DNA of 64,000 nucleotides from Jeotgalibacillus aurantiacus. Lineage in GTDB: Bacteria; Bacillota; Bacilli; Bacillales; Jeotgalibacillaceae. The notes beneath the pieces are model-generated. The model searched no databases and was not told the DNA's origin. It saw only the letters and a program-made list of their open reading frames with translations. Both the position numbers and the translations under genes were made by a program. This document shows positions 1-64,000 of the stretch, piece after piece. Where the stretch lies: contig NZ_JACNMS010000001.1 in assembly GCF_020595125.1 (NCBI RefSeq), positions 868,001 to 932,000 of the forward strand, read 5' to 3'. The stretch's first letter is position 1, and each line of letters begins with the position of its first letter.

Positions 1-508
1 CCACAACAGAGCTTGCGCGACCGTGATATCCAACAGGTAAAGACGTCCAGTTTGGCATCAGGGCATTTTCCTTCCCCCGAAACATCGTACCCACATTGGT
101 CGCATGCTCCTTTGATGCATAGAAATCGGTGTAGTCCCCGATTTGAGCCGGGAGTAATAAAGATGCTGTTTTCATTGGAATGATTGCTTTTTCCCGCAGC
201 TCAGTATGATCTCTCAGCTCCGGTTCATCCTCATGTAAAAGCCGCTGAATCTCCTCTCTGACTAGCGTCCAATTCTGTTTTCCAAGACTCATAAAACGAT
301 TGAGGGATGGCTGATTAAAGACGGCCTCCTCTTTGAACCCTGCACGCCTGAAAAAACCTTCCGCTTCAAGCACTGACAAATCCAGAATGTAGTCGCCAAT
401 CGCCACACCAATCCGGGGATCTCCTTCATTTGAAGTCTTAAAAACCCCATATGGTAAATTCTGAATCGGAAAGTGAGAAGACGGATCTACCTGAATAAAT
501 GACCTCAT
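1..508 (-). CDS. fah: Fumarylacetoacetase, C-terminal part outside the window
   Basis: Hydrolyses fumarylacetoacetate to fumarate and acetoacetate, the last step of tyrosine/homogentisate breakdown in the cytosol. Only about 169 N-terminal residues are inside the window. The start ([17 protein letters not shown]) follows AAAGGA at normal spacing, 14 nt after the stop of the upstream gene. The stretch [18 protein letters not shown] followed by MFRG is the family's conserved active-site entry region, and [12 protein letters not shown] follows close to the window edge. It is the third gene of a leftward operon that begins with 4-hydroxyphenylpyruvate dioxygenase, which supports the assignment. 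Homogentisate dioxygenase is not in view and may lie beyond the edge. Confidence 0.93.
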
Positions 509-522
509 GATGACCGTCCTTT

Positions 523-1482
523 CTATTCGTTCAACAGTCCAAGCGTACGCAAATCCTCGAGCGGCTCGGTAAAGCTGCAGCTGCCATAGGAAATGAACGC
601 TGTTTTACGCAACTTTTTAATCTCTTCTACTGAGATGCCTAGCTCCCGCCAACCTGCTCCGGTTTTGGATAAGGTAAAGTCTGTGGAATTTTGATCTTTT
701 AGGATCTCTGTAATCGTTTCAGGTGCCAGATTATGAACCCTCGTCAGCATGGCAGCCGTGAATACATTTAAAAAGCCGTGCATCTCCGTTTGCACCTCAG
801 ATCGATACATACGAACCGGATGGTGCAGGCCTGCCGTGAACTTTTGCGGAACCCCCCTGTCGCTGCAGGCTTTCAGGATCCATGCAAGCTGCTTTGGCTC
901 CGGAAAAGCAGCTGCCGTCACGCCGCCTGTCCGGAATTTAAAACCAAGTGTTGTGTCCTGGGTCCGATTGTGATGAGCAATGGCATCAAGCGCTTTTAAA
1001 AGGCGCTGCTCTCCAGCTGATTCATCCGGAAGCTCAAGAAATGTCCGGATCGCAAGACTGGCTGATTGCTCCGCAATTTCTTTTAGTAACGACGGCTCCG
1101 GTGTTGCTGGGAGAGGCAGCTCAATCATGGACACCGCCACCTGTCCCTCCGCCTTTGCCAGAAAGGTCCGGATGACTTGCAGATCTTCCTTGAAATAGGG
1201 AAGAACCTCTGCATCCGTCGGACTTTTTCTGGCAATGACCGAGCAGTCCAGCCTTTGTTTTTGTGTAAACAGCTTGAGATAAGGCTGCAGCTCATTCAGC
1301 CTGACTGCAGGAATAATAAAACGGCCGAGCATCCAGGCATCTTTGTCAGCAAGATAGGAAGCGTAGTTGCGAACTGCATCATTCATAGAGAGCTGAGCCG
1401 GTGGAAACAGTCCGGCATAATCGATTAGCCCCGATAAATACGCCTGTATCCCCGCCGGAATGTGCGCCTTAAATGTTTCCAC
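523..1482 (-). CDS. Conserved barrel-like protein of unknown function in the tyrosine-degradation operon
   Basis: No function is assigned. The reading frame stays open upstream to 1635, but that part overlaps hpd. The best start is GTG at 1482, with AGGAG at 1487-1491, giving 319 residues and a 14-nt overlap with the end of hpd, so the two genes look translationally coupled. The protein starts [16 protein letters not shown] and carries [12 protein letters not shown] near the N-terminus. It has a C-terminal run with [17 protein letters not shown] and [10 protein letters not shown]; glycine/histidine-rich loops after predicted strands suggest an alpha/beta barrel. Its place between hpd and fah suggests a role in homogentisate catabolism. 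Since no maleylacetoacetate isomerase is visible, a substitute isomerase is possible, but that is inference only. Confidence 0.8.
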
Positions 1483-2590
1483 GACGCTCCTGCTCACGTT
1501 CAATGGACTCAAAAAGCGCTTTAAAATTCCCTTCGCCAAAGCCGCGCGCCCCTTTACGCTGGATGATCTCAATAAACAGTGTCGGGCGGTCAACAATCGG
1601 CTTTGTGAAAATCTGCAGCAGATATCCCTCATCATCGCGGTCCACTAAAATATTCAGCTCCTGAAGCTTCTGCACATCCTCATCAATGTCACCAACGCGT
1701 GCTACAAGATCCTCATAATACGTGGATGGCGTCTGTAAAAACTCCACGCCATTTTCACGCAGCGCACGAACCGTGGAGATAATGTCATTCGTCAGCACAG
1801 CTAAATGCTGAACGCCTGGACCGTTATGGAAATCAAGGTATTCCTGAATCTGAGACTTGCGTTTCCCTTCAGCCGGCTCATTGATTGGAAACTTGATACG
1901 GCCTGTTCCGTTCATCATCACCTTTGACATGAGAGCAGAATATTCCGTTGAAATATTTTCATCATCAAAATGCTTCAGCACGTTAAACCCAAACACTTTT
2001 TCATAATAGCTCGTCCACTCATCCATGCGCTCCACATTTCCAACAACATGGTCGATCCCGACAAGACCGATTGACTTTGCCGTCCCTGGACCTTCATAAG
2101 GCTCGTAGCCAGGAAGGAAGCTGCCCTTGTAATCCTGATTTTCAATCAGTGTGTGTACCACATCTCCATATGTACCAATAATCGCTTTTTTAACCGTGCC
2201 GTTTTCATCACTTTCTGTCCAGGGCTCCTGATTGGCAATGCCGCCACGCTCAATCGCGCCGTGATAAGCCTCGTCCACGTTAGATACCTTAAGTCCAATA
2301 TCTTTAGTGCCTTCACCGTGCAGCTTAACGAATGCCGCGATATCAGTCTGGTCAGTTAAAGAACCCGTGATGACAAGGCGGATCATGCCCTGCTCCAGCA
2401 CATATGATACGCGCTCGCGGCTGCCCGTCTCTAAACCACGGTAAGCCTTAATTTCAAAACCGAATGCATGACAGAAAAAATACGCAGATTGCTTGGCGTT
2501 GCCGACATACAGCTCAAGGTGATGAAAGCTTTCGACCGGGAATACGTCTTTGATTGTTTCGTTGTTTAATTCAGTTACGTCTTTTGCCAT
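1469..2590 (-). CDS. hpd: 4-hydroxyphenylpyruvate dioxygenase
   Basis: Converts 4-hydroxyphenylpyruvate to homogentisate with Fe(II) and O2. The 373-residue length is typical. It has two VOC (glyoxalase-fold) halves: an N-terminal one starting at FHHLELYVG (about residue 22) and a catalytic one starting at GIDHVVGNV. The expected iron ligands are present at His181, His262 (GVQHLAVLT) and Glu341 (LFIEIIQRKG). The C-terminal helix GARGFGEGNFKALFESIE is the usual gate. ATG at 2590 is preceded by AGGAGG at good spacing. It is the first gene of the leftward operon, with a cre site over its -35 region, so carbon catabolite repression is likely. Confidence 0.97.
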   Translation of the reverse strand: MAKDVTELNNETIKDVFPVESFHHLELYVGNAKQSAYFFCHAFGFEIKAYRGLETGSRERVSYVLEQGMIRLVITGSLTDQTDIAAFVKLHGEGTKDIGLKVSNVDEAYHGAIERGGIANQEPWTESDENGTVKKAIIGTYGDVVHTLIENQDYKGSFLPGYEPYEGPGTAKSIGLVGIDHVVGNVERMDEWTSYYEKVFGFNVLKHFDDENISTEYSALMSKVMMNGTGRIKFPINEPAEGKRKSQIQEYLDFHNGPGVQHLAVLTNDIISTVRALRENGVEFLQTPSTYYEDLVARVGDIDEDVQKLQELNILVDRDDEGYLLQIFTKPIVDRPTLFIEIIQRKGARGFGEGNFKALFESIEREQERRGNI

Positions 2591-2630
2591 TTTTAGGGCC
2601 TCCTAGAAAAAATTTAGAATCTTTTTAAAA

Positions 2631-2668
2631 ATTTTAATCTTTAGTATGTCACATTGCAAACGCTTACT
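2631..2668 (-). promoter_or_regulatory. hpd promoter with overlapping cre (CcpA) site
   Basis: On the minus strand TTGCAA (2655-2660) and TAAAAT (2631-2636) are separated by 18 nt, about 40 nt ahead of hpd. Positions 2654-2668 read TTGCAAACGCTTACT, which fits the cre consensus WTGNAANCGNWNNCW at every fixed position and covers the -35 box. CcpA bound here would block RNA polymerase. The motif match is seen directly; repression is inferred from the known mechanism. Confidence 0.7.
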
Positions 2669-2713
2669 TTAACGCGTGAAATTGATAGAAGGGTGAAGGT
2701 TTGAAGGCAATCG

Positions 2714-2823
2714 TGCCGGACCTCACCCTCCCTTTCCGCGGCCGCGCGGTGAACCCACTGTGCTTCGCACATCGGTTTCACCTGTCGCTTCACTGCCGCA
2801 GGAGTGTCGGGTGAGGTCCAGCA
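2714..2823. repeat. GC-rich intergenic inverted-repeat element
   Basis: Eleven-base arms GGACCTCACCC (2718-2728) and GGGTGAGGTCC (2809-2819) enclose a GC-rich core with a nested GGTGAACC/GGTTTCACC pair. The core contains CTTTCCGCGG and CCGCAGGAGTGTCGGG, similar to a roughly 100-bp element common between genes in Bacillaceae. It stands out from the AT-rich surroundings. It could be a small non-autonomous repeat or a structured transcript end. The open frame across it (2641-2898) is not credible as a gene. Confidence 0.5.
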
Positions 2824-2953
2824 CTCTGATCTGATAAACGGACACTTATCTTTGAAAATCAAAATTGCCGCGATTGGAAATTTTTTGTAGTTGATCAATG
2901 GTCATAAAAAAATCCTTTATCACGATCATGCGGTAGTGCTTTGACCTCGATCC

Positions 2954-2983
2954 TTGCGATCGCGTTTGTGGCGTCTTTATAAT
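2954..2983 (+). promoter_or_regulatory. Predicted sigma-A promoter
   Basis: TTGCGA (2954-2959), an 18-nt spacer and a perfect TATAAT (2978-2983), about 40 nt ahead of the GTG start of the DUF1450-like gene. Confidence 0.5.
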
Positions 2984-3023
2984 CACTGCAAGCAGTGTGA
3001 TTATCGATGGGAGGTTGTGTGGC

Positions 3024-3263
3024 GTGACGCATATGGTGAAGTTTTGCCCGAATAATTTTAAAGGTGAGCTTGGGGAGACAAAGCAGCGTGTGAGGGAGTT
3101 AGCTGATACGGAAGTGGTGGAGCGGCTTTGCTTGAATTTTTGTGGTCAGTGTATTGTTCAGCCTTTTGCGATTGTAGATGGTAAGGGTGTGTTTTGTGAT
3201 CAAGTAGATCAGCTTTTTCCTGCGATTATGGATAAGCTTGGACAATCGGTTTCGACGCAATAA
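3024..3263 (+). CDS. DUF1450-like small cysteine-rich protein
   Basis: This 79-residue protein resembles the YuzB/DUF1450 family of Bacillales: a first motif VKFCPNNF, then a cysteine cluster LCLNFCGQC in mid-protein and VQPFAIVDGK after it. The family is of unknown biochemical function; the cysteine pattern looks thioredoxin- or metal-binding-like. The start is GTG at 3024 because GGGAGG at 3009-3014 sits 9 nt before it; a frame opening further upstream at 2997 would include the Shine-Dalgarno sequence. It ends just before the cre-like site of the phenylalanine dehydrogenase gene, in the same direction, so read-through is possible. Confidence 0.75.
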   Translation: MTHMVKFCPNNFKGELGETKQRVRELADTEVVERLCLNFCGQCIVQPFAIVDGKGVFCDQVDQLFPAIMDKLGQSVSTQ

Positions 3264-3265
3264 AA

Positions 3266-3279
3266 TGTAAGCGCTTTAT
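3266..3279 (+). promoter_or_regulatory. cre-like CcpA site upstream of phenylalanine dehydrogenase
   Basis: TGTAAGCGCTTTAT lies about 40 nt ahead of the coding region. It matches the first 12 positions of TGWAANCGNTNWCA and differs at the last two, and it contains the AAGCGCTT core. It probably places the gene under catabolite control, matching the cre site on the hpd operon. Confidence 0.55.
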
Positions 3280-3318
3280 TTTACTGGCATATTAATTTAC
3301 AAGCGGGGGTAAGATGGG

Positions 3319-4467
3319 ATGAAGATGATGACAAAGGCTGAGACAAAGACTGCGATGTCAGCAGATCTTTTTGAGTTAATGCAGGAGCACGAGCAGGTCG
3401 TATTTTGTAATGATCCGGAAACGGGCCTGCGGGCGATTATTGCGATACATAACACAACACTTGGACCGGCGATTGGCGGGACGAGGATGAGAAATTATGA
3501 GACGACTGAGGAAGCGCTTGAGGACGTGCTGAAGCTTTCTAAAGGAATGACATATAAGTGTGCAGCTGCTGACGTTGATTTTGGGGGCGGAAAAGGTGTG
3601 ATTATCGGGGATCCATCGAAGGATAAAACGCCTGAGCTGTTCCGGGCATACGGTCAGTTTGTTGAGTCGCTGAACGGCCGCTTTTACACAGGGACGGATA
3701 TGGGAACGGTGCTTGAGGACTTTGTGCACTCGCACAAAGAGACGAACTGTATCGCCGGGCTGCCGGAGGAATATGGCGGTGGCGGTGAAACGTCGATTCC
3801 GACTGCGCTTGGCGTCCTGTATGGGATCAAAGCGGTTTCGAAGACTTTATACGGTACAGAAAACCTTCTTGAAAAAACATTCTCCATTCAGGGGCTTGGT
3901 AAAGTTGGATTCAAAGTCGCTGAGCATTTATTAAAGGAAGGTGCGAATTTGTATGTGACAGATATTAATCCTGATATGATCAACGCGCTTGTACAAAAAG
4001 GTGAGCTGATGGGCAGAAGCGTGATTCCGGTTCAGGGAGACGACATTTACAGCGTACCGGCTGACATCTTTGTCCCATGTGCCATTGGCGGCATCATCAA
4101 TGAGCAGACGACTGAACAGCTAAAGGTCAAGGCCATCACAGGAGCTGCCAACAACCAGCTTTTACACGAGTCGCTTGCTGTGACGTTAAAAGAAAAAGGC
4201 ATTCTCTACGCACCGGATTATATCGTCAACAGCGGCGGCATTATTCAGGTAACCGATGAGCTCTACACGCCAAACAAAGAACGCGTCCTGAAAAAAACAA
4301 AAGCCATCTATCACTCCCTGCTTGAAATCTTCGCCCAGGCAGACGAAAGAAACATCACCACCATCGAAGCCGCCAACACCATGTGCGAACAGCGCATGGC
4401 CACAAGAAGACGCCGCAACAGCTTCTTCTCACCAAGAAAGTGTGCGAAGTGGGATGTGAGGCATTAA
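3319..4467 (+). CDS. pdh: Phenylalanine dehydrogenase (Glu/Leu/Phe/Val dehydrogenase family)
   Basis: NAD-dependent oxidative deamination of phenylalanine to phenylpyruvate. The family is clear from [30 protein letters not shown] (substrate lysine K80 and catalytic lysine K92) and the Rossmann motif GLGKVG. Phenylalanine rather than leucine dehydrogenase is favoured by the C-terminal [18 protein letters not shown], close to the NSFFS...KWN tail of Bacillus badius/Sporosarcina-type enzymes, and by the neighbouring aromatic catabolic operon. The length of 382 is usual. GGGGGT lies 8 nt before ATG 3319. Leucine or valine as substrate cannot be excluded from sequence alone. Confidence 0.88.
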
Positions 4468-4479
4468 AATTTATAAAAA

Positions 4480-4506
4480 ACAGAGCCGGTTTGGCTCTGT
4501 TTTTTT
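4480..4506 (+). terminator. Rho-independent terminator of phenylalanine dehydrogenase gene
   Basis: ACAGAGCC and GGCTCTGT pair around a 5-nt loop and are followed by seven T residues, 12 nt after the stop codon. Confidence 0.9.
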
Positions 4507-4540
4507 GCGTAGAGTTGGGGTCTGTCCCTCCGGTCTACCG
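4507..4540 (+). repeat. Intergenic tag family T2 (GTAGA..GGGTCTGTCCC..TCTAC)
   Basis: Short element with GTAGA at one end, GGGGTCTGTCCC in the middle and TCTAC at the other. Related copies lie at 5086-5117, 5405-5464 (two copies head to head), 5614-5648 (reverse), 10619-10672 and 11420-11475. This copy overlaps the end of the next leftward gene by a few bases. Confidence 0.6.
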
Positions 4541-5044
4541 TAATCGGACCTCATTCACTCTGTTTAAGTAGTAACCTAATACATATTTTTCATAAACATC
4601 CTTTAGGTGTTGGTTGAGAATCGCGCCTTTGGGTAACCTTTCCCATGCAGCATCCGTTTCCTCATCAAAGGCGTCCTTCATGGCCTGTAGAAAAGCTTGA
4701 TCATTTTTGTGATGATCAAGTTCGGGCATGTTGAGCGTTTGATCAATGAAGTCATAAATCTTTGGATTTCTTTGTTCTTCATCTAACAAATTCACAACCT
4801 CGCAGCCTAGTGCAATGATCGAGCCCTGGTGCAAGAGCTCCGCCTCTTTTCCGTAAATCACTTCATCTTTTTCAGACATGACGGTTGCAAATAAGAACTT
4901 TTCATAGTCTACAGGTTCGAAGTCAATGTTATGGCCAAACCCACCGTAGCTTCTGGCCATATCATGATACATCCAGAGGATATGCATGATCGTCTCTCTG
5001 GCTTCCGGAAAACGTTGATCGTTGAGGTAAAATCGGTCTTTCAT
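4535..5044 (-). CDS. Hypothetical acidic protein
   Basis: 169 residues, family not recognised. It starts MKDRFYLNDQRFPEARET and is mostly helical with many acidic residues and no signal peptide or membrane segment, so probably cytosolic. An upstream GTG pair exists, but ATG 5044 has AGGTGG at 11 nt and is the simplest start. It ends with the intergenic T2 tag immediately after, and another T2 copy (5086-5117) lies just upstream. It appears to be a single-gene unit, convergent with the phenylalanine dehydrogenase gene. Confidence 0.65.
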   Translation of the reverse strand: MKDRFYLNDQRFPEARETIMHILWMYHDMARSYGGFGHNIDFEPVDYEKFLFATVMSEKDEVIYGKEAELLHQGSIIALGCEVVNLLDEEQRNPKIYDFIDQTLNMPELDHHKNDQAFLQAMKDAFDEETDAAWERLPKGAILNQHLKDVYEKYVLGYYLNRVNEVRLR

Positions 5045-5085
5045 GATTATAGACACCACCTATAACGGATTATGGCTGGATCACT

Positions 5086-5117
5086 GCGTAGACTTGGGAT
5101 CTGTCCCTGAAATCTAC
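5086..5117 (+). repeat. Intergenic tag family T2, second copy
   Basis: GTAGACTTGGGATCTGTCCC with a closing TCTAC; same layout as the copy at 4507. It fills the gap between two leftward genes. Confidence 0.6.
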
Positions 5118-5119
5118 AC

Positions 5120-5305
5120 TTACCCTAACAACATGAGAAAACTATACATCTGTGCAAATATAAAACCAAAGGTCAGAGCAATGCCTAATACGGTTTGATT
5201 ATGAGTGCTTTTTTTAGCGTGTATTTTCTTTATAAACATAAATAAATTTATTACCCAGAGCACACCGAGTAAGGGCACAATGAACAGAAGAAAAATGAAT
5301 TCCAA
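5120..5305 (-). CDS. Small two-helix membrane protein
   Basis: 61 residues and not assigned to a family. There are two hydrophobic stretches: FIFLLFIVPLLGVLWVINLF at the N-terminus and IALTFGFIFAQMYSFLMLLG at the C-terminus, joined by a basic loop KKIHAKKSTHNQ. The start is most likely TTG at 5305, because GGAGG lies at 5314-5318 with an 8-nt spacer. The in-frame ATG at 5320 overlaps that Shine-Dalgarno sequence and cannot use it. Such short proteins are often missed. Confidence 0.6.
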   Translation of the reverse strand: MEFIFLLFIVPLLGVLWVINLFMFIKKIHAKKSTHNQTVLGIALTFGFIFAQMYSFLMLLG

Positions 5306-5366
5306 ATGTTTCGCCTCCATTTTTTAGAAAATTCATCTTTTTTAGTATATCAATATGACCAATTAC

Positions 5367-5404
5367 AAAAAAGCCGAGCCAGCAATCCAGCTCTGCTTTT
5401 TTTA
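5367..5404 (-). terminator. Terminator after the nad operon region
   Basis: AAAAAGC/GAGC on one side and GCTC/GCTTTTT on the other form a hairpin with T tracts on both strands. On the minus strand it is the first terminator after nadA, so it probably ends the nad transcript, which would include the intergenic array at 5510-5612. Confidence 0.6.
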
Positions 5405-5464
5405 TGTAGACATGGGTCTTTCCCCAAGTCTACCGTAGCTCCTGGGACAGACCCTCCTCTACGC
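5405..5464. repeat. Two T2 tags in inverted orientation
   Basis: GTAGACATGGGTCTTTCCCC...GTCTACC is followed directly by GTAGCTCCTGGGACAGACCC...CTCTACGC, which is the same tag on the opposite strand. A further reverse copy is at 5614-5648. The pair brackets the 21-nt array that lies between them. Confidence 0.55.
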
Positions 5465-5509
5465 TCATAGGTCAAATGACACAATCCTTGGAAAGTTGCC
5501 TGAAATCTT

Positions 5510-5612
5510 GTGAACCGTCTCTCTTATTTTGTGAACCATCCCCAACATTCCATGAACCACCGCTAATATTTTCCGAACAACGATCAAAATTCTATGAACC
5601 TCCGTATGTTTA
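5510..5612 (-). repeat. 21-nt-period array, TGAACC family
   Basis: TGAACC-like cores begin at 5510, 5531, 5552, 5573 and 5594, exactly 21 nt apart. The start of each unit is kept (GTGAACC, GTGAACC, ATGAACC, CCGAACA, ATGAACC) and the rest varies. It lies downstream of nadA, flanked by T2 tags. No start codon with a ribosome site is seen, so it is treated as non-coding, although one minus-strand frame stays open with a 7-residue pattern (VHRIL, VRKIL, VHGML, VHKIR). Confidence 0.75.
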
Positions 5613-5649
5613 GAGCTGGACAGAGTCAGGTACAGACCCATGTCTACCT

Positions 5650-6609
5650 TCACCCAATCGCAATCATCCGCTCAATCGCGCGTTTTGCCTTGTTAGCGGT
5701 TGCTTCCGGCACGGTAATCACGTGCTGGTTTTCTTTGAGGGCTGCCAGGACTTTTTCGAGGGTGATCATTTTCATGAATGGGCAGATGGCTTCGGCATTG
5801 GCTGCGATGAAGCGTTTTTCCGGATTTTTCTTTTGCATCTGGTGGATAATGCCGACTTCAGTTGCAACAATAAATTCGTCTGCCGCTGCGTTTTCTGCGT
5901 GTTTGAGCATATGGCCTGTCGACAAAATGTGCGTCTTTTCCTGCGGCAGAACGCCTTCAGCAGTCAGGTACATGCTTGATGTGGAGCAGCCGCACTCAGG
6001 ATGGACGAGCAATTCAGCGTCAGGGTGCTTGGTCATGACATCTTCTACCTGCTCCGGACGGATCCCTGCGTGCACGTGGCATTCGCCCATCCAAATATGC
6101 ATGTTCTCACGGCCCGTTTCTTTTTGAACAAATGCACCAAGGAACATATCCGGTAAAAACAGAATCTCCTGATCCGCAGGAATGGAGTTGACGATCGCGA
6201 CCGCATTTGAAGATGTGCAGCAGTAATCGCTTAACGCTTTCACCTCAGCTGTCGTGTTCACGTATGCCACAACGACCGCCTCAGGATGCTCTGCTTTCCA
6301 GTCGCGGAGCTGATCGGCTGTAATGGAATCTGCCAGTGAGCAGCCCGCCTCGAGATCAGGTAACAGGACAGTCTTCTCCGGATTTAACACAGCTGCGGTT
6401 TCCGCCATAAAATGGACCCCGCAAAATACGATGACATCGGCCGTCGTCTCAGCAGCTGCGCGGGCAAGCATGAGTGAATCTCCCAGCACGTCCGCGATAT
6501 CCTGCACCTCCGGAATCTCGTAATTATGCGCCAGAATGATCGCATTGCGCTTTTCCTTCCACTCCTGAATTTCCTCAATCAGACGGTTTTTCGTTACGGT
6601 TGTTGTCAT
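5650..6609 (-). CDS. nadA: Quinolinate synthase A
   Basis: Condenses iminoaspartate with dihydroxyacetone phosphate to quinolinate using a [4Fe-4S] cluster. The cluster cysteines are recognisable at C90 (LEAGCSLAD), C177 (WMGECHVHAG) and in AICPFMKM near residue 272. The N-terminal AIILAHNYEIPEVQDIAD and GDSLMLAR are conserved. At 319 residues it is a little short but complete, and the C-terminus RAIERMI is usual. It overlaps nadC by 4 nt and ends the nadB-nadC-nadA operon. Confidence 0.97.
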   Translation of the reverse strand: MTTTVTKNRLIEEIQEWKEKRNAIILAHNYEIPEVQDIADVLGDSLMLARAAAETTADVIVFCGVHFMAETAAVLNPEKTVLLPDLEAGCSLADSITADQLRDWKAEHPEAVVVAYVNTTAEVKALSDYCCTSSNAVAIVNSIPADQEILFLPDMFLGAFVQKETGRENMHIWMGECHVHAGIRPEQVEDVMTKHPDAELLVHPECGCSTSSMYLTAEGVLPQEKTHILSTGHMLKHAENAAADEFIVATEVGIIHQMQKKNPEKRFIAANAEAICPFMKMITLEKVLAALKENQHVITVPEATANKAKRAIERMIAIG

Positions 6610-7463
6610 ATCAAAATCCCCTTTTCAGCGTCAGCAGTGACTTTCACACTGATATCCAGCGCTTTATATGAATGTGTTAAAAATCCAAGCGAAATGTAGT
6701 GAACGCCGCAATCGCGGTAGGCTGCCAGATTCTCAAGCGTGATACCCCCTGAAGCCTCCGTCACAATGTGATCCGGCACGAGTTTTTTCAGCTCAATGAT
6801 TTCATCTGGCGTGCGGTTATCAAACATGATCACATCCGCTCCTGCCTCTACTGCTTCAAGCACCTGCGTACGCGCTTCTGTTTCAACCTCCATTTTGACC
6901 ATATGCCCGGCACTTTTCCGGACCCGCTCAACAGCTTCAGTAATCGAGCCTGCAAATGAAATATGATTATCCTTGATCATTACGCCGTCATACAGTCCGT
7001 AGCGATGATTGAAGCCGCCACCGCAGCGGACCGCATACTTCTCAATCATCCGAAGTCCCGGCGTTGTTTTTCTCGTATCGCAAATTCTCGTCTCCGTATC
7101 ACCAAGCGTTTCAACGGCTTTTCTGGTCAGCGTTGCAATCCCGCTCATCCGTTGAACCAGATTCAACACCACCCGCTCCCCTTTTAAAAGCGTGGAAATC
7201 TGACCTGAAACCACAGCTAAACGCTGTCCGACTGAAATCGAATCCCCATCTTCTACAAACAGCTCGACCTGAACATCCGGCTGTAAAAGCGCAAAACCTG
7301 TGCGAATGATGTCCTCTCCGCAGAAAATTCCTGCTTCTTTTGCTAAAAAGACGATTTCTCCCTCAGTGCCATCGGTAAAAATCAGATCCGTGGTCAGATC
7401 CTGCTCACCAATATCCTCTATCAAAAATTGCTCAATGCTTGATCGCAGCTTTAATGCGTTCAT
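6606..7463 (-). CDS. nadC: Nicotinate-nucleotide pyrophosphorylase (carboxylating)
   Basis: Makes nicotinate mononucleotide from quinolinate and PRPP. The 285-residue protein carries the family hallmarks DIGEQDLTTD at the N-terminus, LVQRMSGIAT, TRKTTPGLR followed by KYAVRCGGGFNHR, and the phosphate-binding EASGGI near the C-terminus. ATG 7463 has GAGGG a few bases upstream and lies inside the 3' end of nadB (32-nt overlap), so the genes are coupled. Middle gene of the operon. Confidence 0.97.
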   Translation of the reverse strand: MNALKLRSSIEQFLIEDIGEQDLTTDLIFTDGTEGEIVFLAKEAGIFCGEDIIRTGFALLQPDVQVELFVEDGDSISVGQRLAVVSGQISTLLKGERVVLNLVQRMSGIATLTRKAVETLGDTETRICDTRKTTPGLRMIEKYAVRCGGGFNHRYGLYDGVMIKDNHISFAGSITEAVERVRKSAGHMVKMEVETEARTQVLEAVEAGADVIMFDNRTPDEIIELKKLVPDHIVTEASGGITLENLAAYRDCGVHYISLGFLTHSYKALDISVKVTADAEKGILI

Positions 7464-8997
7464 CTTTTACCCTCACTTCCCCTTTGTTCGTCTGAACGAT
7501 CGTTTTCTTCAGCCAATGCTGATCATCCTCAAACGGAAAATCCGCTCTGAAATGCCCACCCCGGCTCTCCGTCCTTTTCAGCGCAGCCTTTGTGATCAGC
7601 GAAGCCGTCACGCCCATCAAAAACCCGGTGAGCTCAGAAATGGTATATGCGTCCAGGTCACGAACTTCATTTAGCTGAAATGAATCAAACCACTGCTTTT
7701 GCCTCGTTAACCCTTCTTTTGACCGGACGATGCCGACGTTTGCCATCATGCTTGCCTGCAGTGTTTGAATGTCCGGCACCGGAAGCTTTTTATATATGCT
7801 GGTGCGTTTCAGATCCGGTGTAATTGACGTTTGATCGTCATGATTATTAATCCATTCTGCAAGACGTTTACCCTGAAACAGCCCCTCTAAAAGAGAATTG
7901 CTGGCGAGGCGGTTTGCTCCGTGAAAGCCGGTGCAGGCTGCCTCCCCAATGGCATACAATCCCGCAACGGTGGTCTGTCCTTTCAGATCCGTCTTAATCC
8001 CGCCCATTAAAAAATGACTGCCTGGCGCAACCGGAATCCTTCCGTCTGAAATGCTAATCCCATTTTTTGCACACAGTGCCGTTATGGACGGAAATCGCTT
8101 TTCGAACTGATCAATTTTGCTGATATCCAGGTAGACATGCTGACCACTTTGAATCAGATCAAACATCGTCTGTGACACAATATGGCGCGGTGCCAGATCC
8201 TCAAGCGGATGAATACCGCGCATCACCGGCGTGCCGTCTTCTGTCACGAGTACCGCACCCGCCCCTCTGACCGCCTCAGATACGAGCCCTTTTGCCATCC
8301 CATTTTGATAAAGGAGGGTTGGGTGGAACTGCACAAATTCCATATCCGCGACCGCCGCGCCAGCAAGATACGCCACCGCAATCCCGTCACCTGTCACCGT
8401 TTGAGCGTTGGAGGTAAAGGAATACAGCTGACCGCAGCCGCCTGTTGCGATGATCGTGTGACGGGCGAAACAGTGCCGGATGCTTCCGTCCGCCGATTTA
8501 CCTTTTACACCAATACAGCGGTTTTGATCGTGATCCATCAGCAGCTCATAAGCAAAAATATTTTCTTCTATTTGTACATGAGGGGTCAGTTTGGCAAGCA
8601 GCGCTTCTATCACATGCTGACCCGTCGCATCACCGCCGCTATGAACAATCCTTTTTTCAGTGTGTGCGCCTTCAAGACCAAGCTGCAGGTGCCCTTCCCC
8701 ATCACGATCAAAAATAGGGCCAAGACCTGAAATCAAATCAGATGCTTCCTGGACAATCTCACGGGCTGCAGCCTCATCAGAATGAAAGGCTCCCGCTTCA
8801 AGCGTGTCTATATAATGCTTTTCGGGAGAATCACCCGGCCCAACAGCCGCCGCAATCCCACCCTGCGCTAAATAAGAATTACTCTTTCGAAGTGATGACT
8901 TTGTGATTATCTTCACATTTAATTCCGTATCAATCATGGTCGCCAGCTGTAGCGCAGCAACCCCACTGCCGATGATGAGAACATCCTCACATTTTAT
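7432..8997 (-). CDS. nadB: L-aspartate oxidase with an abnormal start
   Basis: FAD enzyme oxidising L-aspartate to iminoaspartate for NadA. Family motifs are SNSYLAQGGIAAA, HSGGDATGQHV, EFVQFHPT and ACTGFHGANRLASNSLLEG. The first in-frame ATG is at 8937, but the FAD-binding motif VLIIGSGVAAL is encoded upstream of it, so the gene must start near 8997. Between the in-frame stop and that motif there is no ATG, GTG, TTG or CTG. Either a near-cognate codon (ATA 8997 or ATC 9000, after GGGGG) is used, or one extra T at 8989 shifts an original ATG at 8992 (ATG-T-GAG-GAT). Removing that T would give MEDVLIIGSG. The end drawn here is a best guess. Confidence 0.9.
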   Translation of the reverse strand: MKCEDVLIIGSGVAALQLATMIDTELNVKIITKSSLRKSNSYLAQGGIAAAVGPGDSPEKHYIDTLEAGAFHSDEAAAREIVQEASDLISGLGPIFDRDGEGHLQLGLEGAHTEKRIVHSGGDATGQHVIEALLAKLTPHVQIEENIFAYELLMDHDQNRCIGVKGKSADGSIRHCFARHTIIATGGCGQLYSFTSNAQTVTGDGIAVAYLAGAAVADMEFVQFHPTLLYQNGMAKGLVSEAVRGAGAVLVTEDGTPVMRGIHPLEDLAPRHIVSQTMFDLIQSGQHVYLDISKIDQFEKRFPSITALCAKNGISISDGRIPVAPGSHFLMGGIKTDLKGQTTVAGLYAIGEAACTGFHGANRLASNSLLEGLFQGKRLAEWINNHDDQTSITPDLKRTSIYKKLPVPDIQTLQASMMANVGIVRSKEGLTRQKQWFDSFQLNEVRDLDAYTISELTGFLMGVTASLITKAALKRTESRGGHFRADFPFEDDQHWLKKTIVQTNKGEVRVKDERIKAAIKH

Positions 8998-9014
8998 GAT
9001 GAAGACCCCCTTTA

Positions 9015-9069
9015 ATTACATGTGTCTTTACATCTGTCACAAAACCTATCTTTACATAGATTTGACAGA
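9015..9069 (-). promoter_or_regulatory. nadB promoter region with repeated TCTTTACAT boxes
   Basis: On the minus strand TTGTGA (9037-9042) and TGTAAT (9015-9020) are 16 nt apart. On the plus strand TCTTTACAT occurs twice (in 9025-9033 and 9049-9057), with TGTCA/TGACA half-sites around them. Such an arrangement would suit an NAD-responsive repressor of the NiaR/YrxA type known for Bacillus nadB operons; this is inference. Confidence 0.4.
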
Positions 9070-9245
9070 AACACAAGGGGGCAGATTCGCCTCTGTGTAA
9101 GGACGGTCTTCACTCCCAGACGTACAGTATTTATTTCCCGATTTCTTCAGAAGATTTGATCAGCTTGTCGTATATACGAGTTATGTAAAAGTCCGTAGGA
9201 TAAATAATTGTGTAAATTCGAATTTCATTGATTGGGAGGATATTG

Positions 9246-10604
9246 ATGGATCTTTTTGTGAACGCTTTATTTGTATTGTGTATCTTATTTCCAGTTTTAC
9301 ATTTAATCAATTGTCTCCCCTCATTTCGACGCAGCGGAGAGGCTGTAACATTAAACCATAAACCTGAAAAGGAACACGGCATCAGCATTCTGATTCCATG
9401 CTTTAATGAGCAGGCGTTTATCGACACCTCGGTGCAAAGCATGAACTCACTGCCCTATTCTTCCTACGAGGTTATCTATATAAATGATGGCTCCAGTGAT
9501 GATACGATGGAGCGCTTAATAGATTTTTTAAAATTGGAACCTGTTTCGATCACCCGGGCAAACAACCTGACGCATAAAAAAGTAACCGGCTGTTACCAGT
9601 CGTCTATTTATCCAAACTTTTACGTGATTGATAAGGTGAATGGCGGAAAAGCGGATGCACTGAATACCGGGATTGAATATGCCAGTAAAGAACTGATTAT
9701 TACACTCGATGCAGATACCCTTTTATCAGAGGAGGCTCTGCCTGTCGTCAATGCAAAATTTCAACAGCCTGAAGTCGTCGCAGCCGGCGGAATGGTTCAC
9801 GTGCTGCAAACACGATCTCAAAAAGCTCGCACCCCGCTATCTATTAAAGCTGCAAATCTTTTAATCAGAGCCCAGATGCTCGATTTTCTCAAAGGGTTTT
9901 ATATTTCAAAAATCTCACTGTCCCGCTTGCAGTCCCTATCGATCATTTCCGGTGCTTTTGGCATTTTCAGAAAGGATATGCTCATCAGTGTCGGCGGCTA
10001 TCGATCAACAATCGGCGAGGATATTGACATCACACTGCGGATTCACCAGGCCATTTCAAATAGGAAAGATCAAAAAATTGTATTCATTCCGGAATCCGTC
10101 TGCTTTACAGAGCTGCCTGAAAACTGGCGTGACTTCTTCAAACAGCGGATCCGATGGCAAAAAGCATTTATAGACTGCCTGATCCATTTCCGGAGCTTCT
10201 TCGCCAAAACGATTTTGACCAAGCCGCTATCCCTGTTTTTTATTATCGAGTCATTTTTAGTCGGAACCGTGTCAACGTACCTGGTCACTGGACTGATCCT
10301 GACCGACCTGATCTTTTTTGAAAATGGAGACCTGTATCACTATCTCACCTTCTATCTGTTTTATATTTGCTTTGCCATTATTTATAACCTGTCCGCCATT
10401 TTCATGAGCCGAAGCTATGGATATCACCTGAACAAACAGGAGCTTACCGAGCTTATAGGAACGATTCTATTCGATATTCTCATCTTCCGCTTCGCTCTCA
10501 TGTACCCGGTCATGCATGGCAGCATCTCCTACTTCTTCAACAAAGACTGGAACAAAGTCGCCCGTACAGGCCGCAAATACCACGCTCCTGCACGTGGAAT
10601 GTAA
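9246..10604 (+). CDS. Family 2 glycosyltransferase, processive membrane type
   Basis: A 452-residue protein with an N-terminal membrane helix (LFVNALFVLCILFPVLHL), a cytosolic GT-A domain and a C-terminal set of three or four helices. Catalytic signatures are DGSSDD (81-86), DADT (155-158, the DXD motif), GEDID near residue 258 and QRIRW near residue 300. That combination is typical of polysaccharide synthases such as N-acetylglucosaminyltransferases of the IcaA/BcsA type, so it probably makes or extends an extracellular glycan. GGAGG lies 6 nt before ATG 9246. No partner gene (deacetylase or exporter) is adjacent, so the polymer is unknown. It is divergent from the nad operon. Confidence 0.85.
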   Translation: MDLFVNALFVLCILFPVLHLINCLPSFRRSGEAVTLNHKPEKEHGISILIPCFNEQAFIDTSVQSMNSLPYSSYEVIYINDGSSDDTMERLIDFLKLEPVSITRANNLTHKKVTGCYQSSIYPNFYVIDKVNGGKADALNTGIEYASKELIITLDADTLLSEEALPVVNAKFQQPEVVAAGGMVHVLQTRSQKARTPLSIKAANLLIRAQMLDFLKGFYISKISLSRLQSLSIISGAFGIFRKDMLISVGGYRSTIGEDIDITLRIHQAISNRKDQKIVFIPESVCFTELPENWRDFFKQRIRWQKAFIDCLIHFRSFFAKTILTKPLSLFFIIESFLVGTVSTYLVTGLILTDLIFFENGDLYHYLTFYLFYICFAIIYNLSAIFMSRSYGYHLNKQELTELIGTILFDILIFRFALMYPVMHGSISYFFNKDWNKVARTGRKYHAPARGM

Positions 10605-10618
10605 ACCTTTCATGCTAC

Positions 10619-10672
10619 AGTAGAACAGGGCTTGATCCCAGTTCTACTGTGGCGTGGGGTCTGTCTTGCTAC
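10619..10672 (+). repeat. T2-like tag remnant after the glycosyltransferase
   Basis: GTAGAACAGGGCTTGATCCC and GTTCTAC followed by GGGGTCTGTC resemble two partial T2 tags. It sits between the glycosyltransferase stop and the next promoter. Confidence 0.4.
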
Positions 10673-10687
10673 TAACTTTTCCCCGAC

Positions 10688-10716
10688 TATACATATTCAA
10701 TTCGGCATTTTATAAT
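10688..10716 (+). promoter_or_regulatory. Predicted promoter of the heptad-repeat gene
   Basis: TATACA (10688-10693), 17 nt, perfect TATAAT (10711-10716), then AGGAGG about 13 nt later and ATG at 10742. Confidence 0.5.
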
Positions 10717-10741
10717 AGAACAATATTGAGGAGGTGAGAAA

Positions 10742-11191
10742 ATGGAGAATGAAATCCTGAAGGCAATTGCCGGGCTTCAGAAGACGATGGATGAGCGGTT
10801 TGAAAAAATTGATGGGCAGTTTGAAAAGATTGATGACCGCTTTCAGCAGATTGATGGGCAGTTTGAAAAGATCGATAGCCGTTTCCAACAGATTGACGGT
10901 CAGTTTAAAAAGATCGATACCCGTTTCCGGCAAATCGATCAGCGGTTAGATGGAATCGATCACCGATTAGATGGGATTGATGCAAGGCTGGATCAATTCG
11001 ATGTCCAATTCGTAGAAATCAGAGGTCAGCTCGAGCACATGGAAAATGAGCGCCAAAGAGAGATCATGTCTATGCTGAAGCTTATTGCGGACAAGCAGGA
11101 CGAAAATAATCTAAACCACGACTACCTGATGCACAAATACATGATCCACGATAAAGAAATCCACCTGTTAAAAAAACAACTCAAAAACTAG
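10742..11191 (+). CDS. Heptad-repeat coiled-coil protein
   Basis: 149 residues after a strong AGGAGGTG site. Residues about 15-100 are a nearly perfect 7-residue repeat built on F-x-x-I-D (QFEKIDG, RFQQIDG, RLDGIDH, RLDQFDV), which should form one long coiled coil. The DNA is correspondingly repetitive every 21 nt. The C-terminal third (REIMSMLKLIADKQDENN...) is non-repetitive and contains HDYLMHKYMIHDKEIHLLKK. There is no signal peptide or membrane helix. Similar short coiled-coil proteins occur in Bacillales without known function. It has its own promoter and terminator, so it is a single-gene unit. Confidence 0.8.
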   Translation: MENEILKAIAGLQKTMDERFEKIDGQFEKIDDRFQQIDGQFEKIDSRFQQIDGQFKKIDTRFRQIDQRLDGIDHRLDGIDARLDQFDVQFVEIRGQLEHMENERQREIMSMLKLIADKQDENNLNHDYLMHKYMIHDKEIHLLKKQLKN

Positions 11192-11246
11192 TCAACTGAC
11201 CACATCAGCTCCAGACCATTCCTCAGGAGCACTGATTAAAAACCAA

Positions 11247-11287
11247 AATAAAACAGCAGTGCACCGTTGCACCGCTGTTTTGTTTTG
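11247..11287 (+). terminator. Terminator of the heptad-repeat gene
   Basis: AAAACAGC..GTGCA pairs with TGCAC..GCTGTTTT around a short CCGT loop, followed by TGTTTTG. Confidence 0.8.
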
Positions 11288-11419
11288 CAGAATAAATGAA
11301 TCTTTTTCCTGCCTGTATTTTCATGCCCAACCACTCCTTTATCCGATTCACTCCCTTGCACTTTTCCCCAGATCGCAGTAAAGTATATACTGATTGAAGT
11401 CTGCTTTTGTCATGGTGAT

Positions 11420-11475
11420 GTAGAGGGGGATTTGTCCCTGTCTGCGTTTTTGTGTAGGCCCAGGTCTACGGTATA
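11420..11475 (+). repeat. T2 tag pair upstream of dus
   Basis: GTAGAGGGGGATTTGTCCC, then GTGTAGGCCCAGGTCTAC. It lies just ahead of the dihydrouridine synthase ribosome site, so it is within the 5' leader or promoter of that gene. Confidence 0.5.
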
Positions 11476-11521
11476 TAGATTCCGGGAAGTGATTTCCCTT
11501 AAGGAAAGGGTTCAGATAGAT

Positions 11522-12520
11522 ATGAAGGATAATTTTTGGCTTGAGCTGCCGAAGCCGTTTTTTGTGCTTGCACCGATGGAGGCTGTGACGGATGTGGTGT
11601 TCCGTCATGTGGTGAGTGAGGCGGCACGGCCTGATGTGTTTTTTACGGAGTTTACGAATTCGGAGAGCTATTGTCATCCGCGTGGTAAGGATAGTGTGAA
11701 GGGCCGTTTGACGTTTACAGAGGATGAACAGCCGATGGTTGCGCATATCTGGGGCGATAAGCCTGAGTATTTCCGCCAGATGAGTATCGGGATGGCGGAG
11801 ATGGGCTTCCGCGGTGTGGATATTAATATGGGGTGTCCTGTGCAGAACGTTGCGGCGAACGGCAAGGGCTCCGGCCTGATCCGTCGTCCTGATACGGCTG
11901 CTGAGATTATTGAGGCGGCAAAAGCGGGCGGACTGCCTGTCAGCGTGAAGACGCGCCTCGGCTACACGTCTGTTGATGAGTGGCATGACTGGCTGAAGCA
12001 TATTCTCGAGCAGGATATTGCCAACCTGTCGATCCACCTTCGCACGAAAAAAGAAATGAGTAACGTGCCCGCACACTGGGAGCTCATTCCTGAGATCAAG
12101 AAGCTGCGTGATGAGATTGCTCCACACACACTTCTGACCATCAACGGGGATATCGAAGACCGCCAAATGGGTCTTGAGCTTGCTGAAAAGTATGGCATTG
12201 ACGGTGTCATGATCGGCCGCGGCATTTTCCATAATCCATTTGCCTTTGAAAAGGAAAAGAAAGAGCATTCAAGTGAAGAATTGCTTGATCTGCTTCGCCT
12301 GCAGCTGGATCTGCACGACAAATATAATGAAGAACTCGAGCCGCGCGCATTCAAGCCGCTTCGACGCTTCTTCAAAATTTACGTACGCGGATTCCGCGGT
12401 GCCGGCGAGCTGCGCAACCGCCTGATGGAAACAGAATCCACAGATGACGTACGCGCACTGCTAGATGAATTCACAGAGAAAAACGGTGTGAAGGAAGAAG
12501 AAGGATTTTCGGTTTCCTGA
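11522..12520 (+). CDS. tRNA-dihydrouridine synthase (Dus family)
   Basis: Flavin enzyme that reduces uridines in tRNA using NAD(P)H. The 332-residue protein has the Dus N-terminal [17 protein letters not shown], the catalytic cysteine C105 in [15 protein letters not shown], and the FMN phosphate site NGDI...[12 protein letters not shown]. The C-terminal helical tRNA-binding part follows ([20 protein letters not shown]). ATG 11522 has AAGGAAAGGG upstream; the frame is open further upstream over a T2 tag but without a ribosome site. It resembles the DusC-like branch more than the DusB paralogue usually near folate genes. Which uridine it modifies is not deducible. Confidence 0.9.
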
Positions 12521-12524
12521 TGAT

Positions 12525-12569
12525 AAGAAAGAGAAGAGCTGGTTGCGGCTCTTCTCTTTCTTGGTTTTT
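12525..12569 (+). terminator. Terminator of dus
   Basis: A perfect 15-bp stem (AAGAAAGAGAAGAGC with GCTCTTCTCTTTCTT) with an 8-nt loop, followed by GGTTTTT, 5 nt after the stop codon. Confidence 0.85.
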
Positions 12570-12757
12570 GGGGACGTATATTTTGAATCATTCGTTAAAC
12601 GAAATACATCCGTAAAACGTAAGTCTAATTTCACTGAAATGACGAACTTCCGCTGTATGCTCACGAATCCGCGGTGTAAACTTACGAACTTGGGCTTTAA
12701 CCCCACAAACTTCGCGGGTAACCTGGCGAATTTGAACTACAACCTTTGGAATCAGAA
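12570..12757 (-). repeat. T1 tag plus 21-nt-period array (TTCGTGAG family)
   Basis: A T1 tag (GGGGACGTATATTTTGAATC) at 12570 with a small TTCG/CGAA hairpin is followed by units with ACGAA or ACAAA cores about every 21 nt to 12757 (ATGACGAACTTCC, CTCACGAATCCGCGG, CTTACGAACTTGG, CCCACAAACTTCGCGG, CTGGCGAATTTG). It sits between the dus terminator and the end of the leftward gene at 12761. Confidence 0.75.
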
Positions 12758-12760
12758 TCA

Positions 12761-13159
12761 TCACTCATAACCCTGACCCTTTAATGTCCTCATACATTTT
12801 CCGAATAATCCCTTTAAGACTTCCATTCTTTCCTTCGTTGAAATCACCTCAAAAGGAATATAGACCTCGTGGCTTTTACGCTTAAATTTCCGCATTTCAT
12901 CAATATTAAAACGAAAGATTTGGTGCAGTTCCTCCTGAATGCTGATCCCCTTTGTCGACGACGGCTTTCCCGGGTCAACGTGAATGATCACGCACTGATA
13001 ATTTTTATCCCCGATGATTGACACGAATTTGCTCTGCTGCCCCATAAAAGAAAAAGGCTTGTAACCAATATTGAATGATTTCTCCGGGAGGTTTGTCCTC
13101 ATCCGCCCGAGAGAATGAATAAATTTATGCAGTTCAGCTGCTACTAATAGCGGGTTCAT
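12761..13159 (-). CDS. Hypothetical protein
   Basis: 132 residues with no recognised family. It starts MNPLLVAAELHKFIHSLGRM; AAAGGAG lies 9 nt before ATG 13159, which is preferred over ATG 13168 nearer the ribosome site. It looks like a compact alpha/beta domain with strands such as SKFVSIIGD and YQCVIIHVDPG and a basic C-terminal half (RKFKRKSHEVYIPFEVIS). No signal or membrane segment. It is flanked on both sides by intergenic 21-nt arrays, and lies downstream of and in the same direction as the helicase gene. Confidence 0.65.
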   Translation of the reverse strand: MNPLLVAAELHKFIHSLGRMRTNLPEKSFNIGYKPFSFMGQQSKFVSIIGDKNYQCVIIHVDPGKPSSTKGISIQEELHQIFRFNIDEMRKFKRKSHEVYIPFEVISTKERMEVLKGLFGKCMRTLKGQGYE

Positions 13160-13193
13160 TATGAACAACTCCTTTTTTAGTTAAATGAAGCAT

Positions 13194-13551
13194 GGGGACG
13201 TATATTTTGAATCATTCGACAAACGAAATACTCTGCGAAGTGCAGGTCTATTTTCACTAACCTCACAAACTTTAGCTGTAAACTGACGAATCCGCGGGGG
13301 AAGCTGACGAACTTTGGCTTTAACCTCACAAACTTCGCGGGTAAACTGACGAATTTCCATCGTGAGCTCACATTGGATTCGGGAGTCAGAGCGGCCGTGG
13401 GCGGTAGTAGGTCCTTTTACACTAAACTCACGAATTCCTGCGCAAGCTCACAAACTTTCACGTTAACCTCACGAACCGGCCGCCTAACCTCACAAACTCT
13501 CCCGCTCACCTCACGAATCCACCACACAACCTCACAAACCCCACAGCCCCT
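13194..13551 (-). repeat. T1 tag plus two 21-nt-period blocks
   Basis: A T1 tag at 13194 leads into units from about 13250 to 13372 (CTCACAAAC, CTGACGAATCCGCGG, CTGACGAACTTTGG, CTCACAAACTTCGCGG, CTGACGAATTTCC). A linker GGCGGTAGTAGGTCCTTTTACACTAAA then leads into a second block to 13551. It abuts the helicase stop codon. Open frames in it on both strands are judged spurious because 21 is a multiple of three and nothing like a ribosome site precedes them. Confidence 0.75.
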
Positions 13552-15294
13552 CTACCTCACAAGCTCCCTTCCACCTACTACCTTCACATCCCACTCCTTC
13601 AAAAATCTCGCGTATGCCAGCGGTTCGCCGTGGCGGCGGATGTTGGTTGAGAAGTCGATGATTTTACACGTTTCGGTGCCGCCGAAGCGGTGCCCACGCA
13701 GGCCACGGCCGACCATTTGTTCATAGAGAATGATGCTTGAGGTTGGCCGGCAGATGATGAGATGATCGGTTCTCGGCGCGTCAAAACCCGTGGTCAGAAC
13801 GCCATAGTTAAAGAGAAATTCGATGTCCCCTTTTTTAAATGCGCTGATGTGCATGCGGCGGATCGGCTTTGGTGTGTCTGCCGAAATGACCGCAGATTTA
13901 CGGCCGATGGCGTTCATCGTCATCGCCAGAAACTCGGCATGCTGAACGGTGCAGGCATACACTAATGATGACGAGCCTTCCGGAATCGATTTCATATAGT
14001 TGATGATTTGCAGGTTACGAGTTTGATCAGCAGCAAGTATCTGCAGAAATTCCGAGCTGAGATCGTGGTCGTCCTGATTGAACAGATCATCTGTCACCTC
14101 GGTTTCCACCCCGTCCTCATGCAGGATGAAAACCGGCTCCGCTAAATAACCCTCTTTCCTAAAATAGCGAAGCGGATGATCGTTATACTCCTTCATATCC
14201 GGGAATGAAGGATGGATGAGATAGGCATCGAACTGATCGACAAGCTTCATCGTTTCGTCGTTGCTGCGGCCCGGAGTGGCAGTGAGACCGCAAATCGGAA
14301 ACAGGTCATCTCCCGCAAGCTCCCTTGCTCTGTCAAACAATGCACGATAGCTTTTTGCCGTAGCATGGTGGGCTTCATCAATAATCATCGCGCCGCAGTT
14401 TGCCAGAATCTCCTCAAGCGCCTCATCCCCGCTCTGGATCCGGGAATAAAGCTGCTGGATACTCGCGATCACCGCACCGCCAATCATATCCTCCACCTCA
14501 AACTTCTTACCGCCAAAAAAGCGGTAAATCCTCAGTGCTTCAGGGAATTCGCGCTCCTGCCACATTTCGCTGATACAGGAAATCGCCTGCTCGCAAAGCT
14601 CCTCGCCCTGCGCGATCCACAGCATATATTTACCCTGCTCAAACCGTGGCTGCATCCAGTCAATAAAGCTCTCAACCGCAACACGCGTCTTCCCGCCCCC
14701 GGTTGGCAGCGTCACAACACATCGGGTTTTATCCTGTTCCTTATTCAAAACCTCCAGCATCCGGCTTTTTAAGCCAACCTGGTACTCCACAAGCTTCGGA
14801 ACCGCACGCCTCGGCTCAATATCCTGAATCGCATCCGTGCTGTGATCCTTTGGAATCGAAATGCCTGAGAACACAAGTGGAAAATCAAATGCCGTCACAA
14901 AATCACGTGCCCATCTGCCACCAATGAGCCACTTCTTTTTCGCAAGCGCCGTGCGCATATAAGTCGGAGACGTAATCGCCTTCCCCTGCACCTTATTCCG
15001 CTCATAAAGCGCCATCAACCTCTCCTCAGAAAGCTGTCGCAGCAAATGAATCCGCAAATCGCGAACCTCCTCACTGCTGCCCGCAAATAAATACGGTCCC
15101 TTCTCCACAATCAACATCTGCGCAATCCGGACCTCATCCGCCGCCGGCTCACGCAAATCCCTGAACACGCGAACCAGCTCCTTATACCGCTCTCTGCCCA
15201 TCAGCTTCATCAGGCTATTCATTTTCACGCCATATGTATGTACCAGCAGCTCCGCCGTCTGTCTAATTTCCTCTTCAGTCGGTAATGCATTCAA
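13552..15294 (-). CDS. Superfamily 2 DNA helicase, RadD/YejH-like
   Basis: A 580-residue helicase with Walker A TLPTGGGKTRVAV, DEAH box IIDEAHHAT, motif III GLTATPGR, motif V TTGFDAP and motif VI QMVGRGLRG. The GRGLRG end and overall size suit RadD-type helicases involved in DNA repair and recombination. About 170 N-terminal residues (PTEEEIRQTAELLVHTYGV...) precede the helicase core and are not assigned. TTG 15294 is chosen because AAAGGAG lies 8 nt upstream; a longer frame runs back into the T1 tag and is an artefact. It is divergent from the kinase gene, with an array in between. Confidence 0.88.
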   Translation of the reverse strand: MNALPTEEEIRQTAELLVHTYGVKMNSLMKLMGRERYKELVRVFRDLREPAADEVRIAQMLIVEKGPYLFAGSSEEVRDLRIHLLRQLSEERLMALYERNKVQGKAITSPTYMRTALAKKKWLIGGRWARDFVTAFDFPLVFSGISIPKDHSTDAIQDIEPRRAVPKLVEYQVGLKSRMLEVLNKEQDKTRCVVTLPTGGGKTRVAVESFIDWMQPRFEQGKYMLWIAQGEELCEQAISCISEMWQEREFPEALRIYRFFGGKKFEVEDMIGGAVIASIQQLYSRIQSGDEALEEILANCGAMIIDEAHHATAKSYRALFDRARELAGDDLFPICGLTATPGRSNDETMKLVDQFDAYLIHPSFPDMKEYNDHPLRYFRKEGYLAEPVFILHEDGVETEVTDDLFNQDDHDLSSEFLQILAADQTRNLQIINYMKSIPEGSSSLVYACTVQHAEFLAMTMNAIGRKSAVISADTPKPIRRMHISAFKKGDIEFLFNYGVLTTGFDAPRTDHLIICRPTSSIILYEQMVGRGLRGHRFGGTETCKIIDFSTNIRRHGEPLAYARFLKEWDVKVVGGRELVR

Positions 15295-15353
15295 TGATGG
15301 TTCTCCTTTCGATGTAAATCTTGATTCTATTATAAGGGTTATGCGTGAGGCGT

Positions 15354-15745
15354 GGGGACGTATATTTTGAATCATTCGTGGGACGAAAAAGAAACGCGGG
15401 GACGGAGATCATGTATCATTCGAAGAACGAAATTCAACCAACATACTGTTCGGGACTTTTTTCACTAAACTCACAAACTCCGGCTGTAACCTCACGAATA
15501 CGCGGCCGCAGCTGACGAACTTGGTCTTTAACCTCACAAACTTCGCGTCTCACCTGACGAATTTCCATCGTGAGCTCACGTTGATCAAGGGAACCATTTT
15601 TCTTGAGAGGAAGCCGTGGCGACGTAGGTCCTTTTACACTAAACTCACAAACTTTCCCGCAAGCTTACGAACTCGCACACGCAACTCACGAATCTGCCGC
15701 CGAACCTCACAAACTCTCCCGCTAACCTCACGAATTCATCCCACC
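15354..15745 (-). repeat. Two T1 tags and two 21-nt-period blocks
   Basis: T1 tags at 15354 (GTATATTTTGAATCATTCG) and 15395 (variant GGAGATCATGTATCATTCG) are followed by units from about 15465 to 15575. A linker GAAGCCGTGGCGACGTAGGTCC and TTTTACACTAAA precede a second block to 15745. It fills the whole divergent gap between helicase and kinase, so it also covers their promoters. Confidence 0.75.
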
Positions 15746-15790
15746 ACCCCAATTTGATATGATAAAAACAAACAAAACTCAGAGGTGCGT

Positions 15791-16585
15791 ATGGAAGCTG
15801 TACATTGGTTGGTTAAAAGGGTGCGGCAGCGGATCATGGACCGTCGATATTCGGTCAATGAGATTCTGGCGGGGCGGTATCAAATTGAGAAAGTGTTGCA
15901 GAATGGGAGTTATGGGATCATTTATTTGTGTGAGGATTTGAACACGGACAATAAATGCGTTGTGAAGCAGATGCGAAAAAGCAAGCGGAAGGAAAATATA
16001 GAGAATTACGCAAAAGAGACGGAGATTCTTCAACAGCTGAATCATCCTGGCATTCCGGCTTTTATAGAGGCGTTCTCCCATGGCGAGGAAGTATTCTTTT
16101 CCATGGAGTTTGTTGAGGGCAAAAATGTGGAGGACACATTGTTTGCGTCAGGACAGCAATATTCAGAGAAGGAATGTCTGGCGCTTTTGAAAAAGCTGAC
16201 GGAAATCGTTTGTTATATCCATCAGAATGGCATTTTTCATGGGGACATCAGGATTCCAAATGTGCTGCTTCATGGGGAAGAGGTCCACCTGATCGATTTC
16301 GGTCTGGCGAATACGCTTAGAGACGGAGATCTGAAAGAGTGCGAACTGCTCGCACAGGATGACTTTTTTGATCTGGGTGATTTCCTGCTATTTCTGCTTT
16401 ACTCGTCTTATGAGGGGGACACGAAGAGAAACCAGCCATGGACCGAGGAGCTCCGCCTGCATCCACAGACCACACTGCTGCTGAAACGGCTGTTGAAGAT
16501 TGAACGTCCTTACTACCATTGTGAAGAGGTTCTTGAAGATATAGATAATCTAATCAGCCAGCCCACTAAAAAGACTCCGTCATAA
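15791..16585 (+). CDS. Hanks-type Ser/Thr protein kinase, minimal
   Basis: 264 residues, essentially only a kinase domain. The glycine-rich loop QNGSYG is at 38-43, the ATP lysine K59 in VVKQM, the helix-C glutamate near 77, the catalytic loop HGDIRIPNVLL at 150-160 and DFG at 169-171. HGD-I-R replaces the usual HRD-x-K, so the activation-loop arginine and the catalytic-loop lysine are changed; activity may be low or the type unusual. There is no membrane helix and no PASTA domain, unlike PrkC; it is closer to the small YbdM/YrzF class of Bacillus. AGAGG lies 5 nt before ATG 15791. Substrate unknown. Confidence 0.85.
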   Translation: MEAVHWLVKRVRQRIMDRRYSVNEILAGRYQIEKVLQNGSYGIIYLCEDLNTDNKCVVKQMRKSKRKENIENYAKETEILQQLNHPGIPAFIEAFSHGEEVFFSMEFVEGKNVEDTLFASGQQYSEKECLALLKKLTEIVCYIHQNGIFHGDIRIPNVLLHGEEVHLIDFGLANTLRDGDLKECELLAQDDFFDLGDFLLFLLYSSYEGDTKRNQPWTEELRLHPQTTLLLKRLLKIERPYYHCEEVLEDIDNLISQPTKKTPS

Positions 16586-16600
16586 ACGGAGTCTTCAGTC
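16572..16600 (-). terminator. Shared hairpin between kinase and the basic-peptide gene
   Basis: AGACTCCGT and ACGGAGTCT form a 9-bp stem with a 5-nt loop. The kinase stop codon lies in the loop. The T run (TTTTTAG) is on the minus-strand side, so it mainly serves the leftward gene at 16607. Confidence 0.75.
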
Positions 16601-16606
16601 TGTCAA

Positions 16607-16810
16607 TCAGCTGCTTGAGTAGTGTCTTTTCTTTTTGTAATGGTGTGAGCCATACATAGGATTGCGGCCTCGGCGGCTGCTACTGCTGCTTCCGTAATAC
16701 TTGCGTCTTTTTCCGCTGCTTGAGCCGTGACGATAAGATCTTCTGCGCCCACTGCTGCTTCCCCGCTTACTCAACTCTTTCGAAATGCCTTTCATGATCT
16801 TTTTAAACAT
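16607..16810 (-). CDS. Small serine/arginine-rich basic protein
   Basis: 67 residues, very basic, after AAGGAGGATG. An N-terminal FKKIMKGISKELSKRG is followed by three imperfect GSSSGRRR-type repeats with tyrosine and histidine (SYRHGSSSGKRRKYYGSSSSSRRG) and a basic tail. Low-complexity composition suggests nucleic-acid or anionic-surface binding; a spore- or envelope-associated role is possible but not shown. The good ribosome site and dedicated terminator argue that it is a real gene. Confidence 0.6.
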   Translation of the reverse strand: MFKKIMKGISKELSKRGSSSGRRRSYRHGSSSGKRRKYYGSSSSSRRGRNPMYGSHHYKKKRHYSSS

Positions 16811-16959
16811 TTAAGCATCCTCCTTTTGAGTAGAGGTGTTCTTACTCTCCAGACAAATACACCCTCTATAATGAGCATACGGTGGATAAAGAATTTGTAC
16901 AACTAATATCCCTTGAAATGCGGGTACGAGATTGCTTTGAAAACAGTGTTGTGGTGTAG

Positions 16960-17580
16960 GTCTTATTACACTAAACTCACAAATTTTCCCGCAAACTGAC
17001 GAATCCGCGGACGGAACTCACGAACTTGCCTGAGAACCTCACGAAAGTCGCGGCTAAACTGACGAATTTCCTTGGGAAATTCACGATGGTCAGCACACCA
17101 TCTCAGGCCGGGGAGGCGTAGGCCTATTTACACTAAACTCACAAACTTTCCCGCAAGCTCACGAATCCGCGGACGGAACTCACGAACTTGCCTGAGAACC
17201 TCACGAAAGTCGCGGCTAAACTGACGAATTTCCTTGGGAAACTCACGTTGGTCAGCGGCACCATTTCAGTCCGGGGAGGCGTAGGCCTATTTACACTAAA
17301 CTCACAAACTTTCTTGCAAACTGACGAATCCGCGGACGGAGCTCACGAACTTGCCTGAGAACCTTACAAAAGTCGCGGCTAAACTCACGAATTTCCTTGG
17401 GAAACTCACATTGGTCAGCGGCACCATATCTGTCCGGGGAGGCTTAGGCCTATTTACACTAAACTCACAAACTTTCCCGCAAGCTCACGAATCCGCGGAC
17501 GGAGCTCACGAACTTGCCTTCTAACCTCACAAAAGTCGCGGTTAAACTGACGAATTCCAACCCTGACCTCATAAACCCTA
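16960..17580 (-). repeat. Four tandem 163-bp super-repeats made of 21-nt units
   Basis: CACTAAACTCACAAA recurs at 16969, 17131, 17294 and 17457, i.e. every 162-163 bp. Each super-repeat contains about six 21-nt units (CTCACAAACTTTCCCGCAAG, CTCACGAATCCGCGGACGGAA, CTCACGAACTTGCCTGAGAAC, CTCACGAAAGTCGCGGCTAAA, CTGACGAATTTCC...). These are followed by a linker with CACCATTTCAGTCCGGGGAGG and CGTAGGCCTATTTA. Copies are nearly identical, and the last lacks the linker. This is the largest array in the window and lies between the small basic gene and the terminator of the phospholipase-D-like gene. Confidence 0.85.
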
Positions 17581-17586
17581 CCCACA

Positions 17587-17644
17587 CCAAAAACGCAAAT
17601 GCCTCTCATCCGTAGACCGAATGATGCAGCATTTGCGTTTTTTG
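17587..17644 (-). terminator. Bidirectional terminator after the phospholipase-D-like gene
   Basis: AAAACGCAAATGC pairs with GCATTTGCGTTTT, with T runs on both strands. It lies directly after the leftward stop codon. Confidence 0.85.
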
Positions 17645-17646
17645 TA

Positions 17647-19629
17647 TCAGTTTATTGTTCCGCCCGCATTCAGGTAGCGTGCATTGAATTCCTGAACGAA
17701 TTGGTTGACGATGTTAGTGTCATGAATGATGAGCATGTTTTCGTCATTTACGTTGTTGCCGTTGTTGCTCCAGTTTGTTGATCCGACCACGACTGTCGGG
17801 TCACTCGTAGTGTCCGCATCGATGATCATGGTTTTGCTGTGAAGTTTACGGTCTTCGTTTGCTTTATAAACCGGTGCAGGGTTTGCCCAGCGTGTATTTG
17901 GATTATCGACGCTTGTCTGACTGGCTGTGCGGCCGGTCATATCCACGCTTGCACTCCACCACTGGTTCCAGAAGCTGTAGTCAAACAGCCCTTTTACATC
18001 AAAACCGGTAAGCGTGCCCTCGAGATCATTGTAGGAGCCTTCATATTTATGTTTCAGCTCGTCGACAAGACCCTGATCGCTCCAGGCAAAGATGGTGAAA
18101 TAAGCATTGAGATCTGCTTCATTTTTAACCAGCTCTCTCATACGGCCCAGTGCATCATCACCTGTAGAGAAATAAACCTCTACCATTTTGCCGCCTACAT
18201 CAAAGATATGCTGGGTATTGTCTGTTTTTCCGGTACCGAAATTAGAAATCATTGCATCCGGGATCAGCGTATTGCTGCCCCACATTTCGTTAAATTCCGT
18301 TTCATAGGCATTTGCCACTTCAGGTGCATGGAGCTCTACAACGTGCTGCTGATTTCCGCCAAGTACGCCGTTTGCCATATTTTCCTCTGAACCGTAAAGC
18401 CCTGTTACAGTAAAGTTCCAGCTGCCGGTAAATACCCATTTATCATCCACAACGGCAAACTTGTTGTGCATTTGAACACCTGGAGAATAGTAAGTACCAT
18501 CTGTTTTTTGCTCAGCGTCCACAAATAAATATCCTGTATAGTCCGTACTTCCAATCGTATAAGTGCCATACTCAAAGTCACTTGGTTCTGCAGGCAATCC
18601 ATACGATGTTCGCAATGCCGCATCCTCTACTGCGAGCATAGCAGAATCAGAAAAAACCTGAATATCATCTCCGGTGCCAAGCGTACCATCCCGGCCACGC
18701 ACCATTTTCTCTATGTATAATCGCATCACTGTAAAGCGATCTGCATAATGAGGATCTGCCGCATCCTTCGCATCAGCGATCACACGCACATCTATCCCTT
18801 CAGCCGCCTTGTTGATCAGCGTATCAACCACACGTGGTAAATTAATTTCATACGTGGCAAAATCAATACTTGTGGTAGCCTCATTCAATCGCTCAATTAA
18901 ACGGTCTTCAAGATTCACATTATGATTTGCCGCATTTCCAGAAGTCGCATATTCAGATAGCGCACATTTATTAAAGTAAACATTAATCGCATATAATTGC
19001 TCTGAAACATTATTCAAATGCTCTGTTGTGTCACCACAGACATTGCTTCCCGTCGAACCGCCATTATTAACTGTTGTACTGTTAGCAGGCGTGCCATAGC
19101 CGCCATCATAGGCTGCTGTTGCAGTGCTCCAGCTTTCAGCAACCGTGCCTGAACCTGAAAGATCCACTCTTTCCATTGTGGCTTTAGATGTATTATCACC
19201 ACCGTACCAGGCATCAACCGAATCGATTAACACACCCCCGGCATCACGCAGCTCCAATACTTCACCCGTATTACCGAGCGAACCGCTGTACACTAAATCA
19301 GCAGCCACACCAGGAACCGCAACATCATCGGTCTTCTCCATCAGATAAGACCCATTAGCAGGAATTTGCCCCTCCAACGTAATAGAAGGCGAACCATCCT
19401 GTGCAGCTAAAGTCCAGCCTGTTACATCAACACTCTCCGATGTAGAATTCGAAAGCTCCATCCACTCATCCGAATAACTGTACGTCGTACCCATCCACGC
19501 AACCTCACTGATGACCACGTCATTCGGAGTAACCGCCTGAACGCTCTCTTCACTTACATAACCAGGAACAAAAAACGACATGACCAGCACAACAATTAAC
19601 GACCGACTCAAATACTTCCTCATCATCAC
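17647..19629 (-). CDS. Secreted phospholipase-D-superfamily protein with a lamin-tail domain
   Basis: 660 residues. A signal peptide (MMMRKYLSRSLIVVLVMSFF then VPGYVSEESVQA) is followed by a lamin-tail-like beta domain at about 38-165 (VVISEVAWMG...DEWMELSN...VDVTGWTL). A serine/glycine linker and a phospholipase-D-like region with two HKD motifs follow: MHNKFAVVDD with GSWNFT, and LHSKTMIID with GSTNWS. Proteins of this layout are usually extracellular nucleases or phosphodiesterases; lamin-tail domains often accompany secreted nucleases. Two complete HKD motifs suggest an active monomer. AAGGAG lies close to ATG 19629. Nuclease versus phospholipase activity cannot be settled from sequence. 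Confidence 0.85.
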   Translation of the reverse strand: MMMRKYLSRSLIVVLVMSFFVPGYVSEESVQAVTPNDVVISEVAWMGTTYSYSDEWMELSNSTSESVDVTGWTLAAQDGSPSITLEGQIPANGSYLMEKTDDVAVPGVAADLVYSGSLGNTGEVLELRDAGGVLIDSVDAWYGGDNTSKATMERVDLSGSGTVAESWSTATAAYDGGYGTPANSTTVNNGGSTGSNVCGDTTEHLNNVSEQLYAINVYFNKCALSEYATSGNAANHNVNLEDRLIERLNEATTSIDFATYEINLPRVVDTLINKAAEGIDVRVIADAKDAADPHYADRFTVMRLYIEKMVRGRDGTLGTGDDIQVFSDSAMLAVEDAALRTSYGLPAEPSDFEYGTYTIGSTDYTGYLFVDAEQKTDGTYYSPGVQMHNKFAVVDDKWVFTGSWNFTVTGLYGSEENMANGVLGGNQQHVVELHAPEVANAYETEFNEMWGSNTLIPDAMISNFGTGKTDNTQHIFDVGGKMVEVYFSTGDDALGRMRELVKNEADLNAYFTIFAWSDQGLVDELKHKYEGSYNDLEGTLTGFDVKGLFDYSFWNQWWSASVDMTGRTASQTSVDNPNTRWANPAPVYKANEDRKLHSKTMIIDADTTSDPTVVVGSTNWSNNGNNVNDENMLIIHDTNIVNQFVQEFNARYLNAGGTIN

Positions 19630-19732
19630 AGCTCCTTATCAATTAGTACTCCACTAGTATAAAGGAGTTGCTTATATAAGTGTTTGTTTATTATTAATTG
19701 TTTGTAAATATTTTTTGAGTCACGTGAAACAC

Positions 19733-19925
19733 GGGGACGTATATTTTGTTTCATTCGGAGAGCGAAACATTGCGTGCACTGGGGTGGGTCTATTTACACT
19801 AAACTCACAAACTTTCGCGCAAGCTGACGAATTCGCGGACGGAACTCACGAACTTGCCCGAGAACCTCACGAAAGTCGCGGGTAACCTGACGAACTCTAT
19901 ATCCAACTTCACAAACTTTAAAAAC
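19733..19925 (-). repeat. T1 tag plus 21-nt-period array
   Basis: T1 tag GGGGACGTATATTTTGTTTC with a GTTTC/GAAAC hairpin, a fixed stretch ATTGCGTGCACTGGGGTGGG, then TTTACACTAAA and about five 21-nt units ending near 19925. Almost identical to the block at 21509. Confidence 0.75.
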
Positions 19926-19997
19926 ACAAAAATATAATTCACCATTTACATCCCCACCTCCGCCATGTATGATATTGTCAATCAGGGAGATGATTTT

Positions 19998-20048
19998 ATG
20001 TATAGCCTATTTCAAATCTGCAGTATGAATCTTCATCATCACAACTAG
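19998..20048 (+). CDS. Histidine-rich leader peptide of hisS
   Basis: Sixteen codons, MYSLFQICSMNLHHHN, preceded by AGGGAGATG at 8 nt from ATG 19998. Three consecutive histidine codons (CAT CAT CAC, 20034-20042) end just before the stop at 20046-20048, and the gene behind it encodes histidyl-tRNA synthetase. The stop codon is the first part of a strong stem-loop, and an intrinsic terminator follows before hisS. This is the classical layout for ribosome-mediated attenuation: low His-tRNA would stall the ribosome at the His codons and change the RNA fold. Too short to be a functional protein. Confidence 0.8.
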   Translation: MYSLFQICSMNLHHHN

Positions 20049-20152
20049 CCTTTCACGTTATTGATCTAAGAATTTGATCATTGTGAAGGGCTATTTATCA
20101 TGAACCGCATGAGAAAACGTGTTTCCGTTTCTCGTGGGGTTCTTTTTATTTT
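20046..20152 (+). promoter_or_regulatory. hisS attenuator: leader stem-loop and intrinsic terminator
   Basis: Stem A: TAGCCTTTCAC (20046-20056) pairs with GTGAAGGGCTA (20083-20093), 11 bp with one G-U, with a weaker TGATC/GATCA pair inside the loop. Terminator: 20102-20119 pairs with 20126-20142 (GAACC with GGTTC, CATGAGAAA with TTTCTCGTG; one mismatch, one bulge). It is followed at once by TTTTTATTTT. A second AGCCTA segment inside the leader ORF (20004-20009) could pair with GGGCTA and give an alternative fold. No T-box consensus is present. The exact antiterminator pairing was not resolved by eye. Confidence 0.75.
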
Positions 20153-20175
20153 CAACTATTTAGGGAGGCATGAAC

Positions 20176-21462
20176 ATGAAAAAGATGGATTATCAGAATG
20201 TGAAAGGGACACAGGATTATGTTGGAAATGAGGCGGTGATCCAGCGCCGGGTGAAGCAGACCATTGAGGAGACATGTGAGGCCTATGGCTGCCAGCCTTT
20301 TGAGACGCCGATTTTGAACTATACATCGCTTATGGCGAGTAAGTATGGTGGAGGTGCTGAGATTCTCAAGGAGATGTATAGACTGAGTGACCGCGGTGAA
20401 AGGGATCTGGCTTTGCGTTATGACTTAACGATTCCTTTTAGTAAAGTGATCGCGATGAATCCTGCTTTGCGGATGCCGTTCAAGCGGTATGAGATTGGCA
20501 AGGTGTTTCGTGACGGGCCGATTAAAACAGGGCGAAATCGCGAGTTTACGCAAGCGGATATTGATATTACCGGCATCAAATCTCAGGCAGCAGAAGCAGA
20601 ACTGATGCTTCTTGCAGCAGATGTTTTTGAAAAGCTTGGGCTGGATATCTTGATTCAGTACAATAATCGCAAGTTGCTCGGCGGTGTTCTCGAAGGTTTT
20701 GGCGTACCGAAAAAACTTGTAACAACAGTTGTGTTGAGTCTTGATAAAGTGGAGAAAATCGGTGTTGAGAATGTGGTAAAAGAGCTTACAGAAAAAGAAA
20801 TACCTGATCAGGCAGTTGTATTAATAAAGGATTTATTGACTAACCCAGAAGCAAAATCACTTACGTATTTTCAATCGGAAATCGTTGAAAAAAATGAGCA
20901 GACGTTGGAAGGTGTTCAGGAGCTGGAGGAGCTTCAAGGCTATTTATCAGCGCTTGGAATAGATGACCGCTGTCTATTTAATCCCTTTTTAGCGAGAGGG
21001 CTTGAAATCTATACAGGGACCATTTATGAAGTGTTTTTAAAAGACAACTCGGTATTAAGTTCAAGTATTGGCAGCGGTGGCCGCTACGATGATGCGATCG
21101 GCGGGCTGATGGGCAGTGAAACACGATATCCCACAGTTGGACTATCATTCGGAGTAGATGTCATTTGTACAGCACTGAACGTGTTGACTAAAAACGAGAG
21201 CAACTCACCATTAGTGGATCTTTACTTAATACCTCTCAACACGGAGAAGGAAGCGCTCGTACTGGCCAGAGCCCTAAGGAAAAATGGTTTGCGGGTTGAA
21301 ACAGAATTCGGCCGCAAAAAAGTCGGCAAAGCGATGGAGCGGGCAAACAAAGAAAGTATCAGATATGTAGTCGTACTTGGAGAAAAAGAAGTGAGTGAAA
21401 ACAAGTACCGGGTGAAAGACATGGTGACTGGAGAAGATGAGGAGTTTGAATTCAAGTTTTGA
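20176..21462 (+). CDS. hisS: Histidyl-tRNA synthetase
   Basis: Charges tRNA-His. 428 residues from ATG 20176, which has GGGAGG 7 nt upstream (an ATG at 20170 is too close). Class II core: motif 2 FRDGPIKTGRNREFTQADIDI near 112-132, the histidine-A motif LARGLEIYTGTIYEVF near 276-291, and motif 3 SFGVDVICTAL. A C-terminal anticodon-binding domain follows (DLYLIPLNTEKEALVLARALR...). The presence of the anticodon domain and the RNREF arginines argues for a true synthetase rather than HisZ. It is not next to aspS, as the main bacillary hisS is, so it may be a second, starvation-inducible copy controlled by the leader peptide. Confidence 0.92.
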   Translation: MKKMDYQNVKGTQDYVGNEAVIQRRVKQTIEETCEAYGCQPFETPILNYTSLMASKYGGGAEILKEMYRLSDRGERDLALRYDLTIPFSKVIAMNPALRMPFKRYEIGKVFRDGPIKTGRNREFTQADIDITGIKSQAAEAELMLLAADVFEKLGLDILIQYNNRKLLGGVLEGFGVPKKLVTTVVLSLDKVEKIGVENVVKELTEKEIPDQAVVLIKDLLTNPEAKSLTYFQSEIVEKNEQTLEGVQELEELQGYLSALGIDDRCLFNPFLARGLEIYTGTIYEVFLKDNSVLSSSIGSGGRYDDAIGGLMGSETRYPTVGLSFGVDVICTALNVLTKNESNSPLVDLYLIPLNTEKEALVLARALRKNGLRVETEFGRKKVGKAMERANKESIRYVVVLGEKEVSENKYRVKDMVTGEDEEFEFKF

Positions 21463-21473
21463 GCATAAACAAG

Positions 21474-21504
21474 ACACCCGCTGAGTAGTTGAGCGGGTGT
21501 TTTT
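21474..21504 (+). terminator. Terminator of hisS
   Basis: ACACCCGCT pairs with AGCGGGTGT around a 9-nt loop and is followed by TTTT. Confidence 0.85.
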
Positions 21505-21508
21505 GAAT

Positions 21509-21715
21509 CACGGGGACGTATATTTTGTTTCATTCGGCGAGCGAAACATTGCGTGCACTGGGGTGGGTCTATTTACACTAAACTCACAAACTTTTGCGCA
21601 AGCTGACGAATCCGCGGACGGAACTTGCGAACTTGCCCGAGAACCTCACGAAAGTCGCGGGTCACCTGAGGAACTCTACACCCAACCTTACAAACTCACT
21701 CCTCAACCTCAATAA
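21509..21715 (-). repeat. T1 tag plus 21-nt-period array
   Basis: T1 tag at 21509 with the same CATTCGGCGAGCGAAACATT and CGTGCACTGGGGTGGG continuation as at 19733, then units to about 21715. The last units run into the 3' end of the leftward gene at 21696, so the array and the last codons of that gene overlap. Confidence 0.75.
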
Positions 21716-22607
21716 CCGAATCCAAAGAAACTTCTGCGTGATAAATTCCTTTACTATTCATCAAAAACAAATGGTTGCCGCGCATGCGGATCGAGGCATT
21801 TTTATGCTCCAGTTCTTTTCCATGTTCGTCTTTCAACATAACCGTGTTTTCTAGTCGAAACTCACCGTTAGACCTTTTGAGAATTAGAAAGTTTAACCGT
21901 TGCGAGCAGTATACAAGCATCGTGTCAGCATCAATCAATATAAATTGACTGAAACTGATTTTTTCTTCTATTTCATCATGCTGGACTTCTTCGAAATGAT
22001 CGAAGTAAACAAAGGATGACATGAGCGTATAATGGGCGAATACTTGATCGGCACTTTGGACGTTAAATCCCTGCAATTCAAACATCATCGGCAACTCTGG
22101 ACGGAAAACGACTTCACCCTTTTCTGAAAAGACAGCGATACCTGAATAGCCAATCGGCTCTTCCCAACCAAGGTTTCCATATACGCCCTCATCAAAATAG
22201 CCGACCCAGATTGTATTCTCATCATCAATCGCCAGGTCAGAGATCCCGTCTCCCAGCACAAACTCATCCAGACATTCACCATCCATTGTGTATCTCCTGG
22301 CATTTTGCTGAATCCAGTCCTCTGTTCTTCTGCACCTGCATGAAGCGAGCAAAATTGTGCCGTCTGTATACGTATCAATTTTATTAGGGATAAAAGGGAG
22401 ATCTTTGACAGCAAATGTCGATACGGCATTCCGATCGATGATCCTCACTGTAAAATCTTGACTAAACGTCCTTTCATCCAAATTTACAAATGGAGTAAAA
22501 TCCTCATCTACAATGATAATCTTTTGATCACGCGTCAAGGTTGTATTGTATACCTTCTCTGCTGGAACAACCACATCACTCCACTTACTCAAAACGATGG
22601 TTTTCAT
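21696..22607 (-). CDS. Hypothetical beta-propeller-like protein, paralogue 1
   Basis: 303 residues; no family name recognised. It begins MKTIVLSKWSDVVVPAEK and has repeated strand-rich blocks such as DGISDLAIDDENTIWVGY and YSGIAVFSEKGEVVF, suggesting a small WD/NHL-like propeller. Conserved ARRYTMDGECLDEFVLGDG is shared with the adjacent paralogue at 22839. No signal peptide. The extreme C-terminus (DSVIEVEE) is encoded inside an intergenic array, so the array may have altered the original end. GGAGG lies 11 nt before ATG. Confidence 0.75.
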   Translation of the reverse strand: MKTIVLSKWSDVVVPAEKVYNTTLTRDQKIIIVDEDFTPFVNLDERTFSQDFTVRIIDRNAVSTFAVKDLPFIPNKIDTYTDGTILLASCRCRRTEDWIQQNARRYTMDGECLDEFVLGDGISDLAIDDENTIWVGYFDEGVYGNLGWEEPIGYSGIAVFSEKGEVVFRPELPMMFELQGFNVQSADQVFAHYTLMSSFVYFDHFEEVQHDEIEEKISFSQFILIDADTMLVYCSQRLNFLILKRSNGEFRLENTVMLKDEHGKELEHKNASIRMRGNHLFLMNSKGIYHAEVSLDSVIEVEE

Positions 22608-22637
22608 CTATGTATCCGCCTCCGTCATATAAATAAA

Positions 22638-22686
22638 GACGTTTAAGCTGAATCATACACAGATGGATGGATCCAGCTTAAACGTC
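22638..22686 (-). terminator. Terminator between the two paralogues
   Basis: Perfect 13-bp stem GACGTTTAAGCTG/CAGCTTAAACGTC with T-rich sequence after it on the minus strand. It follows the gene at 22839 and its array, so that transcript would carry the array in its 3' end. Confidence 0.7.
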
Positions 22687-22699
22687 CTGTTTGACTAGT

Positions 22700-22822
22700 T
22701 CTATTTACACTAAACTCACAAACTTTCGCGCAAGCTGACGAATTCGCGGACGGAGCTCACGAATTTGCCTTCTAACCTCACGAAAGTCGCGGCTAACCTG
22801 AGGAACTCACCTCGTAACCTCA
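22700..22822 (-). repeat. 21-nt-period array
   Basis: TATTTACACTAAACTCACAAAC then CTGACGAATTCGCGGACGGAG, CTCACGAATTTGCCTTCTAAC, CTCACGAAAGTCGCGGCTAAC and CTGAGGAACTCACC. No T1 tag here. It lies between the stop of one paralogue and the terminator before the other. Confidence 0.75.
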
Positions 22823-22838
22823 CAACCCCACTCCATCA

Positions 22839-23738
22839 TCAAAAAATCGAACTTCGAAACACCTCTTTATGATAAATTCCTTCATCATGTATTAAAAACA
22901 AGTCTTTTCCACGCATTCTGATCGTTGTTTTTTTGATGTCGAATTTGGTTCCGTGTTTGTCTTGTAACATGATCTCATCTCTTTTTTCATACTCCTCAAA
23001 CTCATTCTTCCTGTGAAGTCGATAGAGTTTTTCAGCGCCGTATACGAGCATCTCATTCCAATTCAGCAGAATCAATTCGTCAATGTCGACATCTATATCT
23101 AGATATCCATGCTGCACTAATTCAAATCGATCGAAATGAGTAAAATGTGAGAGCATGGTGTAATGAACATAAACTTCATCGGCGTATCCCACGTTCAACG
23201 CTTTTACTTCATCAATGCCCAGCGACTCCGGCTTGAACAGGACCTCTCCCTTTTCTGAGAAAGCCACTAATCCTGACTGGCCAATCGGCTTGTTCCAATC
23301 AGGGCTGCCCTTTACCCCTTTTTTATCATAGCCTACCCAGATCGTATTCTCATGATCGATCGCAACCCTTGAAATCCCGTCTCCGAGCACGAACTCATCC
23401 AGACACTCCCCGTCGAGTGAGTACCTCCTCGCATTCTGCTGAATCGCATCGCCTGTTTTCCGGCACGTGCTTGATACGATCAAAACCGAGCCGTCATTAA
23501 ATGTATCCAATTTAGCCGGCACAAAAGGAAGATCCTTTACTGCAATCGACGTCACATGATCTTGATCAACCAAACGGACAGCAAAATCCCCTCTAAAAGT
23601 TAGGTGGTTCCACGCTGGAGATTGATCAAAACCCTCCGCAAGAAAAAGGATCTTATGATCATTTGTGACCGCTACTGTCGACCTTGCAGCCTCCGGAACA
23701 ATCACATCACTCCATTTCGTCAGCTCAATCGTTTTCAT
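22839..23738 (-). CDS. Hypothetical beta-propeller-like protein, paralogue 2
   Basis: 299 residues, clearly homologous along its whole length to the protein at 21696 (shared MKTI.L.KWSDV, the QQNARRY.DGECLDEFVLG block, ENTIWVGY and IRMRG..LFL near the C-terminus). GGGAGGAG lies 9 nt before ATG 23738. The two genes are a tandem duplication separated by an array and a terminator, so they are probably transcribed separately. No catalytic motif is seen; a ligand-sensing or scaffold role is possible. Confidence 0.78.
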   Translation of the reverse strand: MKTIELTKWSDVIVPEAARSTVAVTNDHKILFLAEGFDQSPAWNHLTFRGDFAVRLVDQDHVTSIAVKDLPFVPAKLDTFNDGSVLIVSSTCRKTGDAIQQNARRYSLDGECLDEFVLGDGISRVAIDHENTIWVGYDKKGVKGSPDWNKPIGQSGLVAFSEKGEVLFKPESLGIDEVKALNVGYADEVYVHYTMLSHFTHFDRFELVQHGYLDIDVDIDELILLNWNEMLVYGAEKLYRLHRKNEFEEYEKRDEIMLQDKHGTKFDIKKTTIRMRGKDLFLIHDEGIYHKEVFRSSIF

Positions 23739-23818
23739 TTACACAGGCTCCTCCCTTAATATGCTGCTAATATCTTATTCAAAACATGAACCCCTTTTCG
23801 CTCATACAGGAGGATGCC

Positions 23819-23869
23819 ATGATAGATCCACAGCTGACTGACACAAGAGACAAACTGGTCCGCCGCTAA
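23819..23869 (+). other. Short open frame with strong ribosome site, possible gene remnant
   Basis: AGGAGG and a short spacer precede an ATG that opens 16 codons (MIDPQLTDTRDKLVRR, then TAA). Another GGAGG follows at about 23904, with a GTG start that opens a frame running into the 3' end of the leftward gene at 23996. Together these look like a decayed small gene on the plus strand in the 257-bp gap 23739-23995. Nothing else is recognised there. Confidence 0.3.
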
Positions 23870-23995
23870 ACGATGAGAGTTAATTACTCAGGCTGTAAGT
23901 GGAGGATGGACGGTGGCAGAGGTTGTCGAGCATCCGACAGTGGCTGAAGTGAATTTTCTCCGACTCGTGGAAAATTTCACCCCTCAGCAACAAAT

Positions 23996-24544
23996 TCAAT
24001 CATTGCGCCGTTCTTCATATTTTTTATATTCATTCCATACGGTAGTTGAGATACGAGATTCTGAATCTGATAACTCGCTATACCATTGATGATGATCCCC
24101 ATTACTGAAATGATCATTAATGAGAAGCAGAGACTGATAAACAAACTCATAGACCATTTGAAGCCTCTCCAGATTTTCATTCGATGTCTCACCATCGTTG
24201 TCTAACTCGCTGTAAAAGTTAGACAACAAAGCCAGTTCATTTCCGATCACACCAACATTCCCGTTTATCCGCTGAATATCCCCGGCCAGGGAATTCAGCT
24301 GTTCCTGATGTCTTACGAAACCGGTGTCACTAGATTGCGCTTCCAATTCATTGATCCAAAATTCAGGATCAGTCTCAAGTTCAAATAACGCATTCTTGAT
24401 AGTAGTGGCATAATACGCCCCACCCTGCCCTTTAAATGCTTGATTTTGTTGATAAATGAAAATATTAAATGACACTGAAATCACAAGAACGATGGACAAT
24501 ACAATGAGCAGATATGTACTTTTTCGACCTATGAGATCCACCAC
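23996..24544 (-). CDS. Membrane-anchored hypothetical protein
   Basis: 182 residues. One N-terminal membrane helix (YLLIVLSIVLVISVSFNIFIY) after a short positive segment, then a hydrophilic, helix-rich domain likely outside the cell (LNSLAGDIQRINGNVGVIGNELALLSNF). No family recognised. It resembles in layout the protein at 49268. It is followed by the 257-bp gap and preceded by an array that separates it from msrA. Confidence 0.65.
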   Translation of the reverse strand: MVDLIGRKSTYLLIVLSIVLVISVSFNIFIYQQNQAFKGQGGAYYATTIKNALFELETDPEFWINELEAQSSDTGFVRHQEQLNSLAGDIQRINGNVGVIGNELALLSNFYSELDNDGETSNENLERLQMVYEFVYQSLLLINDHFSNGDHHQWYSELSDSESRISTTVWNEYKKYEERRND

Positions 24545-24626
24545 CCAAACTGATTTTTCCGGTAATTAGCTTATATTTTCGATCAATTAACGAAATTACA
24601 CATGATGAGCTTCTTAGAATCCCTGA

Positions 24627-24765
24627 GTCTATTTACACTAAACTCACAAACTTTCCCGCAAGCTCACGAATCCGCGGACGGAACTCACGAACTTGCCCGA
24701 GAACCTCACGAAAGTCGCGGCTAACCTGATGAACTCCGGCCACAACCTCACATACCCCACCCTCA
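24627..24765 (-). repeat. 21-nt-period array downstream of msrA
   Basis: CTATTTACACTAAACTCACAAAC, then CTCACGAATCCGCGGACGGAA, CTCACGAACTTGCCCGAGAAC, CTCACGAAAGTCGCGGCTAAC and weaker units up to the msrA stop. It is the last array before the accessory island; none is seen again until 54.4 kb. Confidence 0.75.
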
Positions 24766-25242
24766 ACTCTCAACCTTATACTTATTCAACACCTCTTCAG
24801 GTATGTGACAGTAATCATCCGGGCATTTTGCCAGGCGGTCCTGGTGTTCTTCGGCGCTTCTTACGTAGTTGGTGAGCGGCAGGACTTCGACAGCGACCCG
24901 GTCGGCGTCGGGTCTGTTATGTATAAACGCGCTCGCTGCTTCTAAATGAGCGGGATCTTCACTGCACACGCCGGTTCTGTACTTCTCCCCAACGTCATCC
25001 CCCTGCCGGTTCACACTATACGGATCAATGATTTCAAAGAAATAACCCATCAGCTGATCCACCGTAACCACACCCGGATCAAAGACCGTCTTCACACATT
25101 CCGCATAGCCATCGTACGGACCTTCAAGCGTCTCACCAGCACCATTCGCCCGCCCCGCTTCCGTCCACGTCACACCAGGCAGCGTCTTGATAAATGCCTG
25201 CACACCCCAGAGGCAGCCTCCAGCGAAATAGATGGTTTGCAT
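24763..25242 (-). CDS. msrA: Peptide-methionine (S)-S-oxide reductase
   Basis: Repairs methionine-S-sulfoxide in proteins. 159 residues from ATG 25242 (GAGG 8 nt upstream; a GTG three codons earlier overlaps it). The active-site motif is GGCLWGV, with leucine in place of the usual phenylalanine of GCFWG. The following KTLPGVTWTEAGRANG, DPYSVNRQGDDVGEKYRTGV and AEEHQDRL fit the MsrA family. MsrB is not adjacent. It is the last backbone-type gene before composition changes. Confidence 0.88.
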   Translation of the reverse strand: MQTIYFAGGCLWGVQAFIKTLPGVTWTEAGRANGAGETLEGPYDGYAECVKTVFDPGVVTVDQLMGYFFEIIDPYSVNRQGDDVGEKYRTGVCSEDPAHLEAASAFIHNRPDADRVAVEVLPLTNYVRSAEEHQDRLAKCPDDYCHIPEEVLNKYKVES

Positions 25243-25381
25243 GTTACTCACCTCGTTTTCTTAATTAAAGTAGCAGTGAACTTTTTTGATAAAGGATAAA
25301 TTATCTCTACCTCTATTTTATTGGATGAAAATACCTTTTAACAAGGTTATAATTGATAAAACACCAAAAGGAGTATGCTCA

Positions 25382-25705
25382 GTGCCTGAATACAATAAAC
25401 TCGTCCGCGACCAGATTCCAAATATCATTAGTAAAAGCGGTAAGAAATTCGAAACGCGAATACTCAGTGACAAAGAATTTTTAACAGAGCTTAAAAAGAA
25501 AATGCAAGAAGAACTTTATGAATACTACTCTGCAACAAATCACTTTGATGCGATTGAAGAGCTTGCTGATCTTCTTGAACTGATTGCAACGGCAGCTAAA
25601 ACACACGGATCGTCACTTGAGGATGTAGAGATTTTACGTAAGAAGAAAGCCAATGAACGAGGCGGATTTGATGATAGAATATTCTTAGTCAGTGTAGAAG
25701 ATTAG
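25382..25705 (+). CDS. MazG-like nucleotide pyrophosphohydrolase
   Basis: 107 residues from GTG 25382, with AAAAGGAG 8 nt upstream (the frame runs open further upstream without a ribosome site); a TATAAT at 25348-25353 marks its promoter. The sequence MPEYNKLVRDQIPNIISKSGK and the acidic helix pair EELYEYY...EELADLLEL match the EExxE/ExxD magnesium site of all-alpha NTP pyrophosphatases, including phosphoribosyl-ATP pyrophosphohydrolase-like proteins common in defence and phage regions. Expected to hydrolyse an NTP to NMP and pyrophosphate. It is 18 nt upstream of an HNH endonuclease gene, probably co-transcribed. Confidence 0.82.
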   Translation: MPEYNKLVRDQIPNIISKSGKKFETRILSDKEFLTELKKKMQEELYEYYSATNHFDAIEELADLLELIATAAKTHGSSLEDVEILRKKKANERGGFDDRIFLVSVED

Positions 25706-25723
25706 AAACGGAGAGAATTTCAC

Positions 25724-26716
25724 ATGAGCCACAAGCTGAAGGTTGCTGAAGCAAAAGCTGAATATATTACAGAGCAGGACGTGTGGAGTCATTTCAATTT
25801 TATCTTCTCCTCAAGATCCAAAAACTCTACCACTTACAAATTCGTACTGATTAAATCTCTTCTTGAAAATCTATATAACGTTAATAGTCAGCTTGAACTT
25901 ACATATTTTCAGATATTTGAGAGCTTTACAAAGATCTACTGGAATCTGGTCATCCACCATAAACTAAATCAAATTAACATGTATGGAAAAAAAGCTGGTG
26001 TGCAGACAGAACTTGAAGCCTTTCAGCAAAAATACATGATTGATGATTCCATCGTCTTTGATAGATTACCGGATCACCTGCAGCTTGAACTCATTCGAAA
26101 AGTAACAACAAAATCTAAAATTAACGTAATGGGTGCCATCTACGGGGATACGGGAGGCAACATTTATTCTTTCAATAATAAAACCGAACATCTTAAACTA
26201 ACACCCAACTTTTATACGTTTATGCAAAAACATCAGAAAGTGATTATGTATCTTGCCAACTATCAACTGGCACTGTTTTTAGAGAAATTCAATGACAGCG
26301 GAAACACGATTAATCTCCTTATGAAAGTTGAGAACTTATCAAAGCGTTCTTCACTGGACAGCTTTTATAAGATCCTTACTTCGGTTTATCAAAATGAGTG
26401 CTTTTACTGCGGAAAAGAGATTCGCTCGCGAAAAGGAAATCATGTTGATCATTTCATCCCTTGGAGCTTTGTGCAGACTGATCAGCTATGGAATCTCGTG
26501 ATTGCTTGCAGCAAATGCAATACTTCTAAAAACGATAAACTTGCAGAGAGTGCTTTTTTGCAAAAGCTGATCGAGAGAAATACAGCATTACTGAAAGATC
26601 AAATTATTCTTAAGCGAACTGATATGCAGATATACAGACCTGATAAGCTTAAAGCTCTATACAAATTCTCTATAAATAACGGATACACTGGTGTTTGGGT
26701 TCCGAAAAACGCTTAA
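25724..26716 (+). CDS. HNH endonuclease with zinc-ribbon-type cysteines
   Basis: 330 residues. The nuclease module is C-terminal: C226xxC229, H240-x-D-H243, N257, C262xxC265 and NTSKN, a typical HNH/McrA-like fold with structural zinc. The first 220 residues are helical and unassigned; a target-recognition or regulatory role is likely. GGAGAG lies ahead of the ATG. AT content is higher than in the preceding genes, and together with the MazG-like gene it marks the left edge of the accessory island. A defence function against foreign DNA is inferred. Confidence 0.82.
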   Translation: MSHKLKVAEAKAEYITEQDVWSHFNFIFSSRSKNSTTYKFVLIKSLLENLYNVNSQLELTYFQIFESFTKIYWNLVIHHKLNQINMYGKKAGVQTELEAFQQKYMIDDSIVFDRLPDHLQLELIRKVTTKSKINVMGAIYGDTGGNIYSFNNKTEHLKLTPNFYTFMQKHQKVIMYLANYQLALFLEKFNDSGNTINLLMKVENLSKRSSLDSFYKILTSVYQNECFYCGKEIRSRKGNHVDHFIPWSFVQTDQLWNLVIACSKCNTSKNDKLAESAFLQKLIERNTALLKDQIILKRTDMQIYRPDKLKALYKFSINNGYTGVWVPKNA

Positions 26717-27026
26717 GAACTAAAGCAGGAAGAGTGGTTTGAAAAATATAATTATCATATCCGTCCTATGTGTATACAATACCACTTTCTGAACTTATGA
26801 ACTTGGACAAGTTCCATGTAGCTACGTTGCAGAACCTCCACACTTTACTTTATACGGTTGGAGCAAGATAGTATTGGATTATCATCCTTGATAATTTTGG
26901 ATCAATTGGTATATACAGCAATAAAGATTATGCATTTATTTAAACACTTTACTTAATTAGATTGTTCATCCTATTAGAACTATTAATTCAGAAATTAATA
27001 AATGATAGCCTTTAAGGAGGGTTGCT
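26717..27026. other. 310-bp AT-rich intergenic region
   Basis: No convincing gene. Short imperfect inverted repeats (ATTATCATCC/TTGATAATTTTGGATCAA) are present at about 26880-26925. Nothing else recognised. Confidence 0.4.
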
Positions 27027-27251
27027 ATGTTTGATGAGTTATTTCATTTGTTAGATGCCAATGTTTCTCCTTTAATTGTCGAAGAGAAAATTAAAGGAGA
27101 AACATTTGTAGTACGAACTTATAAAAACACCGAAAGTATTTTTTCAAAGGTATTCTTCATAGCTATAAATAAAAGAACTTCTAATATGTTCTCAACAAGT
27201 GGAGAATCGTATTCAGATTGTTTAAAGAAACTACATGACTTCTTAATATAA
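27027..27251 (+). CDS. Small hypothetical protein in the restriction island
   Basis: 74 residues after an excellent AAGGAGG site. Sequence MFDELFHLLDANVSPLIVEEK with strands TFVVRTYKN and KVFFIAINK suggests a small alpha/beta domain. No known family. It sits alone between the HNH gene and hsdM and ends in a perfect palindrome that acts as terminator. It could be a regulator, inhibitor or antitoxin-like partner of the neighbouring nuclease systems, without direct evidence. Confidence 0.6.
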   Translation: MFDELFHLLDANVSPLIVEEKIKGETFVVRTYKNTESIFSKVFFIAINKRTSNMFSTSGESYSDCLKKLHDFLI

Positions 27252-27278
27252 AATATTTATTAATAAATATTTTATATT
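27245..27278 (+). terminator. Perfect 34-bp AT palindrome after the small gene
   Basis: The 17-nt arm AATATAAAATATTTATT is followed directly by its exact complement in reverse. It includes the stop codon and has T-rich ends on both strands. Probably a terminator, though with no GC pairs it is weak. Confidence 0.55.
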
Positions 27279-27827
27279 CTCACACAATAAGAATAGTGAA
27301 TTGTAATATAACAGAAAAGAAAAAGTTGAATAAAAAATTTAATCGAAAAAAGAATAATTCCCTTTAATTATTCTTAATCATGTTGTGATAAATCTAAACC
27401 CGATTGTTATTTAATTCAGAATACCCATATTTATGAACAACTTTTCTAAGATACAGCATAGAAAAAAAACGGTTCCATTTCACTAAGTAGTAACATCCAA
27501 TTTAATTCTTAGATGCTAATGGTCCTCACTCGTCTTATACTAGTTACAAGGTTCTTTTTTTTAGTCTGAGAAGTATTAAATCATTCGAATTATTTTAATG
27601 TGAATTAATTGATTATACATAAACAAAAATCATCTTCATAGTTATAGTTTTATTTTCTTGATATAGTAGTAATATAATGTTTTGTAATTGTCGAAACATA
27701 TCTATGCGGTCTTCAATTTTTCATGAAATTTCTAACGAAGATGAATAATATCAGCTAGATAAATCAAAGGAATCAACATCCCACCTTAATAATACAATTA
27801 AATGTGGAAAGGGGACATATATAATTT
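27279..27827. other. 549-bp AT-rich gap upstream of hsdM
   Basis: No open frame of interest. It must hold the hsdM promoter; candidates such as TTGATA near 27658 with nearby TATAAT-like sequences (ATATAATG at 27671) do not have ideal spacing. Nothing else recognised. Confidence 0.35.
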
Positions 27828-30575
27828 ATGAATAAACAAAAACTAGCATCCAGAATATGGGAATCTGCTAATAAAATGCGCTCAAAGATCGAGGCTAACG
27901 AATATAAAGATTACATTTTAGGATTTATTTTTTATAAATACCTCTCAGACAATGAGGTAAAGAAACTGAAAGAACTAGGTTTTACACAGGAAGATATTGA
28001 GGGAGTTGTTGAAGAAGATGCTGAAATCGTAAAGTATGTCCGTGAAAATGTCGGTTACTTTATTGCTTACAAGGACTTATTCTCAACTTGGCTCCAAATG
28101 GGCAAAGATTTTGATGTGGCAAACGTCACGGATGCCTTGTCAGCTTTCAACCGTTTGATTAACCCTTCTCATAAAAAGGTATACGAGGGTATATTCAATA
28201 CTTTACAGACTGGTTTAAGCAAACTTGGTGATAGTTCAGCTTCTAGAACAAAAGCTATCAGCGATCTGATCCATTTAATTAAAGATATACCTATGGACGG
28301 CAGACAAGATTACGATGTGATTGGATTTATATATGAATATCTTATTAGCATGTTCGCTGCTAATGCAGGGAAAAAAGCAGGGGAGTTTTATACTCCGCAC
28401 GAAGTATCTATTCTTATGTCAGAAATTGTAGCAGACCATTTAAAGGATAGAAAAGAAATCGAAATTTATGACCCCACAAGCGGTTCAGGTTCTCTGTTGA
28501 TAAACATTGGTCGCTCAGTTGCAAAGCATATTGATGACGAAAGAAATATTAAATATTACGCCCAGGAACTAAAACAGAATACATATAACCTTACTCGTAT
28601 GAATTTAGTCATGCGTGGTATCCTTCCAGCTAACATTCTTACCCGTAATGGTGACACTTTGGAAGATGATTGGCCGTACTTTGATGAAAACAATCAGGTT
28701 GAAACATATAATCCACTTTATGTCGATGCAGTTGTGTCTAATCCCCCGTACTCTCAGCACTGGGAACCGACTAATAAGGAAACAGACCCGCGCTATGCAC
28801 GATTCGGTCTTGCTCCAAAAGCAAAAGCCGATTTTGCTTTCCTGCTTCATGACTTATTCCATATTAAGCCAGAAGGAATTATGACAATAGTTCTTCCACA
28901 CGGTGTTTTATTCCGCGGTGGAGAAGAAGGAGAGATTCGAAAGAACTTAATTGAAGAAAATCACATTGATGCTATCATCGGACTTCCTCCAAATATTTTC
29001 TTTGGTACGAACATTCCAACAATCATAATGATTTTAAAACAAAAGCGAGAGAATACTGATGTATTAATTATTGATGCCTCGAAAGGTTTTATTAAAGCAG
29101 GCAAGAACAATAAACTCAGAGCTTCTGATATTAAGAAGATCGTTGATATCGTAGCTATCAGAGCAGATATTGGCAAATTTTCAAGGAAAATCAGCCGTGA
29201 TGAAATCCGCAGAAATGAATACAATTTGAACATTCCAAGATATGTTGATTCCTCTGAAGACGTAGAGAAATGGGACCTATATGCTTCTATGTTCGGAGGA
29301 ATCCCTGTGAATGAAATTGCTAGACTTAACGATTATTGGAGTGCTTTTCCAGGATTAAAAGAGGTACTTTTCACAAATGGTGGAGGTCCAACTAGGAATT
29401 TAGCAGTAAGCAATATTGAACTTACTGTAAAGGAGCATCCATCAGTAACAGCCTTTATATTAAACTACAAAAACTCCTTTGCACACTTTGATAGTTATCT
29501 AAAAAGCAAACTAATAAAGAAGATAGAGGTACTGAATATTTCTAAAGAAAAAGCTATTTTGAGTAATTACATTTTTGAGTGCCTTAGTTCAATTCCACTT
29601 ATTGATAAATATGAAGCATATCAGATACTTGATGATCAGTGGTCAAATACATCTGTTGACTTAGAAATAATACAAACAGAGGGATTCAATTCTGTTAAAA
29701 AAGTTAATCCAAACATGGTTAGTAAGAAAAAGGACGGCAAAGAAGAAGAGGTACAGGATGGTTGGATAGGTCATATTATACCTTTTGAACTTGTACAACA
29801 GACGCTTCTTTTAGAACAATATGAAGCACTTAAACAAATAGAACGACGACTTGATGATATTTCATCTGAATATTATGAAATACTTGACTCGCTTTCCGAA
29901 GAAGAAAAGAATTCAAGCTTAACTAACGATTCGAGCGATGCATTTGTTGCAAAAGAAGTCGGTACCACACTTAAAGAAATCTTTTCCGACGTGGAGACCC
30001 AAGAAATAAAGGTTCTAAAAAATTATGCCAAGCTCTCCAAAAAAGCCGATAAATTAGCTTTTATCAAGGCTAATGATGATGTGGTATGGTCAAATATGGA
30101 TGTAAATAAAGATGGAACATATAGCAAAAAATCGGTAAATTCTTATATAGTAGAGCTTCAATCTTCTTATGAATTCCCAAAAGATTCATTTGAGTCAAAG
30201 ATTGTACAAGTGAGCAATTTGTTAATAGAAGAAAAAGATATAAAAGTAAAGATAAAAGCAGATGCCGCTGAATTGCATATGAAAACAAAGGAAACAATTG
30301 AGTCACTTTCTGACGAACAAGCACTTGAGCTACTTAAGCAAAAATGGATCTCACCACTTACGGAAAGTATTTCTCAACTTCCAAATTATGTAATTAACCT
30401 TTTGATAAACAAAATTCAAGCACTTTCTGAAAAGTACGCGGTCACATATTCATCAGTTGAAACAGAGATACAAAAAACGGAGTCTAGTCTTTCTGCCCTC
30501 ATTAATGAACTCAATGGCAACGAATATGATATGAAGGGCCTCGGCGAACTAGTAACATTATTAAAGGGTGAATGA
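27828..30575 (+). CDS. hsdM: Type I restriction-modification methyltransferase subunit, extended
   Basis: Adenine-specific DNA methyltransferase of a type I system. The N-terminal helical domain (MNKQKLASRIWESANKMRS) leads into the N6-methylase core with GEFYTPHEV (186-192), SAM motif DPTSGSG (215-221) and catalytic NPPY (305-308). At 915 residues it is much longer than the usual 500-600: about 440 residues follow the core. They are rich in coiled-coil-like segments (EALKQIERRLDDISSEYYE) and unassigned. It overlaps the true reading frame of hsdS only by its stop region, so the three hsd genes form one operon. Confidence 0.95.
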   Translation: MNKQKLASRIWESANKMRSKIEANEYKDYILGFIFYKYLSDNEVKKLKELGFTQEDIEGVVEEDAEIVKYVRENVGYFIAYKDLFSTWLQMGKDFDVANVTDALSAFNRLINPSHKKVYEGIFNTLQTGLSKLGDSSASRTKAISDLIHLIKDIPMDGRQDYDVIGFIYEYLISMFAANAGKKAGEFYTPHEVSILMSEIVADHLKDRKEIEIYDPTSGSGSLLINIGRSVAKHIDDERNIKYYAQELKQNTYNLTRMNLVMRGILPANILTRNGDTLEDDWPYFDENNQVETYNPLYVDAVVSNPPYSQHWEPTNKETDPRYARFGLAPKAKADFAFLLHDLFHIKPEGIMTIVLPHGVLFRGGEEGEIRKNLIEENHIDAIIGLPPNIFFGTNIPTIIMILKQKRENTDVLIIDASKGFIKAGKNNKLRASDIKKIVDIVAIRADIGKFSRKISRDEIRRNEYNLNIPRYVDSSEDVEKWDLYASMFGGIPVNEIARLNDYWSAFPGLKEVLFTNGGGPTRNLAVSNIELTVKEHPSVTAFILNYKNSFAHFDSYLKSKLIKKIEVLNISKEKAILSNYIFECLSSIPLIDKYEAYQILDDQWSNTSVDLEIIQTEGFNSVKKVNPNMVSKKKDGKEEEVQDGWIGHIIPFELVQQTLLLEQYEALKQIERRLDDISSEYYEILDSLSEEEKNSSLTNDSSDAFVAKEVGTTLKEIFSDVETQEIKVLKNYAKLSKKADKLAFIKANDDVVWSNMDVNKDGTYSKKSVNSYIVELQSSYEFPKDSFESKIVQVSNLLIEEKDIKVKIKADAAELHMKTKETIESLSDEQALELLKQKWISPLTESISQLPNYVINLLINKIQALSEKYAVTYSSVETEIQKTESSLSALINELNGNEYDMKGLGELVTLLKGE

Positions 30576-30576
30576 T

Positions 30577-31782
30577 ATGGATGAAAACAAAAAGAAACCA
30601 GAAATTAACTTTAATAAGTTTAAAGAAGATTGGGAACAGCGTAAATTGGGGGATTATATAATACCTTATTCAGAAGTAACAACTGAGAATAATCAGTATC
30701 CTATTCTAACATCATCCAGGAAAGGTATTTTTTTGCAAACTGATTATTATCGTGGTCACCAGATCGCTTCTGCCAATAATTCAGGCTATAATATTGTACC
30801 ACGTGGCTTTTTTACCTATAGACACATGTCTGATGATGAGGTTTTCAAATTTAACATAAATAATTTGGTGGATTTTGGAATAGTAAGTACGCTCTACCCT
30901 GTATTTACCACCAATTCAGAATTGAATTCCAAGTATCTTCAGTATCAATTAAATGAGGGTGCTAATTTTAGGAATTTTGCAAAATTGCAAAAACAGGGTG
31001 GTTCAAGAACATATATGTATTTGAGCAAACTTAAAGAGCTCACATTAACAATGCCAAAAACTCTTGAAGAGCAAAAAAATATTTCTGATTTTTTTACAAC
31101 CATTGATAAATTAATTAATCTTCACCAAGATAAGTATCACAAGTTGATAACTATTAAAAATTCATTGATTGAAAAAATACTTCCCTTGGATGGAACCAAC
31201 GTTCCAGAAATTCGCTTTGCAGGGTTTACTGATCATTGGGAACAGAGAAAAGCTGCTGATATTTTCATGTCGATAACTAATAAAAATCATCCCCATTTAC
31301 CTGTTCTATCCGCGACACAAGAACATGGAATGATATTAAGAGAGAATACAGGTATTAACATTTCTCATGACAAGAACAATGAAGCGACGTATAAAAGAGT
31401 TTTACCGGGGCAGTTTGTAATTCACCTGCGTTCATTTCAAGGCGGTTTTGCCCACTCAAAGGTAGAAGGTATTACGTCTCCAGCTTATACAGTTATGGAC
31501 TTCTTTGAAAAAGAAAAACATTATGATTTCTTTTGGAAATATATTTTTAAATCCGAAAAATTTATAAAGAGTCTTAGAAATGTAACTTATGGAATACGTG
31601 ATGGTAGAAGTATTAACTTCGATGATTTTTCCACAATGATTGTTTTATTTCCAAGTTATGATGAGCAAAAGGTTATAGGACAGTTTTTTCAAAGCTTTGA
31701 CCACCTTATCAATCTTAATCAGCGAAAGCTAGAAATATTGAAAAACATCAAAAAATCAATGTTTGAGAAAATGTTTGTGTAG
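30577..31782 (+). CDS. hsdS: Type I restriction-modification specificity subunit
   Basis: 401 residues with two target-recognition domains. The start of each is marked by a related sequence: INFNKFKEDWEQRKLGDY at the N-terminus and IRFAGFTDHWEQRKAADI in the centre (about residue 215). Each half ends in a helical spacer (EEQKNISDFFTTIDKLINLHQ and DEQKVIGQFFQSFDHLINLNQ), the conserved regions that set the distance between half-sites. ATG 30577 directly follows the hsdM stop; a GTG at 30568 is too close to AAAGGG. The target sequence cannot be read off. No second hsdS or inverted repeats for phase switching are seen. Confidence 0.95.
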   Translation: MDENKKKPEINFNKFKEDWEQRKLGDYIIPYSEVTTENNQYPILTSSRKGIFLQTDYYRGHQIASANNSGYNIVPRGFFTYRHMSDDEVFKFNINNLVDFGIVSTLYPVFTTNSELNSKYLQYQLNEGANFRNFAKLQKQGGSRTYMYLSKLKELTLTMPKTLEEQKNISDFFTTIDKLINLHQDKYHKLITIKNSLIEKILPLDGTNVPEIRFAGFTDHWEQRKAADIFMSITNKNHPHLPVLSATQEHGMILRENTGINISHDKNNEATYKRVLPGQFVIHLRSFQGGFAHSKVEGITSPAYTVMDFFEKEKHYDFFWKYIFKSEKFIKSLRNVTYGIRDGRSINFDDFSTMIVLFPSYDEQKVIGQFFQSFDHLINLNQRKLEILKNIKKSMFEKMFV

Positions 31783-31796
31783 GAGGTGTATGTAAT

Positions 31797-34700
31797 ATGG
31801 TCTTTAACAAAGAATCTGAGTTCGAAGAATCTCTAATTGAAGTACTCTCGCATAAAGGATGGGAATCTAAGATCCTGAAAAATCCCTCAGAAGAAGATTT
31901 GATAAACAACTGGGCGGATATTCTATTTGAAAACAACAGGGGTATTGATCGTTTAAATGATTTCCCTTTAACTAGGGGTGAGATGCAACAGATTATGGAA
32001 CAGGTCAACACGCTACGGACTCCTTTGAAATTAAACGGCTTTATCAATGGAAGAACAGTAGCAATTATTCGTGATAACATCGATGACGTTTTGCACTTTG
32101 GAAAAGAGGTTAGCCTCAAGATTTATGACCGACGTGAAATTGCTGCAGGACAAAGTCGTTATCAAATTGTACAACAACCCAAATTTAAAAGTAAGTCCAA
32201 AATATTAAATGACCGTCGCGGTGATTTGATGCTCCTAATCAATGGTATGCCAGTTATACATATCGAGCTGAAACGCAGCGGCGTTTCGGTTAGTCAGGCG
32301 TGTAATCAGATAGAAAAATACTCCACAGAAGGAGTCTTCACTGGAATATATTCGCTGATACAAATATTTGTTGCTATGGAACCAGAAGAAACTGTTTATT
32401 TTGCTAATCCTGGAACGGAAAGAAAATTTAACAAGGATTTTTATTTTCATTGGGCAGATTTTAATAATGAGCTGATCAATGACTGGAAAGATATTGCATC
32501 ATCACTACTTTCCATTCCTATGGCACACCAACTTATTGGCTTTTACACTGTAGCAGATGATTCTGATGGTGTTTTAAAAGTGATGCGTAGTTACCAATAC
32601 TATGCAGCAAACGCCATTTCTGATCGTGTTTCAAAAACTAATTGGGATGGTCGCAATAGGCTCGGCGGGTATGTTTGGCATACTACAGGCTCCGGCAAGA
32701 CCATGACTAGCTTCAAATCAGCACAACTTATTGCAAACTCAAAGGATGCCGATAAGGTTATCTTTCTGATGGACAGAATTGAACTCGGAACTCAGTCTTT
32801 AAAAGAATATCGCAGCTTCGCAGATGAAAATGATTCCGTTCAAGCTACTCAAGATACCATTACTTTAATATCAAAACTAAAAAGCACAGACCCTGCAAAT
32901 ACTCTTATAGTCACTTCTATACAGAAAATGAGCAATATCAAAAGTGAGGAAGGCAGCATATGTGCTTATGATATAGAGATAATGAGTTCTAAGAGAATTG
33001 TCTTTATCATAGATGAAGCACATCGCTCGACATTCGGAGAAATGCTAACGGATATTAAGTGTTCTTTTCCATCTGCCGTTTTCTTTGGTTTTACAGGAAC
33101 ACCTATTCAAGATGAAAACCAAAAGAAAATGAACACTACATCCACTATCTTTGGTGATGAACTACACAGATATAGCATTGCTGATGGTATTCGTGATAAG
33201 AATGTTCTTGGATTTGACCCATACAAAGTACTGACTTATAGAGATAGGGATGTTAGGAGAGCTGTAGCTTTGTTACAGGCAAAAGCCAATTCTGTTGAAG
33301 AAGCCCTTGCTGATTCTAAAAAGCAGGAAGTCTTTTATAGATTCATGGATTCTTCTCAAATAAAAATGGCAGGTTATGTAGGTGAAGATGGAAATTATGT
33401 TAAAGGTATAGAAGATTATTTGCCGACAACCCAATATCAGACGGAAGAACATAAGAATATGGTTGTTAAGGACATTGCTGACAACTGGCTGACATTAAGT
33501 CATAATAGCAAGTTTCATGCAATTTTGGCTACAAGCAGTATACCAGAAGCAATTCACTACTATCGGTTAATAAAAAAAGAAATTGCCGAATTAAAGGTCA
33601 CGTGCCTATTAGACCCAACTATAGACAATAACGGTGGACTTGCTTTGAAGGAGGACGGTCTAATCGAAATAATTGAAGATTATAATGATAGATATGAGCA
33701 AAAATTTAGTCTAAAGAACTTCAATAAATTAAAAAAAGACATCGCATCACGCCTTGCTCACAAAGAGCCATACAAGTTGCTCGAAAGAACTCCAGAAAAA
33801 CAGCTAGATCTTATAATTGTAGTCGATCAGATGCTTACAGGATTCGATTCAAAGTGGATTAACACTCTTTATCTGGACAAGAGACTTCGGTATGAAAATA
33901 TAATACAAGCATTCTCACGTACAAATCGTTTGTTCGGACCGGACAAGCCTTTTGGAACCATTAGATATTATAGGTATCCGCATACAATGGAACAAAACAT
34001 AGAAAAAGCTGTGAAGCTCTACTCTGGCGATAAACCTATTGGATTATTTGTAGAAAAGCTTGAGTATAATCTAAACAAACTTAATTCTATATTTGATGAT
34101 ATCAGTACGCTATTCACTCGGTCCAGTATCTCTAACTTTGAAAAGCTTCCAGATGACCGTTCAGAACGCGGAAAATTTGCTTTACTATTCAAATTAATGA
34201 ATAACTATCTGGAAGCTGCAAAAATTCAAGGGTTTACATGGAATCAGTCAACTTACAAGTTCAGCCATGGCCGTGGCAAACCCAGAAGTAAGGTCGAAAT
34301 GGATATTGATGAAAACACCTATCTGGTGTTGGCGATGCGTTATAAAGAGCTCTTTGGAGACAGCAACGGAAGTAGAGGTGAGGACGTTCCATTTGAAATA
34401 GATGGCTACCTAACAGAGATTGATACTGGGAGAATCGACTCGGATTACATGAACTCTCGATTTGAAAAATTTTTAAGAATACTTATACAAGATGATGTTA
34501 ATGTAACTGAAATGAGGAAGACACTTGATGATTTACATAAGTCATTTTCTATATTGACACAACAACAACAAAAGTATGCCAACATCTTTCTTCACGACGT
34601 AGCGAGCGGAAATGCAAGAATAGAGAGCGGCAAATCTTTTAGAGATTACATAACTGAATATCAATTCAAGGCTAAGAATGATCAGATCCAAAGTATTTCT

Positions 34701-34949
34701 CGAATTTTGGGAGTGGATGAGAGTAAACTCCGTAATCTTATGATTGCAAAGGTAAATGAAGCAAATATTAATGAGTTTGGTCGATTTGATGATTTGAAGG
34801 CCTCGGTTGACAGAGTCAAGGCTAAAGAATATTTCGAAACAATGGAAAACGTAAAACTACTACCATTTAAAATCAACATAAAAGTTCACAATTTGCTTCA
34901 AGAGTTTGTTCTTAAAGGAGGATACGATATCGAAGAGCTGAAGGAGTAG
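31797..34949 (+). CDS. hsdR: Type I restriction endonuclease/translocase subunit
   Basis: 1050 residues, normal for HsdR. The N-terminal nuclease domain has the PD-ExK-type D143 and E157-L-K159 (IHIELKRSG). A superfamily 2 motor follows with Walker A HTTGSGKT (295-302) and DEAH (406-409), plus GFTGTPI and MLTGFDSKWINTLYLDK. The C-terminal helical part contacts the methylase. AGGAGG precedes ATG 31797 by a suitable spacer, 14 nt after hsdS. All catalytic motifs look intact, so the system is predicted to restrict unmodified DNA. Confidence 0.95.
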   Translation: MVFNKESEFEESLIEVLSHKGWESKILKNPSEEDLINNWADILFENNRGIDRLNDFPLTRGEMQQIMEQVNTLRTPLKLNGFINGRTVAIIRDNIDDVLHFGKEVSLKIYDRREIAAGQSRYQIVQQPKFKSKSKILNDRRGDLMLLINGMPVIHIELKRSGVSVSQACNQIEKYSTEGVFTGIYSLIQIFVAMEPEETVYFANPGTERKFNKDFYFHWADFNNELINDWKDIASSLLSIPMAHQLIGFYTVADDSDGVLKVMRSYQYYAANAISDRVSKTNWDGRNRLGGYVWHTTGSGKTMTSFKSAQLIANSKDADKVIFLMDRIELGTQSLKEYRSFADENDSVQATQDTITLISKLKSTDPANTLIVTSIQKMSNIKSEEGSICAYDIEIMSSKRIVFIIDEAHRSTFGEMLTDIKCSFPSAVFFGFTGTPIQDENQKKMNTTSTIFGDELHRYSIADGIRDKNVLGFDPYKVLTYRDRDVRRAVALLQAKANSVEEALADSKKQEVFYRFMDSSQIKMAGYVGEDGNYVKGIEDYLPTTQYQTEEHKNMVVKDIADNWLTLSHNSKFHAILATSSIPEAIHYYRLIKKEIAELKVTCLLDPTIDNNGGLALKEDGLIEIIEDYNDRYEQKFSLKNFNKLKKDIASRLAHKEPYKLLERTPEKQLDLIIVVDQMLTGFDSKWINTLYLDKRLRYENIIQAFSRTNRLFGPDKPFGTIRYYRYPHTMEQNIEKAVKLYSGDKPIGLFVEKLEYNLNKLNSIFDDISTLFTRSSISNFEKLPDDRSERGKFALLFKLMNNYLEAAKIQGFTWNQSTYKFSHGRGKPRSKVEMDIDENTYLVLAMRYKELFGDSNGSRGEDVPFEIDGYLTEIDTGRIDSDYMNSRFEKFLRILIQDDVNVTEMRKTLDDLHKSFSILTQQQQKYANIFLHDVASGNARIESGKSFRDYITEYQFKAKNDQIQSISRILGVDESKLRNLMIAKVNEANINEFGRFDDLKASVDRVKAKEYFETMENVKLLPFKINIKVHNLLQEFVLKGGYDIEELKE

Positions 34950-35033
34950 TAGACAGCAATTTTGCTTAAACAATTTACCAGTTATTTTCTCAAAATAAGA
35001 TCCATTCCCACAATATAAAAACAGATAAATAAA

Positions 35034-35065
35034 AGGTTAGGGAAATTAAATCCCTAACCTCTTTA
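35034..35065 (+). terminator. Terminator of the hsd operon
   Basis: AGGTTAGGGA pairs with TCCCTAACCT around AATTAAA, followed by CTTTATAT, about 85 nt after hsdR. Confidence 0.8.
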
Positions 35066-35179
35066 TATAAGAGATAAAAAGCGTAGACCAATTGAAGAAT
35101 GATGAACAGTTAGACGAATCATTAAAGTATTACATTAACTAATACGACACCTGATATTTGCGAGAAACTTTACTCCTTA

Positions 35180-35338
35180 ACCCCAAAATACCAATATACT
35201 CGCTCAAGCAGCACTAGCCTTATCCAGTTAATGCGGAAACGTAATTTCACAAAACGATAGCGAACAGTGACTCTGTAGCACAACTTTTCAGTTAGGCCGA
35301 GTTAGTCTGAAATAAAGAAGCCGATTTTTTCCGCAGTT
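35180..35338 (-). pseudogene. rlmH: Decayed copy of the rlmH 3' region (older remnant)
   Basis: Read on the minus strand this stretch gives KIGFF-x-x-x-stop-LGL and SF-x-x-x-TFPH-stop-LDK. This matches intact Rlm[13 protein letters not shown] and [13 protein letters not shown] in order and spacing, with frameshifts and at least three stops. DNA similarity to 44871-45030 is roughly 60 percent by eye. It has the same orientation as rlmH at 44848 and marks an internal boundary of the island, between the hsd operon and the C5-methyltransferase module. Like the copy at 42298, it has a stop at the Gln after TFPH. Confidence 0.7.
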
Positions 35339-36084
35339 GTTTAGGAGTAGGACTTCGATTAAATTTATGGTTCACTATGCTCTAAGGCATTTGGTGTATT
35401 CGGGACAGCTCTGCTTGAGGTATTTTACTATCAGTTTGTAGATCGTAATAATGTTAATTTTTATGGTGACTTTTCCAACGAGATAAGCGATTAAAGTGTA
35501 TTATTTTTAAAGAGAGTATGCTTTTATACTGAAAAAGTTCTTCACTGATTAGGCATGGCTTTATGAGCTCCAGAACAAAGATCTTTTGTGACGAGAATAG
35601 CCATTCGTTACAAAATTTAAGTAGCCTAGGATTGCTGTATTGGCATATAATTAACCAGGCTCAAGTGATTATCTAAACACAATTTAGCGCTTTGAATGAT
35701 TCAATATCTTATTTTCTATATTTTTACTAATAGTTTATCTGGGCACATTAGATGCTTTCGTAATAACAATAGCGTAATGAAAAAGCTACTGTATAAATAA
35801 AATCATCTTTCACACCTTTGAGATATTTGAGCACAATACAAAGTTGCAGCTTTTAATGAACTCTTGAAGTATTAGTATTAAAAAGTGTTAGATGATCTAA
35901 TCAACCCTGTTTAATTACTATAGATAAGAAATTAAGCAGTTAATTCAAGTGATTAAATACCGTGGAAATTGTGCTAAACTTGTGCTTAGAAAGAGCAGGT
36001 ACCTCTTATATATACTTTTAAAAAACATTCAAAAAGATATAGTATAGTAGTGTAAATATTTACTTAAAGAGAGGCTATGTCATA
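35339..36084. other. About 750-bp AT-rich non-coding gap
   Basis: No open frame or hairpin of note except possible continuation of the rlmH remnant for a few bases. A promoter for the methyltransferase probably lies near 36040 (TATAGTATAGTAG). The length of unexplained decayed DNA suggests former gene content. Confidence 0.4.
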
Positions 36085-37251
36085 GTGAAAAAACCCTTAG
36101 CAATAGATATATTTTGTGGGGCTGGAGGTGTTTCTCAAGCCTTAAAAAATTTCTTCAATATCATTACAGCAGTGGAATACGACCCTATAATAGCAAAAAC
36201 CTATGAGTTAAATCACGGAAGTGAACACCTCATTATTAATGATGTGGAAAAATTGACCAAAGAAGAGTTTATAAAAATGACCAACTTAAAAGTAAAGCAG
36301 CTTGATTTACTAGTATCAACACCTCCTTGTCAAGGTTTCTCAAGACACTCACGAAAAAAAGCCTTTGATAGTAATGATCATAGAAATAAATTAATTTTAG
36401 AAACAACCAGAATTTCTGATATATTCCATCCTAAATATATTTTTTTTGAGAACGTAGATAATATAATTAACTATAAAGTTTTTCATACATTCTTAAGAAG
36501 GTTAGTAAATTTGAATAAGTTAGGATACAAAAGAAACGAAAATCGTCCCTCTTATCATATCAATTTCAAGGTTGTCAGTGTTTACAAATACGGTGTACCA
36601 CAAAAGCGACGGCGCTTAATACTTTTAGCAAAAAGAATAGATGACTATCCATTTGTTGAGGGCGTTATCAAATTCCCCAAGGACGGCACCCCTATAATTG
36701 GATCGCCTCTTAATGTTTGGCCAAAAGAAAAATCATCTATATTATTGGGAGAACATCTATCTAAGTATGAACTTAAACCAATTGAAGCCGGCGAAACTGA
36801 TCCATCTGACCCACTGCATACTTGTAGAAACCTCTCTGCACTAAATTTGAAAAGGATCAAATCTACTCCTCATGATGGAGGCAGTAGAAACGCGTGGCCT
36901 GAAGAACTACTTCTAAATTGTCATAAGAAAAGTAATGTCAGTTTTGGAGATGTGTACGGTAGAATGGATAGAAACGATTTTGCTCCAACGATAACTTGTG
37001 GTTGTATTAGTTATACTAAAGGACGTTTTGGGCATCCAACTGAGGATCGAGCAATAAGCCTAAGAGAAGCAGCTTTAATTCAAACATTTCCGTCAGATTA
37101 TAAATTTACAGGCGAACTATCGGATAAACCTTATAAAGGTTCCAAAGATAACATGGCAACTCAAATTGGAAATGCTGTTCCGGTGAAGTTAGCCGAGACT
37201 TTTATTAAAGAGTTATATTCAGATCTTATAAACGAAAAAAACAGGGAATGA
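36085..37251 (+). CDS. DNA (cytosine-5-)-methyltransferase
   Basis: 388 residues from GTG 36085. C5 methylase motifs in order: I DIFCGAGGVS, IV STPPCQGFS with nucleophile C82, VI FENV (E122), VIII VPQKRRRLILLAKR, IX SLREAALIQTFP and X QIGNAVPVKLA. The target-recognition region between VIII and IX (about 200-315) is of ordinary size. It has no restriction endonuclease beside it; instead it converges on the receiver/dual-GHKL pair, with a shared terminator. It is likely either the modification half of a defence system or a solitary methylase. Confidence 0.93.
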   Translation: MKKPLAIDIFCGAGGVSQALKNFFNIITAVEYDPIIAKTYELNHGSEHLIINDVEKLTKEEFIKMTNLKVKQLDLLVSTPPCQGFSRHSRKKAFDSNDHRNKLILETTRISDIFHPKYIFFENVDNIINYKVFHTFLRRLVNLNKLGYKRNENRPSYHINFKVVSVYKYGVPQKRRRLILLAKRIDDYPFVEGVIKFPKDGTPIIGSPLNVWPKEKSSILLGEHLSKYELKPIEAGETDPSDPLHTCRNLSALNLKRIKSTPHDGGSRNAWPEELLLNCHKKSNVSFGDVYGRMDRNDFAPTITCGCISYTKGRFGHPTEDRAISLREAALIQTFPSDYKFTGELSDKPYKGSKDNMATQIGNAVPVKLAETFIKELYSDLINEKNRE

Positions 37252-37268
37252 GTGCTTCCCTGTTTTTA
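37235..37268. terminator. Bidirectional terminator between the C5-methyltransferase and receiver genes
   Basis: AAAACAGGGAA pairs with TTCCCTGTTTT around a 7-nt loop, with A/T runs on both sides. The methylase stop codon lies in the loop. Confidence 0.85.
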
Positions 37269-37275
37269 TTTTACC

Positions 37276-38979
37276 TTAAATCAAATTTTTAAAGTTCGAT
37301 ATATAATTCGATTCTTTATAAAAAATTTCATTAATACCAGCTCTCGATTGATAAGCTATATAGCGATTTATAATATTTTGAATATAATCTTTCTTTAAAG
37401 TAATTAATGCTCTTTTTTCCTCTAACTCAGATAAACTAATAGTACAAGTATCATAAAAATTCCATTTTATATAAAATAAATCACTTTCTAATGGTGCAGG
37501 CATAAAATAACAGTTGTTTTTTGTGTTTTTTAATTCATCTATTTTAGGTTTTTGAACTTTTTCACCTACTAAAAATTTAAATTTATTTCCTACCTTTTCT
37601 GGTCTTTCTATATCACATAGAGGAGTTATACATAACAAATAGTCTTCTCCAGATAAATTATTAATGATACTTCCTGTTTTAATACTGTTATCTGATGGTG
37701 AAATAAACTTAAGAATCTTAGTAAAGGCTAAGGTTTGTTTTTGGAACGATTCAACAAATTCGTCTTCTTTTTCAGAACTATAATCATCTATAAATAATGT
37801 AAAGAATAAAACATCGTTGGTTAAGCTGAAAAATTTTTTTTGATCGGCTACTATCTCTTTCTCTACATGTTCCTTTAAAAAACTAGATATGTTATTTTTC
37901 AAATCGTCAAGAGAATTAGATTTTTCGATAATTTTTATGAATTCAGTTCTAAAATCGCTCTTTTTAAATAAGTTCGGAATTTTATTTTTTGACGGTTTAG
38001 TATCGATATTAAGCATTTTCATTAATGGTTGAGTATAAGCTTCGTTATAGTCAGTCAAACTTTTTATTAGATTACGCCTTTTCATAGCGAATAGAAAATT
38101 ACTTTCGTTTGAATTAAACTCAGAGTTATCACCTTCTATAACACTAGAAATTAAAGTGTCATTGATGAAAACAGAAATCTTGTCGTTCTTTAAATTTGAT
38201 GTTACCATTTGCGTAAATAATACTTTTTCAAAAGGAGTATTAAAACTAGTTATAGAACTATTCAAGTTTTTATTCAGGAGGTTTGCACTCTCCATTAAAT
38301 GTAGCGCTAAGCTTTTATTGGTTAACATTATTTTTGAAATGTTTTTTATAATGCTCTCTGGGTCTGCTTTTTTTGTCATGATTATTCCAAACAAAGATTT
38401 AGAATTGACGTTTTCTTTTTCTTCAAAAATAAATAGATCTTCACCATTTTCATCTTCCAATATTTTTTTACACAAAAATGATCCTTCTAATTTCTTTTGC
38501 ACACTATGGACATCCTCTTGCGTATAAATAACAGCACACTTAAGTCCTTTTTTTGTTGCTACAAAGCTATTAATGAATTCAATCGCTCTTTCTCCCATTG
38601 AAGACTTATCAATAGACGAAGGTTCCAAATTCCAATCCACTATTAATAATTTTGAATTATTTAGTGCGTTTCTTAATATGTTAATATCATCCTTTTCAAC
38701 ATACTTCCATGGCAATGTGACAAACCCTCCACGAATTAACTCTTGATATGTTTCAAACGGAGTGCTTAAGTTTTCATTATAGTTAATTTCGGAAGCAATT
38801 GCAGCCTCTGATTTAGAATCGTCATCATAAAATTCATATTCACCTATTTTAAGATTTGCGTTTGAAAATGTTTCTTGGCTAACAGATTCAGAAGGACTCA
38901 ATTCCAAATTATCATCAATTATTACAGCACTATTGAAATAATCTTTAACAATATTTTCCACTATACTTTGCTTAGTCAT
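37276..38979 (-). CDS. Receiver-like protein with unknown C-terminal domain
   Basis: 567 residues. The N-terminal 210 residues look like a two-component receiver fold: acidic pair D22-D23 (VIIDDNLE), phospho-acceptor-like D115 (LLIVDWNLE), T153 (VIYTQED) and K203/K204 (IIMTKKADPES), in the right order. The spacing between the first two is enlarged by an acidic insertion. The rest is helical, followed by a C-terminal domain with LLCITPLCDIERP and NCYFMPAP, not assigned. No DNA-binding domain is evident. It shares an 8-nt ATGACTAA overlap with the upstream dual-GHKL gene, so the two are translationally coupled and probably act together as sensor/ATPase and response partner. Confidence 0.75.
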   Translation of the reverse strand: MTKQSIVENIVKDYFNSAVIIDDNLELSPSESVSQETFSNANLKIGEYEFYDDDSKSEAAIASEINYNENLSTPFETYQELIRGGFVTLPWKYVEKDDINILRNALNNSKLLIVDWNLEPSSIDKSSMGERAIEFINSFVATKKGLKCAVIYTQEDVHSVQKKLEGSFLCKKILEDENGEDLFIFEEKENVNSKSLFGIIMTKKADPESIIKNISKIMLTNKSLALHLMESANLLNKNLNSSITSFNTPFEKVLFTQMVTSNLKNDKISVFINDTLISSVIEGDNSEFNSNESNFLFAMKRRNLIKSLTDYNEAYTQPLMKMLNIDTKPSKNKIPNLFKKSDFRTEFIKIIEKSNSLDDLKNNISSFLKEHVEKEIVADQKKFFSLTNDVLFFTLFIDDYSSEKEDEFVESFQKQTLAFTKILKFISPSDNSIKTGSIINNLSGEDYLLCITPLCDIERPEKVGNKFKFLVGEKVQKPKIDELKNTKNNCYFMPAPLESDLFYIKWNFYDTCTISLSELEEKRALITLKKDYIQNIINRYIAYQSRAGINEIFYKESNYISNFKNLI

Positions 38980-41900
38980 TTTGGTTTACCTCCGATATAG
39001 CTACTTTATCACTAAATTCGATACAGAAGCATGCCCCCGATAAGTTTTTAAGTGTATCATTTGAATTAACAGCAAAAAAGCTGTGCCCGTTATGTTCTAG
39101 AATATCTCTTGATAAGAATAGCCCCAAACCTCTTCCACCTACTTTTTTTGTAAAATAAGGTTCAAATACAAATGGTACATCTACTAGATTAATACCCGGG
39201 CCTGTGTCTTGTATAAATAATCTTAATTTCTCAGAATCCATATAAAAATGAATCTGCCTATTTTCTTGATTAAGTAGCCAATATATTGAGTTAGAAATTA
39301 TATTAACAAGAGGCGTGAATAAAACGGATTCTACCTCTTTTATAACAATACTCTCAGGAATCTCATTTATTATCTTAATATTATATCTTTTTATATCTGT
39401 ATAAAAATATTCCATTAATGTGTCAATAAACTTGTTTAGTTTAATCTCACTTTTGACATTTCGAGATTGTCTATATAGTGGACTCATTCTAGTATGCAGT
39501 CGTTCCAATGAACGAAATGCATTATTGCTCTTTTGCAAAACGGAACTTAAAGATGTGTTTTTAAGTTTTGAATCTAATATCTTGTAATTTCTCTTAATTT
39601 CTTGATAAAGAGCGTTGAATTCGTGACTAGTTAGTTCAGCAGCTAAACCTACAGCTGATATATCTCGATACATATCTACTTCTTTCTTTAATATACCAAT
39701 TAGCTGATCATCTGTGTAATTTACATTATCTATAATATTGTTAAAGTTTTTTATAGTATTTTCTGTTTTCCTATGAAATTGCTTTGATGTAATAGCCTGA
39801 CCCGCTCTAAATAATTTCTGTTGTAGCATTAACTTCTTTTTTTTGATATGCTCTATTTTATACTTTGCTTCGTCTAATAATAAGGAGAAATCCGTGAATA
39901 AATCTCCCGATTTCAAATTTTTCTTTATAAAAGTTAGCTCTTTTCGACTTAAAGATAATGTTTGATACTCTTCTTCAAAATATTCAAACTCAACTTTGAG
40001 GTTTCTATTATACTCACTCAAAATACTATTAGTTATTGAATTGAGTTCCTCAATGATTTTTTCTTGATTGATTTGTATTATATTTTCCATAATTCTTGAA
40101 ATCGACTCAATCTCACTTTCTAAGCTATCGATTTGAGCAATCACATCATTTACAGTTGCATTGTCTGATACCAAGCTTTTTTCATATCTCGAGATTGCAG
40201 AATCTATTTCTTTTTGAATAACTTCTTGAAAATATACTTCGAGTCTTGCTTTCTCTTTTTTTATTTCACTATTTAATTGATCAATACTTTCTAACAAAGT
40301 ATTTGGGAGTGTATATCTCAAATTTGGAGTTATTTCTAATGAATTTATAGAATCTATAATTTCATCACTTTTTAACCTTAAATTTATAAAGCTATCACCA
40401 ATATATTTCCTAAAATTAATATTTTCTTTTTTTACATTCTCTCTGAATGTATCAAGTATACTTTCAAATTCATTCTCAAAACTTTCTAACATTTTTTTTA
40501 AATCGAAACTATTATTTTTAACTTTTTTTTGTATTTCTTTCAAGTATTTTTTTTGTCTATTTTCTTCCTGTTTTTGTGCTTCAAGTTGTCCTTTCTCAAT
40601 TTCGAACCTCTTTAATCTTGCTTTTCTTCTTCCTTTTCTCTCATCCTTAGTTTCTAGAAAATCATACGCCCACCATTCAAGCATGTTAAAGGTAACCTCT
40701 TTAAAGTAAAGGTATTGTTGATTTTCTATAAAACCTTCTCTACTCGATTTATCAACTAATTTATTATTATCTTTTTTACTTATTTCAATGTATCCAAACA
40801 TTCTTCTAAAGCTAAAAGGGAAAGTAGACGCTCTGTTACTTCTTTGTGCTTCCAGTTCAAGATAATCATTTCCAGGTTCTCCGTATGGTAATATTCGAAG
40901 TCCATCTCTAAATACATAAATCCCACCGATTTTTTTCAGTTTTTCAGTTATACTTTTATGAGAATCTTTACTCAACGCTGAATTATGTTGCTCGCCTTCA
41001 ACAAAAAACCAGTTTATTGATAATGGACCACAATCCTTAATATTATTGGTATCTAACCCTTGAGTTAAAACAACATTTTTGACGTTAAACTCCTCCGTAT
41101 TTGATTCACTGTACTTAACTTTACAAACACCCGAAAATCTCCCGTTACATATCTCACCTTTAATTGAATAGTCATAAAAGTTAATATCTTCTTCACTGAA
41201 CCAAGTTTGGTCTCTTAAATTAAACCCGTTTATTATTATTGAAGGTATAAAACTCATTTCATTTTGATCATCCTTCATGCCAAATCTTGCAAAAGGATTC
41301 TCAAAAGAATAAAGAGTTCCCAACAACCTAGCATGTCTTCTTTCCATACTTTTGTCTTTTGTTTTTGAAAGAAAAGAGTCCCAATTCCACATATATTCCA
41401 TGTGACTAATATGAAAAACTGTTCCACTACCCATTTGCTCAATCTTATATAATTCGTTTTTAACTTTATTAGAAATAGTATACTCTTCAATTTGTGTAGA
41501 AACTTTTCGAACTATATCTTTATTCCAAACATGTTCGTTTGAAAAATTTTCTAAAAGTTTATTCTTAAAAAAACTAAATTCATTTTCGATGAAACCTATT
41601 ATTTCTTTAAAACTTCCAAATTTTTTTACAGGTAGATTAATATCCTCTAAAAACATGTTTTCATTTCTAAATAACTCCCAGTGCAAATAAAGAATAGACC
41701 ATTCACTATTCCTCTTTGAAACAAGAAGTAATTGATCTCCTAATAAGGATATTGCTAATCGACCAATGCCTTTTTCTCCAATTTTCACTCGCCCTTTTCT
41801 CGTTTTTTCAAAACTATTCGTTTTGGAATGAGTTCCTAAAGTAAGCCATTTCTCTTCTATATCAATTCTGGTCATGCCTTCACCATCGTCAGAAATTATA

Positions 41901-42055
41901 ATTTGATTTTTAGTAGTATCTATATCAATCGTACCGAAATTTGCATCTGCGTCGTATGAATTACGAAGTAATTCAGATATAGCAGTTACTTCATCACGAA
42001 TTTGTTGCTTCCCCAACAAATCAACAGCTCTTGCCCTGGTCCTAAAAGTAGCCAT
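38972..42055 (-). CDS. Large ATPase with two GHKL domains (MORC/Hsp90-like and histidine-kinase-like)
   Basis: 1027 residues after AGGGGGGTAAC. The N-terminal GHKL domain has SELLRNSYDAD (E28, N32, D35), DDGEGM (56-61) and GEKGIGRLA (93-101), as in Hsp90/MutL/MORC ATPases. A transducer-like region follows, then a long charged coiled coil (about 480-790). The C-terminal quarter is a second GHKL unit of histidine-kinase type: H811 in AELTSHEFNALYQE (possible H-box), N918-NIISNSIYWLL, DTGPG (950-954) and GGRGLGLF (973-980). One polypeptide thus holds two ATP-binding folds. With the coupled receiver-like gene and the nearby C5 methylase it resembles a defence or signal-relay module. Autophosphorylation at H811 is inference. 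Confidence 0.8.
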   Translation of the reverse strand: MATFRTRARAVDLLGKQQIRDEVTAISELLRNSYDADANFGTIDIDTTKNQIIISDDGEGMTRIDIEEKWLTLGTHSKTNSFEKTRKGRVKIGEKGIGRLAISLLGDQLLLVSKRNSEWSILYLHWELFRNENMFLEDINLPVKKFGSFKEIIGFIENEFSFFKNKLLENFSNEHVWNKDIVRKVSTQIEEYTISNKVKNELYKIEQMGSGTVFHISHMEYMWNWDSFLSKTKDKSMERRHARLLGTLYSFENPFARFGMKDDQNEMSFIPSIIINGFNLRDQTWFSEEDINFYDYSIKGEICNGRFSGVCKVKYSESNTEEFNVKNVVLTQGLDTNNIKDCGPLSINWFFVEGEQHNSALSKDSHKSITEKLKKIGGIYVFRDGLRILPYGEPGNDYLELEAQRSNRASTFPFSFRRMFGYIEISKKDNNKLVDKSSREGFIENQQYLYFKEVTFNMLEWWAYDFLETKDERKGRRKARLKRFEIEKGQLEAQKQEENRQKKYLKEIQKKVKNNSFDLKKMLESFENEFESILDTFRENVKKENINFRKYIGDSFINLRLKSDEIIDSINSLEITPNLRYTLPNTLLESIDQLNSEIKKEKARLEVYFQEVIQKEIDSAISRYEKSLVSDNATVNDVIAQIDSLESEIESISRIMENIIQINQEKIIEELNSITNSILSEYNRNLKVEFEYFEEEYQTLSLSRKELTFIKKNLKSGDLFTDFSLLLDEAKYKIEHIKKKKLMLQQKLFRAGQAITSKQFHRKTENTIKNFNNIIDNVNYTDDQLIGILKKEVDMYRDISAVGLAAELTSHEFNALYQEIKRNYKILDSKLKNTSLSSVLQKSNNAFRSLERLHTRMSPLYRQSRNVKSEIKLNKFIDTLMEYFYTDIKRYNIKIINEIPESIVIKEVESVLFTPLVNIISNSIYWLLNQENRQIHFYMDSEKLRLFIQDTGPGINLVDVPFVFEPYFTKKVGGRGLGLFLSRDILEHNGHSFFAVNSNDTLKNLSGACFCIEFSDKVAISEVNQND

Positions 42056-42297
42056 GTTACCCCCCTATTTTACTTCATGAAGTTAATAGATTCCTTTTAA
42101 ATATACATCATATTTTACAGCTATTTCTTGGAAAAAAAAAGAATTAAAAAATTTCTCTTCCCGTTTCATAGAATAAATTAATACAATCTACTAAAATTAT
42201 CTTTAGTTTATTTTACATTAGTTATCTTTGCTAATAGTGATTAGCTTTATATTAATATAATTTTTAAACTTATAATTTTATTTAATCCAGATCATTT

Positions 42298-42404
42298 ATG
42301 ATAAGGTCCTTTCCTCATAATCCTAAACCTCCGATCCCCCTGCTCCAACAGCATCAGCTTATCCAACTAATGCGGAAACGTCATCTTAGATCTAGGCGTG
42401 AGCT
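42298..42404 (-). pseudogene. rlmH: Decayed copy of the rlmH 3' end (younger remnant)
   Basis: On the minus strand this reads KMTFPH-stop-LDKLMLLEQ-x-x-RRFRIMRKGPYHK-stop, matching the intact RlmH end [31 protein letters not shown] with an early stop. DNA identity to 44853-44945 is about three quarters by eye, beginning exactly at the shared TTATGATA that encodes the terminal YHK-stop. Same orientation as rlmH. It lies between the dual-GHKL gene and the CPBP gene and looks like an attachment-site scar. Confidence 0.85.
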
Positions 42405-42460
42405 ATTTAGTATATAGGTCGATTAAATGAACTGGATTACTTAACAAGAAAGTTTTAAAC

Positions 42461-43114
42461 TTACATCGGCGGAACATAAATATTCAAAAACACAGGCACC
42501 GTCATAATCCCGATATTGACCAAGAAGTGTGAGAATATTGCCCACCTCAAGCTCCTGGTTTTAAAATAAATGACCGACCACACAATCCCTAATAGTAATA
42601 AATTGATGAACACATGATAATGGCTATTTGCAATGGAAAATACGCCCCACATTAATGGGTGGCTCAGCATAAAAAATAATGTAGAATACCCTACGCTGAT
42701 CCATTTAGGAAACCACTCTATGGCAGCATCTAATAAAAGACCTCGCCAATATAGCTCTTCAAACCAGGGGTTAATGAGCGCAAAGGCAACCCAAAGAACA
42801 ATGATTAATGGCGAATCAAGTAAATGAACGTTCATGATTAAAATGGACATAGGGAACAAACCGAATATTAAAGCGAGACTGATTGATAGTTTTGAAGGTT
42901 TGGATTTCTTTAACCAGTCTTTTACCCGTTTGTTTCCTTTGAAAAAAGCGATACATAATGCAAGGGAAGTCCAGTAAACGAGCGCCAGTGGGATCCATGC
43001 CCATTCATTGATAAAACGAGAAAAAATAGTGGCTGTTACAAAGCCGATTAAAATGATAACCAGTGGCGATAAAAGAACGGCGATTCTCGTGTTTTTACTG
43101 ATCTCTAACAGCAT
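42461..43114 (-). CDS. CPBP family intramembrane metalloprotease
   Basis: 217 residues with about six to eight membrane helices. The abortive-infection/CAAX-protease signature is present: E119-E120-x-x-x-R124 in NPWFEELYWRGLLLD, then a histidine in FFMLSHPLMW and another in IFSHFLVNIG. Members include Abi-type and bacteriocin self-immunity proteins. The ATG lies within the end of the TetR gene (20-nt overlap) with GGGGAGG upstream, so regulator and protease are one operon. Substrate unknown; a role in resistance to a phage or peptide is possible. Confidence 0.85.
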   Translation of the reverse strand: MLLEISKNTRIAVLLSPLVIILIGFVTATIFSRFINEWAWIPLALVYWTSLALCIAFFKGNKRVKDWLKKSKPSKLSISLALIFGLFPMSILIMNVHLLDSPLIIVLWVAFALINPWFEELYWRGLLLDAAIEWFPKWISVGYSTLFFMLSHPLMWGVFSIANSHYHVFINLLLLGIVWSVIYFKTRSLRWAIFSHFLVNIGIMTVPVFLNIYVPPM

Positions 43115-43727
43115 CCTGATCCTCCCCGGCTCTCATCAAAAATACACTTAGTATGATATTTGCATCAGGCATAGGACATTCATGCCACTGAATTTTGTTG
43201 ATCGCTAACCCCTGAATAAATGCATAATAAGCGACAGCTAATTTCATCGGATCCTCTTGAATGATTTCACCTTCGGCTTGCCCTTCTATGATGATCGGAA
43301 TCGTGGCTGCTACTGGCGAGTTGGCACTGTTGGTTAAAATCTCTCTTACTTCTTCCGGCACTGCATCTGATGTGCTTGCCTGGATCATGATGAGGAAAAG
43401 ATAGATGCGATCTCCAGTGACAATCCCCTTTAAAATTGTTTCTGTCATCCACTTTAATTTTTCAATAGGTGTTCCTTTGAGTTGTTTCGCTTCGTTTACA
43501 ACCTCTATAGAACTTTCAGAAGCTTTTTTGACTAAGGTGACAAAGATTTGTTCCTTAGATTTGAAATAGTGATACACAAGTCCATGACTTAACTGGGCTT
43601 CCTGCGCGATATCACTAATTTTAGCGGCCGCCATCCCTCTGCGGGCAAACACTTTGGCAGCAGCATTTAATATCTGCTCTCTTCTTGCATCTCTAATCTC
43701 AACATTCTTGTGTTCATCTCTCGGCAT
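43095..43727 (-). CDS. TetR/AcrR family transcriptional regulator
   Basis: 210 residues. The N-terminal helix-turn-helix is typical (REQILNAAAKVFARRGMAAAKIS then SHGLVYHYFKSKEQIF), followed by a ligand-binding helical domain. AGAGAG and GAGGT lie before ATG 43727. It heads a two-gene operon with the CPBP protease and probably represses that operon from the roughly 90-bp region upstream; no clear palindromic operator was picked out by eye. Confidence 0.9.
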   Translation of the reverse strand: MPRDEHKNVEIRDARREQILNAAAKVFARRGMAAAKISDIAQEAQLSHGLVYHYFKSKEQIFVTLVKKASESSIEVVNEAKQLKGTPIEKLKWMTETILKGIVTGDRIYLFLIMIQASTSDAVPEEVREILTNSANSPVAATIPIIIEGQAEGEIIQEDPMKLAVAYYAFIQGLAINKIQWHECPMPDANIILSVFLMRAGEDQDAVRDQ

Positions 43728-43821
43728 CTCTCTACCTCATTTTCGATTGAATAATCAGTCAATATAATCATAGAAAATATTTCTAATTTTTACAACCATT
43801 ATTTTTGAGATCATAAAAAAT

Positions 43822-43852
43822 AGGACATCCATTTGTGTGTGGAGGATGTCCT
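43822..43852 (-). terminator. Terminator of the Fic gene
   Basis: AGGACATCC pairs with GGATGTCCT; on the minus strand the stem is followed by ATTTTTTATG. Confidence 0.75.
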
Positions 43853-43968
43853 TTGATAAATCATTGTTTGAAAATTCATCTAAAGTATCTGGATCTGAGA
43901 CTGTTGTTTAACTTCATTTTGTATCATATATAAAGTGAATGACTTTTAATAATGATGTTAATAGCAGC

Positions 43969-44694
43969 TTATACTGTACTCAAATACAGGTCTAGTGACG
44001 CCTCTACTTCTTTGGCAAGCAACTCAATAAAATCGTTATAATCCTCTGTTGTATGGGCTTTATCTAGTGCATTATAGTAATCCAACGGATTTTCTACCCG
44101 GATAATGATTGGGGAGTAACCCGATTTCATTAACTCCAGATTTAGTAACATCCTTGAAGTACGCCCGTTGCCATCAATAAAAGGATGAATGCCTACAAAG
44201 ATGGCATGTAGCATTGCTCCTCTCACGATTGGATGTAAAGCTTGTGCATCGCGATCATACCAAGTCATTAAGTGATTCATTTGTTCCTGAATGTTAAATG
44301 GTGGAGGCGGTGTATGAACAGCTCCTGAAATAAAGACTTGCTCATTATGATAAACACCTGCAAATTCATCATCAATCCCTTTTAAATTTAGGCGATGCAA
44401 TTTTTTGATTTGCCACTCCGACAAAGGCTCATCTTTACGAACAATGTCCTCAACATAAGTAATCGCACTTCTGTGATTGATCACTTCTAAATGCTCTCGC
44501 ATCGTCTTACCACCGACCGTAATCCCTTCAAGGACTACTTTCATTTCTTTAATTGTTAATGTATTTCCTTCAATCGCATTGGAATGATACGTCCATTCTA
44601 AAAATAACTTTTCCCTCAAGCTTTGGACTGTGTATTTAGGTAATGGCCGCTTAGCATCAAGCTGTTGCTTTTTCAAATCAATTTGTCCTAACAT
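43969..44694 (-). CDS. Fic family protein (probable AMP-transferase)
   Basis: 241 residues. The catalytic Fic motif HPFIDGNGRTSR is complete at 170-181, so adenylyltransfer to a protein hydroxyl is expected. An N-terminal inhibitory helix with S38-N-A-I-E42-G-N matches the S/TxxxE(G/N) motif of class II self-inhibited Fic proteins. The flap strand QVFISGAVHTPPPP precedes the active site. No separate antitoxin gene is needed or seen. It is the gene nearest rlmH, inside the last module of the island. Target unknown. Confidence 0.9.
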   Translation of the reverse strand: MLGQIDLKKQQLDAKRPLPKYTVQSLREKLFLEWTYHSNAIEGNTLTIKEMKVVLEGITVGGKTMREHLEVINHRSAITYVEDIVRKDEPLSEWQIKKLHRLNLKGIDDEFAGVYHNEQVFISGAVHTPPPPFNIQEQMNHLMTWYDRDAQALHPIVRGAMLHAIFVGIHPFIDGNGRTSRMLLNLELMKSGYSPIIIRVENPLDYYNALDKAHTTEDYNDFIELLAKEVEASLDLYLSTV

Positions 44695-44847
44695 CGTTTC
44701 ATCGCCTTTAGTTAGAAGAGTTCTTACTAATGATCAAAATGTAAATTAGGCTGAAATAGCATCAGCACCTCAAATTATTCACTTATATCTATCATCGACG
44801 TTCCCATTAGGATCGAATCATCGTTTTGTTATTCGAATCAACTGCTC

Positions 44848-45327
44848 TTACTTATGATACGGCTCATTCCTCACAATCCTAAAACTCCGATAAACTTGCT
44901 CCAGCAACACCAGCTTTATCAACTGATGCGGGAATGTCATCTTTGAAAACGACAATGCATAGTTACTCCGCTGCTTCACTTCATCACTCAGGCCAAGTGA
45001 ACCGCCGATGATGAAGGCGATTTTGCTTTTGCCGTAGGTGGCGAGCTGGTCGAGTTCTTTGGCGAGTTGCTCGGAGGTGAGCTGTTTGCCATCGATTTCA
45101 AGGGTGATGACGTGGGTGTCGGGTGCGATTTTGGCGAGGATGCGTTCGCCTTCTTTTTGTTTGACGATGGTCATGTCGGCTTCGCTCAGGTTTTCGGGTG
45201 CCTTTTCGTCCGGGACTTCGATTAAGTCGATGGTGGCATAGGCACTCAGGCGTTTCGTGTATTCGGCAATGCCCTGCTTCAGGTATTTTTCCTTCAGCTT
45301 GCCGACTGTGATAATACTGATTTTCAT
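44848..45327 (-). CDS. rlmH: 23S rRNA (pseudouridine-1915-N3)-methyltransferase RlmH
   Basis: 159 residues, full length. SPOUT methylase with [15 protein letters not shown] at the N-terminus, the knot region [14 protein letters not shown] and the conserved end [11 protein letters not shown]...PYHK. GGAGGG lies ahead of the ATG. In Staphylococcus this gene (orfX) is the integration site of SCC elements, which insert at its last codons. Here the terminal YHK-stop region is duplicated at 42298 and in more decayed form at 35180, downstream in the same orientation. The gene itself looks intact and functional. Confidence 0.97.
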
Positions 45328-45488
45328 GGTGATCCCTCCGGCGCGATAAGTGGTTTAAGTGTATCATTTTTTGGTGGGGTTGCGGGTAGCTCATCACTTC
45401 TTAGGGGTGAGCTTTTTGAGTTTATAGTAACGAATCTTTCTGTAGTGGGTATGGCATCCGCTCCAGGCTGCTTTGGAGATGCTAAGGA

Positions 45489-46475
45489 TTGTTTAACAAG
45501 ACTCTTTTATCATCTAACCTTCATTTAGGAACCCGAATGATTCACCATATACCATCACGTGATTCATTTTACCGAAACCTTTTATCTGACTTTTCCGTAA
45601 ACTTTTTATATGACATAGTGAGGTGGGTGGGGAATGTGGATAGGATTGAATTGATCAATCTGGTGCCGAAGTTTTTGGCTTTTTATGAAAGGGCTCGTGT
45701 TGAAGGTATGGATCGTGATGAGCGATGGGATTTATGGAAAGAACACTATCATTTTGCGGCGGTACCTCCAGGTGATGAAGGTGAAAAAATGGCGAGAAAG
45801 CTATTGGATGACGCCTGGGATCAATATACTGAGCAGGTCGATTACATAAGGAGTTGGCAGCCGGAGCAAAAATCGGTTGAAAACTATTTATCAAAAGTAA
45901 AATCTTTATTGGGGTGTACAGAATCAATTAATTTGGTTTTAGTTTATTTTGTTGGCGGATTTGAAAGGAATGCTTTTGTTGCACCTTATGACGAGGAGCG
46001 ATTGGCCATGTGCATTCCCGTTGAATGTGGAGACTCTGATATTACGCTTTCTCACGAGTTAACGCATATCGTCCATTCAGCCACTGCCAATCTAACAGCA
46101 GGCTGGGAAAGAACGATCGCTTCAACCATTTTACGAGAAGGTTTGGCCACACAAGTCAGCAAACATTTGGTACCTGGTAAAGAAGATCAATGTTATATCG
46201 AACACAAAGAAGGATGGTTCGACTCCTGTCAATCAAGCAGAACAGACATCATAAAAGGAATCATGCCCTATTTAGATGACTCATCATCAGAATTAATCAC
46301 CAGGTTCACATTTGGCACTGGAACCACAAACCACGAACGAGAAGTCTATTTTGTTGGTTGGGAACTTGTGAATCTTCTATTAGAAGAAGGCACCACATTA
46401 GAGGAAATCGCAGCGATAAAAGAAGATGATATGCCGGATTATATAAGAGACGTTTACCCCAGGTTGTTAAGCTGA
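45489..46475 (+). CDS. Putative zinc-dependent protease, DUF2268-like
   Basis: Up to 328 residues; ATG 45489 or, with AGGAAC upstream, ATG 45537 (312 residues). HELTHIVH (189-196 counted from the first ATG) supplies the HExxH zinc ligands, and ILREGLATQ about 30 residues later supplies the probable third ligand glutamate, as in DUF2268 gluzincins. No signal peptide, so probably intracellular. Its 5' end is repeated after the gene (45497-45555 versus 46607-46664), a sign of a lost tandem copy. It is divergent from rlmH. Confidence 0.78.
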   Translation: MFNKTLLSSNLHLGTRMIHHIPSRDSFYRNLLSDFSVNFLYDIVRWVGNVDRIELINLVPKFLAFYERARVEGMDRDERWDLWKEHYHFAAVPPGDEGEKMARKLLDDAWDQYTEQVDYIRSWQPEQKSVENYLSKVKSLLGCTESINLVLVYFVGGFERNAFVAPYDEERLAMCIPVECGDSDITLSHELTHIVHSATANLTAGWERTIASTILREGLATQVSKHLVPGKEDQCYIEHKEGWFDSCQSSRTDIIKGIMPYLDDSSSELITRFTFGTGTTNHEREVYFVGWELVNLLLEEGTTLEEIAAIKEDDMPDYIRDVYPRLLS

Positions 46476-46606
46476 CGGGGTTTAATTGAATAAGCACGAC
46501 ATAAAGAAAGCTTGGGATCTAACCAAGCTTTTTTGTGTTTAGTAGGTTGGATCTGTTCTTTCACGGGGTTGGCAGCCGTTAAAAGAATGTTAAGAATTAA
46601 TCAATA

Positions 46607-46664
46607 AAACTCTTTTATTACCTAACCACCATTTAGCGAACCGAATGATTCACCATATACGTCC
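46607..46664 (+). repeat. Direct repeat of the protease gene's 5' end
   Basis: ACTCTTTTAT, CTAACC, CATTTAG, CGAATGATTCACCATATAC appear here and at 45497-45555 in the same order and spacing, with a few differences. The coding sequence breaks down right after the ATGATTCACCATATAC start region. This gap (46476-46768) otherwise holds only the nitroreductase ribosome site. Confidence 0.7.
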
Positions 46665-46768
46665 CGGTGAACCCGAGCACGTTCCTCAAACAGATCTTTT
46701 TCATTCACCTGAAGGGTTGGCGTAGAATGTAATTTGTTTATGAAAATCGGAGAAAGGTGTTGTGAGAG

Positions 46769-47443
46769 ATGAATAGTACGTCAACAAAAAAGCAGGAGAT
46801 TTTGGATGCTTATCTGTTCAGACACGCCACAAAGGCTTTTGATCCGAGCAGGAAAATTTCAGATGAGGATTTTGATTTTATTTTAGAGGCGGGAAGACTT
46901 TCACCGAGCTCTGTCGGGTACGAGCCGTGGCGATTTCTGGTGGTTCAGGATATGGAGGTCAGGGAAAAGCTGCGGGAAGTCAGTTTTGGTGCGCAGGGTC
47001 AGTTCCCTACGGCCAGCCACGTTGTGATTCTTCTTGCGCGTAAAGGCGCACGGGCTGATTCGGATTATGTACAAAACCTGTTAAGGAATGAAAAGAAGGT
47101 TCCGGAGTCTGCGATCGAGAAGATCACGGAGGCTTACAGACAGTTCCAGGAGGTCGACCTGAACTTATACGAAAGCGACCGCGCACTCTTCGACTGGGCC
47201 AGCAAGCAGACCTACATTGCCCTTGGTAACATGTTAACGGCTGCCGCTCAAATCGGGATTGATTCATGTCCGATTGAAGGATTCAATATGGAAAAAGCAA
47301 CAGAAATTCTTGTAAACGAAGGATTATTAGACCCGGAAGAATTCGGCATCTCCGTCATGGCCGCTTTCGGATTCCGCGACAAAGATCCCGAGAGCCCAAA
47401 ACGCAGACTCAGTCAAAAAGAGGTTGTGCAGTGGGTTGAATGA
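46769..47443 (+). CDS. NAD(P)H-dependent nitroreductase, YfkO-like
   Basis: 224 residues. FMN-binding signatures of the NfsB class: FRHATKAFDP, RLSPSSVGYEPWRFLVV, ASKQTYIALGNMLTAAAQIGIDSCPIEGF. These are close to Bacillus YfkO, which reduces nitro-compounds and quinones. GGAGAAAGG lies upstream. It has its own terminator; likely a stress or detoxification enzyme of the cytosol. Confidence 0.92.
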   Translation: MNSTSTKKQEILDAYLFRHATKAFDPSRKISDEDFDFILEAGRLSPSSVGYEPWRFLVVQDMEVREKLREVSFGAQGQFPTASHVVILLARKGARADSDYVQNLLRNEKKVPESAIEKITEAYRQFQEVDLNLYESDRALFDWASKQTYIALGNMLTAAAQIGIDSCPIEGFNMEKATEILVNEGLLDPEEFGISVMAAFGFRDKDPESPKRRLSQKEVVQWVE

Positions 47444-47488
47444 TGACTTTTAAGCTTGCGTGCAGAGATAACGCAGCACGCTGATAAT

Positions 47489-47523
47489 CCCCGTCCTGAT
47501 TTGATGTAGGACGGGGGTTTTAA
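47489..47523 (+). terminator. Terminator of the nitroreductase gene
   Basis: CCCCGTCCT pairs with AGGACGGGG around a 10-nt loop, followed by GTTTTAA. Confidence 0.85.
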
Positions 47524-47603
47524 TATGGCTATTTTCTAATCTGTTTAAAGTTAGTTCTTGAATGATTCAGGGTGTACATTCCGGCGGATCCTTCTTGTTT
47601 CTT

Positions 47604-48677
47604 TTAAATCAATTTAATTTTTGTTTTAATCCTTCTCATTATTTTCTCCCAGTCACTCATACTTTCAATTGCTGAAACATTTAATACGTCTGATATTTTA
47701 CGCTGTATAATCGGAAAGAAATCATTTAAAATAACCTGAAGTAAATTATCAGCATACTTATTGTTTTCTTCAAGTTTTCCTTCTACATAATCAAAGAAAT
47801 TCACCTGTTCATTGTTGTAGTGTAATAGATTCCTTAATTTCTTTGTCTCTTTTTGTAGATTCTTTTTGTATATAAGTAACAGCTCATCTAAATCATTCAA
47901 TGTTAAAGCAGAGTATTGTTGCGATGCTCTATCTTTAATGTCAATTAAATTTTCCATTGTTTGATAAAATCTAATAGAAGATAGTCTTAAAAGTAAATAT
48001 TTATCTAGGCTAAATTCTTTTTTATCATGATTCAAATGTTTTTTTATCCAGAGACAACTTGAAATCTCATTTTGTATTATAAGTAATCTCATTAAGCAAA
48101 CATTTGTAACTAAATCTTCTTTAAAAAGTCTTTTATGCCAAACATCTTTGCACTCATAATCTTCTTGCTGAATAGAAAGTGTTTTATTCGAAGGTAATAA
48201 AACGGGTTGATTAATAGAATCTATAATTACAGCCATATTATTTCCGATTTCTTTAGAGAAGTCTCTTATCCTCCCTTCAGTATCTTTCGAGTTAAAAAAC
48301 GGTGTCTCATCATATACATAAGTAACATACAATGTGCTCCCAACAAGATTACCTCTGTCTAAATAAAATCCTAAGTTATCAATATCATCCCCAAATAAAT
48401 TAAAATGAGTATCAAGTATTTTATTAAAAATGTCTCTATTACTCTTGCCTTGACTGGATTTTATTTTATGACGTATAGGTTCAATTTTTTTATAAATAGC
48501 TATTTCTTCTTTCAAAATCCCATCGCTTTTAAGTACATTTATGATCTCATATAACATTAAACAACTATCACGGAAAAGAGAATATACAGCTACACTATTA
48601 AAATTGTTATCATCATTAAACAAGAGCAATTTTTTTATACCATGCAAATCATGATTAATCGTTTTTAAATAACTCAA
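47604..48677 (-). CDS. AT-rich orphan protein, unknown
   Basis: 357 residues, no family recognised, much richer in A+T and in Lys/Asn/Ile than the surrounding genes, suggesting recent acquisition. It is predicted to be all-helical (KTINHDLHGIKKLLLF, EISSCLWIKKHLNHDKKEF). A segment ETKKLRNLLHYNNEQ recalls the R-N-x-x-x-H type motif of HEPN-like helical bundles, but the spacing is one residue short, so this is weak. No membrane helix. It sits alone with opposite direction to the nitroreductase. Confidence 0.65.
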   Translation of the reverse strand: MSYLKTINHDLHGIKKLLLFNDDNNFNSVAVYSLFRDSCLMLYEIINVLKSDGILKEEIAIYKKIEPIRHKIKSSQGKSNRDIFNKILDTHFNLFGDDIDNLGFYLDRGNLVGSTLYVTYVYDETPFFNSKDTEGRIRDFSKEIGNNMAVIIDSINQPVLLPSNKTLSIQQEDYECKDVWHKRLFKEDLVTNVCLMRLLIIQNEISSCLWIKKHLNHDKKEFSLDKYLLLRLSSIRFYQTMENLIDIKDRASQQYSALTLNDLDELLLIYKKNLQKETKKLRNLLHYNNEQVNFFDYVEGKLEENNKYADNLLQVILNDFFPIIQRKISDVLNVSAIESMSDWEKIMRRIKTKIKLI

Positions 48678-48730
48678 TAAAATTCTCCTTAAATGAACTC
48701 ATATTTTATTACAGTATATAACAAACAGAA

Positions 48731-48756
48731 AAAGCTCATCGCTATGCGTGAGCTTT
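48731..48756 (-). terminator. Terminator of the SUKH gene
   Basis: AAAGCTCA pairs with TGAGCTTT; on the minus strand a TTTTTCTG run follows. Confidence 0.75.
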
Positions 48757-48769
48757 GTTTACTTTGATC

Positions 48770-49234
48770 TTATTCAATCTGATGATCATTGAACAGCTGC
48801 GTCAAAAAGTCCGCGAAGCTTTTGGCAAGAGTCTGTTCCTCCTTCGCATCCGCATCATAATAGATAACAGATGGTTCGTCAGATGGCTGGATGTCGCGGT
48901 AATCAAGCGCAATGCCTGTCGAACCCTGTGTTGAGAGGATGACTATTCCTGTCGGCAGCCCCCATTCTTCTATCAGGTAATGACTCAGTAAAATGCCTAC
49001 AGTGTTGCTTTTGCTGACCCCCATTAGATCGTCAATAACAAGAATGTCCGGTTCGTCATTCCAAAGGAAAGGATGCAGATTCTTCTCTAAATGTCCGCCA
49101 TTTTGAAGGCGCATCGTTTCTTTATAGGCATCCGGCAGCGTAACGCCAAGTGTGCTTTCAGCGTGTGCGATCATGTCATCATTTAGCGGCTCCAGCTCAG
49201 AAGGGTCTTTGCCGGTTCGAAATAGGTTTGTCAT
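48770..49234 (-). CDS. SMI1/KNR4 (SUKH) family protein
   Basis: 154 residues. The family pattern is visible: AESTLGVTLPDAYKETMRLQNGG at the N-terminus, then WNDEPDILVIDDLMGV, IVILSTQGSTGIALDYRD and a C-terminal helix SFADFLTQLFND. SUKH proteins often act as immunity proteins for polymorphic toxins, but lone housekeeping members exist. No toxin gene lies beside it. ATG 49234 has AAAGGAG upstream. Confidence 0.88.
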   Translation of the reverse strand: MTNLFRTGKDPSELEPLNDDMIAHAESTLGVTLPDAYKETMRLQNGGHLEKNLHPFLWNDEPDILVIDDLMGVSKSNTVGILLSHYLIEEWGLPTGIVILSTQGSTGIALDYRDIQPSDEPSVIYYDADAKEEQTLAKSFADFLTQLFNDHQIE

Positions 49235-49267
49235 AGGTTTGCTCCTTTAAGGGTTTGCGTAGAGTGA

Positions 49268-50224
49268 TCATTCACCAATAACCATCTGTGTCATTTTTAA
49301 AGTTTGAAGCTCTTGTTGAACGAGATTGATCGAATTGATCGTCTCTTTTGATCGTTGCGTTAATTCATCAGGCAGATTTTGAAGATCTTCTTTAGATGTT
49401 TTGAAGTCTTCTTTTAAATCTTCTTTAATATCTGATCCGATCTCAGGATCCTCTTCATTTTCTTTCCAAAATTGAATCGTTTTGAGCGCATTTTTTCCTG
49501 TCTCCTCAATCGAGTTATACATAGATTTGATCTGTTCAATGGTCAATAAGACGTTTGATGAGACTTCAAAAACCTCATAAGCTTCTGGTGTAAGGGTTCT
49601 CAAATCTTCAATCTGATAGATCAAATTAGAGTCTAATTCTTCCTGGATCAGGAGCAATTGGTCTACACTCTTATCTTTTTCATATTCCGCATACAATAAC
49701 TCCACTTTCTGATGGGAATAACTGATCTCTTTTTGAATTAAGGATAAGTCCTCTAGATGAATTAACATGCCATTTATATCCTCAAGCTGAACCTGGGCAA
49801 AAGATAATTCGCTACTCACTTTATCAACAACCGGAATTTTAACAAGAGAGTTGGCGTTAACAATGAAAGAAATAGCCGTGTCAAACTGATCCGTTGCCGC
49901 TGTTATAGGGGCCAAATTTTTATCCAGCCAGCTAATATTCTCGTTGATTAAAATGATGTCCTGATTATATTTTTCCAAATCACTCATTATTTTTGGTACT
50001 TCCGTTTCGATGACTTTGATCGAGTCCGTTCTGGCTTTCATCATGTCTTCTTTCAACAACTTCATCTCAGAAGCTTCACGATCACTGGCATTTATAACTA
50101 CCCGGCTCGTGGCATATCCAACTGAGCCTGAAACGAGTATTGATATGATAATCGTGATAATAAATAAATATTTCGGAAATACTTGTTTGCCCGTCGATTT
50201 AGATCTCTTTTTCTCCTGATCCAT
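49268..50224 (-). CDS. Membrane-anchored coiled-coil protein
   Basis: 318 residues. A basic N-terminus (MDQEKKRSKSTGKQVFPK) precedes one membrane helix YLFIITIIISILVSGSVGYA; the rest is an extracytoplasmic, acidic coiled-coil region reaching to the C-terminus. No catalytic motif and no family recognised. GAGAG lies ahead of the ATG. It is upstream of the SUKH gene with a short gap (33 nt) and may be co-transcribed with it. Confidence 0.7.
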   Translation of the reverse strand: MDQEKKRSKSTGKQVFPKYLFIITIIISILVSGSVGYATSRVVINASDREASEMKLLKEDMMKARTDSIKVIETEVPKIMSDLEKYNQDIILINENISWLDKNLAPITAATDQFDTAISFIVNANSLVKIPVVDKVSSELSFAQVQLEDINGMLIHLEDLSLIQKEISYSHQKVELLYAEYEKDKSVDQLLLIQEELDSNLIYQIEDLRTLTPEAYEVFEVSSNVLLTIEQIKSMYNSIEETGKNALKTIQFWKENEEDPEIGSDIKEDLKEDFKTSKEDLQNLPDELTQRSKETINSINLVQQELQTLKMTQMVIGE

Positions 50225-50380
50225 TTGCAGCTCTCCCTAAATTTTATAACAACATGCACAACCACTTCATTCACTTTAATTTTCGAACAGATATTCAGCT
50301 AATCTTTACTATTTACTAGTTTCGATAGTGGTTTTTCAACATACAAAAAACCCCTGTCCCCAGAGGTTCTCACATCCCTA

Positions 50381-50851
50381 TTACCCCCGCTCCTTCGCCT
50401 GCTGCGTATCGCGGATGTTTTTCTGAATCGTGATGGCTGCAAACAGGCTCAAAACAAATGCCATGCCGTAGAAGCCTTTTTCGCTCAGGATGATGCTGCC
50501 TGCGTTGTAGAGTCCGATGGCCATGAGGAGGATCGCGATGATGACGGCGAGCCAGCTGAGGCCGTAGTAGATGCCTGAGACCGGGATGTCTTCTTCTTTG
50601 TCACGGACGGCTTTTTGCAGGGATACAGCTGAGTAAAGGCCGAATACGAGTACGGCAAAGTAGTAGCCTTTTTCGTTCAGTTCCATGGCGGCGTTGAACA
50701 GGCCGATCAGGTACGCGGAGAGCCCGATCGCAAGTGCTGCCCAGCTTGCGCCTTTAAAGGCAGGGGTTGGTTCTCCGGGCTTTCGCTCCACCTTGATCCT
50801 CGGTTTTTTCTCGTCATCCTGCATGAATGAGCTTTCTTTTACTTCTGCCAT
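50381..50851 (-). CDS. YiaA/YiaB-type membrane protein
   Basis: 156 residues with four membrane helices arranged as two copies of the YiaA/B two-helix domain: [19 protein letters not shown]...QKAVRDKE and [20 protein letters not shown]...QKNIRDTQ. The N-terminal 30 residues are charged and cytosolic. Function of the family is unknown. GAGGAGAA lies 8 nt before the ATG. Confidence 0.88.
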
Positions 50852-51003
50852 GTGCCATTCTCCTCACTTTCGTTCATGTCGTGGTCTTTATATGACCTTA
50901 TGCTCGATTGCTTCTATTGTTTACCATCATCTTATACTTGATCTATGAAGCTTGTAAACAACATTTAGAAGAGTGTGAAGGTTTTTCCATATGCACATAA
51001 AAA

Positions 51004-51029
51004 AAGCCGGAGTTTTTACGCTCTGGCTT
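51004..51029 (-). terminator. Terminator of ohrA
   Basis: AAGCCGGAG pairs with CTCTGGCTT (one G-U) and is followed by a run of T on the minus strand. Confidence 0.8.
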
Positions 51030-51040
51030 CTTGTATATGA

Positions 51041-51454
51041 TTATGCCACATGCACCGTAAAGTTAACATCTACGTTGCCGCGTGTTGCGTTTGAGTATGG
51101 GCAGACTTCGTGGGCTGCGTGGACAAGGTTCTGGGCTGTTTCTTCGTCTACGCCTTTTACGAGTACGTCCATGTCGACTGAGATGATGTAGCCTGCGTCA
51201 CCTTTGTTCAGGGATACGTGGGCTGTGACTTCGGTGCCTGTGTGCTCGATTTTTTTCTGCATGGCAATGATGCTCATCGCTGAATCGAAGCATGCAGAGT
51301 AGCCTGCTGCGAACAGCTCTTCAGGGTTGGTTGCGTTTGGCTTGGCATCCGGTCTTGGTGTTGTCAGTTCAAGATCGAGTACGCCGCTTTCTGAACGTAC
51401 CTTACCTTCACGTCCACCTTGTGCCGTTGCTGTTGCTGTAAATAGTTTTTTCAT
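51041..51454 (-). CDS. ohrA: Organic hydroperoxide resistance protein Ohr
   Basis: 137 residues from ATG 51454 (AAGGAGG upstream; the frame opens earlier without a site). Thiol peroxidase of the Ohr/OsmC family: TATATAQGGREGKV, the reactive-cysteine motif GYSACFDSA and the partner cysteine HEVCPYSNATRGN. It reduces organic and fatty-acid hydroperoxides with bacillithiol- or lipoamide-type thiols. It is divergent from its regulator ohrR. Confidence 0.96.
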   Translation of the reverse strand: MKKLFTATATAQGGREGKVRSESGVLDLELTTPRPDAKPNATNPEELFAAGYSACFDSAMSIIAMQKKIEHTGTEVTAHVSLNKGDAGYIISVDMDVLVKGVDEETAQNLVHAAHEVCPYSNATRGNVDVNFTVHVA

Positions 51455-51492
51455 GATTGGTTCCTCCTTGAGATCATTTATGTTAGAATTAT

Positions 51493-51504
51493 ATTGTACA
51501 CAAT
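51493..51504. promoter_or_regulatory. Candidate OhrR operator between ohrA and ohrR
   Basis: ATTGTACACAAT is an inverted repeat (ATTGT/ACAAT), with a second ACACAAT at 51513-51519. It lies in the divergent ohrA-ohrR gap, where OhrR binds AT-rich TACAAT-type palindromes in related bacteria. Confidence 0.5.
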
Positions 51505-51562
51505 CTAATTTTACACAATGAAAAAGACTTTGCAACCAATATGACTCTTGGGAGGAGATTTT

Positions 51563-52009
51563 TTGAACCCATTACATTTATCGAATCAGCTGTGTTTTCC
51601 GTTTTACTCAATTTCCAAGGAGATTATCAAGCGCTACCAGCCTTATCTTGCCCCGCTCAACCTGACGTATCCGCAGTACCTCGTGATGCTCGTGCTGTGG
51701 GAGGCGGATCATGTGCCACTCAGTAAAATCGGGAAGCGGCTCCAGCTCGACTCCGGCACCCTTACGCCGGTTGTGAAAAAGCTCATCGTGAACGGCTATG
51801 TCGAAAAAAGTCGAAATCCGGATGATGAACGCCAGCTTGTGATTAAGCTCACTGAAAAGGGGCATGCGCTGCAGGAAGAAGCACTCGATGTACCGGCTAA
51901 GATCAATGATGTGTTAGGTTTGAGTGCAGAGGAATACGCGCACTATAAAGAAATGCTGGATGATTTGTCTGTGAAGTTAGGGCTTGTTGAGGAGAAGGAG
52001 ACTTGTTGA
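51563..52009 (+). CDS. ohrR: OhrR, MarR-family organic-peroxide sensor
   Basis: 148 residues. The start is TTG 51563, with GGAGGAG 7 nt upstream; an ATG-like opening at 51548 would lie inside the ribosome site. The peroxide-sensing cysteine is in SNQLCFPFYS (C11), followed by LNLTYPQYLVMLVLWE and the winged-helix LDSGTLTPVVKKL...RNPDDERQL. Only one cysteine is near the N-terminus and another at the C-terminal end, so a one-Cys mechanism is likely. Represses ohrA until oxidised. Confidence 0.95.
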   Translation: MNPLHLSNQLCFPFYSISKEIIKRYQPYLAPLNLTYPQYLVMLVLWEADHVPLSKIGKRLQLDSGTLTPVVKKLIVNGYVEKSRNPDDERQLVIKLTEKGHALQEEALDVPAKINDVLGLSAEEYAHYKEMLDDLSVKLGLVEEKETC

Positions 52010-52043
52010 AAGAGAGGGTTTTTTTAGAATCATTGATCATAGA

Positions 52044-52073
52044 CAAAAGCCTGGGGCATTCCCAGGCTTTTGT
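52044..52073. terminator. Bidirectional terminator after ohrR
   Basis: CAAAAGCCTGGG and CCCAGGCTTTTG form a strong stem with A and T runs on both sides; serves ohrR and the leftward lipoprotein gene. Confidence 0.85.
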
Positions 52074-52109
52074 ACTTAATACGTCGTTCTTCGCCCATTA
52101 TCAACCGGC

Positions 52110-52619
52110 TCAGGCATCGTTTGTGTAAATCACGTTATCTTCCCTGTCATAAATACTTAATTCTACCTGGGTGTGAATGGCCAGGTTGCTCTTATTTTTA
52201 TCGTAAAACAACAGCAGGCCTTTTGAGCTGCCTACTTCTTTCGTTGTCGTTTTTCCATCACTGAATCTAACTTCCACCGTGTGGGCCTCGCTTAAAAGTT
52301 GTTCATCATGGATGATCACTTGAGCATGTGGACTTCCCGTACCCGTGATGCCGAGGTGAACTTTTTTATTCGTATTGCCGCTCCAGCTGGTGCGATTTTC
52401 GATGATTTCGTCTCCACTTTTTGATAAATAGTAAATACTCTGTTCAGACAACACAATCGTAGAACCTTGTAATTCTTCTATCGCCAATGGTTCAATCCCG
52501 TTTTCTTCTATAAACTGTTCCAGTTCTGTTGATGATAAAGGTATGTAGACAGGCTGGTCATCTGCACATCCTGCTGTGATTATAGTTAAAAAAACGATAA
52601 ATAATATGAGTCTTTTCAA
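52110..52619 (-). CDS. Small lipoprotein, unknown
   Basis: 169 residues. N-terminal signal MKRLILFIVFLTIITAGC with lipobox ITAGC; the cysteine at 18 would carry the lipid. The mature part is strand-rich (STIVLSEQSIYYLSKSG, NKKVHLGITGTGSPHAQVIIHD, VELSIYDREDNVIY) and probably forms a beta-sandwich on the outer face of the membrane. No family recognised. Confidence 0.75.
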   Translation of the reverse strand: MKRLILFIVFLTIITAGCADDQPVYIPLSSTELEQFIEENGIEPLAIEELQGSTIVLSEQSIYYLSKSGDEIIENRTSWSGNTNKKVHLGITGTGSPHAQVIIHDEQLLSEAHTVEVRFSDGKTTTKEVGSSKGLLLFYDKNKSNLAIHTQVELSIYDREDNVIYTNDA

Positions 52620-52677
52620 TTAGTACACCCCCTCTTTTATTTTAACATAGTCTTCCATGAGGATTTTTGTTCAGATT

Positions 52678-53136
52678 TCACCGCCAAACCCCACTAACCC
52701 CCTCAAACCCATCTCTCACCATCTCCTCATGCTGTCTATTGAATAACTCAGGCAATTCCTCCTGTGAAAAGTACTTCAACTGCATTGTTTCGTTTCCGTC
52801 CACTTTTAATGAACCGTCTGTCTGCTTCCCTTTAAATAAATGAACAATGGTTTGGGCACGGTCTCCGTTTGGATAGGTGTCTTCGTATTTTGAGTAGATA
52901 CCGATTAAATGGTCGATCTTCATTTTGAGACCTGTTTCTTCGAATATTTCTCTGATGGCGGCTTCGGCTGAGGATTCACCGAGCTCGATGGCACCGCCGG
53001 GCAGTCCCCATTTACCGCTGTCTCCACGTTTTTGGAGCAGGAGTTTTCCTTCTGAATTGAATAGGCACGCGCCTGCAAAATTGAGGATGATCGGTGCGGG
53101 TCCGGTTTTGCTTCGAATCCATGTGATGTAGTCCAT
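52678..53136 (-). CDS. Nudix hydrolase
   Basis: 152 residues from ATG 53136 with AAAAGGA upstream; a longer upstream frame is not used. The Nudix box GGAIELGESSAEAAIREIFEETGL follows the G-x5-E-x7-REUxEExGU rule at residues about 49-71. The preceding ACLFNSEGKLLLQKRGDSGKWGLPGG is typical of the ADP-ribose/8-oxo-dGTP type. Substrate cannot be predicted. Divergent from the saccharopine-dehydrogenase-like gene. Confidence 0.92.
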   Translation of the reverse strand: MDYITWIRSKTGPAPIILNFAGACLFNSEGKLLLQKRGDSGKWGLPGGAIELGESSAEAAIREIFEETGLKMKIDHLIGIYSKYEDTYPNGDRAQTIVHLFKGKQTDGSLKVDGNETMQLKYFSQEELPELFNRQHEEMVRDGFEGVSGVWR

Positions 53137-53237
53137 GAGTGAGTTCCTTTTTTCATTTAGTGTAGCACGAAAAAGGAATTTTTTTCTTATTACTGGTATA
53201 CTGTTAGACAATCTTGGGGATGGAAAGGGTGAGTCAG

Positions 53238-54305
53238 ATGAAGAGTGGAAAGTGGATGATTTATGGGGCGAATGGCTATACAGGGGAGCTGATTGCGCGT
53301 CAGGCTGTGAAGGATGGGCTGACGCCTGTGCTTGCCGGACGGAATAAAGAAGCCGTTGAGAAGCTGGCAACTGAGCTTGGACTTGAGTCACGTGTATTTG
53401 CGCTTGATCATGCTGGCGTGGTAGCGGATTCGCTTGATGGGATGGAGCTAGTGCTGCATTGTGCGGGACCGTTTTTACTGACGAGTAAGCAGATGGTGGA
53501 GGGGTGCCTGACTGCTGGTGCTCATTATCTTGATATCACGGGTGAGATCGGCGTGTTTGAGATAATCCATTCGCCGAAGATGTCTGAGCGGGCGGCTGAA
53601 AAAGGGATCGTGCTGTGTCCTGGTGTCGGCTTTGACGTGATTCCGACTGACTGCACAGCGCATAAGCTGAAGGAACTCATGCCGGATGCGGTCGAGCTTG
53701 CGCTTGGCTTCCACTCTAAATCAGGGATGTCACCCGGCACAACGAAAACGATGATTCATGGCCTCTCTAAAGGGAGTGCTGAGCGTCGCGACGGAAAAAT
53801 CGTGACGTTTCCAATGGGCTCTAAAAAGAGAATGATCGACTTTGGACGCGGGGCACGTTCAGCAACGGCGATTCCATGGGGAGATGTCTCAACGGCTTAC
53901 CATACAACGAAAATCCCGACGATCTCGACCTGGATTCCGATGCCGGAGAAAAATATCCGCAACGCGCGTGTCATGTCTTTTTTCGGACCCGTACTTGGCA
54001 CGAAGCCGGTTCAAAAGCAGCTGCTGAAATGGGTGGACAAAAAGGTGAGCGGACCCGATGAACAAACCCGCTCCACTTCGCCGTCTTTTGTGTGGGGCGA
54101 AGCAAAAGCTGCAGACGGCCGCACAAAAACCGTCCGTCTGCAGACTGCTAACGGATATGATCTCACTGTTTACGGCTCTCTTGAAATGGTACGCCGCATC
54201 CTCGGCCGCGACCTGCCAAGCGGCAGCTTTACGCCTGCCGGGTTGTTTGGTTCGGGGCTTGTGGAGGCGCTGCCTGGGTCGGGTGCGTTTGAGGTGGAGG
54301 AATAG
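53238..54305 (+). CDS. Saccharopine dehydrogenase-like oxidoreductase
   Basis: 355 residues from ATG 53238 (AAAGGGTGAG upstream). The N-terminal Rossmann motif WMIYGANGYTGELIA and AGRNKEAVEKLATELG, with GAHYLDITGE and GVGFDVIPTDC, match the saccharopine-dehydrogenase/trans-acting enoyl-reductase family. The middle and C-terminal parts (KTMIHGLSKGSAERRDGK) are family-typical. The substrate is unknown in bacteria; lysine or lipid metabolism has been suggested for relatives. Single gene. Confidence 0.85.
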   Translation: MKSGKWMIYGANGYTGELIARQAVKDGLTPVLAGRNKEAVEKLATELGLESRVFALDHAGVVADSLDGMELVLHCAGPFLLTSKQMVEGCLTAGAHYLDITGEIGVFEIIHSPKMSERAAEKGIVLCPGVGFDVIPTDCTAHKLKELMPDAVELALGFHSKSGMSPGTTKTMIHGLSKGSAERRDGKIVTFPMGSKKRMIDFGRGARSATAIPWGDVSTAYHTTKIPTISTWIPMPEKNIRNARVMSFFGPVLGTKPVQKQLLKWVDKKVSGPDEQTRSTSPSFVWGEAKAADGRTKTVRLQTANGYDLTVYGSLEMVRRILGRDLPSGSFTPAGLFGSGLVEALPGSGAFEVEE

Positions 54306-54310
54306 TTTGA

Positions 54311-54341
54311 GGTGCCAGGCACCCGTCGAAGTTTGTCGAAT
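54311..54341 (+). repeat. Intergenic tag family T3 (GGTGCCAGGCACC)
   Basis: AGGTGCCAGGCACC, a palindromic core, followed by CGTCGAAGTTTGTCGAA. A diverged copy is at 56989-57041. It precedes the terminator and the array at 54384. Confidence 0.55.
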
Positions 54342-54348
54342 ACAATTT

Positions 54349-54378
54349 AAAAAGCCTTCTTTTGAGGGCTTTTTTATT
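54349..54378 (+). terminator. Terminator of the saccharopine-dehydrogenase-like gene
   Basis: AAAAGCCTTC and GAGGGCTTTT pair closely and a T run follows. Confidence 0.8.
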
Positions 54379-54383
54379 TTGCT

Positions 54384-54480
54384 GAAAGATAGGTGCGCAA
54401 AATAGGCTGGAAAGTAGGTAAAATAAACAGAAAAGTGCGCATAATAAATCGGTAAGTCCTCATAATCAGTATCAAAGTCT
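54384..54480 (-). repeat. 21-nt-period array, AAGTGCGCATAATAAA family
   Basis: Four units start with AGGTGCGCAAAATAGG, AAGTAGGTAAAATAAACAG, AAGTGCGCATAATAAATCGG and AAGTCCTCATAATCAG, 21 nt apart. A minus-strand frame reads YAHFSVY-FTYFPAY-FAHLSF. It lies between two convergent genes and next to a T3 tag. Confidence 0.7.
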
Positions 54481-54518
54481 ATCAAATTTCCCCTGAAAGA
54501 AACATAATCCCAAAGAAA

Positions 54519-54542
54519 ACCGGTCCTCATCTGGACCGGTTT
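54519..54542 (-). terminator. Terminator of the folE2-dcd-GTPase operon
   Basis: ACCGGTCC pairs with GGACCGGT; the last codons of the GTPase gene lie inside it, with T runs on both strands. Confidence 0.75.
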
Positions 54543-55459
54543 TTTGCAAGTAATGGATGTTCCAGCGCATTTAATTCTTCTCTCAACTTCTCTTTATCAA
54601 GCGACTCGCCAATGAGTACCAAGTTCATCGGCAGCTTCATGATTTCGTCGGTGTAGATCGGGATGCCGTATGAGTATTGGATTTGTGTTGTTTTGCCTTG
54701 TTCGAACTGGACGAATCCTTTGATGCGGTGAATGGTGTCCGGAAGCTGGCGCAGCCATTCTTCGAAGCGTTCTTTTGAAATCGCGTTTGTAAATCCGTAT
54801 GTATAAGACTGGATTTTCAGGCTGGTTGTGGTGACGGGAATATGATCGTCTTTTTGCCCGGTACGTTGTCCGATTTTATCAGGGCTCACTGCAGCGAATG
54901 AGACCTGATGGATCGTTGCATGACTGTTGATTTCCTTTATTTCTGCTACTGCCGTCGCCATGTCAAGCTCGCTCACACGGTCCATTTTATTGAGCACGAT
55001 GTCATCTGCATGACGGATTTGTTCGGTGAGCAGTGTGCTGATTTGCGGGCTGAGACGGCTTTTGATGAGCCATTTTTCTGTATCGACCAGGCTGACGACA
55101 GCGCGCAGGTTGACGTAAGGCGCAATGAGCGGGTGCAGGCAGGCGTCTAATATATCAACCGGGTGTGCCGCGCCTGTGGCTTCGATATAGATGACGTCCG
55201 GCTGCTCCTGCGTAAACAGTGACAGCAATGTGAGCTCGAGCTCGTCCTTCATGGAGCAGCAAATACAGCCGTTTAACAGCTCCTTTAGCGGCGTGTCTTC
55301 CCCGACAGCGTGGGAGTCGACGGAGTACTGACCGATTTCGTTCATAATGACGGCTACTTTTCGTCCTGTCTGCTTTTCTTTTTCAAGAAATCGCTGTAGC
55401 AGCGTTGTTTTTCCGCTTCCTAAAAATCCGCTTAAAAGCAGGATTTCAGTGGGTTTCAT
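54527..55459 (-). CDS. COG0523 family metallochaperone GTPase (YciC/ZagA-like)
   Basis: 310 residues from ATG 55459 (AAGGG 9 nt upstream). Walker [12 protein letters not shown], the metal-binding CxCC in [12 protein letters not shown], Walker B-like [13 protein letters not shown] and the guanine motif NKMD. C-terminal CobW domain. Such GTPases deliver zinc to client enzymes under zinc limitation and are usually in the Zur regulon. It overlaps dcd by 14 nt and follows folE2, a known zinc-independent substitute, in one operon. Confidence 0.9.
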
Positions 55460-56006
55460 CACGCTTCACCCTTTCCTGATCTAAAAAGATCCGACTGGCG
55501 GTGGCATCGGTTTGCCCGAGATATTTGCCCTCATACGGGTCAGCCGGCTGGTCCACTTCTGCGACAACGAGCTGACAGATTCTGCGGCCTGGCGTCAGCG
55601 TGATTGGCAGTCGGTTCGCATTAAATAGCTCCAGTGTGATCTGACCGTAAAATCCGGGATCGACCCAGCCGGCATTCTGAATGAAGAGCCCGAGTCGTCC
55701 GATCGAGCTTCTGCCTTCTACAAATGCTGTTAGATGAGACGGCAGACGCACGGATTCAACCGTGGTCGCGAGTAAAAAAGATTGAGGCGGAATGACAATC
55801 GTTCCGCCTTTTTCCACGCGTACGCTCCGGTAAGCTGCTTCCTCCTCCATCGACAGTGCGGTGCCTGCATGCTCATCAATCGTTAAAAAGTGCTCGCCAA
55901 GCCTCAGGTCAATAGAGGCCGGCTGAATTTGTTCTTCTGTATAGGGCGAGACGTCAAGCTCTCCGTTTGACAGTTTTTCACGAATCGATTTGCCTGATAA
56001 AATCAT
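55446..56006 (-). CDS. dcd: dCTP deaminase
   Basis: 186 residues. Trimeric dUTPase-fold enzyme: [14 protein letters not shown], the catalytic [15 protein letters not shown] (glutamate and arginine) and [19 protein letters not shown]. Converts dCTP to dUTP (or to dUMP if bifunctional) without zinc. Bacillales normally obtain dUMP with a zinc-dependent dCMP deaminase, so placing dcd between folE2 and a zinc chaperone suggests a zinc-sparing role. Overlaps folE2 by 4 nt. Confidence 0.92.
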
Positions 56007-56908
56007 CGCTGACGCTCCTTGTCCACTTTTAAATGGGCGTAGGCATCGTGCAGGTGGATCGACTCCTGATTTTCACACGTAATTTCAAACGCACGTACCC
56101 ATCCGGTTTCATACAGCTCAGAGGCGATCAGACGGATCAGATCCTCTACAAAACGCGGGTTCTCAAAAGCCTGTTCCGTGACAAACTTTTCATCCGGCCG
56201 TTTTAAAATCGGATACAGTGCTGCACTTGCGTTGGATTCGAGCACGTGAAGCAGGTCCTCTTTATATGATTTCGGCAGCTGCCCGCTATCAAACTGTAGA
56301 TTCACCGTAACAACGCCGCGCTGATTATGTGCGCTGTACTCACTGATTTCCTTTGAACATGGACACAAAGTCGCAACCTTGGCCTTCATCGTGATGGATT
56401 CCGTACGTTTTCCGTCTGCCTGCCAGGAGGAAGCCAGGGTGACGTGTGTGTGATGCAGACCGGATACTTCCATCGCCGGGCTCTTTCGCTCGGTGTACCA
56501 CGGGAATGTGACCTCAATATGCGCATTCTCCTGCTTCATGCGTCCGGCAATATCCCCTGTCAGCTCACGCAGCGTTTCGAATGTGAGTGGTTTTTGCGCT
56601 TCATAAAAAGCATGCAGCGCTTCCGGAAGACGGCTCATATTAATGCCTTTTTCAGAATCCGGCAGGCTTGTCGTCAGCTTAAAAATCCCTTCTGTCTGCT
56701 GGAATACTGGTGCACGCTCCGATTCAATGAAAACCGGGTAGCGGATATTCGAGATCCCCACCTGATCAATCGCAAAATAATAATCCTTCTTCTCATTCTG
56801 GAGATCTGCCATCTTTTCCTTATCCGTCGGCTTCGTCCCCTTTATCTTATCAACAGATCCAAACTGCTTATGACGTTCCTCTTTGGTTGGCAATGCTTTA
56901 TTTAACAT
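56003..56908 (-). CDS. folE2: GTP cyclohydrolase IB (FolE2)
   Basis: 301 residues from ATG 56908 (GAGAGG 9 nt upstream, favoured over in-frame ATGs at 56917 and 56944). It opens the folate/queuosine pathway by making dihydroneopterin triphosphate. Signatures: [32 protein letters not shown] with the active-site cysteine, and SAHNQRG. The IB type can use Mn or Fe and replaces zinc-dependent FolE when zinc is scarce. First gene of the operon, with a Zur-like half-site upstream. Confidence 0.95.
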
Positions 56909-56935
56909 CGCATTCATCCTCTCAGACTTTTTAAA

Positions 56936-56953
56936 TAAGAACAATTACGATTT
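56936..56953 (-). promoter_or_regulatory. Candidate Zur box (one strong half-site)
   Basis: ATTACGATTT at 56944-56953 is identical to one arm of the Bacillus Zur consensus TCGTAATNATTACGA; the other arm (TAAGAAC) is poor. Position about 30-45 nt upstream of folE2 suits a repressor. Confidence 0.45.
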
Positions 56954-56988
56954 ACAGTCTATCTCATTCATGTGGATGATTCAAATCT

Positions 56989-57041
56989 GAGGTGCCAGTC
57001 ACCTGTCGGATTTTGACCGAATGACGCGTCGAAGAGTGTCG
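56989..57041 (+). repeat. T3 tag, second copy
   Basis: AGGTGCCAGTCACC, then GTCGGATTTTGACCGAATGACG and CGTCGAAGAGTGTCGAC. It lies between folE2 and the photolyase gene, in the gap that must hold both promoters. Confidence 0.45.
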
Positions 57042-57181
57042 ACTTAATGGAAATAATTCTTATTTGAGAGGATACGTTTTGTTGAGGGAATTGGATCAGA
57101 AAGGGTCGGCAACGTATTGTGATTTCCCCTTGGATAGGGGGTGCTTTTACAATAGGGAAAACGGTTAAGGGAGCGATTTGG

Positions 57182-58618
57182 ATGGAGGTTGCTGTGGTCT
57201 GGTTCCGGAAGGATTTGCGCACGGTGGATCACCGGCCTTTGAGGCGTGCGGTGGAGTGCGGGCTGCCGGTTGTGGGTGTGTATGTGTTTGATCCTGCGGA
57301 TTATCAGAAGACGCGTTATGGATTTAAGAAGACGGAGCGGTTCAGGGCTGCTTTTATCATGGAGAGTGTGCGTGATTTGCGCCGTGAATTGAACGATTTG
57401 AATATCCCGCTTGTGGTGCGGTTCGGGGATCCGGGTGAGGTGTTTGATGCGCTGCAGGAGAAAATGCGGATTTCGAGGCTGTTTTTTCATGAGGAAATTG
57501 GCAGTGAGGAGCAGACAGCTGAGCGGGCGGTGCGACAGGTGCTGACGGCAAAGGTGACGATTGATCACGGTCATAATTTATATGATCCGGATGACTTGCC
57601 GTTTGAGCCATATGCCGTGCCGGATACGTTTTCCCAGTTTAGAAAAAGAATTGAGAAGGATGGTGCGTTATTGAGACCTCCTTTAAAGGCGCCGCAACCA
57701 CTCGGTAAGAAGCTTAATGTTGAGGAGGGTGATCTTCCCTCCCTGCAGGAGCTCGGGCTTGAAGAACTTAAACAGCCACTTCGCTTCAGAGGTGGGATGA
57801 CAGAGGGCTTGAAACGGCTTCAGCATTATTTGTTTGAGTCTGACCAGCTTCGCGTTTACAAAGAAACGCGCAACGGCATGCTTGAGGAGGATGATTCATC
57901 GAAGTTTTCACCGTGGCTTGCCCATGGCTGCCTGTCACCGCGGATGGTGATGGAGGAGGTGCAGTGCTATGAGGCAGAGCGTGTGAAAAATGACTCCACG
58001 TATTGGCTGTATTTTGAGCTGTTGTGGCGCGATTATTTTCATCTGGTGCACCGGCGCTACGGGGATGATCTGTTCCAGGCGTCCGGGCTGCGTGACCGGG
58101 TTCCGCCGTGGGAGCGTAATGATGAGCACGAAGCTGCCTGGATGGAGGGCCGCACCGGTTATCCGCTAGTCGATGCATCGATGCGGGAGCTTGCTGCGAC
58201 AGGGTTTACGTCCAACCGGGCCCGTCAAAATGTGGCGAGCTTCTGGACGAAAAACCTCGGCCTCGACTGGCGCGTGGGGGCTTCCTGGTTTGAGTCGCTG
58301 CTCATTGATTATGATGTGGCGAGCAATTACGGTAACTGGCTGTACCAGGCGGGTGTCGGCAATGATGCGCTGCAATTTAGGGCGTTTAATGTCGTGAAGC
58401 AGGCGAAGGATTATGATCCGGATGGTGCGTTTTTGCATCACTGGCTGCCCGAGCTGTCACGCGTGAAGCCGCCGAAGCTGTTTGCGCCTTATGAAATGAC
58501 TGATGAAGATCAGCAGAAAGCGGGGATTGTGATTGGGAAGGACTATCCGAAGCCGATCGTGCCACTGTTTGATTCAGTGGAAAAGCAGAAAGTGAAATTT
58601 TTAAAGGCAATGAAGTGA
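57182..58618 (+). CDS. Cryptochrome/photolyase family protein, DASH-like
   Basis: 478 residues from ATG 57182 (AAGGGAG 8 nt upstream). N-terminal photolyase alpha/beta domain VAVVWFRKDLRTVDHRPL; C-terminal FAD domain with SKFSPWLAHGCLSP, ELLWRDYFHL, TGYPLVDASMREL, SNRARQNVASFWTK, and FDxxD-equivalent IDYDVASNYGNWLYQAGVGND. RQNVASF is characteristic of the Cry-DASH group, which repairs cyclobutane dimers chiefly in single-stranded DNA. Likely a light-driven DNA repair enzyme. Confidence 0.92.
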   Translation: MEVAVVWFRKDLRTVDHRPLRRAVECGLPVVGVYVFDPADYQKTRYGFKKTERFRAAFIMESVRDLRRELNDLNIPLVVRFGDPGEVFDALQEKMRISRLFFHEEIGSEEQTAERAVRQVLTAKVTIDHGHNLYDPDDLPFEPYAVPDTFSQFRKRIEKDGALLRPPLKAPQPLGKKLNVEEGDLPSLQELGLEELKQPLRFRGGMTEGLKRLQHYLFESDQLRVYKETRNGMLEEDDSSKFSPWLAHGCLSPRMVMEEVQCYEAERVKNDSTYWLYFELLWRDYFHLVHRRYGDDLFQASGLRDRVPPWERNDEHEAAWMEGRTGYPLVDASMRELAATGFTSNRARQNVASFWTKNLGLDWRVGASWFESLLIDYDVASNYGNWLYQAGVGNDALQFRAFNVVKQAKDYDPDGAFLHHWLPELSRVKPPKLFAPYEMTDEDQQKAGIVIGKDYPKPIVPLFDSVEKQKVKFLKAMK

Positions 58619-58625
58619 TCAAATG

Positions 58626-58662
58626 CTCTTTCCCTTACGTTATACAGGGAGAGAGTATTTTT
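58626..58662 (+). terminator. Terminator of the photolyase gene
   Basis: CTCTTTCCC pairs with GGGAGAGAG (one G-U) and TATTTTTTG follows. Confidence 0.75.
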
Positions 58663-58664
58663 TG

Positions 58665-58692
58665 TTGACATTTATCGATTTCAATCTAAATT
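58665..58692 (+). promoter_or_regulatory. Predicted promoter of the diguanylate cyclase gene
   Basis: Perfect TTGACA (58665-58670), 16 nt, TAAATT (58687-58692). About 100 nt of 5' leader follows before the ATG. Confidence 0.5.
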
Positions 58693-58794
58693 ATTTGAAT
58701 ATTAACAAAATAAACTATTTATTTTACTTAGAATATGAGATACTTTAGTTAAAAACCTCAGATAGACCTATTTCACACAGGAGTGTGATACAAA

Positions 58795-60375
58795 ATGAGA
58801 GAAATAATAATTTATATGGTCATCTATTTAATTCCGGCTGGTATTTTATTGTACATGGCCGCAGATATCTTCTGGCGTAACACCCGCCGGATTGAACACC
58901 GTTTATTAAGTGCGTATATTGCCTGTTACGCGATTTTATTTCTGTCGGAATTTATCCGTCAGCAGGTTGATATCTCCTATAGCCCCATCATCATCACCTA
59001 CGTTTTTGGAAATGCCGGTTTGCTGATTTTATGCTTTTCCATGCACTTCATTTTTAAAGTAACACCGCTTCATCAAAAGATTCCTGCCCTGCTTTATCCA
59101 TGGATTTTTTATCTTCCAGGTCTTCCTGTTCTTTTATCCATCGTATTTCAGACCAACTTTACAAACAGCGATACGTTTGAACAAAACGGAATGTTTATTT
59201 ATCCCGAATTTAACAACGCTTATCTTGCCACGCTGACCATGGGAAATGTTTTTCACCTGCTGATTATCCTAATGTTGATTTCCGTTCAGAGAAAATTGAA
59301 GGTAGATGCTCAGAAGCGGATTTTGAAGCTGCTTTCGATCATTGCGAGCATTGTTCTTTTTTGGGATATCATCTTCGGCTATTTCGATTTCAGAGGCCTG
59401 ATCCCACCTTATCCGTATATTTACGGCGGGATGATCTGGGCGCTTGCTCTCAGTATAGGGATGCGGAAGTTTGATTTTCTGGCTTCCTACCACAAGCGTT
59501 TTTCAACATTGTATACGCTGAATCCGGCTGCTATTATGCTCATTGACCGGAATTTTGAAGTGGAGAGTGCCAATCCTGCGGCGAAAAAACTGATGGGACT
59601 GCAGCGGATTAAAGCCACACCCTTTGCGGATTATCTCCCTGAAAAGCGGATGGATGATTCTCTGAAACGATTTGCGCAGGCGTTTGAATCCGGAACGCGT
59701 TTTACTGATTTTGAAACGAAAATCGTCAATGCTGACGGGAATGAAAAGTATGTGGTGATGGATGGCGATTTCATTTATATTGATCAGCGTGTGTATCTGA
59801 TGCTGATTATCCGCGACGTTCATTCTTATAAGGAAGCTGAGCAGACGATCCGTTTTCTCGCCTATCACGATCCGCTTACGAAACTTTCTAACCGCCGTTC
59901 GTTTTATGAAATGGCAGCCACAGAGCTTGAATTAAAAGAAAATCGTGCATTTTTGATTCTTGATCTGGATGGTTTTAAAGGGGTTAATGATACGTACGGG
60001 CATCAGACAGGCGATGATTTCCTTATTCATGTAGGCCGGCTGTTCGAAAGTGTTGTGGGTGAAAAAGGGCTCGCAGCGCGGGTTGGCGGGGATGAGTTTT
60101 ACGCGTTTTTGACTTATGTGGATGATGAGGATCTGCATCATCAGCTGCGATTGATGCGGCGTGTGTTTAATGAAGAGCCGCTTGAGCTTGGGGAGGTATT
60201 CCTTCCGATCCGTTTCAGCCTTGGTGTCAGCCGGTTCCCGGTAGATGCTCAGGATGTGGAAACGCTGATTCATAAAGCGGATCAGGCGATGTATTCCGTG
60301 AAAAATGCGGAAAAAAATGATTATGCGTTATGGGAGGAGCCTTCTAAACGAAGGGTTCGGACTGGAAAAGATTGA
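58795..60375 (+). CDS. Membrane diguanylate cyclase with 7TM-type sensor, PAS and GGDEF
   Basis: 526 residues. The first 205 residues hold six or seven membrane helices of the histidine-kinase N-terminal 7TM sensor type. A PAS domain follows at about 230-335 (NPAAIMLIDRNFEVESANPAAKKLMG). The GGDEF domain begins with HDPLTKLSNRRSF and has the active-site RVGGDEF near 425. The RxxD inhibitory site five residues upstream is absent (GEKGLAA), so product inhibition is not expected. It should make cyclic di-GMP in response to a membrane or light/redox signal. AGGAG lies ahead of the ATG. Confidence 0.92.
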   Translation: MREIIIYMVIYLIPAGILLYMAADIFWRNTRRIEHRLLSAYIACYAILFLSEFIRQQVDISYSPIIITYVFGNAGLLILCFSMHFIFKVTPLHQKIPALLYPWIFYLPGLPVLLSIVFQTNFTNSDTFEQNGMFIYPEFNNAYLATLTMGNVFHLLIILMLISVQRKLKVDAQKRILKLLSIIASIVLFWDIIFGYFDFRGLIPPYPYIYGGMIWALALSIGMRKFDFLASYHKRFSTLYTLNPAAIMLIDRNFEVESANPAAKKLMGLQRIKATPFADYLPEKRMDDSLKRFAQAFESGTRFTDFETKIVNADGNEKYVVMDGDFIYIDQRVYLMLIIRDVHSYKEAEQTIRFLAYHDPLTKLSNRRSFYEMAATELELKENRAFLILDLDGFKGVNDTYGHQTGDDFLIHVGRLFESVVGEKGLAARVGGDEFYAFLTYVDDEDLHHQLRLMRRVFNEEPLELGEVFLPIRFSLGVSRFPVDAQDVETLIHKADQAMYSVKNAEKNDYALWEEPSKRRVRTGKD

Positions 60376-60381
60376 TGTTGG

Positions 60382-60412
60382 CAGACTTCGCGGAGTGCGG
60401 AGTCTGTTTTTT
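60382..60412 (+). terminator. Terminator of the diguanylate cyclase gene
   Basis: CAGACTTCGC pairs with GCGGAGTCTG (one G-U) around GGAGT, followed by six T. Confidence 0.85.
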
Positions 60413-60432
60413 GTTGGAGGCGCGGGCGGCGG

Positions 60433-60540
60433 TCGACAGCTTTTTGGTTGGTATCGACAGAATTGGGTTGTGTATCGACGTTTTGTTTCTGGCTTTCGAC
60501 AGTAAGGCGGTGGCTAGTCACATTTTCAGCTGCTTCAGGG
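60433..60540 (-). repeat. 21-nt-period array, TCGAC family
   Basis: TCGAC begins at 60433, 60454, 60475 and 60496, exactly 21 nt apart, with decayed units (GTCAC at 60517) after. Weaker, out-of-phase TCGAC/TCGAT motifs continue to about 60690. It lies between convergent genes (cyclase and glycerophosphodiesterase). A minus-strand frame shows valine every seventh residue (TSHRLTV-ESQKQNV-DTQPNSV-DTNQKAV). Confidence 0.7.
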
Positions 60541-60710
60541 ACACTAACGACATCCTTGCCCTTGCTAACACCAGAAACTTCACCGCTTTCAACAGATTCG
60601 CGAACCCGATCGACATTTCTAAAGCCGCTTACGCTTTCGATCGCCCCACCGACCCCATCAACGAAAAAGACCCGATCCACAAACCGGACCAGGTCTTCTC
60701 CATAACAAAA

Positions 60711-61445
60711 CTATTCTACTGACACAGCCGCCAGTTCTTTGCGCAGACGCGACGGGGCGTCGGTAAAGAGTGAGTCCACGTCTGAAAGGGCGATGCCTTC
60801 AAGGTCTTCTGGCTCATTGACCGTATAAAGCCGGATCGGCAGACCTGATGCGGCTGCGCGGGCGGCTTCTGCAGTGCGCATGAAGTCCGGTCGGGCGTGA
60901 ATGGCGTCAGCGCCGAGTCGACGGGCCATTTTGACCACACCGTCCACGTTATCCCAGACAAGAACCGCAATCGATACTGCGTGATCAAGCTCACGGATTC
61001 GGCGGAGCGTGTCAGGGTTGAAGGAAGACAGGATGACGCGCTCCTCCAGCCCGTGACGCTCTACCGCATCAAGGACAGCCTGCTCGATACCCGGATATGG
61101 CTCCACGTCGGTTTTCAGCTCAATGTTTAAGGTTAATTTTGTTTTGGCAATCCATTTTAAGACTTCCTCTAAAAGCGGGATGGTCTCTCCGGCGCAGGCT
61201 TCATTGTACCAGCTGCCGGCGTCGAGCTTTTTCAGCTCCATCACAGTGAGGTCCTTTACTGCACCTGTGCCGTTTGTGGTACGATCAACGGTTTCATCAT
61301 GAATGACTACGGCTTCTCCGTCTTTTGAAAGCTGTACATCGATTTCAATGCCGTCTGCTTTTTCACGGACGGCCTGTCTGAAAGCGGCCATCGTATTTTC
61401 CGGACACATGGTGCTGGCGCCGCGGTGGGCGTAAAGGTTCGTCAT
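60711..61445 (-). CDS. Glycerophosphodiester phosphodiesterase
   Basis: 244 residues. GDPD fold: AHRGASTMCPENTMAAF with the catalytic histidine, EIDVQLSKDGEAVVIHDETVDRTTNG with metal-binding residues, and LNIELK. No signal peptide, so it acts inside the cell on imported glycerophosphodiesters, yielding glycerol-3-phosphate. Last gene of the leftward ugp operon, 18 nt after ugpB, with GGGAGG before the ATG. Confidence 0.95.
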   Translation of the reverse strand: MTNLYAHRGASTMCPENTMAAFRQAVREKADGIEIDVQLSKDGEAVVIHDETVDRTTNGTGAVKDLTVMELKKLDAGSWYNEACAGETIPLLEEVLKWIAKTKLTLNIELKTDVEPYPGIEQAVLDAVERHGLEERVILSSFNPDTLRRIRELDHAVSIAVLVWDNVDGVVKMARRLGADAIHARPDFMRTAEAARAAASGLPIRLYTVNEPEDLEGIALSDVDSLFTDAPSRLRKELAAVSVE

Positions 61446-61463
61446 GAAGGTTCCTCCCTGAGT

Positions 61464-62804
61464 TCAGTTTCCTGATTTCGCTGCGTCTACTTCAAGCGCG
61501 CGGTTTGTTTCTTCTACTGCCTGATCAAGTGCTTCCTGTGGATCTGCTCCCTGATAAAGGCTTTCCATTGCATTGACAACACGTTGTCTTGCTTCAGGGA
61601 AGACAGAGATCAGCGCGCCGCCTGTTGCTGCGTTCGCCTGTGTTTCTTTTAGCTGATCAACGGTTACCTTCAGCTGAGGATACTGCTCCCACTGGTCTTT
61701 TACAATTTGCTCTTCATAAGCTGCCGGGTTGATTGCAAAGTAGCCTGTGTCCACGTGCCATTGTGCCTGTGCTTCAGCAGATGATGCGTACTTCATGAAT
61801 TCCCAAGCACCCTGCTTCTGTTCAGCCGGGATATCGTCAGCCATCCAAAGGGATGCACCACCGATAATAACCCCGTTACGCTCTGCATCTTCCGGTACTG
61901 GCAGGTAACCAACACCCACTTCAAATGGTGCGTTGTCGATCATCCCTTTTACACCTGCAGAAGAGTCAAGAATCATCGCTGTTGCACCTGACTGGAATGC
62001 TGCACGCATATCATCCCAGTTCTGGCCTGAGTTATAGTACGTACCTTCATCATACATCTCTTTGATCAGGTTGAATACGTTCAGTCCTTCTTCTCCGTTA
62101 AAAACAGCTTCTGTTGCCTGACCTGCACGTCCGTTTTCTTCATTGACGAACAGTCCGCCCTGAGCAGCGACCATTTCTTCAAAGAACCAGCCATAGTTCA
62201 GGATCGAGAAGCCTTTTTGTGTATCCGTCGTCAGTGCTTCTGCAGCCTCTTTTAGCTCGCTGTAAGTCATTGGTGCTTTCTCTGGATCAAGTCCTGCTGC
62301 TTCAAATGCGTCCTTGTTGTAAATGAGGACTGGTGTTGATGAGTTAAATGGCATTGAATATTGAACGCCGTCTACACTGTAATAGTTTGTGATATTTTCT
62401 TCCCAGATTGATGTATCAAAGCCTTCTTCATCAATAAAATCCTGAACCGGCTGGATATGACCGGAGTCGATCATGAATTTTGTACCCACTTCAAATACCT
62501 GCATCATCGCTGGAGATTCGTCTGTGCCGGCAACTGTGTTCAGCTTTGTCAGTGCTTCCTCGTACGTTCCCTGGAATACTGGCTCAACCTCATACTCATC
62601 CTGAGACGCGTTGAAATCATCCACAAGTGTGTTCAGCGCTGTTTCAAGCTCTCCGCTCATCGCGTGCCAGAATACAACCTCTGTTTTACCTTCTTCTGTA
62701 GTGGAAGCCGTTGCATCTGTTGTCTGTACTGATTCTTCTGTTTCACCAGAACATGCTGCCAAAAGAAGTGCCATTGCCGTTGAACCGATCCAAAGCTTTT
62801 TCAT
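61464..62804 (-). CDS. ugpB: Glycerol-3-phosphate ABC transporter substrate-binding lipoprotein
   Basis: 446 residues. Signal with lipobox LLLAACSGETEE (lipidated cysteine at 18). Family 1 binding protein: TEVVFWHAMSGELETALNTL at the start of the mature domain, then GVQYSMPFNSSTPVLIYNKDAF. UgpB-type from these motifs and from the ugpA/ugpE/GDPD neighbours. AAGGAGG upstream. Delivers glycerol-3-phosphate or its diesters to the permeases. Confidence 0.93.
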   Translation of the reverse strand: MKKLWIGSTAMALLLAACSGETEESVQTTDATASTTEEGKTEVVFWHAMSGELETALNTLVDDFNASQDEYEVEPVFQGTYEEALTKLNTVAGTDESPAMMQVFEVGTKFMIDSGHIQPVQDFIDEEGFDTSIWEENITNYYSVDGVQYSMPFNSSTPVLIYNKDAFEAAGLDPEKAPMTYSELKEAAEALTTDTQKGFSILNYGWFFEEMVAAQGGLFVNEENGRAGQATEAVFNGEEGLNVFNLIKEMYDEGTYYNSGQNWDDMRAAFQSGATAMILDSSAGVKGMIDNAPFEVGVGYLPVPEDAERNGVIIGGASLWMADDIPAEQKQGAWEFMKYASSAEAQAQWHVDTGYFAINPAAYEEQIVKDQWEQYPQLKVTVDQLKETQANAATGGALISVFPEARQRVVNAMESLYQGADPQEALDQAVEETNRALEVDAAKSGN

Positions 62805-62818
62805 TGATTGTTTCCTCC

Positions 62819-63631
62819 TTATTTTAGCGCCCCTTGTGTGAGGCCTTCCTGAAGTCGTTTTTGTCCTGCAAATAAGAGAATTAACGTTGGTAAGATGACC
62901 ATGACCACACCCGCCATGACAACGCCCCAGTCACTTGCAATTTCCTGGGTCTGCATCTGCTTCAGACCGATTTGAACGGTCCGGTTTGCTTCATTGTTCG
63001 TCACAAGAAGCGGCCATAAATACATATTCCATGCGGTTAAAAAGCTGTAAATCGCTAAGGTTGTGATCGTCGTTTTTGCAACTGGCAGTACGACGCCTGT
63101 GAAAAAGCGCAGCTTGCTGATTCCGGCGATCTGTGACGCTTCATACAGCTCCTTTGGAATCGTCTTGAACTGCTGTCTGAGTAAAAACGTCCCAAAGGCC
63201 ATCGCAAAAAACGGAATCGTCAGCCCTGCGTAGCTGTTGAGCCAGCCAAGCGACTGTACGGTCTGGAAGTTTGGTACCATTGTTGCTTCCCACGGAATCA
63301 TCATCGTGGAAATAAACAGATAGAAAATCCATTCGCGCCCTTTAAATTCAATAAATACAAACGCAAACGCGGCTAGACTGCATAACACGAGCTGTCCGAC
63401 CATGATCAGCACCGAAACAACGAGACTGTTCCATAAATACGTCAGAAGCGGCACCCGCTCAAAAGCGGAAAAATAATTGGCGAGTGAAAAGCTTTCCGGC
63501 CATAAAGAGCCCTGCAGCACTTCCCCACCCTGCATAAAGCTTATTAAAAAGGCGTAAAGAATCGGGAACACCATCACAAGTCCGGAGACGGTGAGCGCCA
63601 TATAAAGTAAAACCTTTTTTCCCATGCTCAC
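62819..63631 (-). CDS. ugpE: Glycerol-3-phosphate ABC transporter permease UgpE
   Basis: 270 residues with six membrane helices. The cytoplasmic EAA loop reads ELYEASQIAGISKLRFFTGVVLPVAK. Family 1 (carbohydrate-type) permease. Ends 14 nt before ugpB; starts 4 nt inside the end of ugpA. No ATP-binding subunit (UgpC) is in view; a shared MsmX-type ATPase is possible. Confidence 0.93.
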   Translation of the reverse strand: MSMGKKVLLYMALTVSGLVMVFPILYAFLISFMQGGEVLQGSLWPESFSLANYFSAFERVPLLTYLWNSLVVSVLIMVGQLVLCSLAAFAFVFIEFKGREWIFYLFISTMMIPWEATMVPNFQTVQSLGWLNSYAGLTIPFFAMAFGTFLLRQQFKTIPKELYEASQIAGISKLRFFTGVVLPVAKTTITTLAIYSFLTAWNMYLWPLLVTNNEANRTVQIGLKQMQTQEIASDWGVVMAGVVMVILPTLILLFAGQKRLQEGLTQGALK

Positions 63632-64000
63632 TGATAGTGCACCTTCCTTTCACCGATTTTGAATTGAAGCACCGTGACAACCAGTACCGCCACAAACAAC
63701 AGCACAGCCTGCGCACTTGCAGATCCTACGTTGTAGTTAATAAAAGCGTCTTTGTAAATGGAATACACAATGACATTCGTAGATTCCATCGGACCGCCTT
63801 TTGTTAACAGATCAATCTGTCCAAACGTCTGAAATGCGTTGATCAGCGATACGGTCGTGACGAAAAATAGCGTTGGTGACAGCATCGGCAACGTAATTTT
63901 ACGAAGCTTGTAAGACTCGCTTACCCCCGCAATCCGTGCGCTTTCATATAAGGACTGATCAATATTCTGCAGCCCGCCAAGAAGGATGAGAAACGCAAAG
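63628..64000 (-). CDS. ugpA: Glycerol-3-phosphate ABC transporter permease UgpA, N-terminal part outside the window
   Basis: Only the C-terminal 123 residues are inside. The EAA loop LYESARIAGVSESYKLRKIT, the helix FFVTTVSLINAFQTF and FGQIDLLTKGGPMESTNV identify the UgpA-type permease. It overlaps ugpE by 4 nt. Confidence 0.92.
   Translation of the reverse strand, partial: FAFLILLGGLQNIDQSLYESARIAGVSESYKLRKITLPMLSPTLFFVTTVSLINAFQTFGQIDLLTKGGPMESTNVIVYSIYKDAFINYNVGSASAQAVLLFVAVLVVTVLQFKIGERKVHYQ

Follow-up and report, generated by a model that had tools for sequence, protein, structure and literature searches.

Worn copies of rlmH in a pile of insertions beside rlmH of Jeotgalibacillus aurantiacus suggest repeated replacement of the landing-site gene

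Introduction

SCCmec and related elements land at the gene rlmH. In the 64,000-nucleotide stretch of the Jeotgalibacillus aurantiacus genome analysed here (the window), an intact rlmH is accompanied by decayed pieces of the same gene, and the question is how these pieces came to lie beside it. An initial annotation drew its comparison from Staphylococcus and read two pieces as the att scars of tandem SCC elements. The host is Jeotgalibacillus, and we show here that the left piece is a whole gene with its upstream sequence. The pile suggests that islands have repeatedly brought a replacement of their landing-site gene.

Results

Copies of rlmH and of its upstream region

The features of the locus are collected in Table 1. 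The intact rlmH lies where it had been annotated, and its product is 98% identical in amino acids to that of the sister genome G009. The comparison with the two remnants that had been proposed gives matches well above shuffles and control. For the middle copy, blastn aligns 42296-42390 with 44852-44946 (79% over 95 bp, E 6e-16), the local score is 112 against a maximum of 38.5 in 200 shuffles, and the rlmH DNA profile matches at model positions 382-479 (E 3e-18). For the left copy, blastn aligns 35350-35508 with 45213-45371 (74%, E 7e-22), and the profile matches at model positions 4-115 (E 1.6e-15) and 295-461 (E 4.4e-15). The control for the profile, one block-shuffling of the window and of the loci of 11 relatives, gave one match, at E 1.9. 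The annotated TFPH-stop-LDK pattern holds when the printed sequence is translated by eye.

Table 1. Features of the rlmH region, in positions of the window
Feature	Position	Strand	Evidence
dus (tRNA-dihydrouridine synthase), conserved left flank	11432-12520	+	PF01207 E 3e-48; 12/12 genomes
msrA, inner left boundary	24763-25251	-	7/12 genomes, same interval
PRA-PH (MazG-like) protein, left end of AT-rich part	25286-25705	+	just above Pfam cut-off
HNH nuclease, cargo C	25724-26716	+	Pfam
hsdM, cargo C	27828-30575	+	Pfam, PADLOC
hsdS, cargo C	30568-31782	+	
hsdR, cargo C	31797-34949	+	including PADLOC
rlmH pseudogene (left fossil), full-length, decayed	35173-35465	-	blastn, profile, shuffle scores
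Upstream region of left fossil, homologous to U	35473-35703	-	shuffle scores; profile E 0.0024
C5 cytosine DNA methyltransferase, cargo B	36085-37251	+	PF00145
Response_reg_2 receiver protein, cargo B	37276-38979	-	PF19192
GHKL ATPase / HEF_HK histidine kinase, 1027 aa, cargo B	38972-42055	-	Pfam
att-like core within middle fossil	42292-42309	-	1 mismatch to GARCCNTAYCATAARTRA
rlmH fossil (middle), last 98 bp	42293-42390	-	blastn, shuffles, profile
Possible U remnant joined to middle fossil, weak	42393-42417	-	
CPBP (Rce1-like) protease, cargo A	42461-43114	-	PF02517
TetR regulator, cargo A	43095-43727	-	PF00440
Fic/DOC protein, cargo A	43969-44694	-	PF02661 E 7e-22; PADLOC SoFic E 1e-35
SCC-type att core GAGCCGTATCATAAGTAA, rlmH 3' end	44848-44865	-	sequence
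rlmH, intact, 23S rRNA pseudouridine-1915 methyltransferase	44848-45327	-	PF02590 E 3e-60
U, upstream region of intact rlmH	45328-45615	-	common to G009; source of upstream profile
ORF, weak DUF2268 (Zn protease) match, below Pfam cut-off	45489-46475	+	
Additional partial U copy, without adjoining rlmH	46525-46672	-	profile E 3e-19

The annotation had described two decayed 3' ends. That there are two copies in the same orientation stands; the left one is full-length: it reaches from the start codon almost to the stop and is preceded by ~200 bp of rlmH upstream sequence, which extends to ~35703. Its upstream region scores 57, and none of 2000 shuffles scored as high; with a dispersed motif at the far end excluded, the score of 47 was reached in 0/2000 shuffles and at 0/1939 random places. 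The upstream profile gives this region an E of only 0.0024, close to the 0.005-0.76 that the dispersed motif obtains elsewhere. A DNA tree puts the left fossil with this lineage (local support 0.965) and does not place the middle one. Because its upstream sequence is common to the resident gene, the left rlmH is the lineage's own, unlike the foreign rlmH of Pontibacillus.

These properties bear on the reading first proposed, that classic tandem SCC-like elements left the two remnants as att scars. Att cores and composite islands do occur in the genus, the core at the middle fossil is one mismatch from the consensus, and for the middle copy the reading may still apply. An att-length scar (~15-50 bp for the published SCC repeats described in the accessible parts of PMC4723332 and PMC6222049) is too short to hold the start codon, the body and the upstream region found at 35173-35703. 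Since the left remnant comprises the whole gene and upstream sequence, it cannot be the product of a plain SCC integration, and as an account of the array we consider this reading improbable.

Descent of the two fossils from one decayed gene finds no support. Over 84 columns they have 15 and 9 private changes and share one, a stop codon, and a single shared column is no more than chance. To the right of the middle fossil, a 26-bp U-like piece (equalled in 3/2000 shuffles and at 11/1959 random places) may, on weak support, be the joint from an internal deletion.

The 5' side of rlmH

A further partial copy of U had been overlooked. Its blastn core (46587-46660, 81%) is matched over a long stretch at one further place in the genome. 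We reject the view that this stretch is a mere dispersed repeat, because the dispersed motif matches its final part only and, with the motif excluded, it scores above all 2000 shuffles. Between this copy and U lies the DUF2268-like ORF, which is 92% identical in amino acids in G009. The 5' side, from 45.5 to 57.1 kb, probably holds extra DNA too, on which the annotation was silent. A profile search revealed no rlmH fossil beside the photolyase at 57.1 kb. The photolyase is matched by three of the ORFs that follow rlmH in relatives; of four others of similar size, the single one tested had no Pfam match.

An insertion hotspot in Jeotgalibacillus

The distance from rlmH to dus ranges from 1.13 to 69.4 kb in 11 Jeotgalibacillus genomes and is 32 kb in the window. 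The empty site that had been sought among relatives is approached in G007, where the near-empty interval measures 1.1 kb; in Priestia the two genes are neighbours, with spacers of 139 bp (Priestia aryabhattai) and 170 bp (a P. megaterium record). The dus gene is kept in 12/12 genomes. The gene content directly after rlmH differs among the 12. As in SCC insertion at the rlmH 3' end, gene content is varied and the interval is long (1.1-69 kb versus 139 bp), which supports the rlmH 3' end as an insertion hotspot in this genus. The scan of the window for tRNA and for Rfam families at gathering score found none, which argues against a tRNA-type target.

The AT-rich part of the window extends from ~25.3 to 44.8 kb, with a GC content of 29-37% over 26-42 kb, and none of the 11 ORFs between rlmH and msrA has a counterpart in other rlmH-dus intervals at 50% identity. 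The kinase of cargo B, searched for in 299 genomes at E 1e-40, was found in the window's own genome alone. Type I restriction genes are among the cargo, as annotated. Separate entries of the modules at rlmH had been proposed as well; several events are likely. Assigning everything left of 35.2 kb to one of them is too wide, because msrA is kept in 7/12 genomes and the AT-rich part starts at ~25.3 kb. The DNA from 12.5 to 24.7 kb is largely lineage-specific as well.

Fossils of rlmH are present in relatives. G009 has a decayed 5' remnant and, downstream of it and beyond a RidA-family gene, an intact rlmH. By position the remnant corresponds to the rlmH of the window, each adjoining the DUF2268-like ORF; G009 uses another rlmH copy, and the one in the corresponding place has decayed. 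A decayed copy lies ~7 kb downstream of rlmH in G008 (3' part matched by the profile at E 3e-12; start region recognised by eye). In the other ten genomes, with G011 covered in part, no fossil was detected downstream of rlmH save in G005, where the match is weak (E 3e-4).

An old local tandem duplication of rlmH, with later unrelated insertions between the copies, would agree with a left fossil of the lineage's own type. It would require repeated duplication and independent insertions that all struck one point. There is a fossil in G008 too and, at a different position, one in G009, and in other Bacillales extra rlmH copies travel with islands; we give this account little credence.

Att cores and recombinases

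Cores of the TATCATAA type are found in the window at the 3' end of rlmH and in the middle fossil; none is recognisable at the left fossil. At the genus level such cores are commoner on the rlmH strand, as for SCC att sites, when at most one (4 versus 0) or two mismatches (7 versus 2) are allowed, but not at three (12 on each strand), the pattern having been set after candidate sites had been seen. G004, G005 and G010 have att cores without rlmH.

The annotation saw no recombinase gene in the window. This holds for PF07508, PF00239 and PF00589, none of which occurs in the 11 Jeotgalibacillus rlmH-dus intervals; PF07508 is absent from the window's entire genome. The ccr gene that SCC carries inside the element is thus lacking in the window. 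The search of relatives for recombinases beside rlmH, also proposed, succeeded outside the genus: serine recombinases related to CcrB adjoin rlmH at 11/80 named loci of other Bacillales. NCBIfam NF047343 (CcrB) was the best match for 7/7 proteins tested, with 5 of the 11 loci covered, at 197-411 bits against an equivalog cut-off of 900. They are relatives of CcrB and not members. A second att core was found on 2/9 recombinase islands (L155, L156) within up to 20 kb; at the other seven, one of them covered over 4 kb only, none stood above background.

Islands with their own rlmH

In an order-wide draw, 7/299 genomes have at least two RlmH matches. Two hold fossils (G000, G008); in G052 the second match is an inverted relative, 30% identical, and in G256 the 20 kb of sequence examined did not contain it. 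The remaining three (G083, G168, G193) have a complete second rlmH on an island with a CcrB-related recombinase, all of one element family. In these three, the host rlmH has lost its catalytic HK tail and in one it has an in-frame stop. The YHK tail is present at 79/80 rlmH loci, and the exception together with two further genomes are those with island-borne rlmH. The association (3/3 versus 0/10, Fisher p 0.0035, with L093 entered without a genome-wide search for a second rlmH) is overstated by its p-value, because the 13 loci share element ancestry. At ten loci the single rlmH is of the island type; an htrC-like gene adjoins it at five, is ~6 kb off at one and was not found at four, and these loci showed no recombinase and one weak second match (E 0.004). 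They are possible donors, which is no proof of replacement.

Discussion

How could worn rlmH copies come to lie beside an intact one? We favour, with somewhat better than even confidence, an SCC-like hotspot at which replacement rlmH genes arrived with insertions while older copies fell into decay. Successive insertions at the rlmH 3' end, in the rlmH-dus interval, would have delivered DNA with a further complete rlmH and its upstream sequence; each arrival would create two rlmH genes, one of them still used and the other left to decay. At least two earlier copies would be kept in the window as pseudogenes, one at 35.2-35.7 kb and one at 42.3 kb, parted by strain-specific defence-type cargo, beside the current gene at 44.85-45.33 kb. 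We infer that these copies arrived by site-specific insertion. The enzyme would have been a large serine recombinase related to CcrB that worked at the TATCATAA site, either in trans or from a gene that has since been lost.

Several observations count against this explanation. The three recombinase families are missing from the 11 intervals, and the left fossil has no att core. The left-fossil rlmH is the lineage's own, the 57.1-kb photolyase has no fossil beside it, and island-borne rlmH is rare and of one element family. The att pattern was set after candidate sites had been seen and loses its strand difference at three mismatches, and downstream of rlmH the other ten genomes, as far as covered, show at most the weak fossil of G005.

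Homologous recombination fits the window nearly as well. A circular DNA carrying the rlmH and U of a close relative could enter by a Campbell-type single crossover, with no need of a site-specific recombinase, and would likewise yield arrays of rlmH-U, cargo and rlmH-U. The inclusion of same-lineage upstream sequence in the left fossil, its want of an att core and the missing recombinases all speak for such crossovers. They leave unexplained the att cores without rlmH in three relatives and the recombinases at the same site in other Bacillales, and no mobile vector with rlmH was found. Matches to RlmH occur in 55 plasmid and 25 phage records, the listing covering 25 of the former and 15 of the latter. 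The three plasmid records inspected appear to be chromosome pieces or an assembly artefact: two have chromosomal-looking rlmH neighbours, and one, 18 kb and linear with two rlmH in inverted order, is probably an artefact. One query of viral contigs gave no RlmH match. With three of the matching plasmid records inspected, this search is a weak negative. We regard the crossover account as possible, though less likely.

Within the favoured explanation of replacement by insertion, a more specific mechanism can be advanced tentatively, namely that elements carrying a copy of their own target drive the stack and that insertion by one element family swaps the last rlmH codons. The host copy would lose its catalytic His-Lys tail, which the island rlmH would acquire. 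In E. coli RlmH, no activity was detectable for the H153F and R154A variants (PMC5430550). Each insertion would then switch the host to the element's enzyme and leave the old gene to decay. Several such rounds in Jeotgalibacillus could be what the window records in fossil form, with mobile cassettes turning over a housekeeping gene that they carry.

The accessible text of PMC4723332 describes SCC and ccr-less composite or pseudo-SCC elements, e.g. of S. stepanovicii, in the same interval from rlmH to a tRNA-dihydrouridine synthase gene, likewise with TATCATAA repeats, tandem modules, hsd genes and a ccr-less form. Unlike these, one window repeat is a whole decayed rlmH with upstream sequence, and the genome is without a PF07508 recombinase. 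The Enterococcus cassette chromosome (ECC), which is of CcrAB type, also uses the rlmH 3' end and TATCATAA att sites, and the available portion of PMC6222049 reports no element-borne rlmH. The SCC-like islands of Bacillales, with hosts including Bacillus, Planococcus and Paraliobacillus (PMC10061031, from its accessible parts), share the site, composite structure and conflict genes, and their large serine recombinases are of the same class as the CcrB-related ones found here; those parts make no mention of an own rlmH or decayed rlmH copies. Among open-licence PMC literature, as far as its text was accessible, we found no paper stating a duplicated or element-borne rlmH.

If elements do bring rlmH and disable the resident gene, this would explain how a conserved housekeeping gene is replaced across species, and could bear on diverged alleles at one locus, such as the two rlmH alleles of enterococci with <75% DNA identity (PMC6222049, in the text available). 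It would also show a way in which an island could put a price on its own loss. Past insertions at this medically interesting site could also be read from the decayed rlmH copies.

Results

Downstream of the intact rlmH, the 23S rRNA pseudouridine-1915 methyltransferase gene, the 3.5-Mb genome of Jeotgalibacillus aurantiacus (G000) carries two decayed copies of the same gene. The initial annotation had reported both copies, and both are present, the left one being longer than claimed: it is a near-full gene, with homology extending through the upstream region of rlmH (U) as far as about 35703. In a DNA tree the left copy groups with the window rlmH and the sister genome G009 (support 0.965), and the middle copy falls into no resolved grouping.

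Features of the window at rlmH and in its neighbourhood
Feature	Position	Strand	Remarks
Intact rlmH	44848-45327	minus	
Middle decayed rlmH copy	42293-42390		last 98 bp of gene
Left decayed rlmH copy	35173-35465		start codon to near stop
Extra partial copy of rlmH upstream region	46525-46672		without rlmH; beyond DUF2268-like ORF
dus	11432-12520		tRNA-dihydrouridine synthase
HEF_HK/GHKL kinase, Response_reg_2 receiver, C5 methylase	36085-42055		grouped
Intergenic repeat, 110-190 bp	12569-24773		copies between many genes
Short dispersed GGGGACGTATATTTTGAATCATTCG-like motif	12570-12603, 13186-13218, 21504-21546, 46640-46670		also on G000 contig C3
Histidyl-tRNA synthetase-like gene	20170-21462		within repeat-rich stretch

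Turnover of rlmH is also seen in related genomes, and clear fossils of the gene occur in 3 of the 12 Jeotgalibacillus genomes. G009 uses an rlmH that does not correspond in position to the window gene. Beside the DUF2268-like ORF, through which DNA identity is 88.8%, all that G009 has of rlmH is a decayed 5' remnant, followed by a RidA-family gene (PF01042) and then by an intact rlmH whose product is 98% identical to that of the window. In G008, a decayed copy about 7 kb downstream of rlmH has kept its 3' part (profile E 3e-12), and its start region, read by eye, has a ribosome site and MKISI followed by a stop. G005 gave a weak fossil match (E 3e-4).

The rlmH locus is flanked by dus in all 12 genomes. 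The distance from the rlmH stop to dus is 1.13, 20.4, 29.1, 29.2, 32.3 (window), 32.5, 33.3, 34.8, 49.1, 52.4 and 69.4 kb in 11 of them; the twelfth, G011, is outside this series, having the two genes on separate contigs. Among 80 named Bacillales loci, scanned mostly over 10 kb downstream and over less than 9 kb in 10 of them, four have dus near rlmH. It is encoded on the other strand in each, with spacings of 139 bp (Priestia aryabhattai), 903 bp, 5.1 kb and 8.5 kb. The gap is 170 bp in a P. megaterium record. The site thus also occurs unoccupied. In staphylococci, too, the interval into which SCC (staphylococcal cassette chromosome) elements insert (orfX to orfY) has a dihydrouridine synthase gene at its far end, according to the available text of PMC4723332.

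The contents of the interval differ between genomes, with msrA as inner boundary in 7 of 12. From rlmH to msrA, none of the window's 11 ORFs of at least 100 aa has a 50%-identical counterpart in other intervals, and in G009 only 1/18 does; sharing is higher in G003 (11/19), G001 (9/17), G006 (7/20), G008 (4/10) and G005 (7/49). G+C is 29-37% over 26-42 kb of the window, versus 42-50% to its left. The cargo comprises type I restriction genes, HNH, PRA-PH, C5 methylase, receiver and GHKL kinase, CPBP, TetR and Fic. The kinase was found in 1 of 299 genomes, neither kinase nor receiver has a match in PADLOC, and their group with the C5 methylase is possibly an undescribed signalling-type defence module. 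Additional DNA is probably present 5' of rlmH as well (45500-57100). Three relatives (G002, G008, G010) have a photolyase gene no more than about 1 kb upstream of rlmH, and G005 has the GDPD gene there, but in the window the related genes are at 57119 and 60711.

The copies of the intergenic repeat are about 70-95% alike and internally repetitive, with CTCACGAA-type units. A 216-bp query gave 47 genome-wide matches, some only to the short GGGGACGTATATTTTGAATCATTCG-like motif. That motif has 36 other matches at E <=1, with many of them on contig C3, and it coincides with the outer limit of the rlmH-upstream homology.

The 3' end of rlmH bears TATCATAA, the conserved core of SCC and ECC (Enterococcus cassette chromosome) in the available text of PMC6222049. 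The pattern GARCCNTAYCATAARTRA, picked after candidate sites had been seen, was scanned over 11 complete intervals and part of that of G011. At up to one mismatch it occurs four times on the rlmH strand (G000, G004, G005, G010) and never on the other; the counts are 7 versus 2 at up to two mismatches and 12 versus 12 at up to three. An inner end resembling AAATGAGGTTTT is common to several att sites and occurs in Lederbergia and Oceanobacillus too.

A large serine recombinase directly adjoins rlmH, in opposite orientation, in 11 of the 80 named loci. All seven such recombinases compared with NCBIfam, from five loci, have staphylococcal CcrB, the SCC serine recombinase, as top match; at 197-411 bits they fall short of the 900-bit cut-off and count only as CcrB relatives. 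Two loci have a tandem pair against rlmH, both members CcrB-related (L082 10337-13673; L099 10376-13727), reminiscent of ccrAB. A second att core was found on two of nine islands examined, 12.3 and 15.6 kb away. In 11 of 13 loci (e.g. L062, L084, L109), the query's own included, the recombinase match reaches in antisense into the final 50 bp of rlmH (~53 bp inside), an overlap that is partly a consequence of rlmH conservation. Contig C33 of G010 has four tyrosine recombinase domains within 4 kb (51362-55468).

In three genomes, Pontibacillus litoralis and two others, a recombinase island carries another complete rlmH, which shares 55%, 58% and 60% identity with the host copy. The host tails there read LV, LV or IF in place of HK, and one host copy has an in-frame stop. 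The YHK tail is kept in 79 of the 80 named loci, P. litoralis being the sole exception, and in all ten recombinase loci where just one rlmH is known (nine checked genome-wide). Since E. coli RlmH H153F and R154A show no detectable activity (PMC5430550, available text), the altered host copies are, by analogy, probably inactive. From the position of the crossover, we infer that the island rlmH gains its last codons from the host att site. A linear plasmid record of 18 kb (L185, NZ_CP077937.1), in which two rlmH genes stand in inverted order, is probably an assembly artefact.

Discussion

The most likely mechanism is that insertions at the 3' end of rlmH carried in additional copies of the gene, and that this redundancy would leave one copy, sometimes the older, free to decay. 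For the window, we prefer delivery of the copies by a serine recombinase at att. However, no recombinase of PF07508, PF00239 or PF00589 was found in any of the 11 rlmH-dus intervals, and the left fossil has no recognisable att core; both points count against this preference. Alternatively, a circle carrying U-rlmH may have delivered the copies through homologous crossover; as both routes yield an identical order of parts, structure alone cannot separate them.

For staphylococci, enterococci and Bacillales, the available texts of PMC4723332, PMC6222049 and PMC10061031 already describe SCC-like islands at rlmH, including composites and a ccr-less form. Our search of open-licence PMC papers found no published report of an element-borne or serially replaced rlmH.
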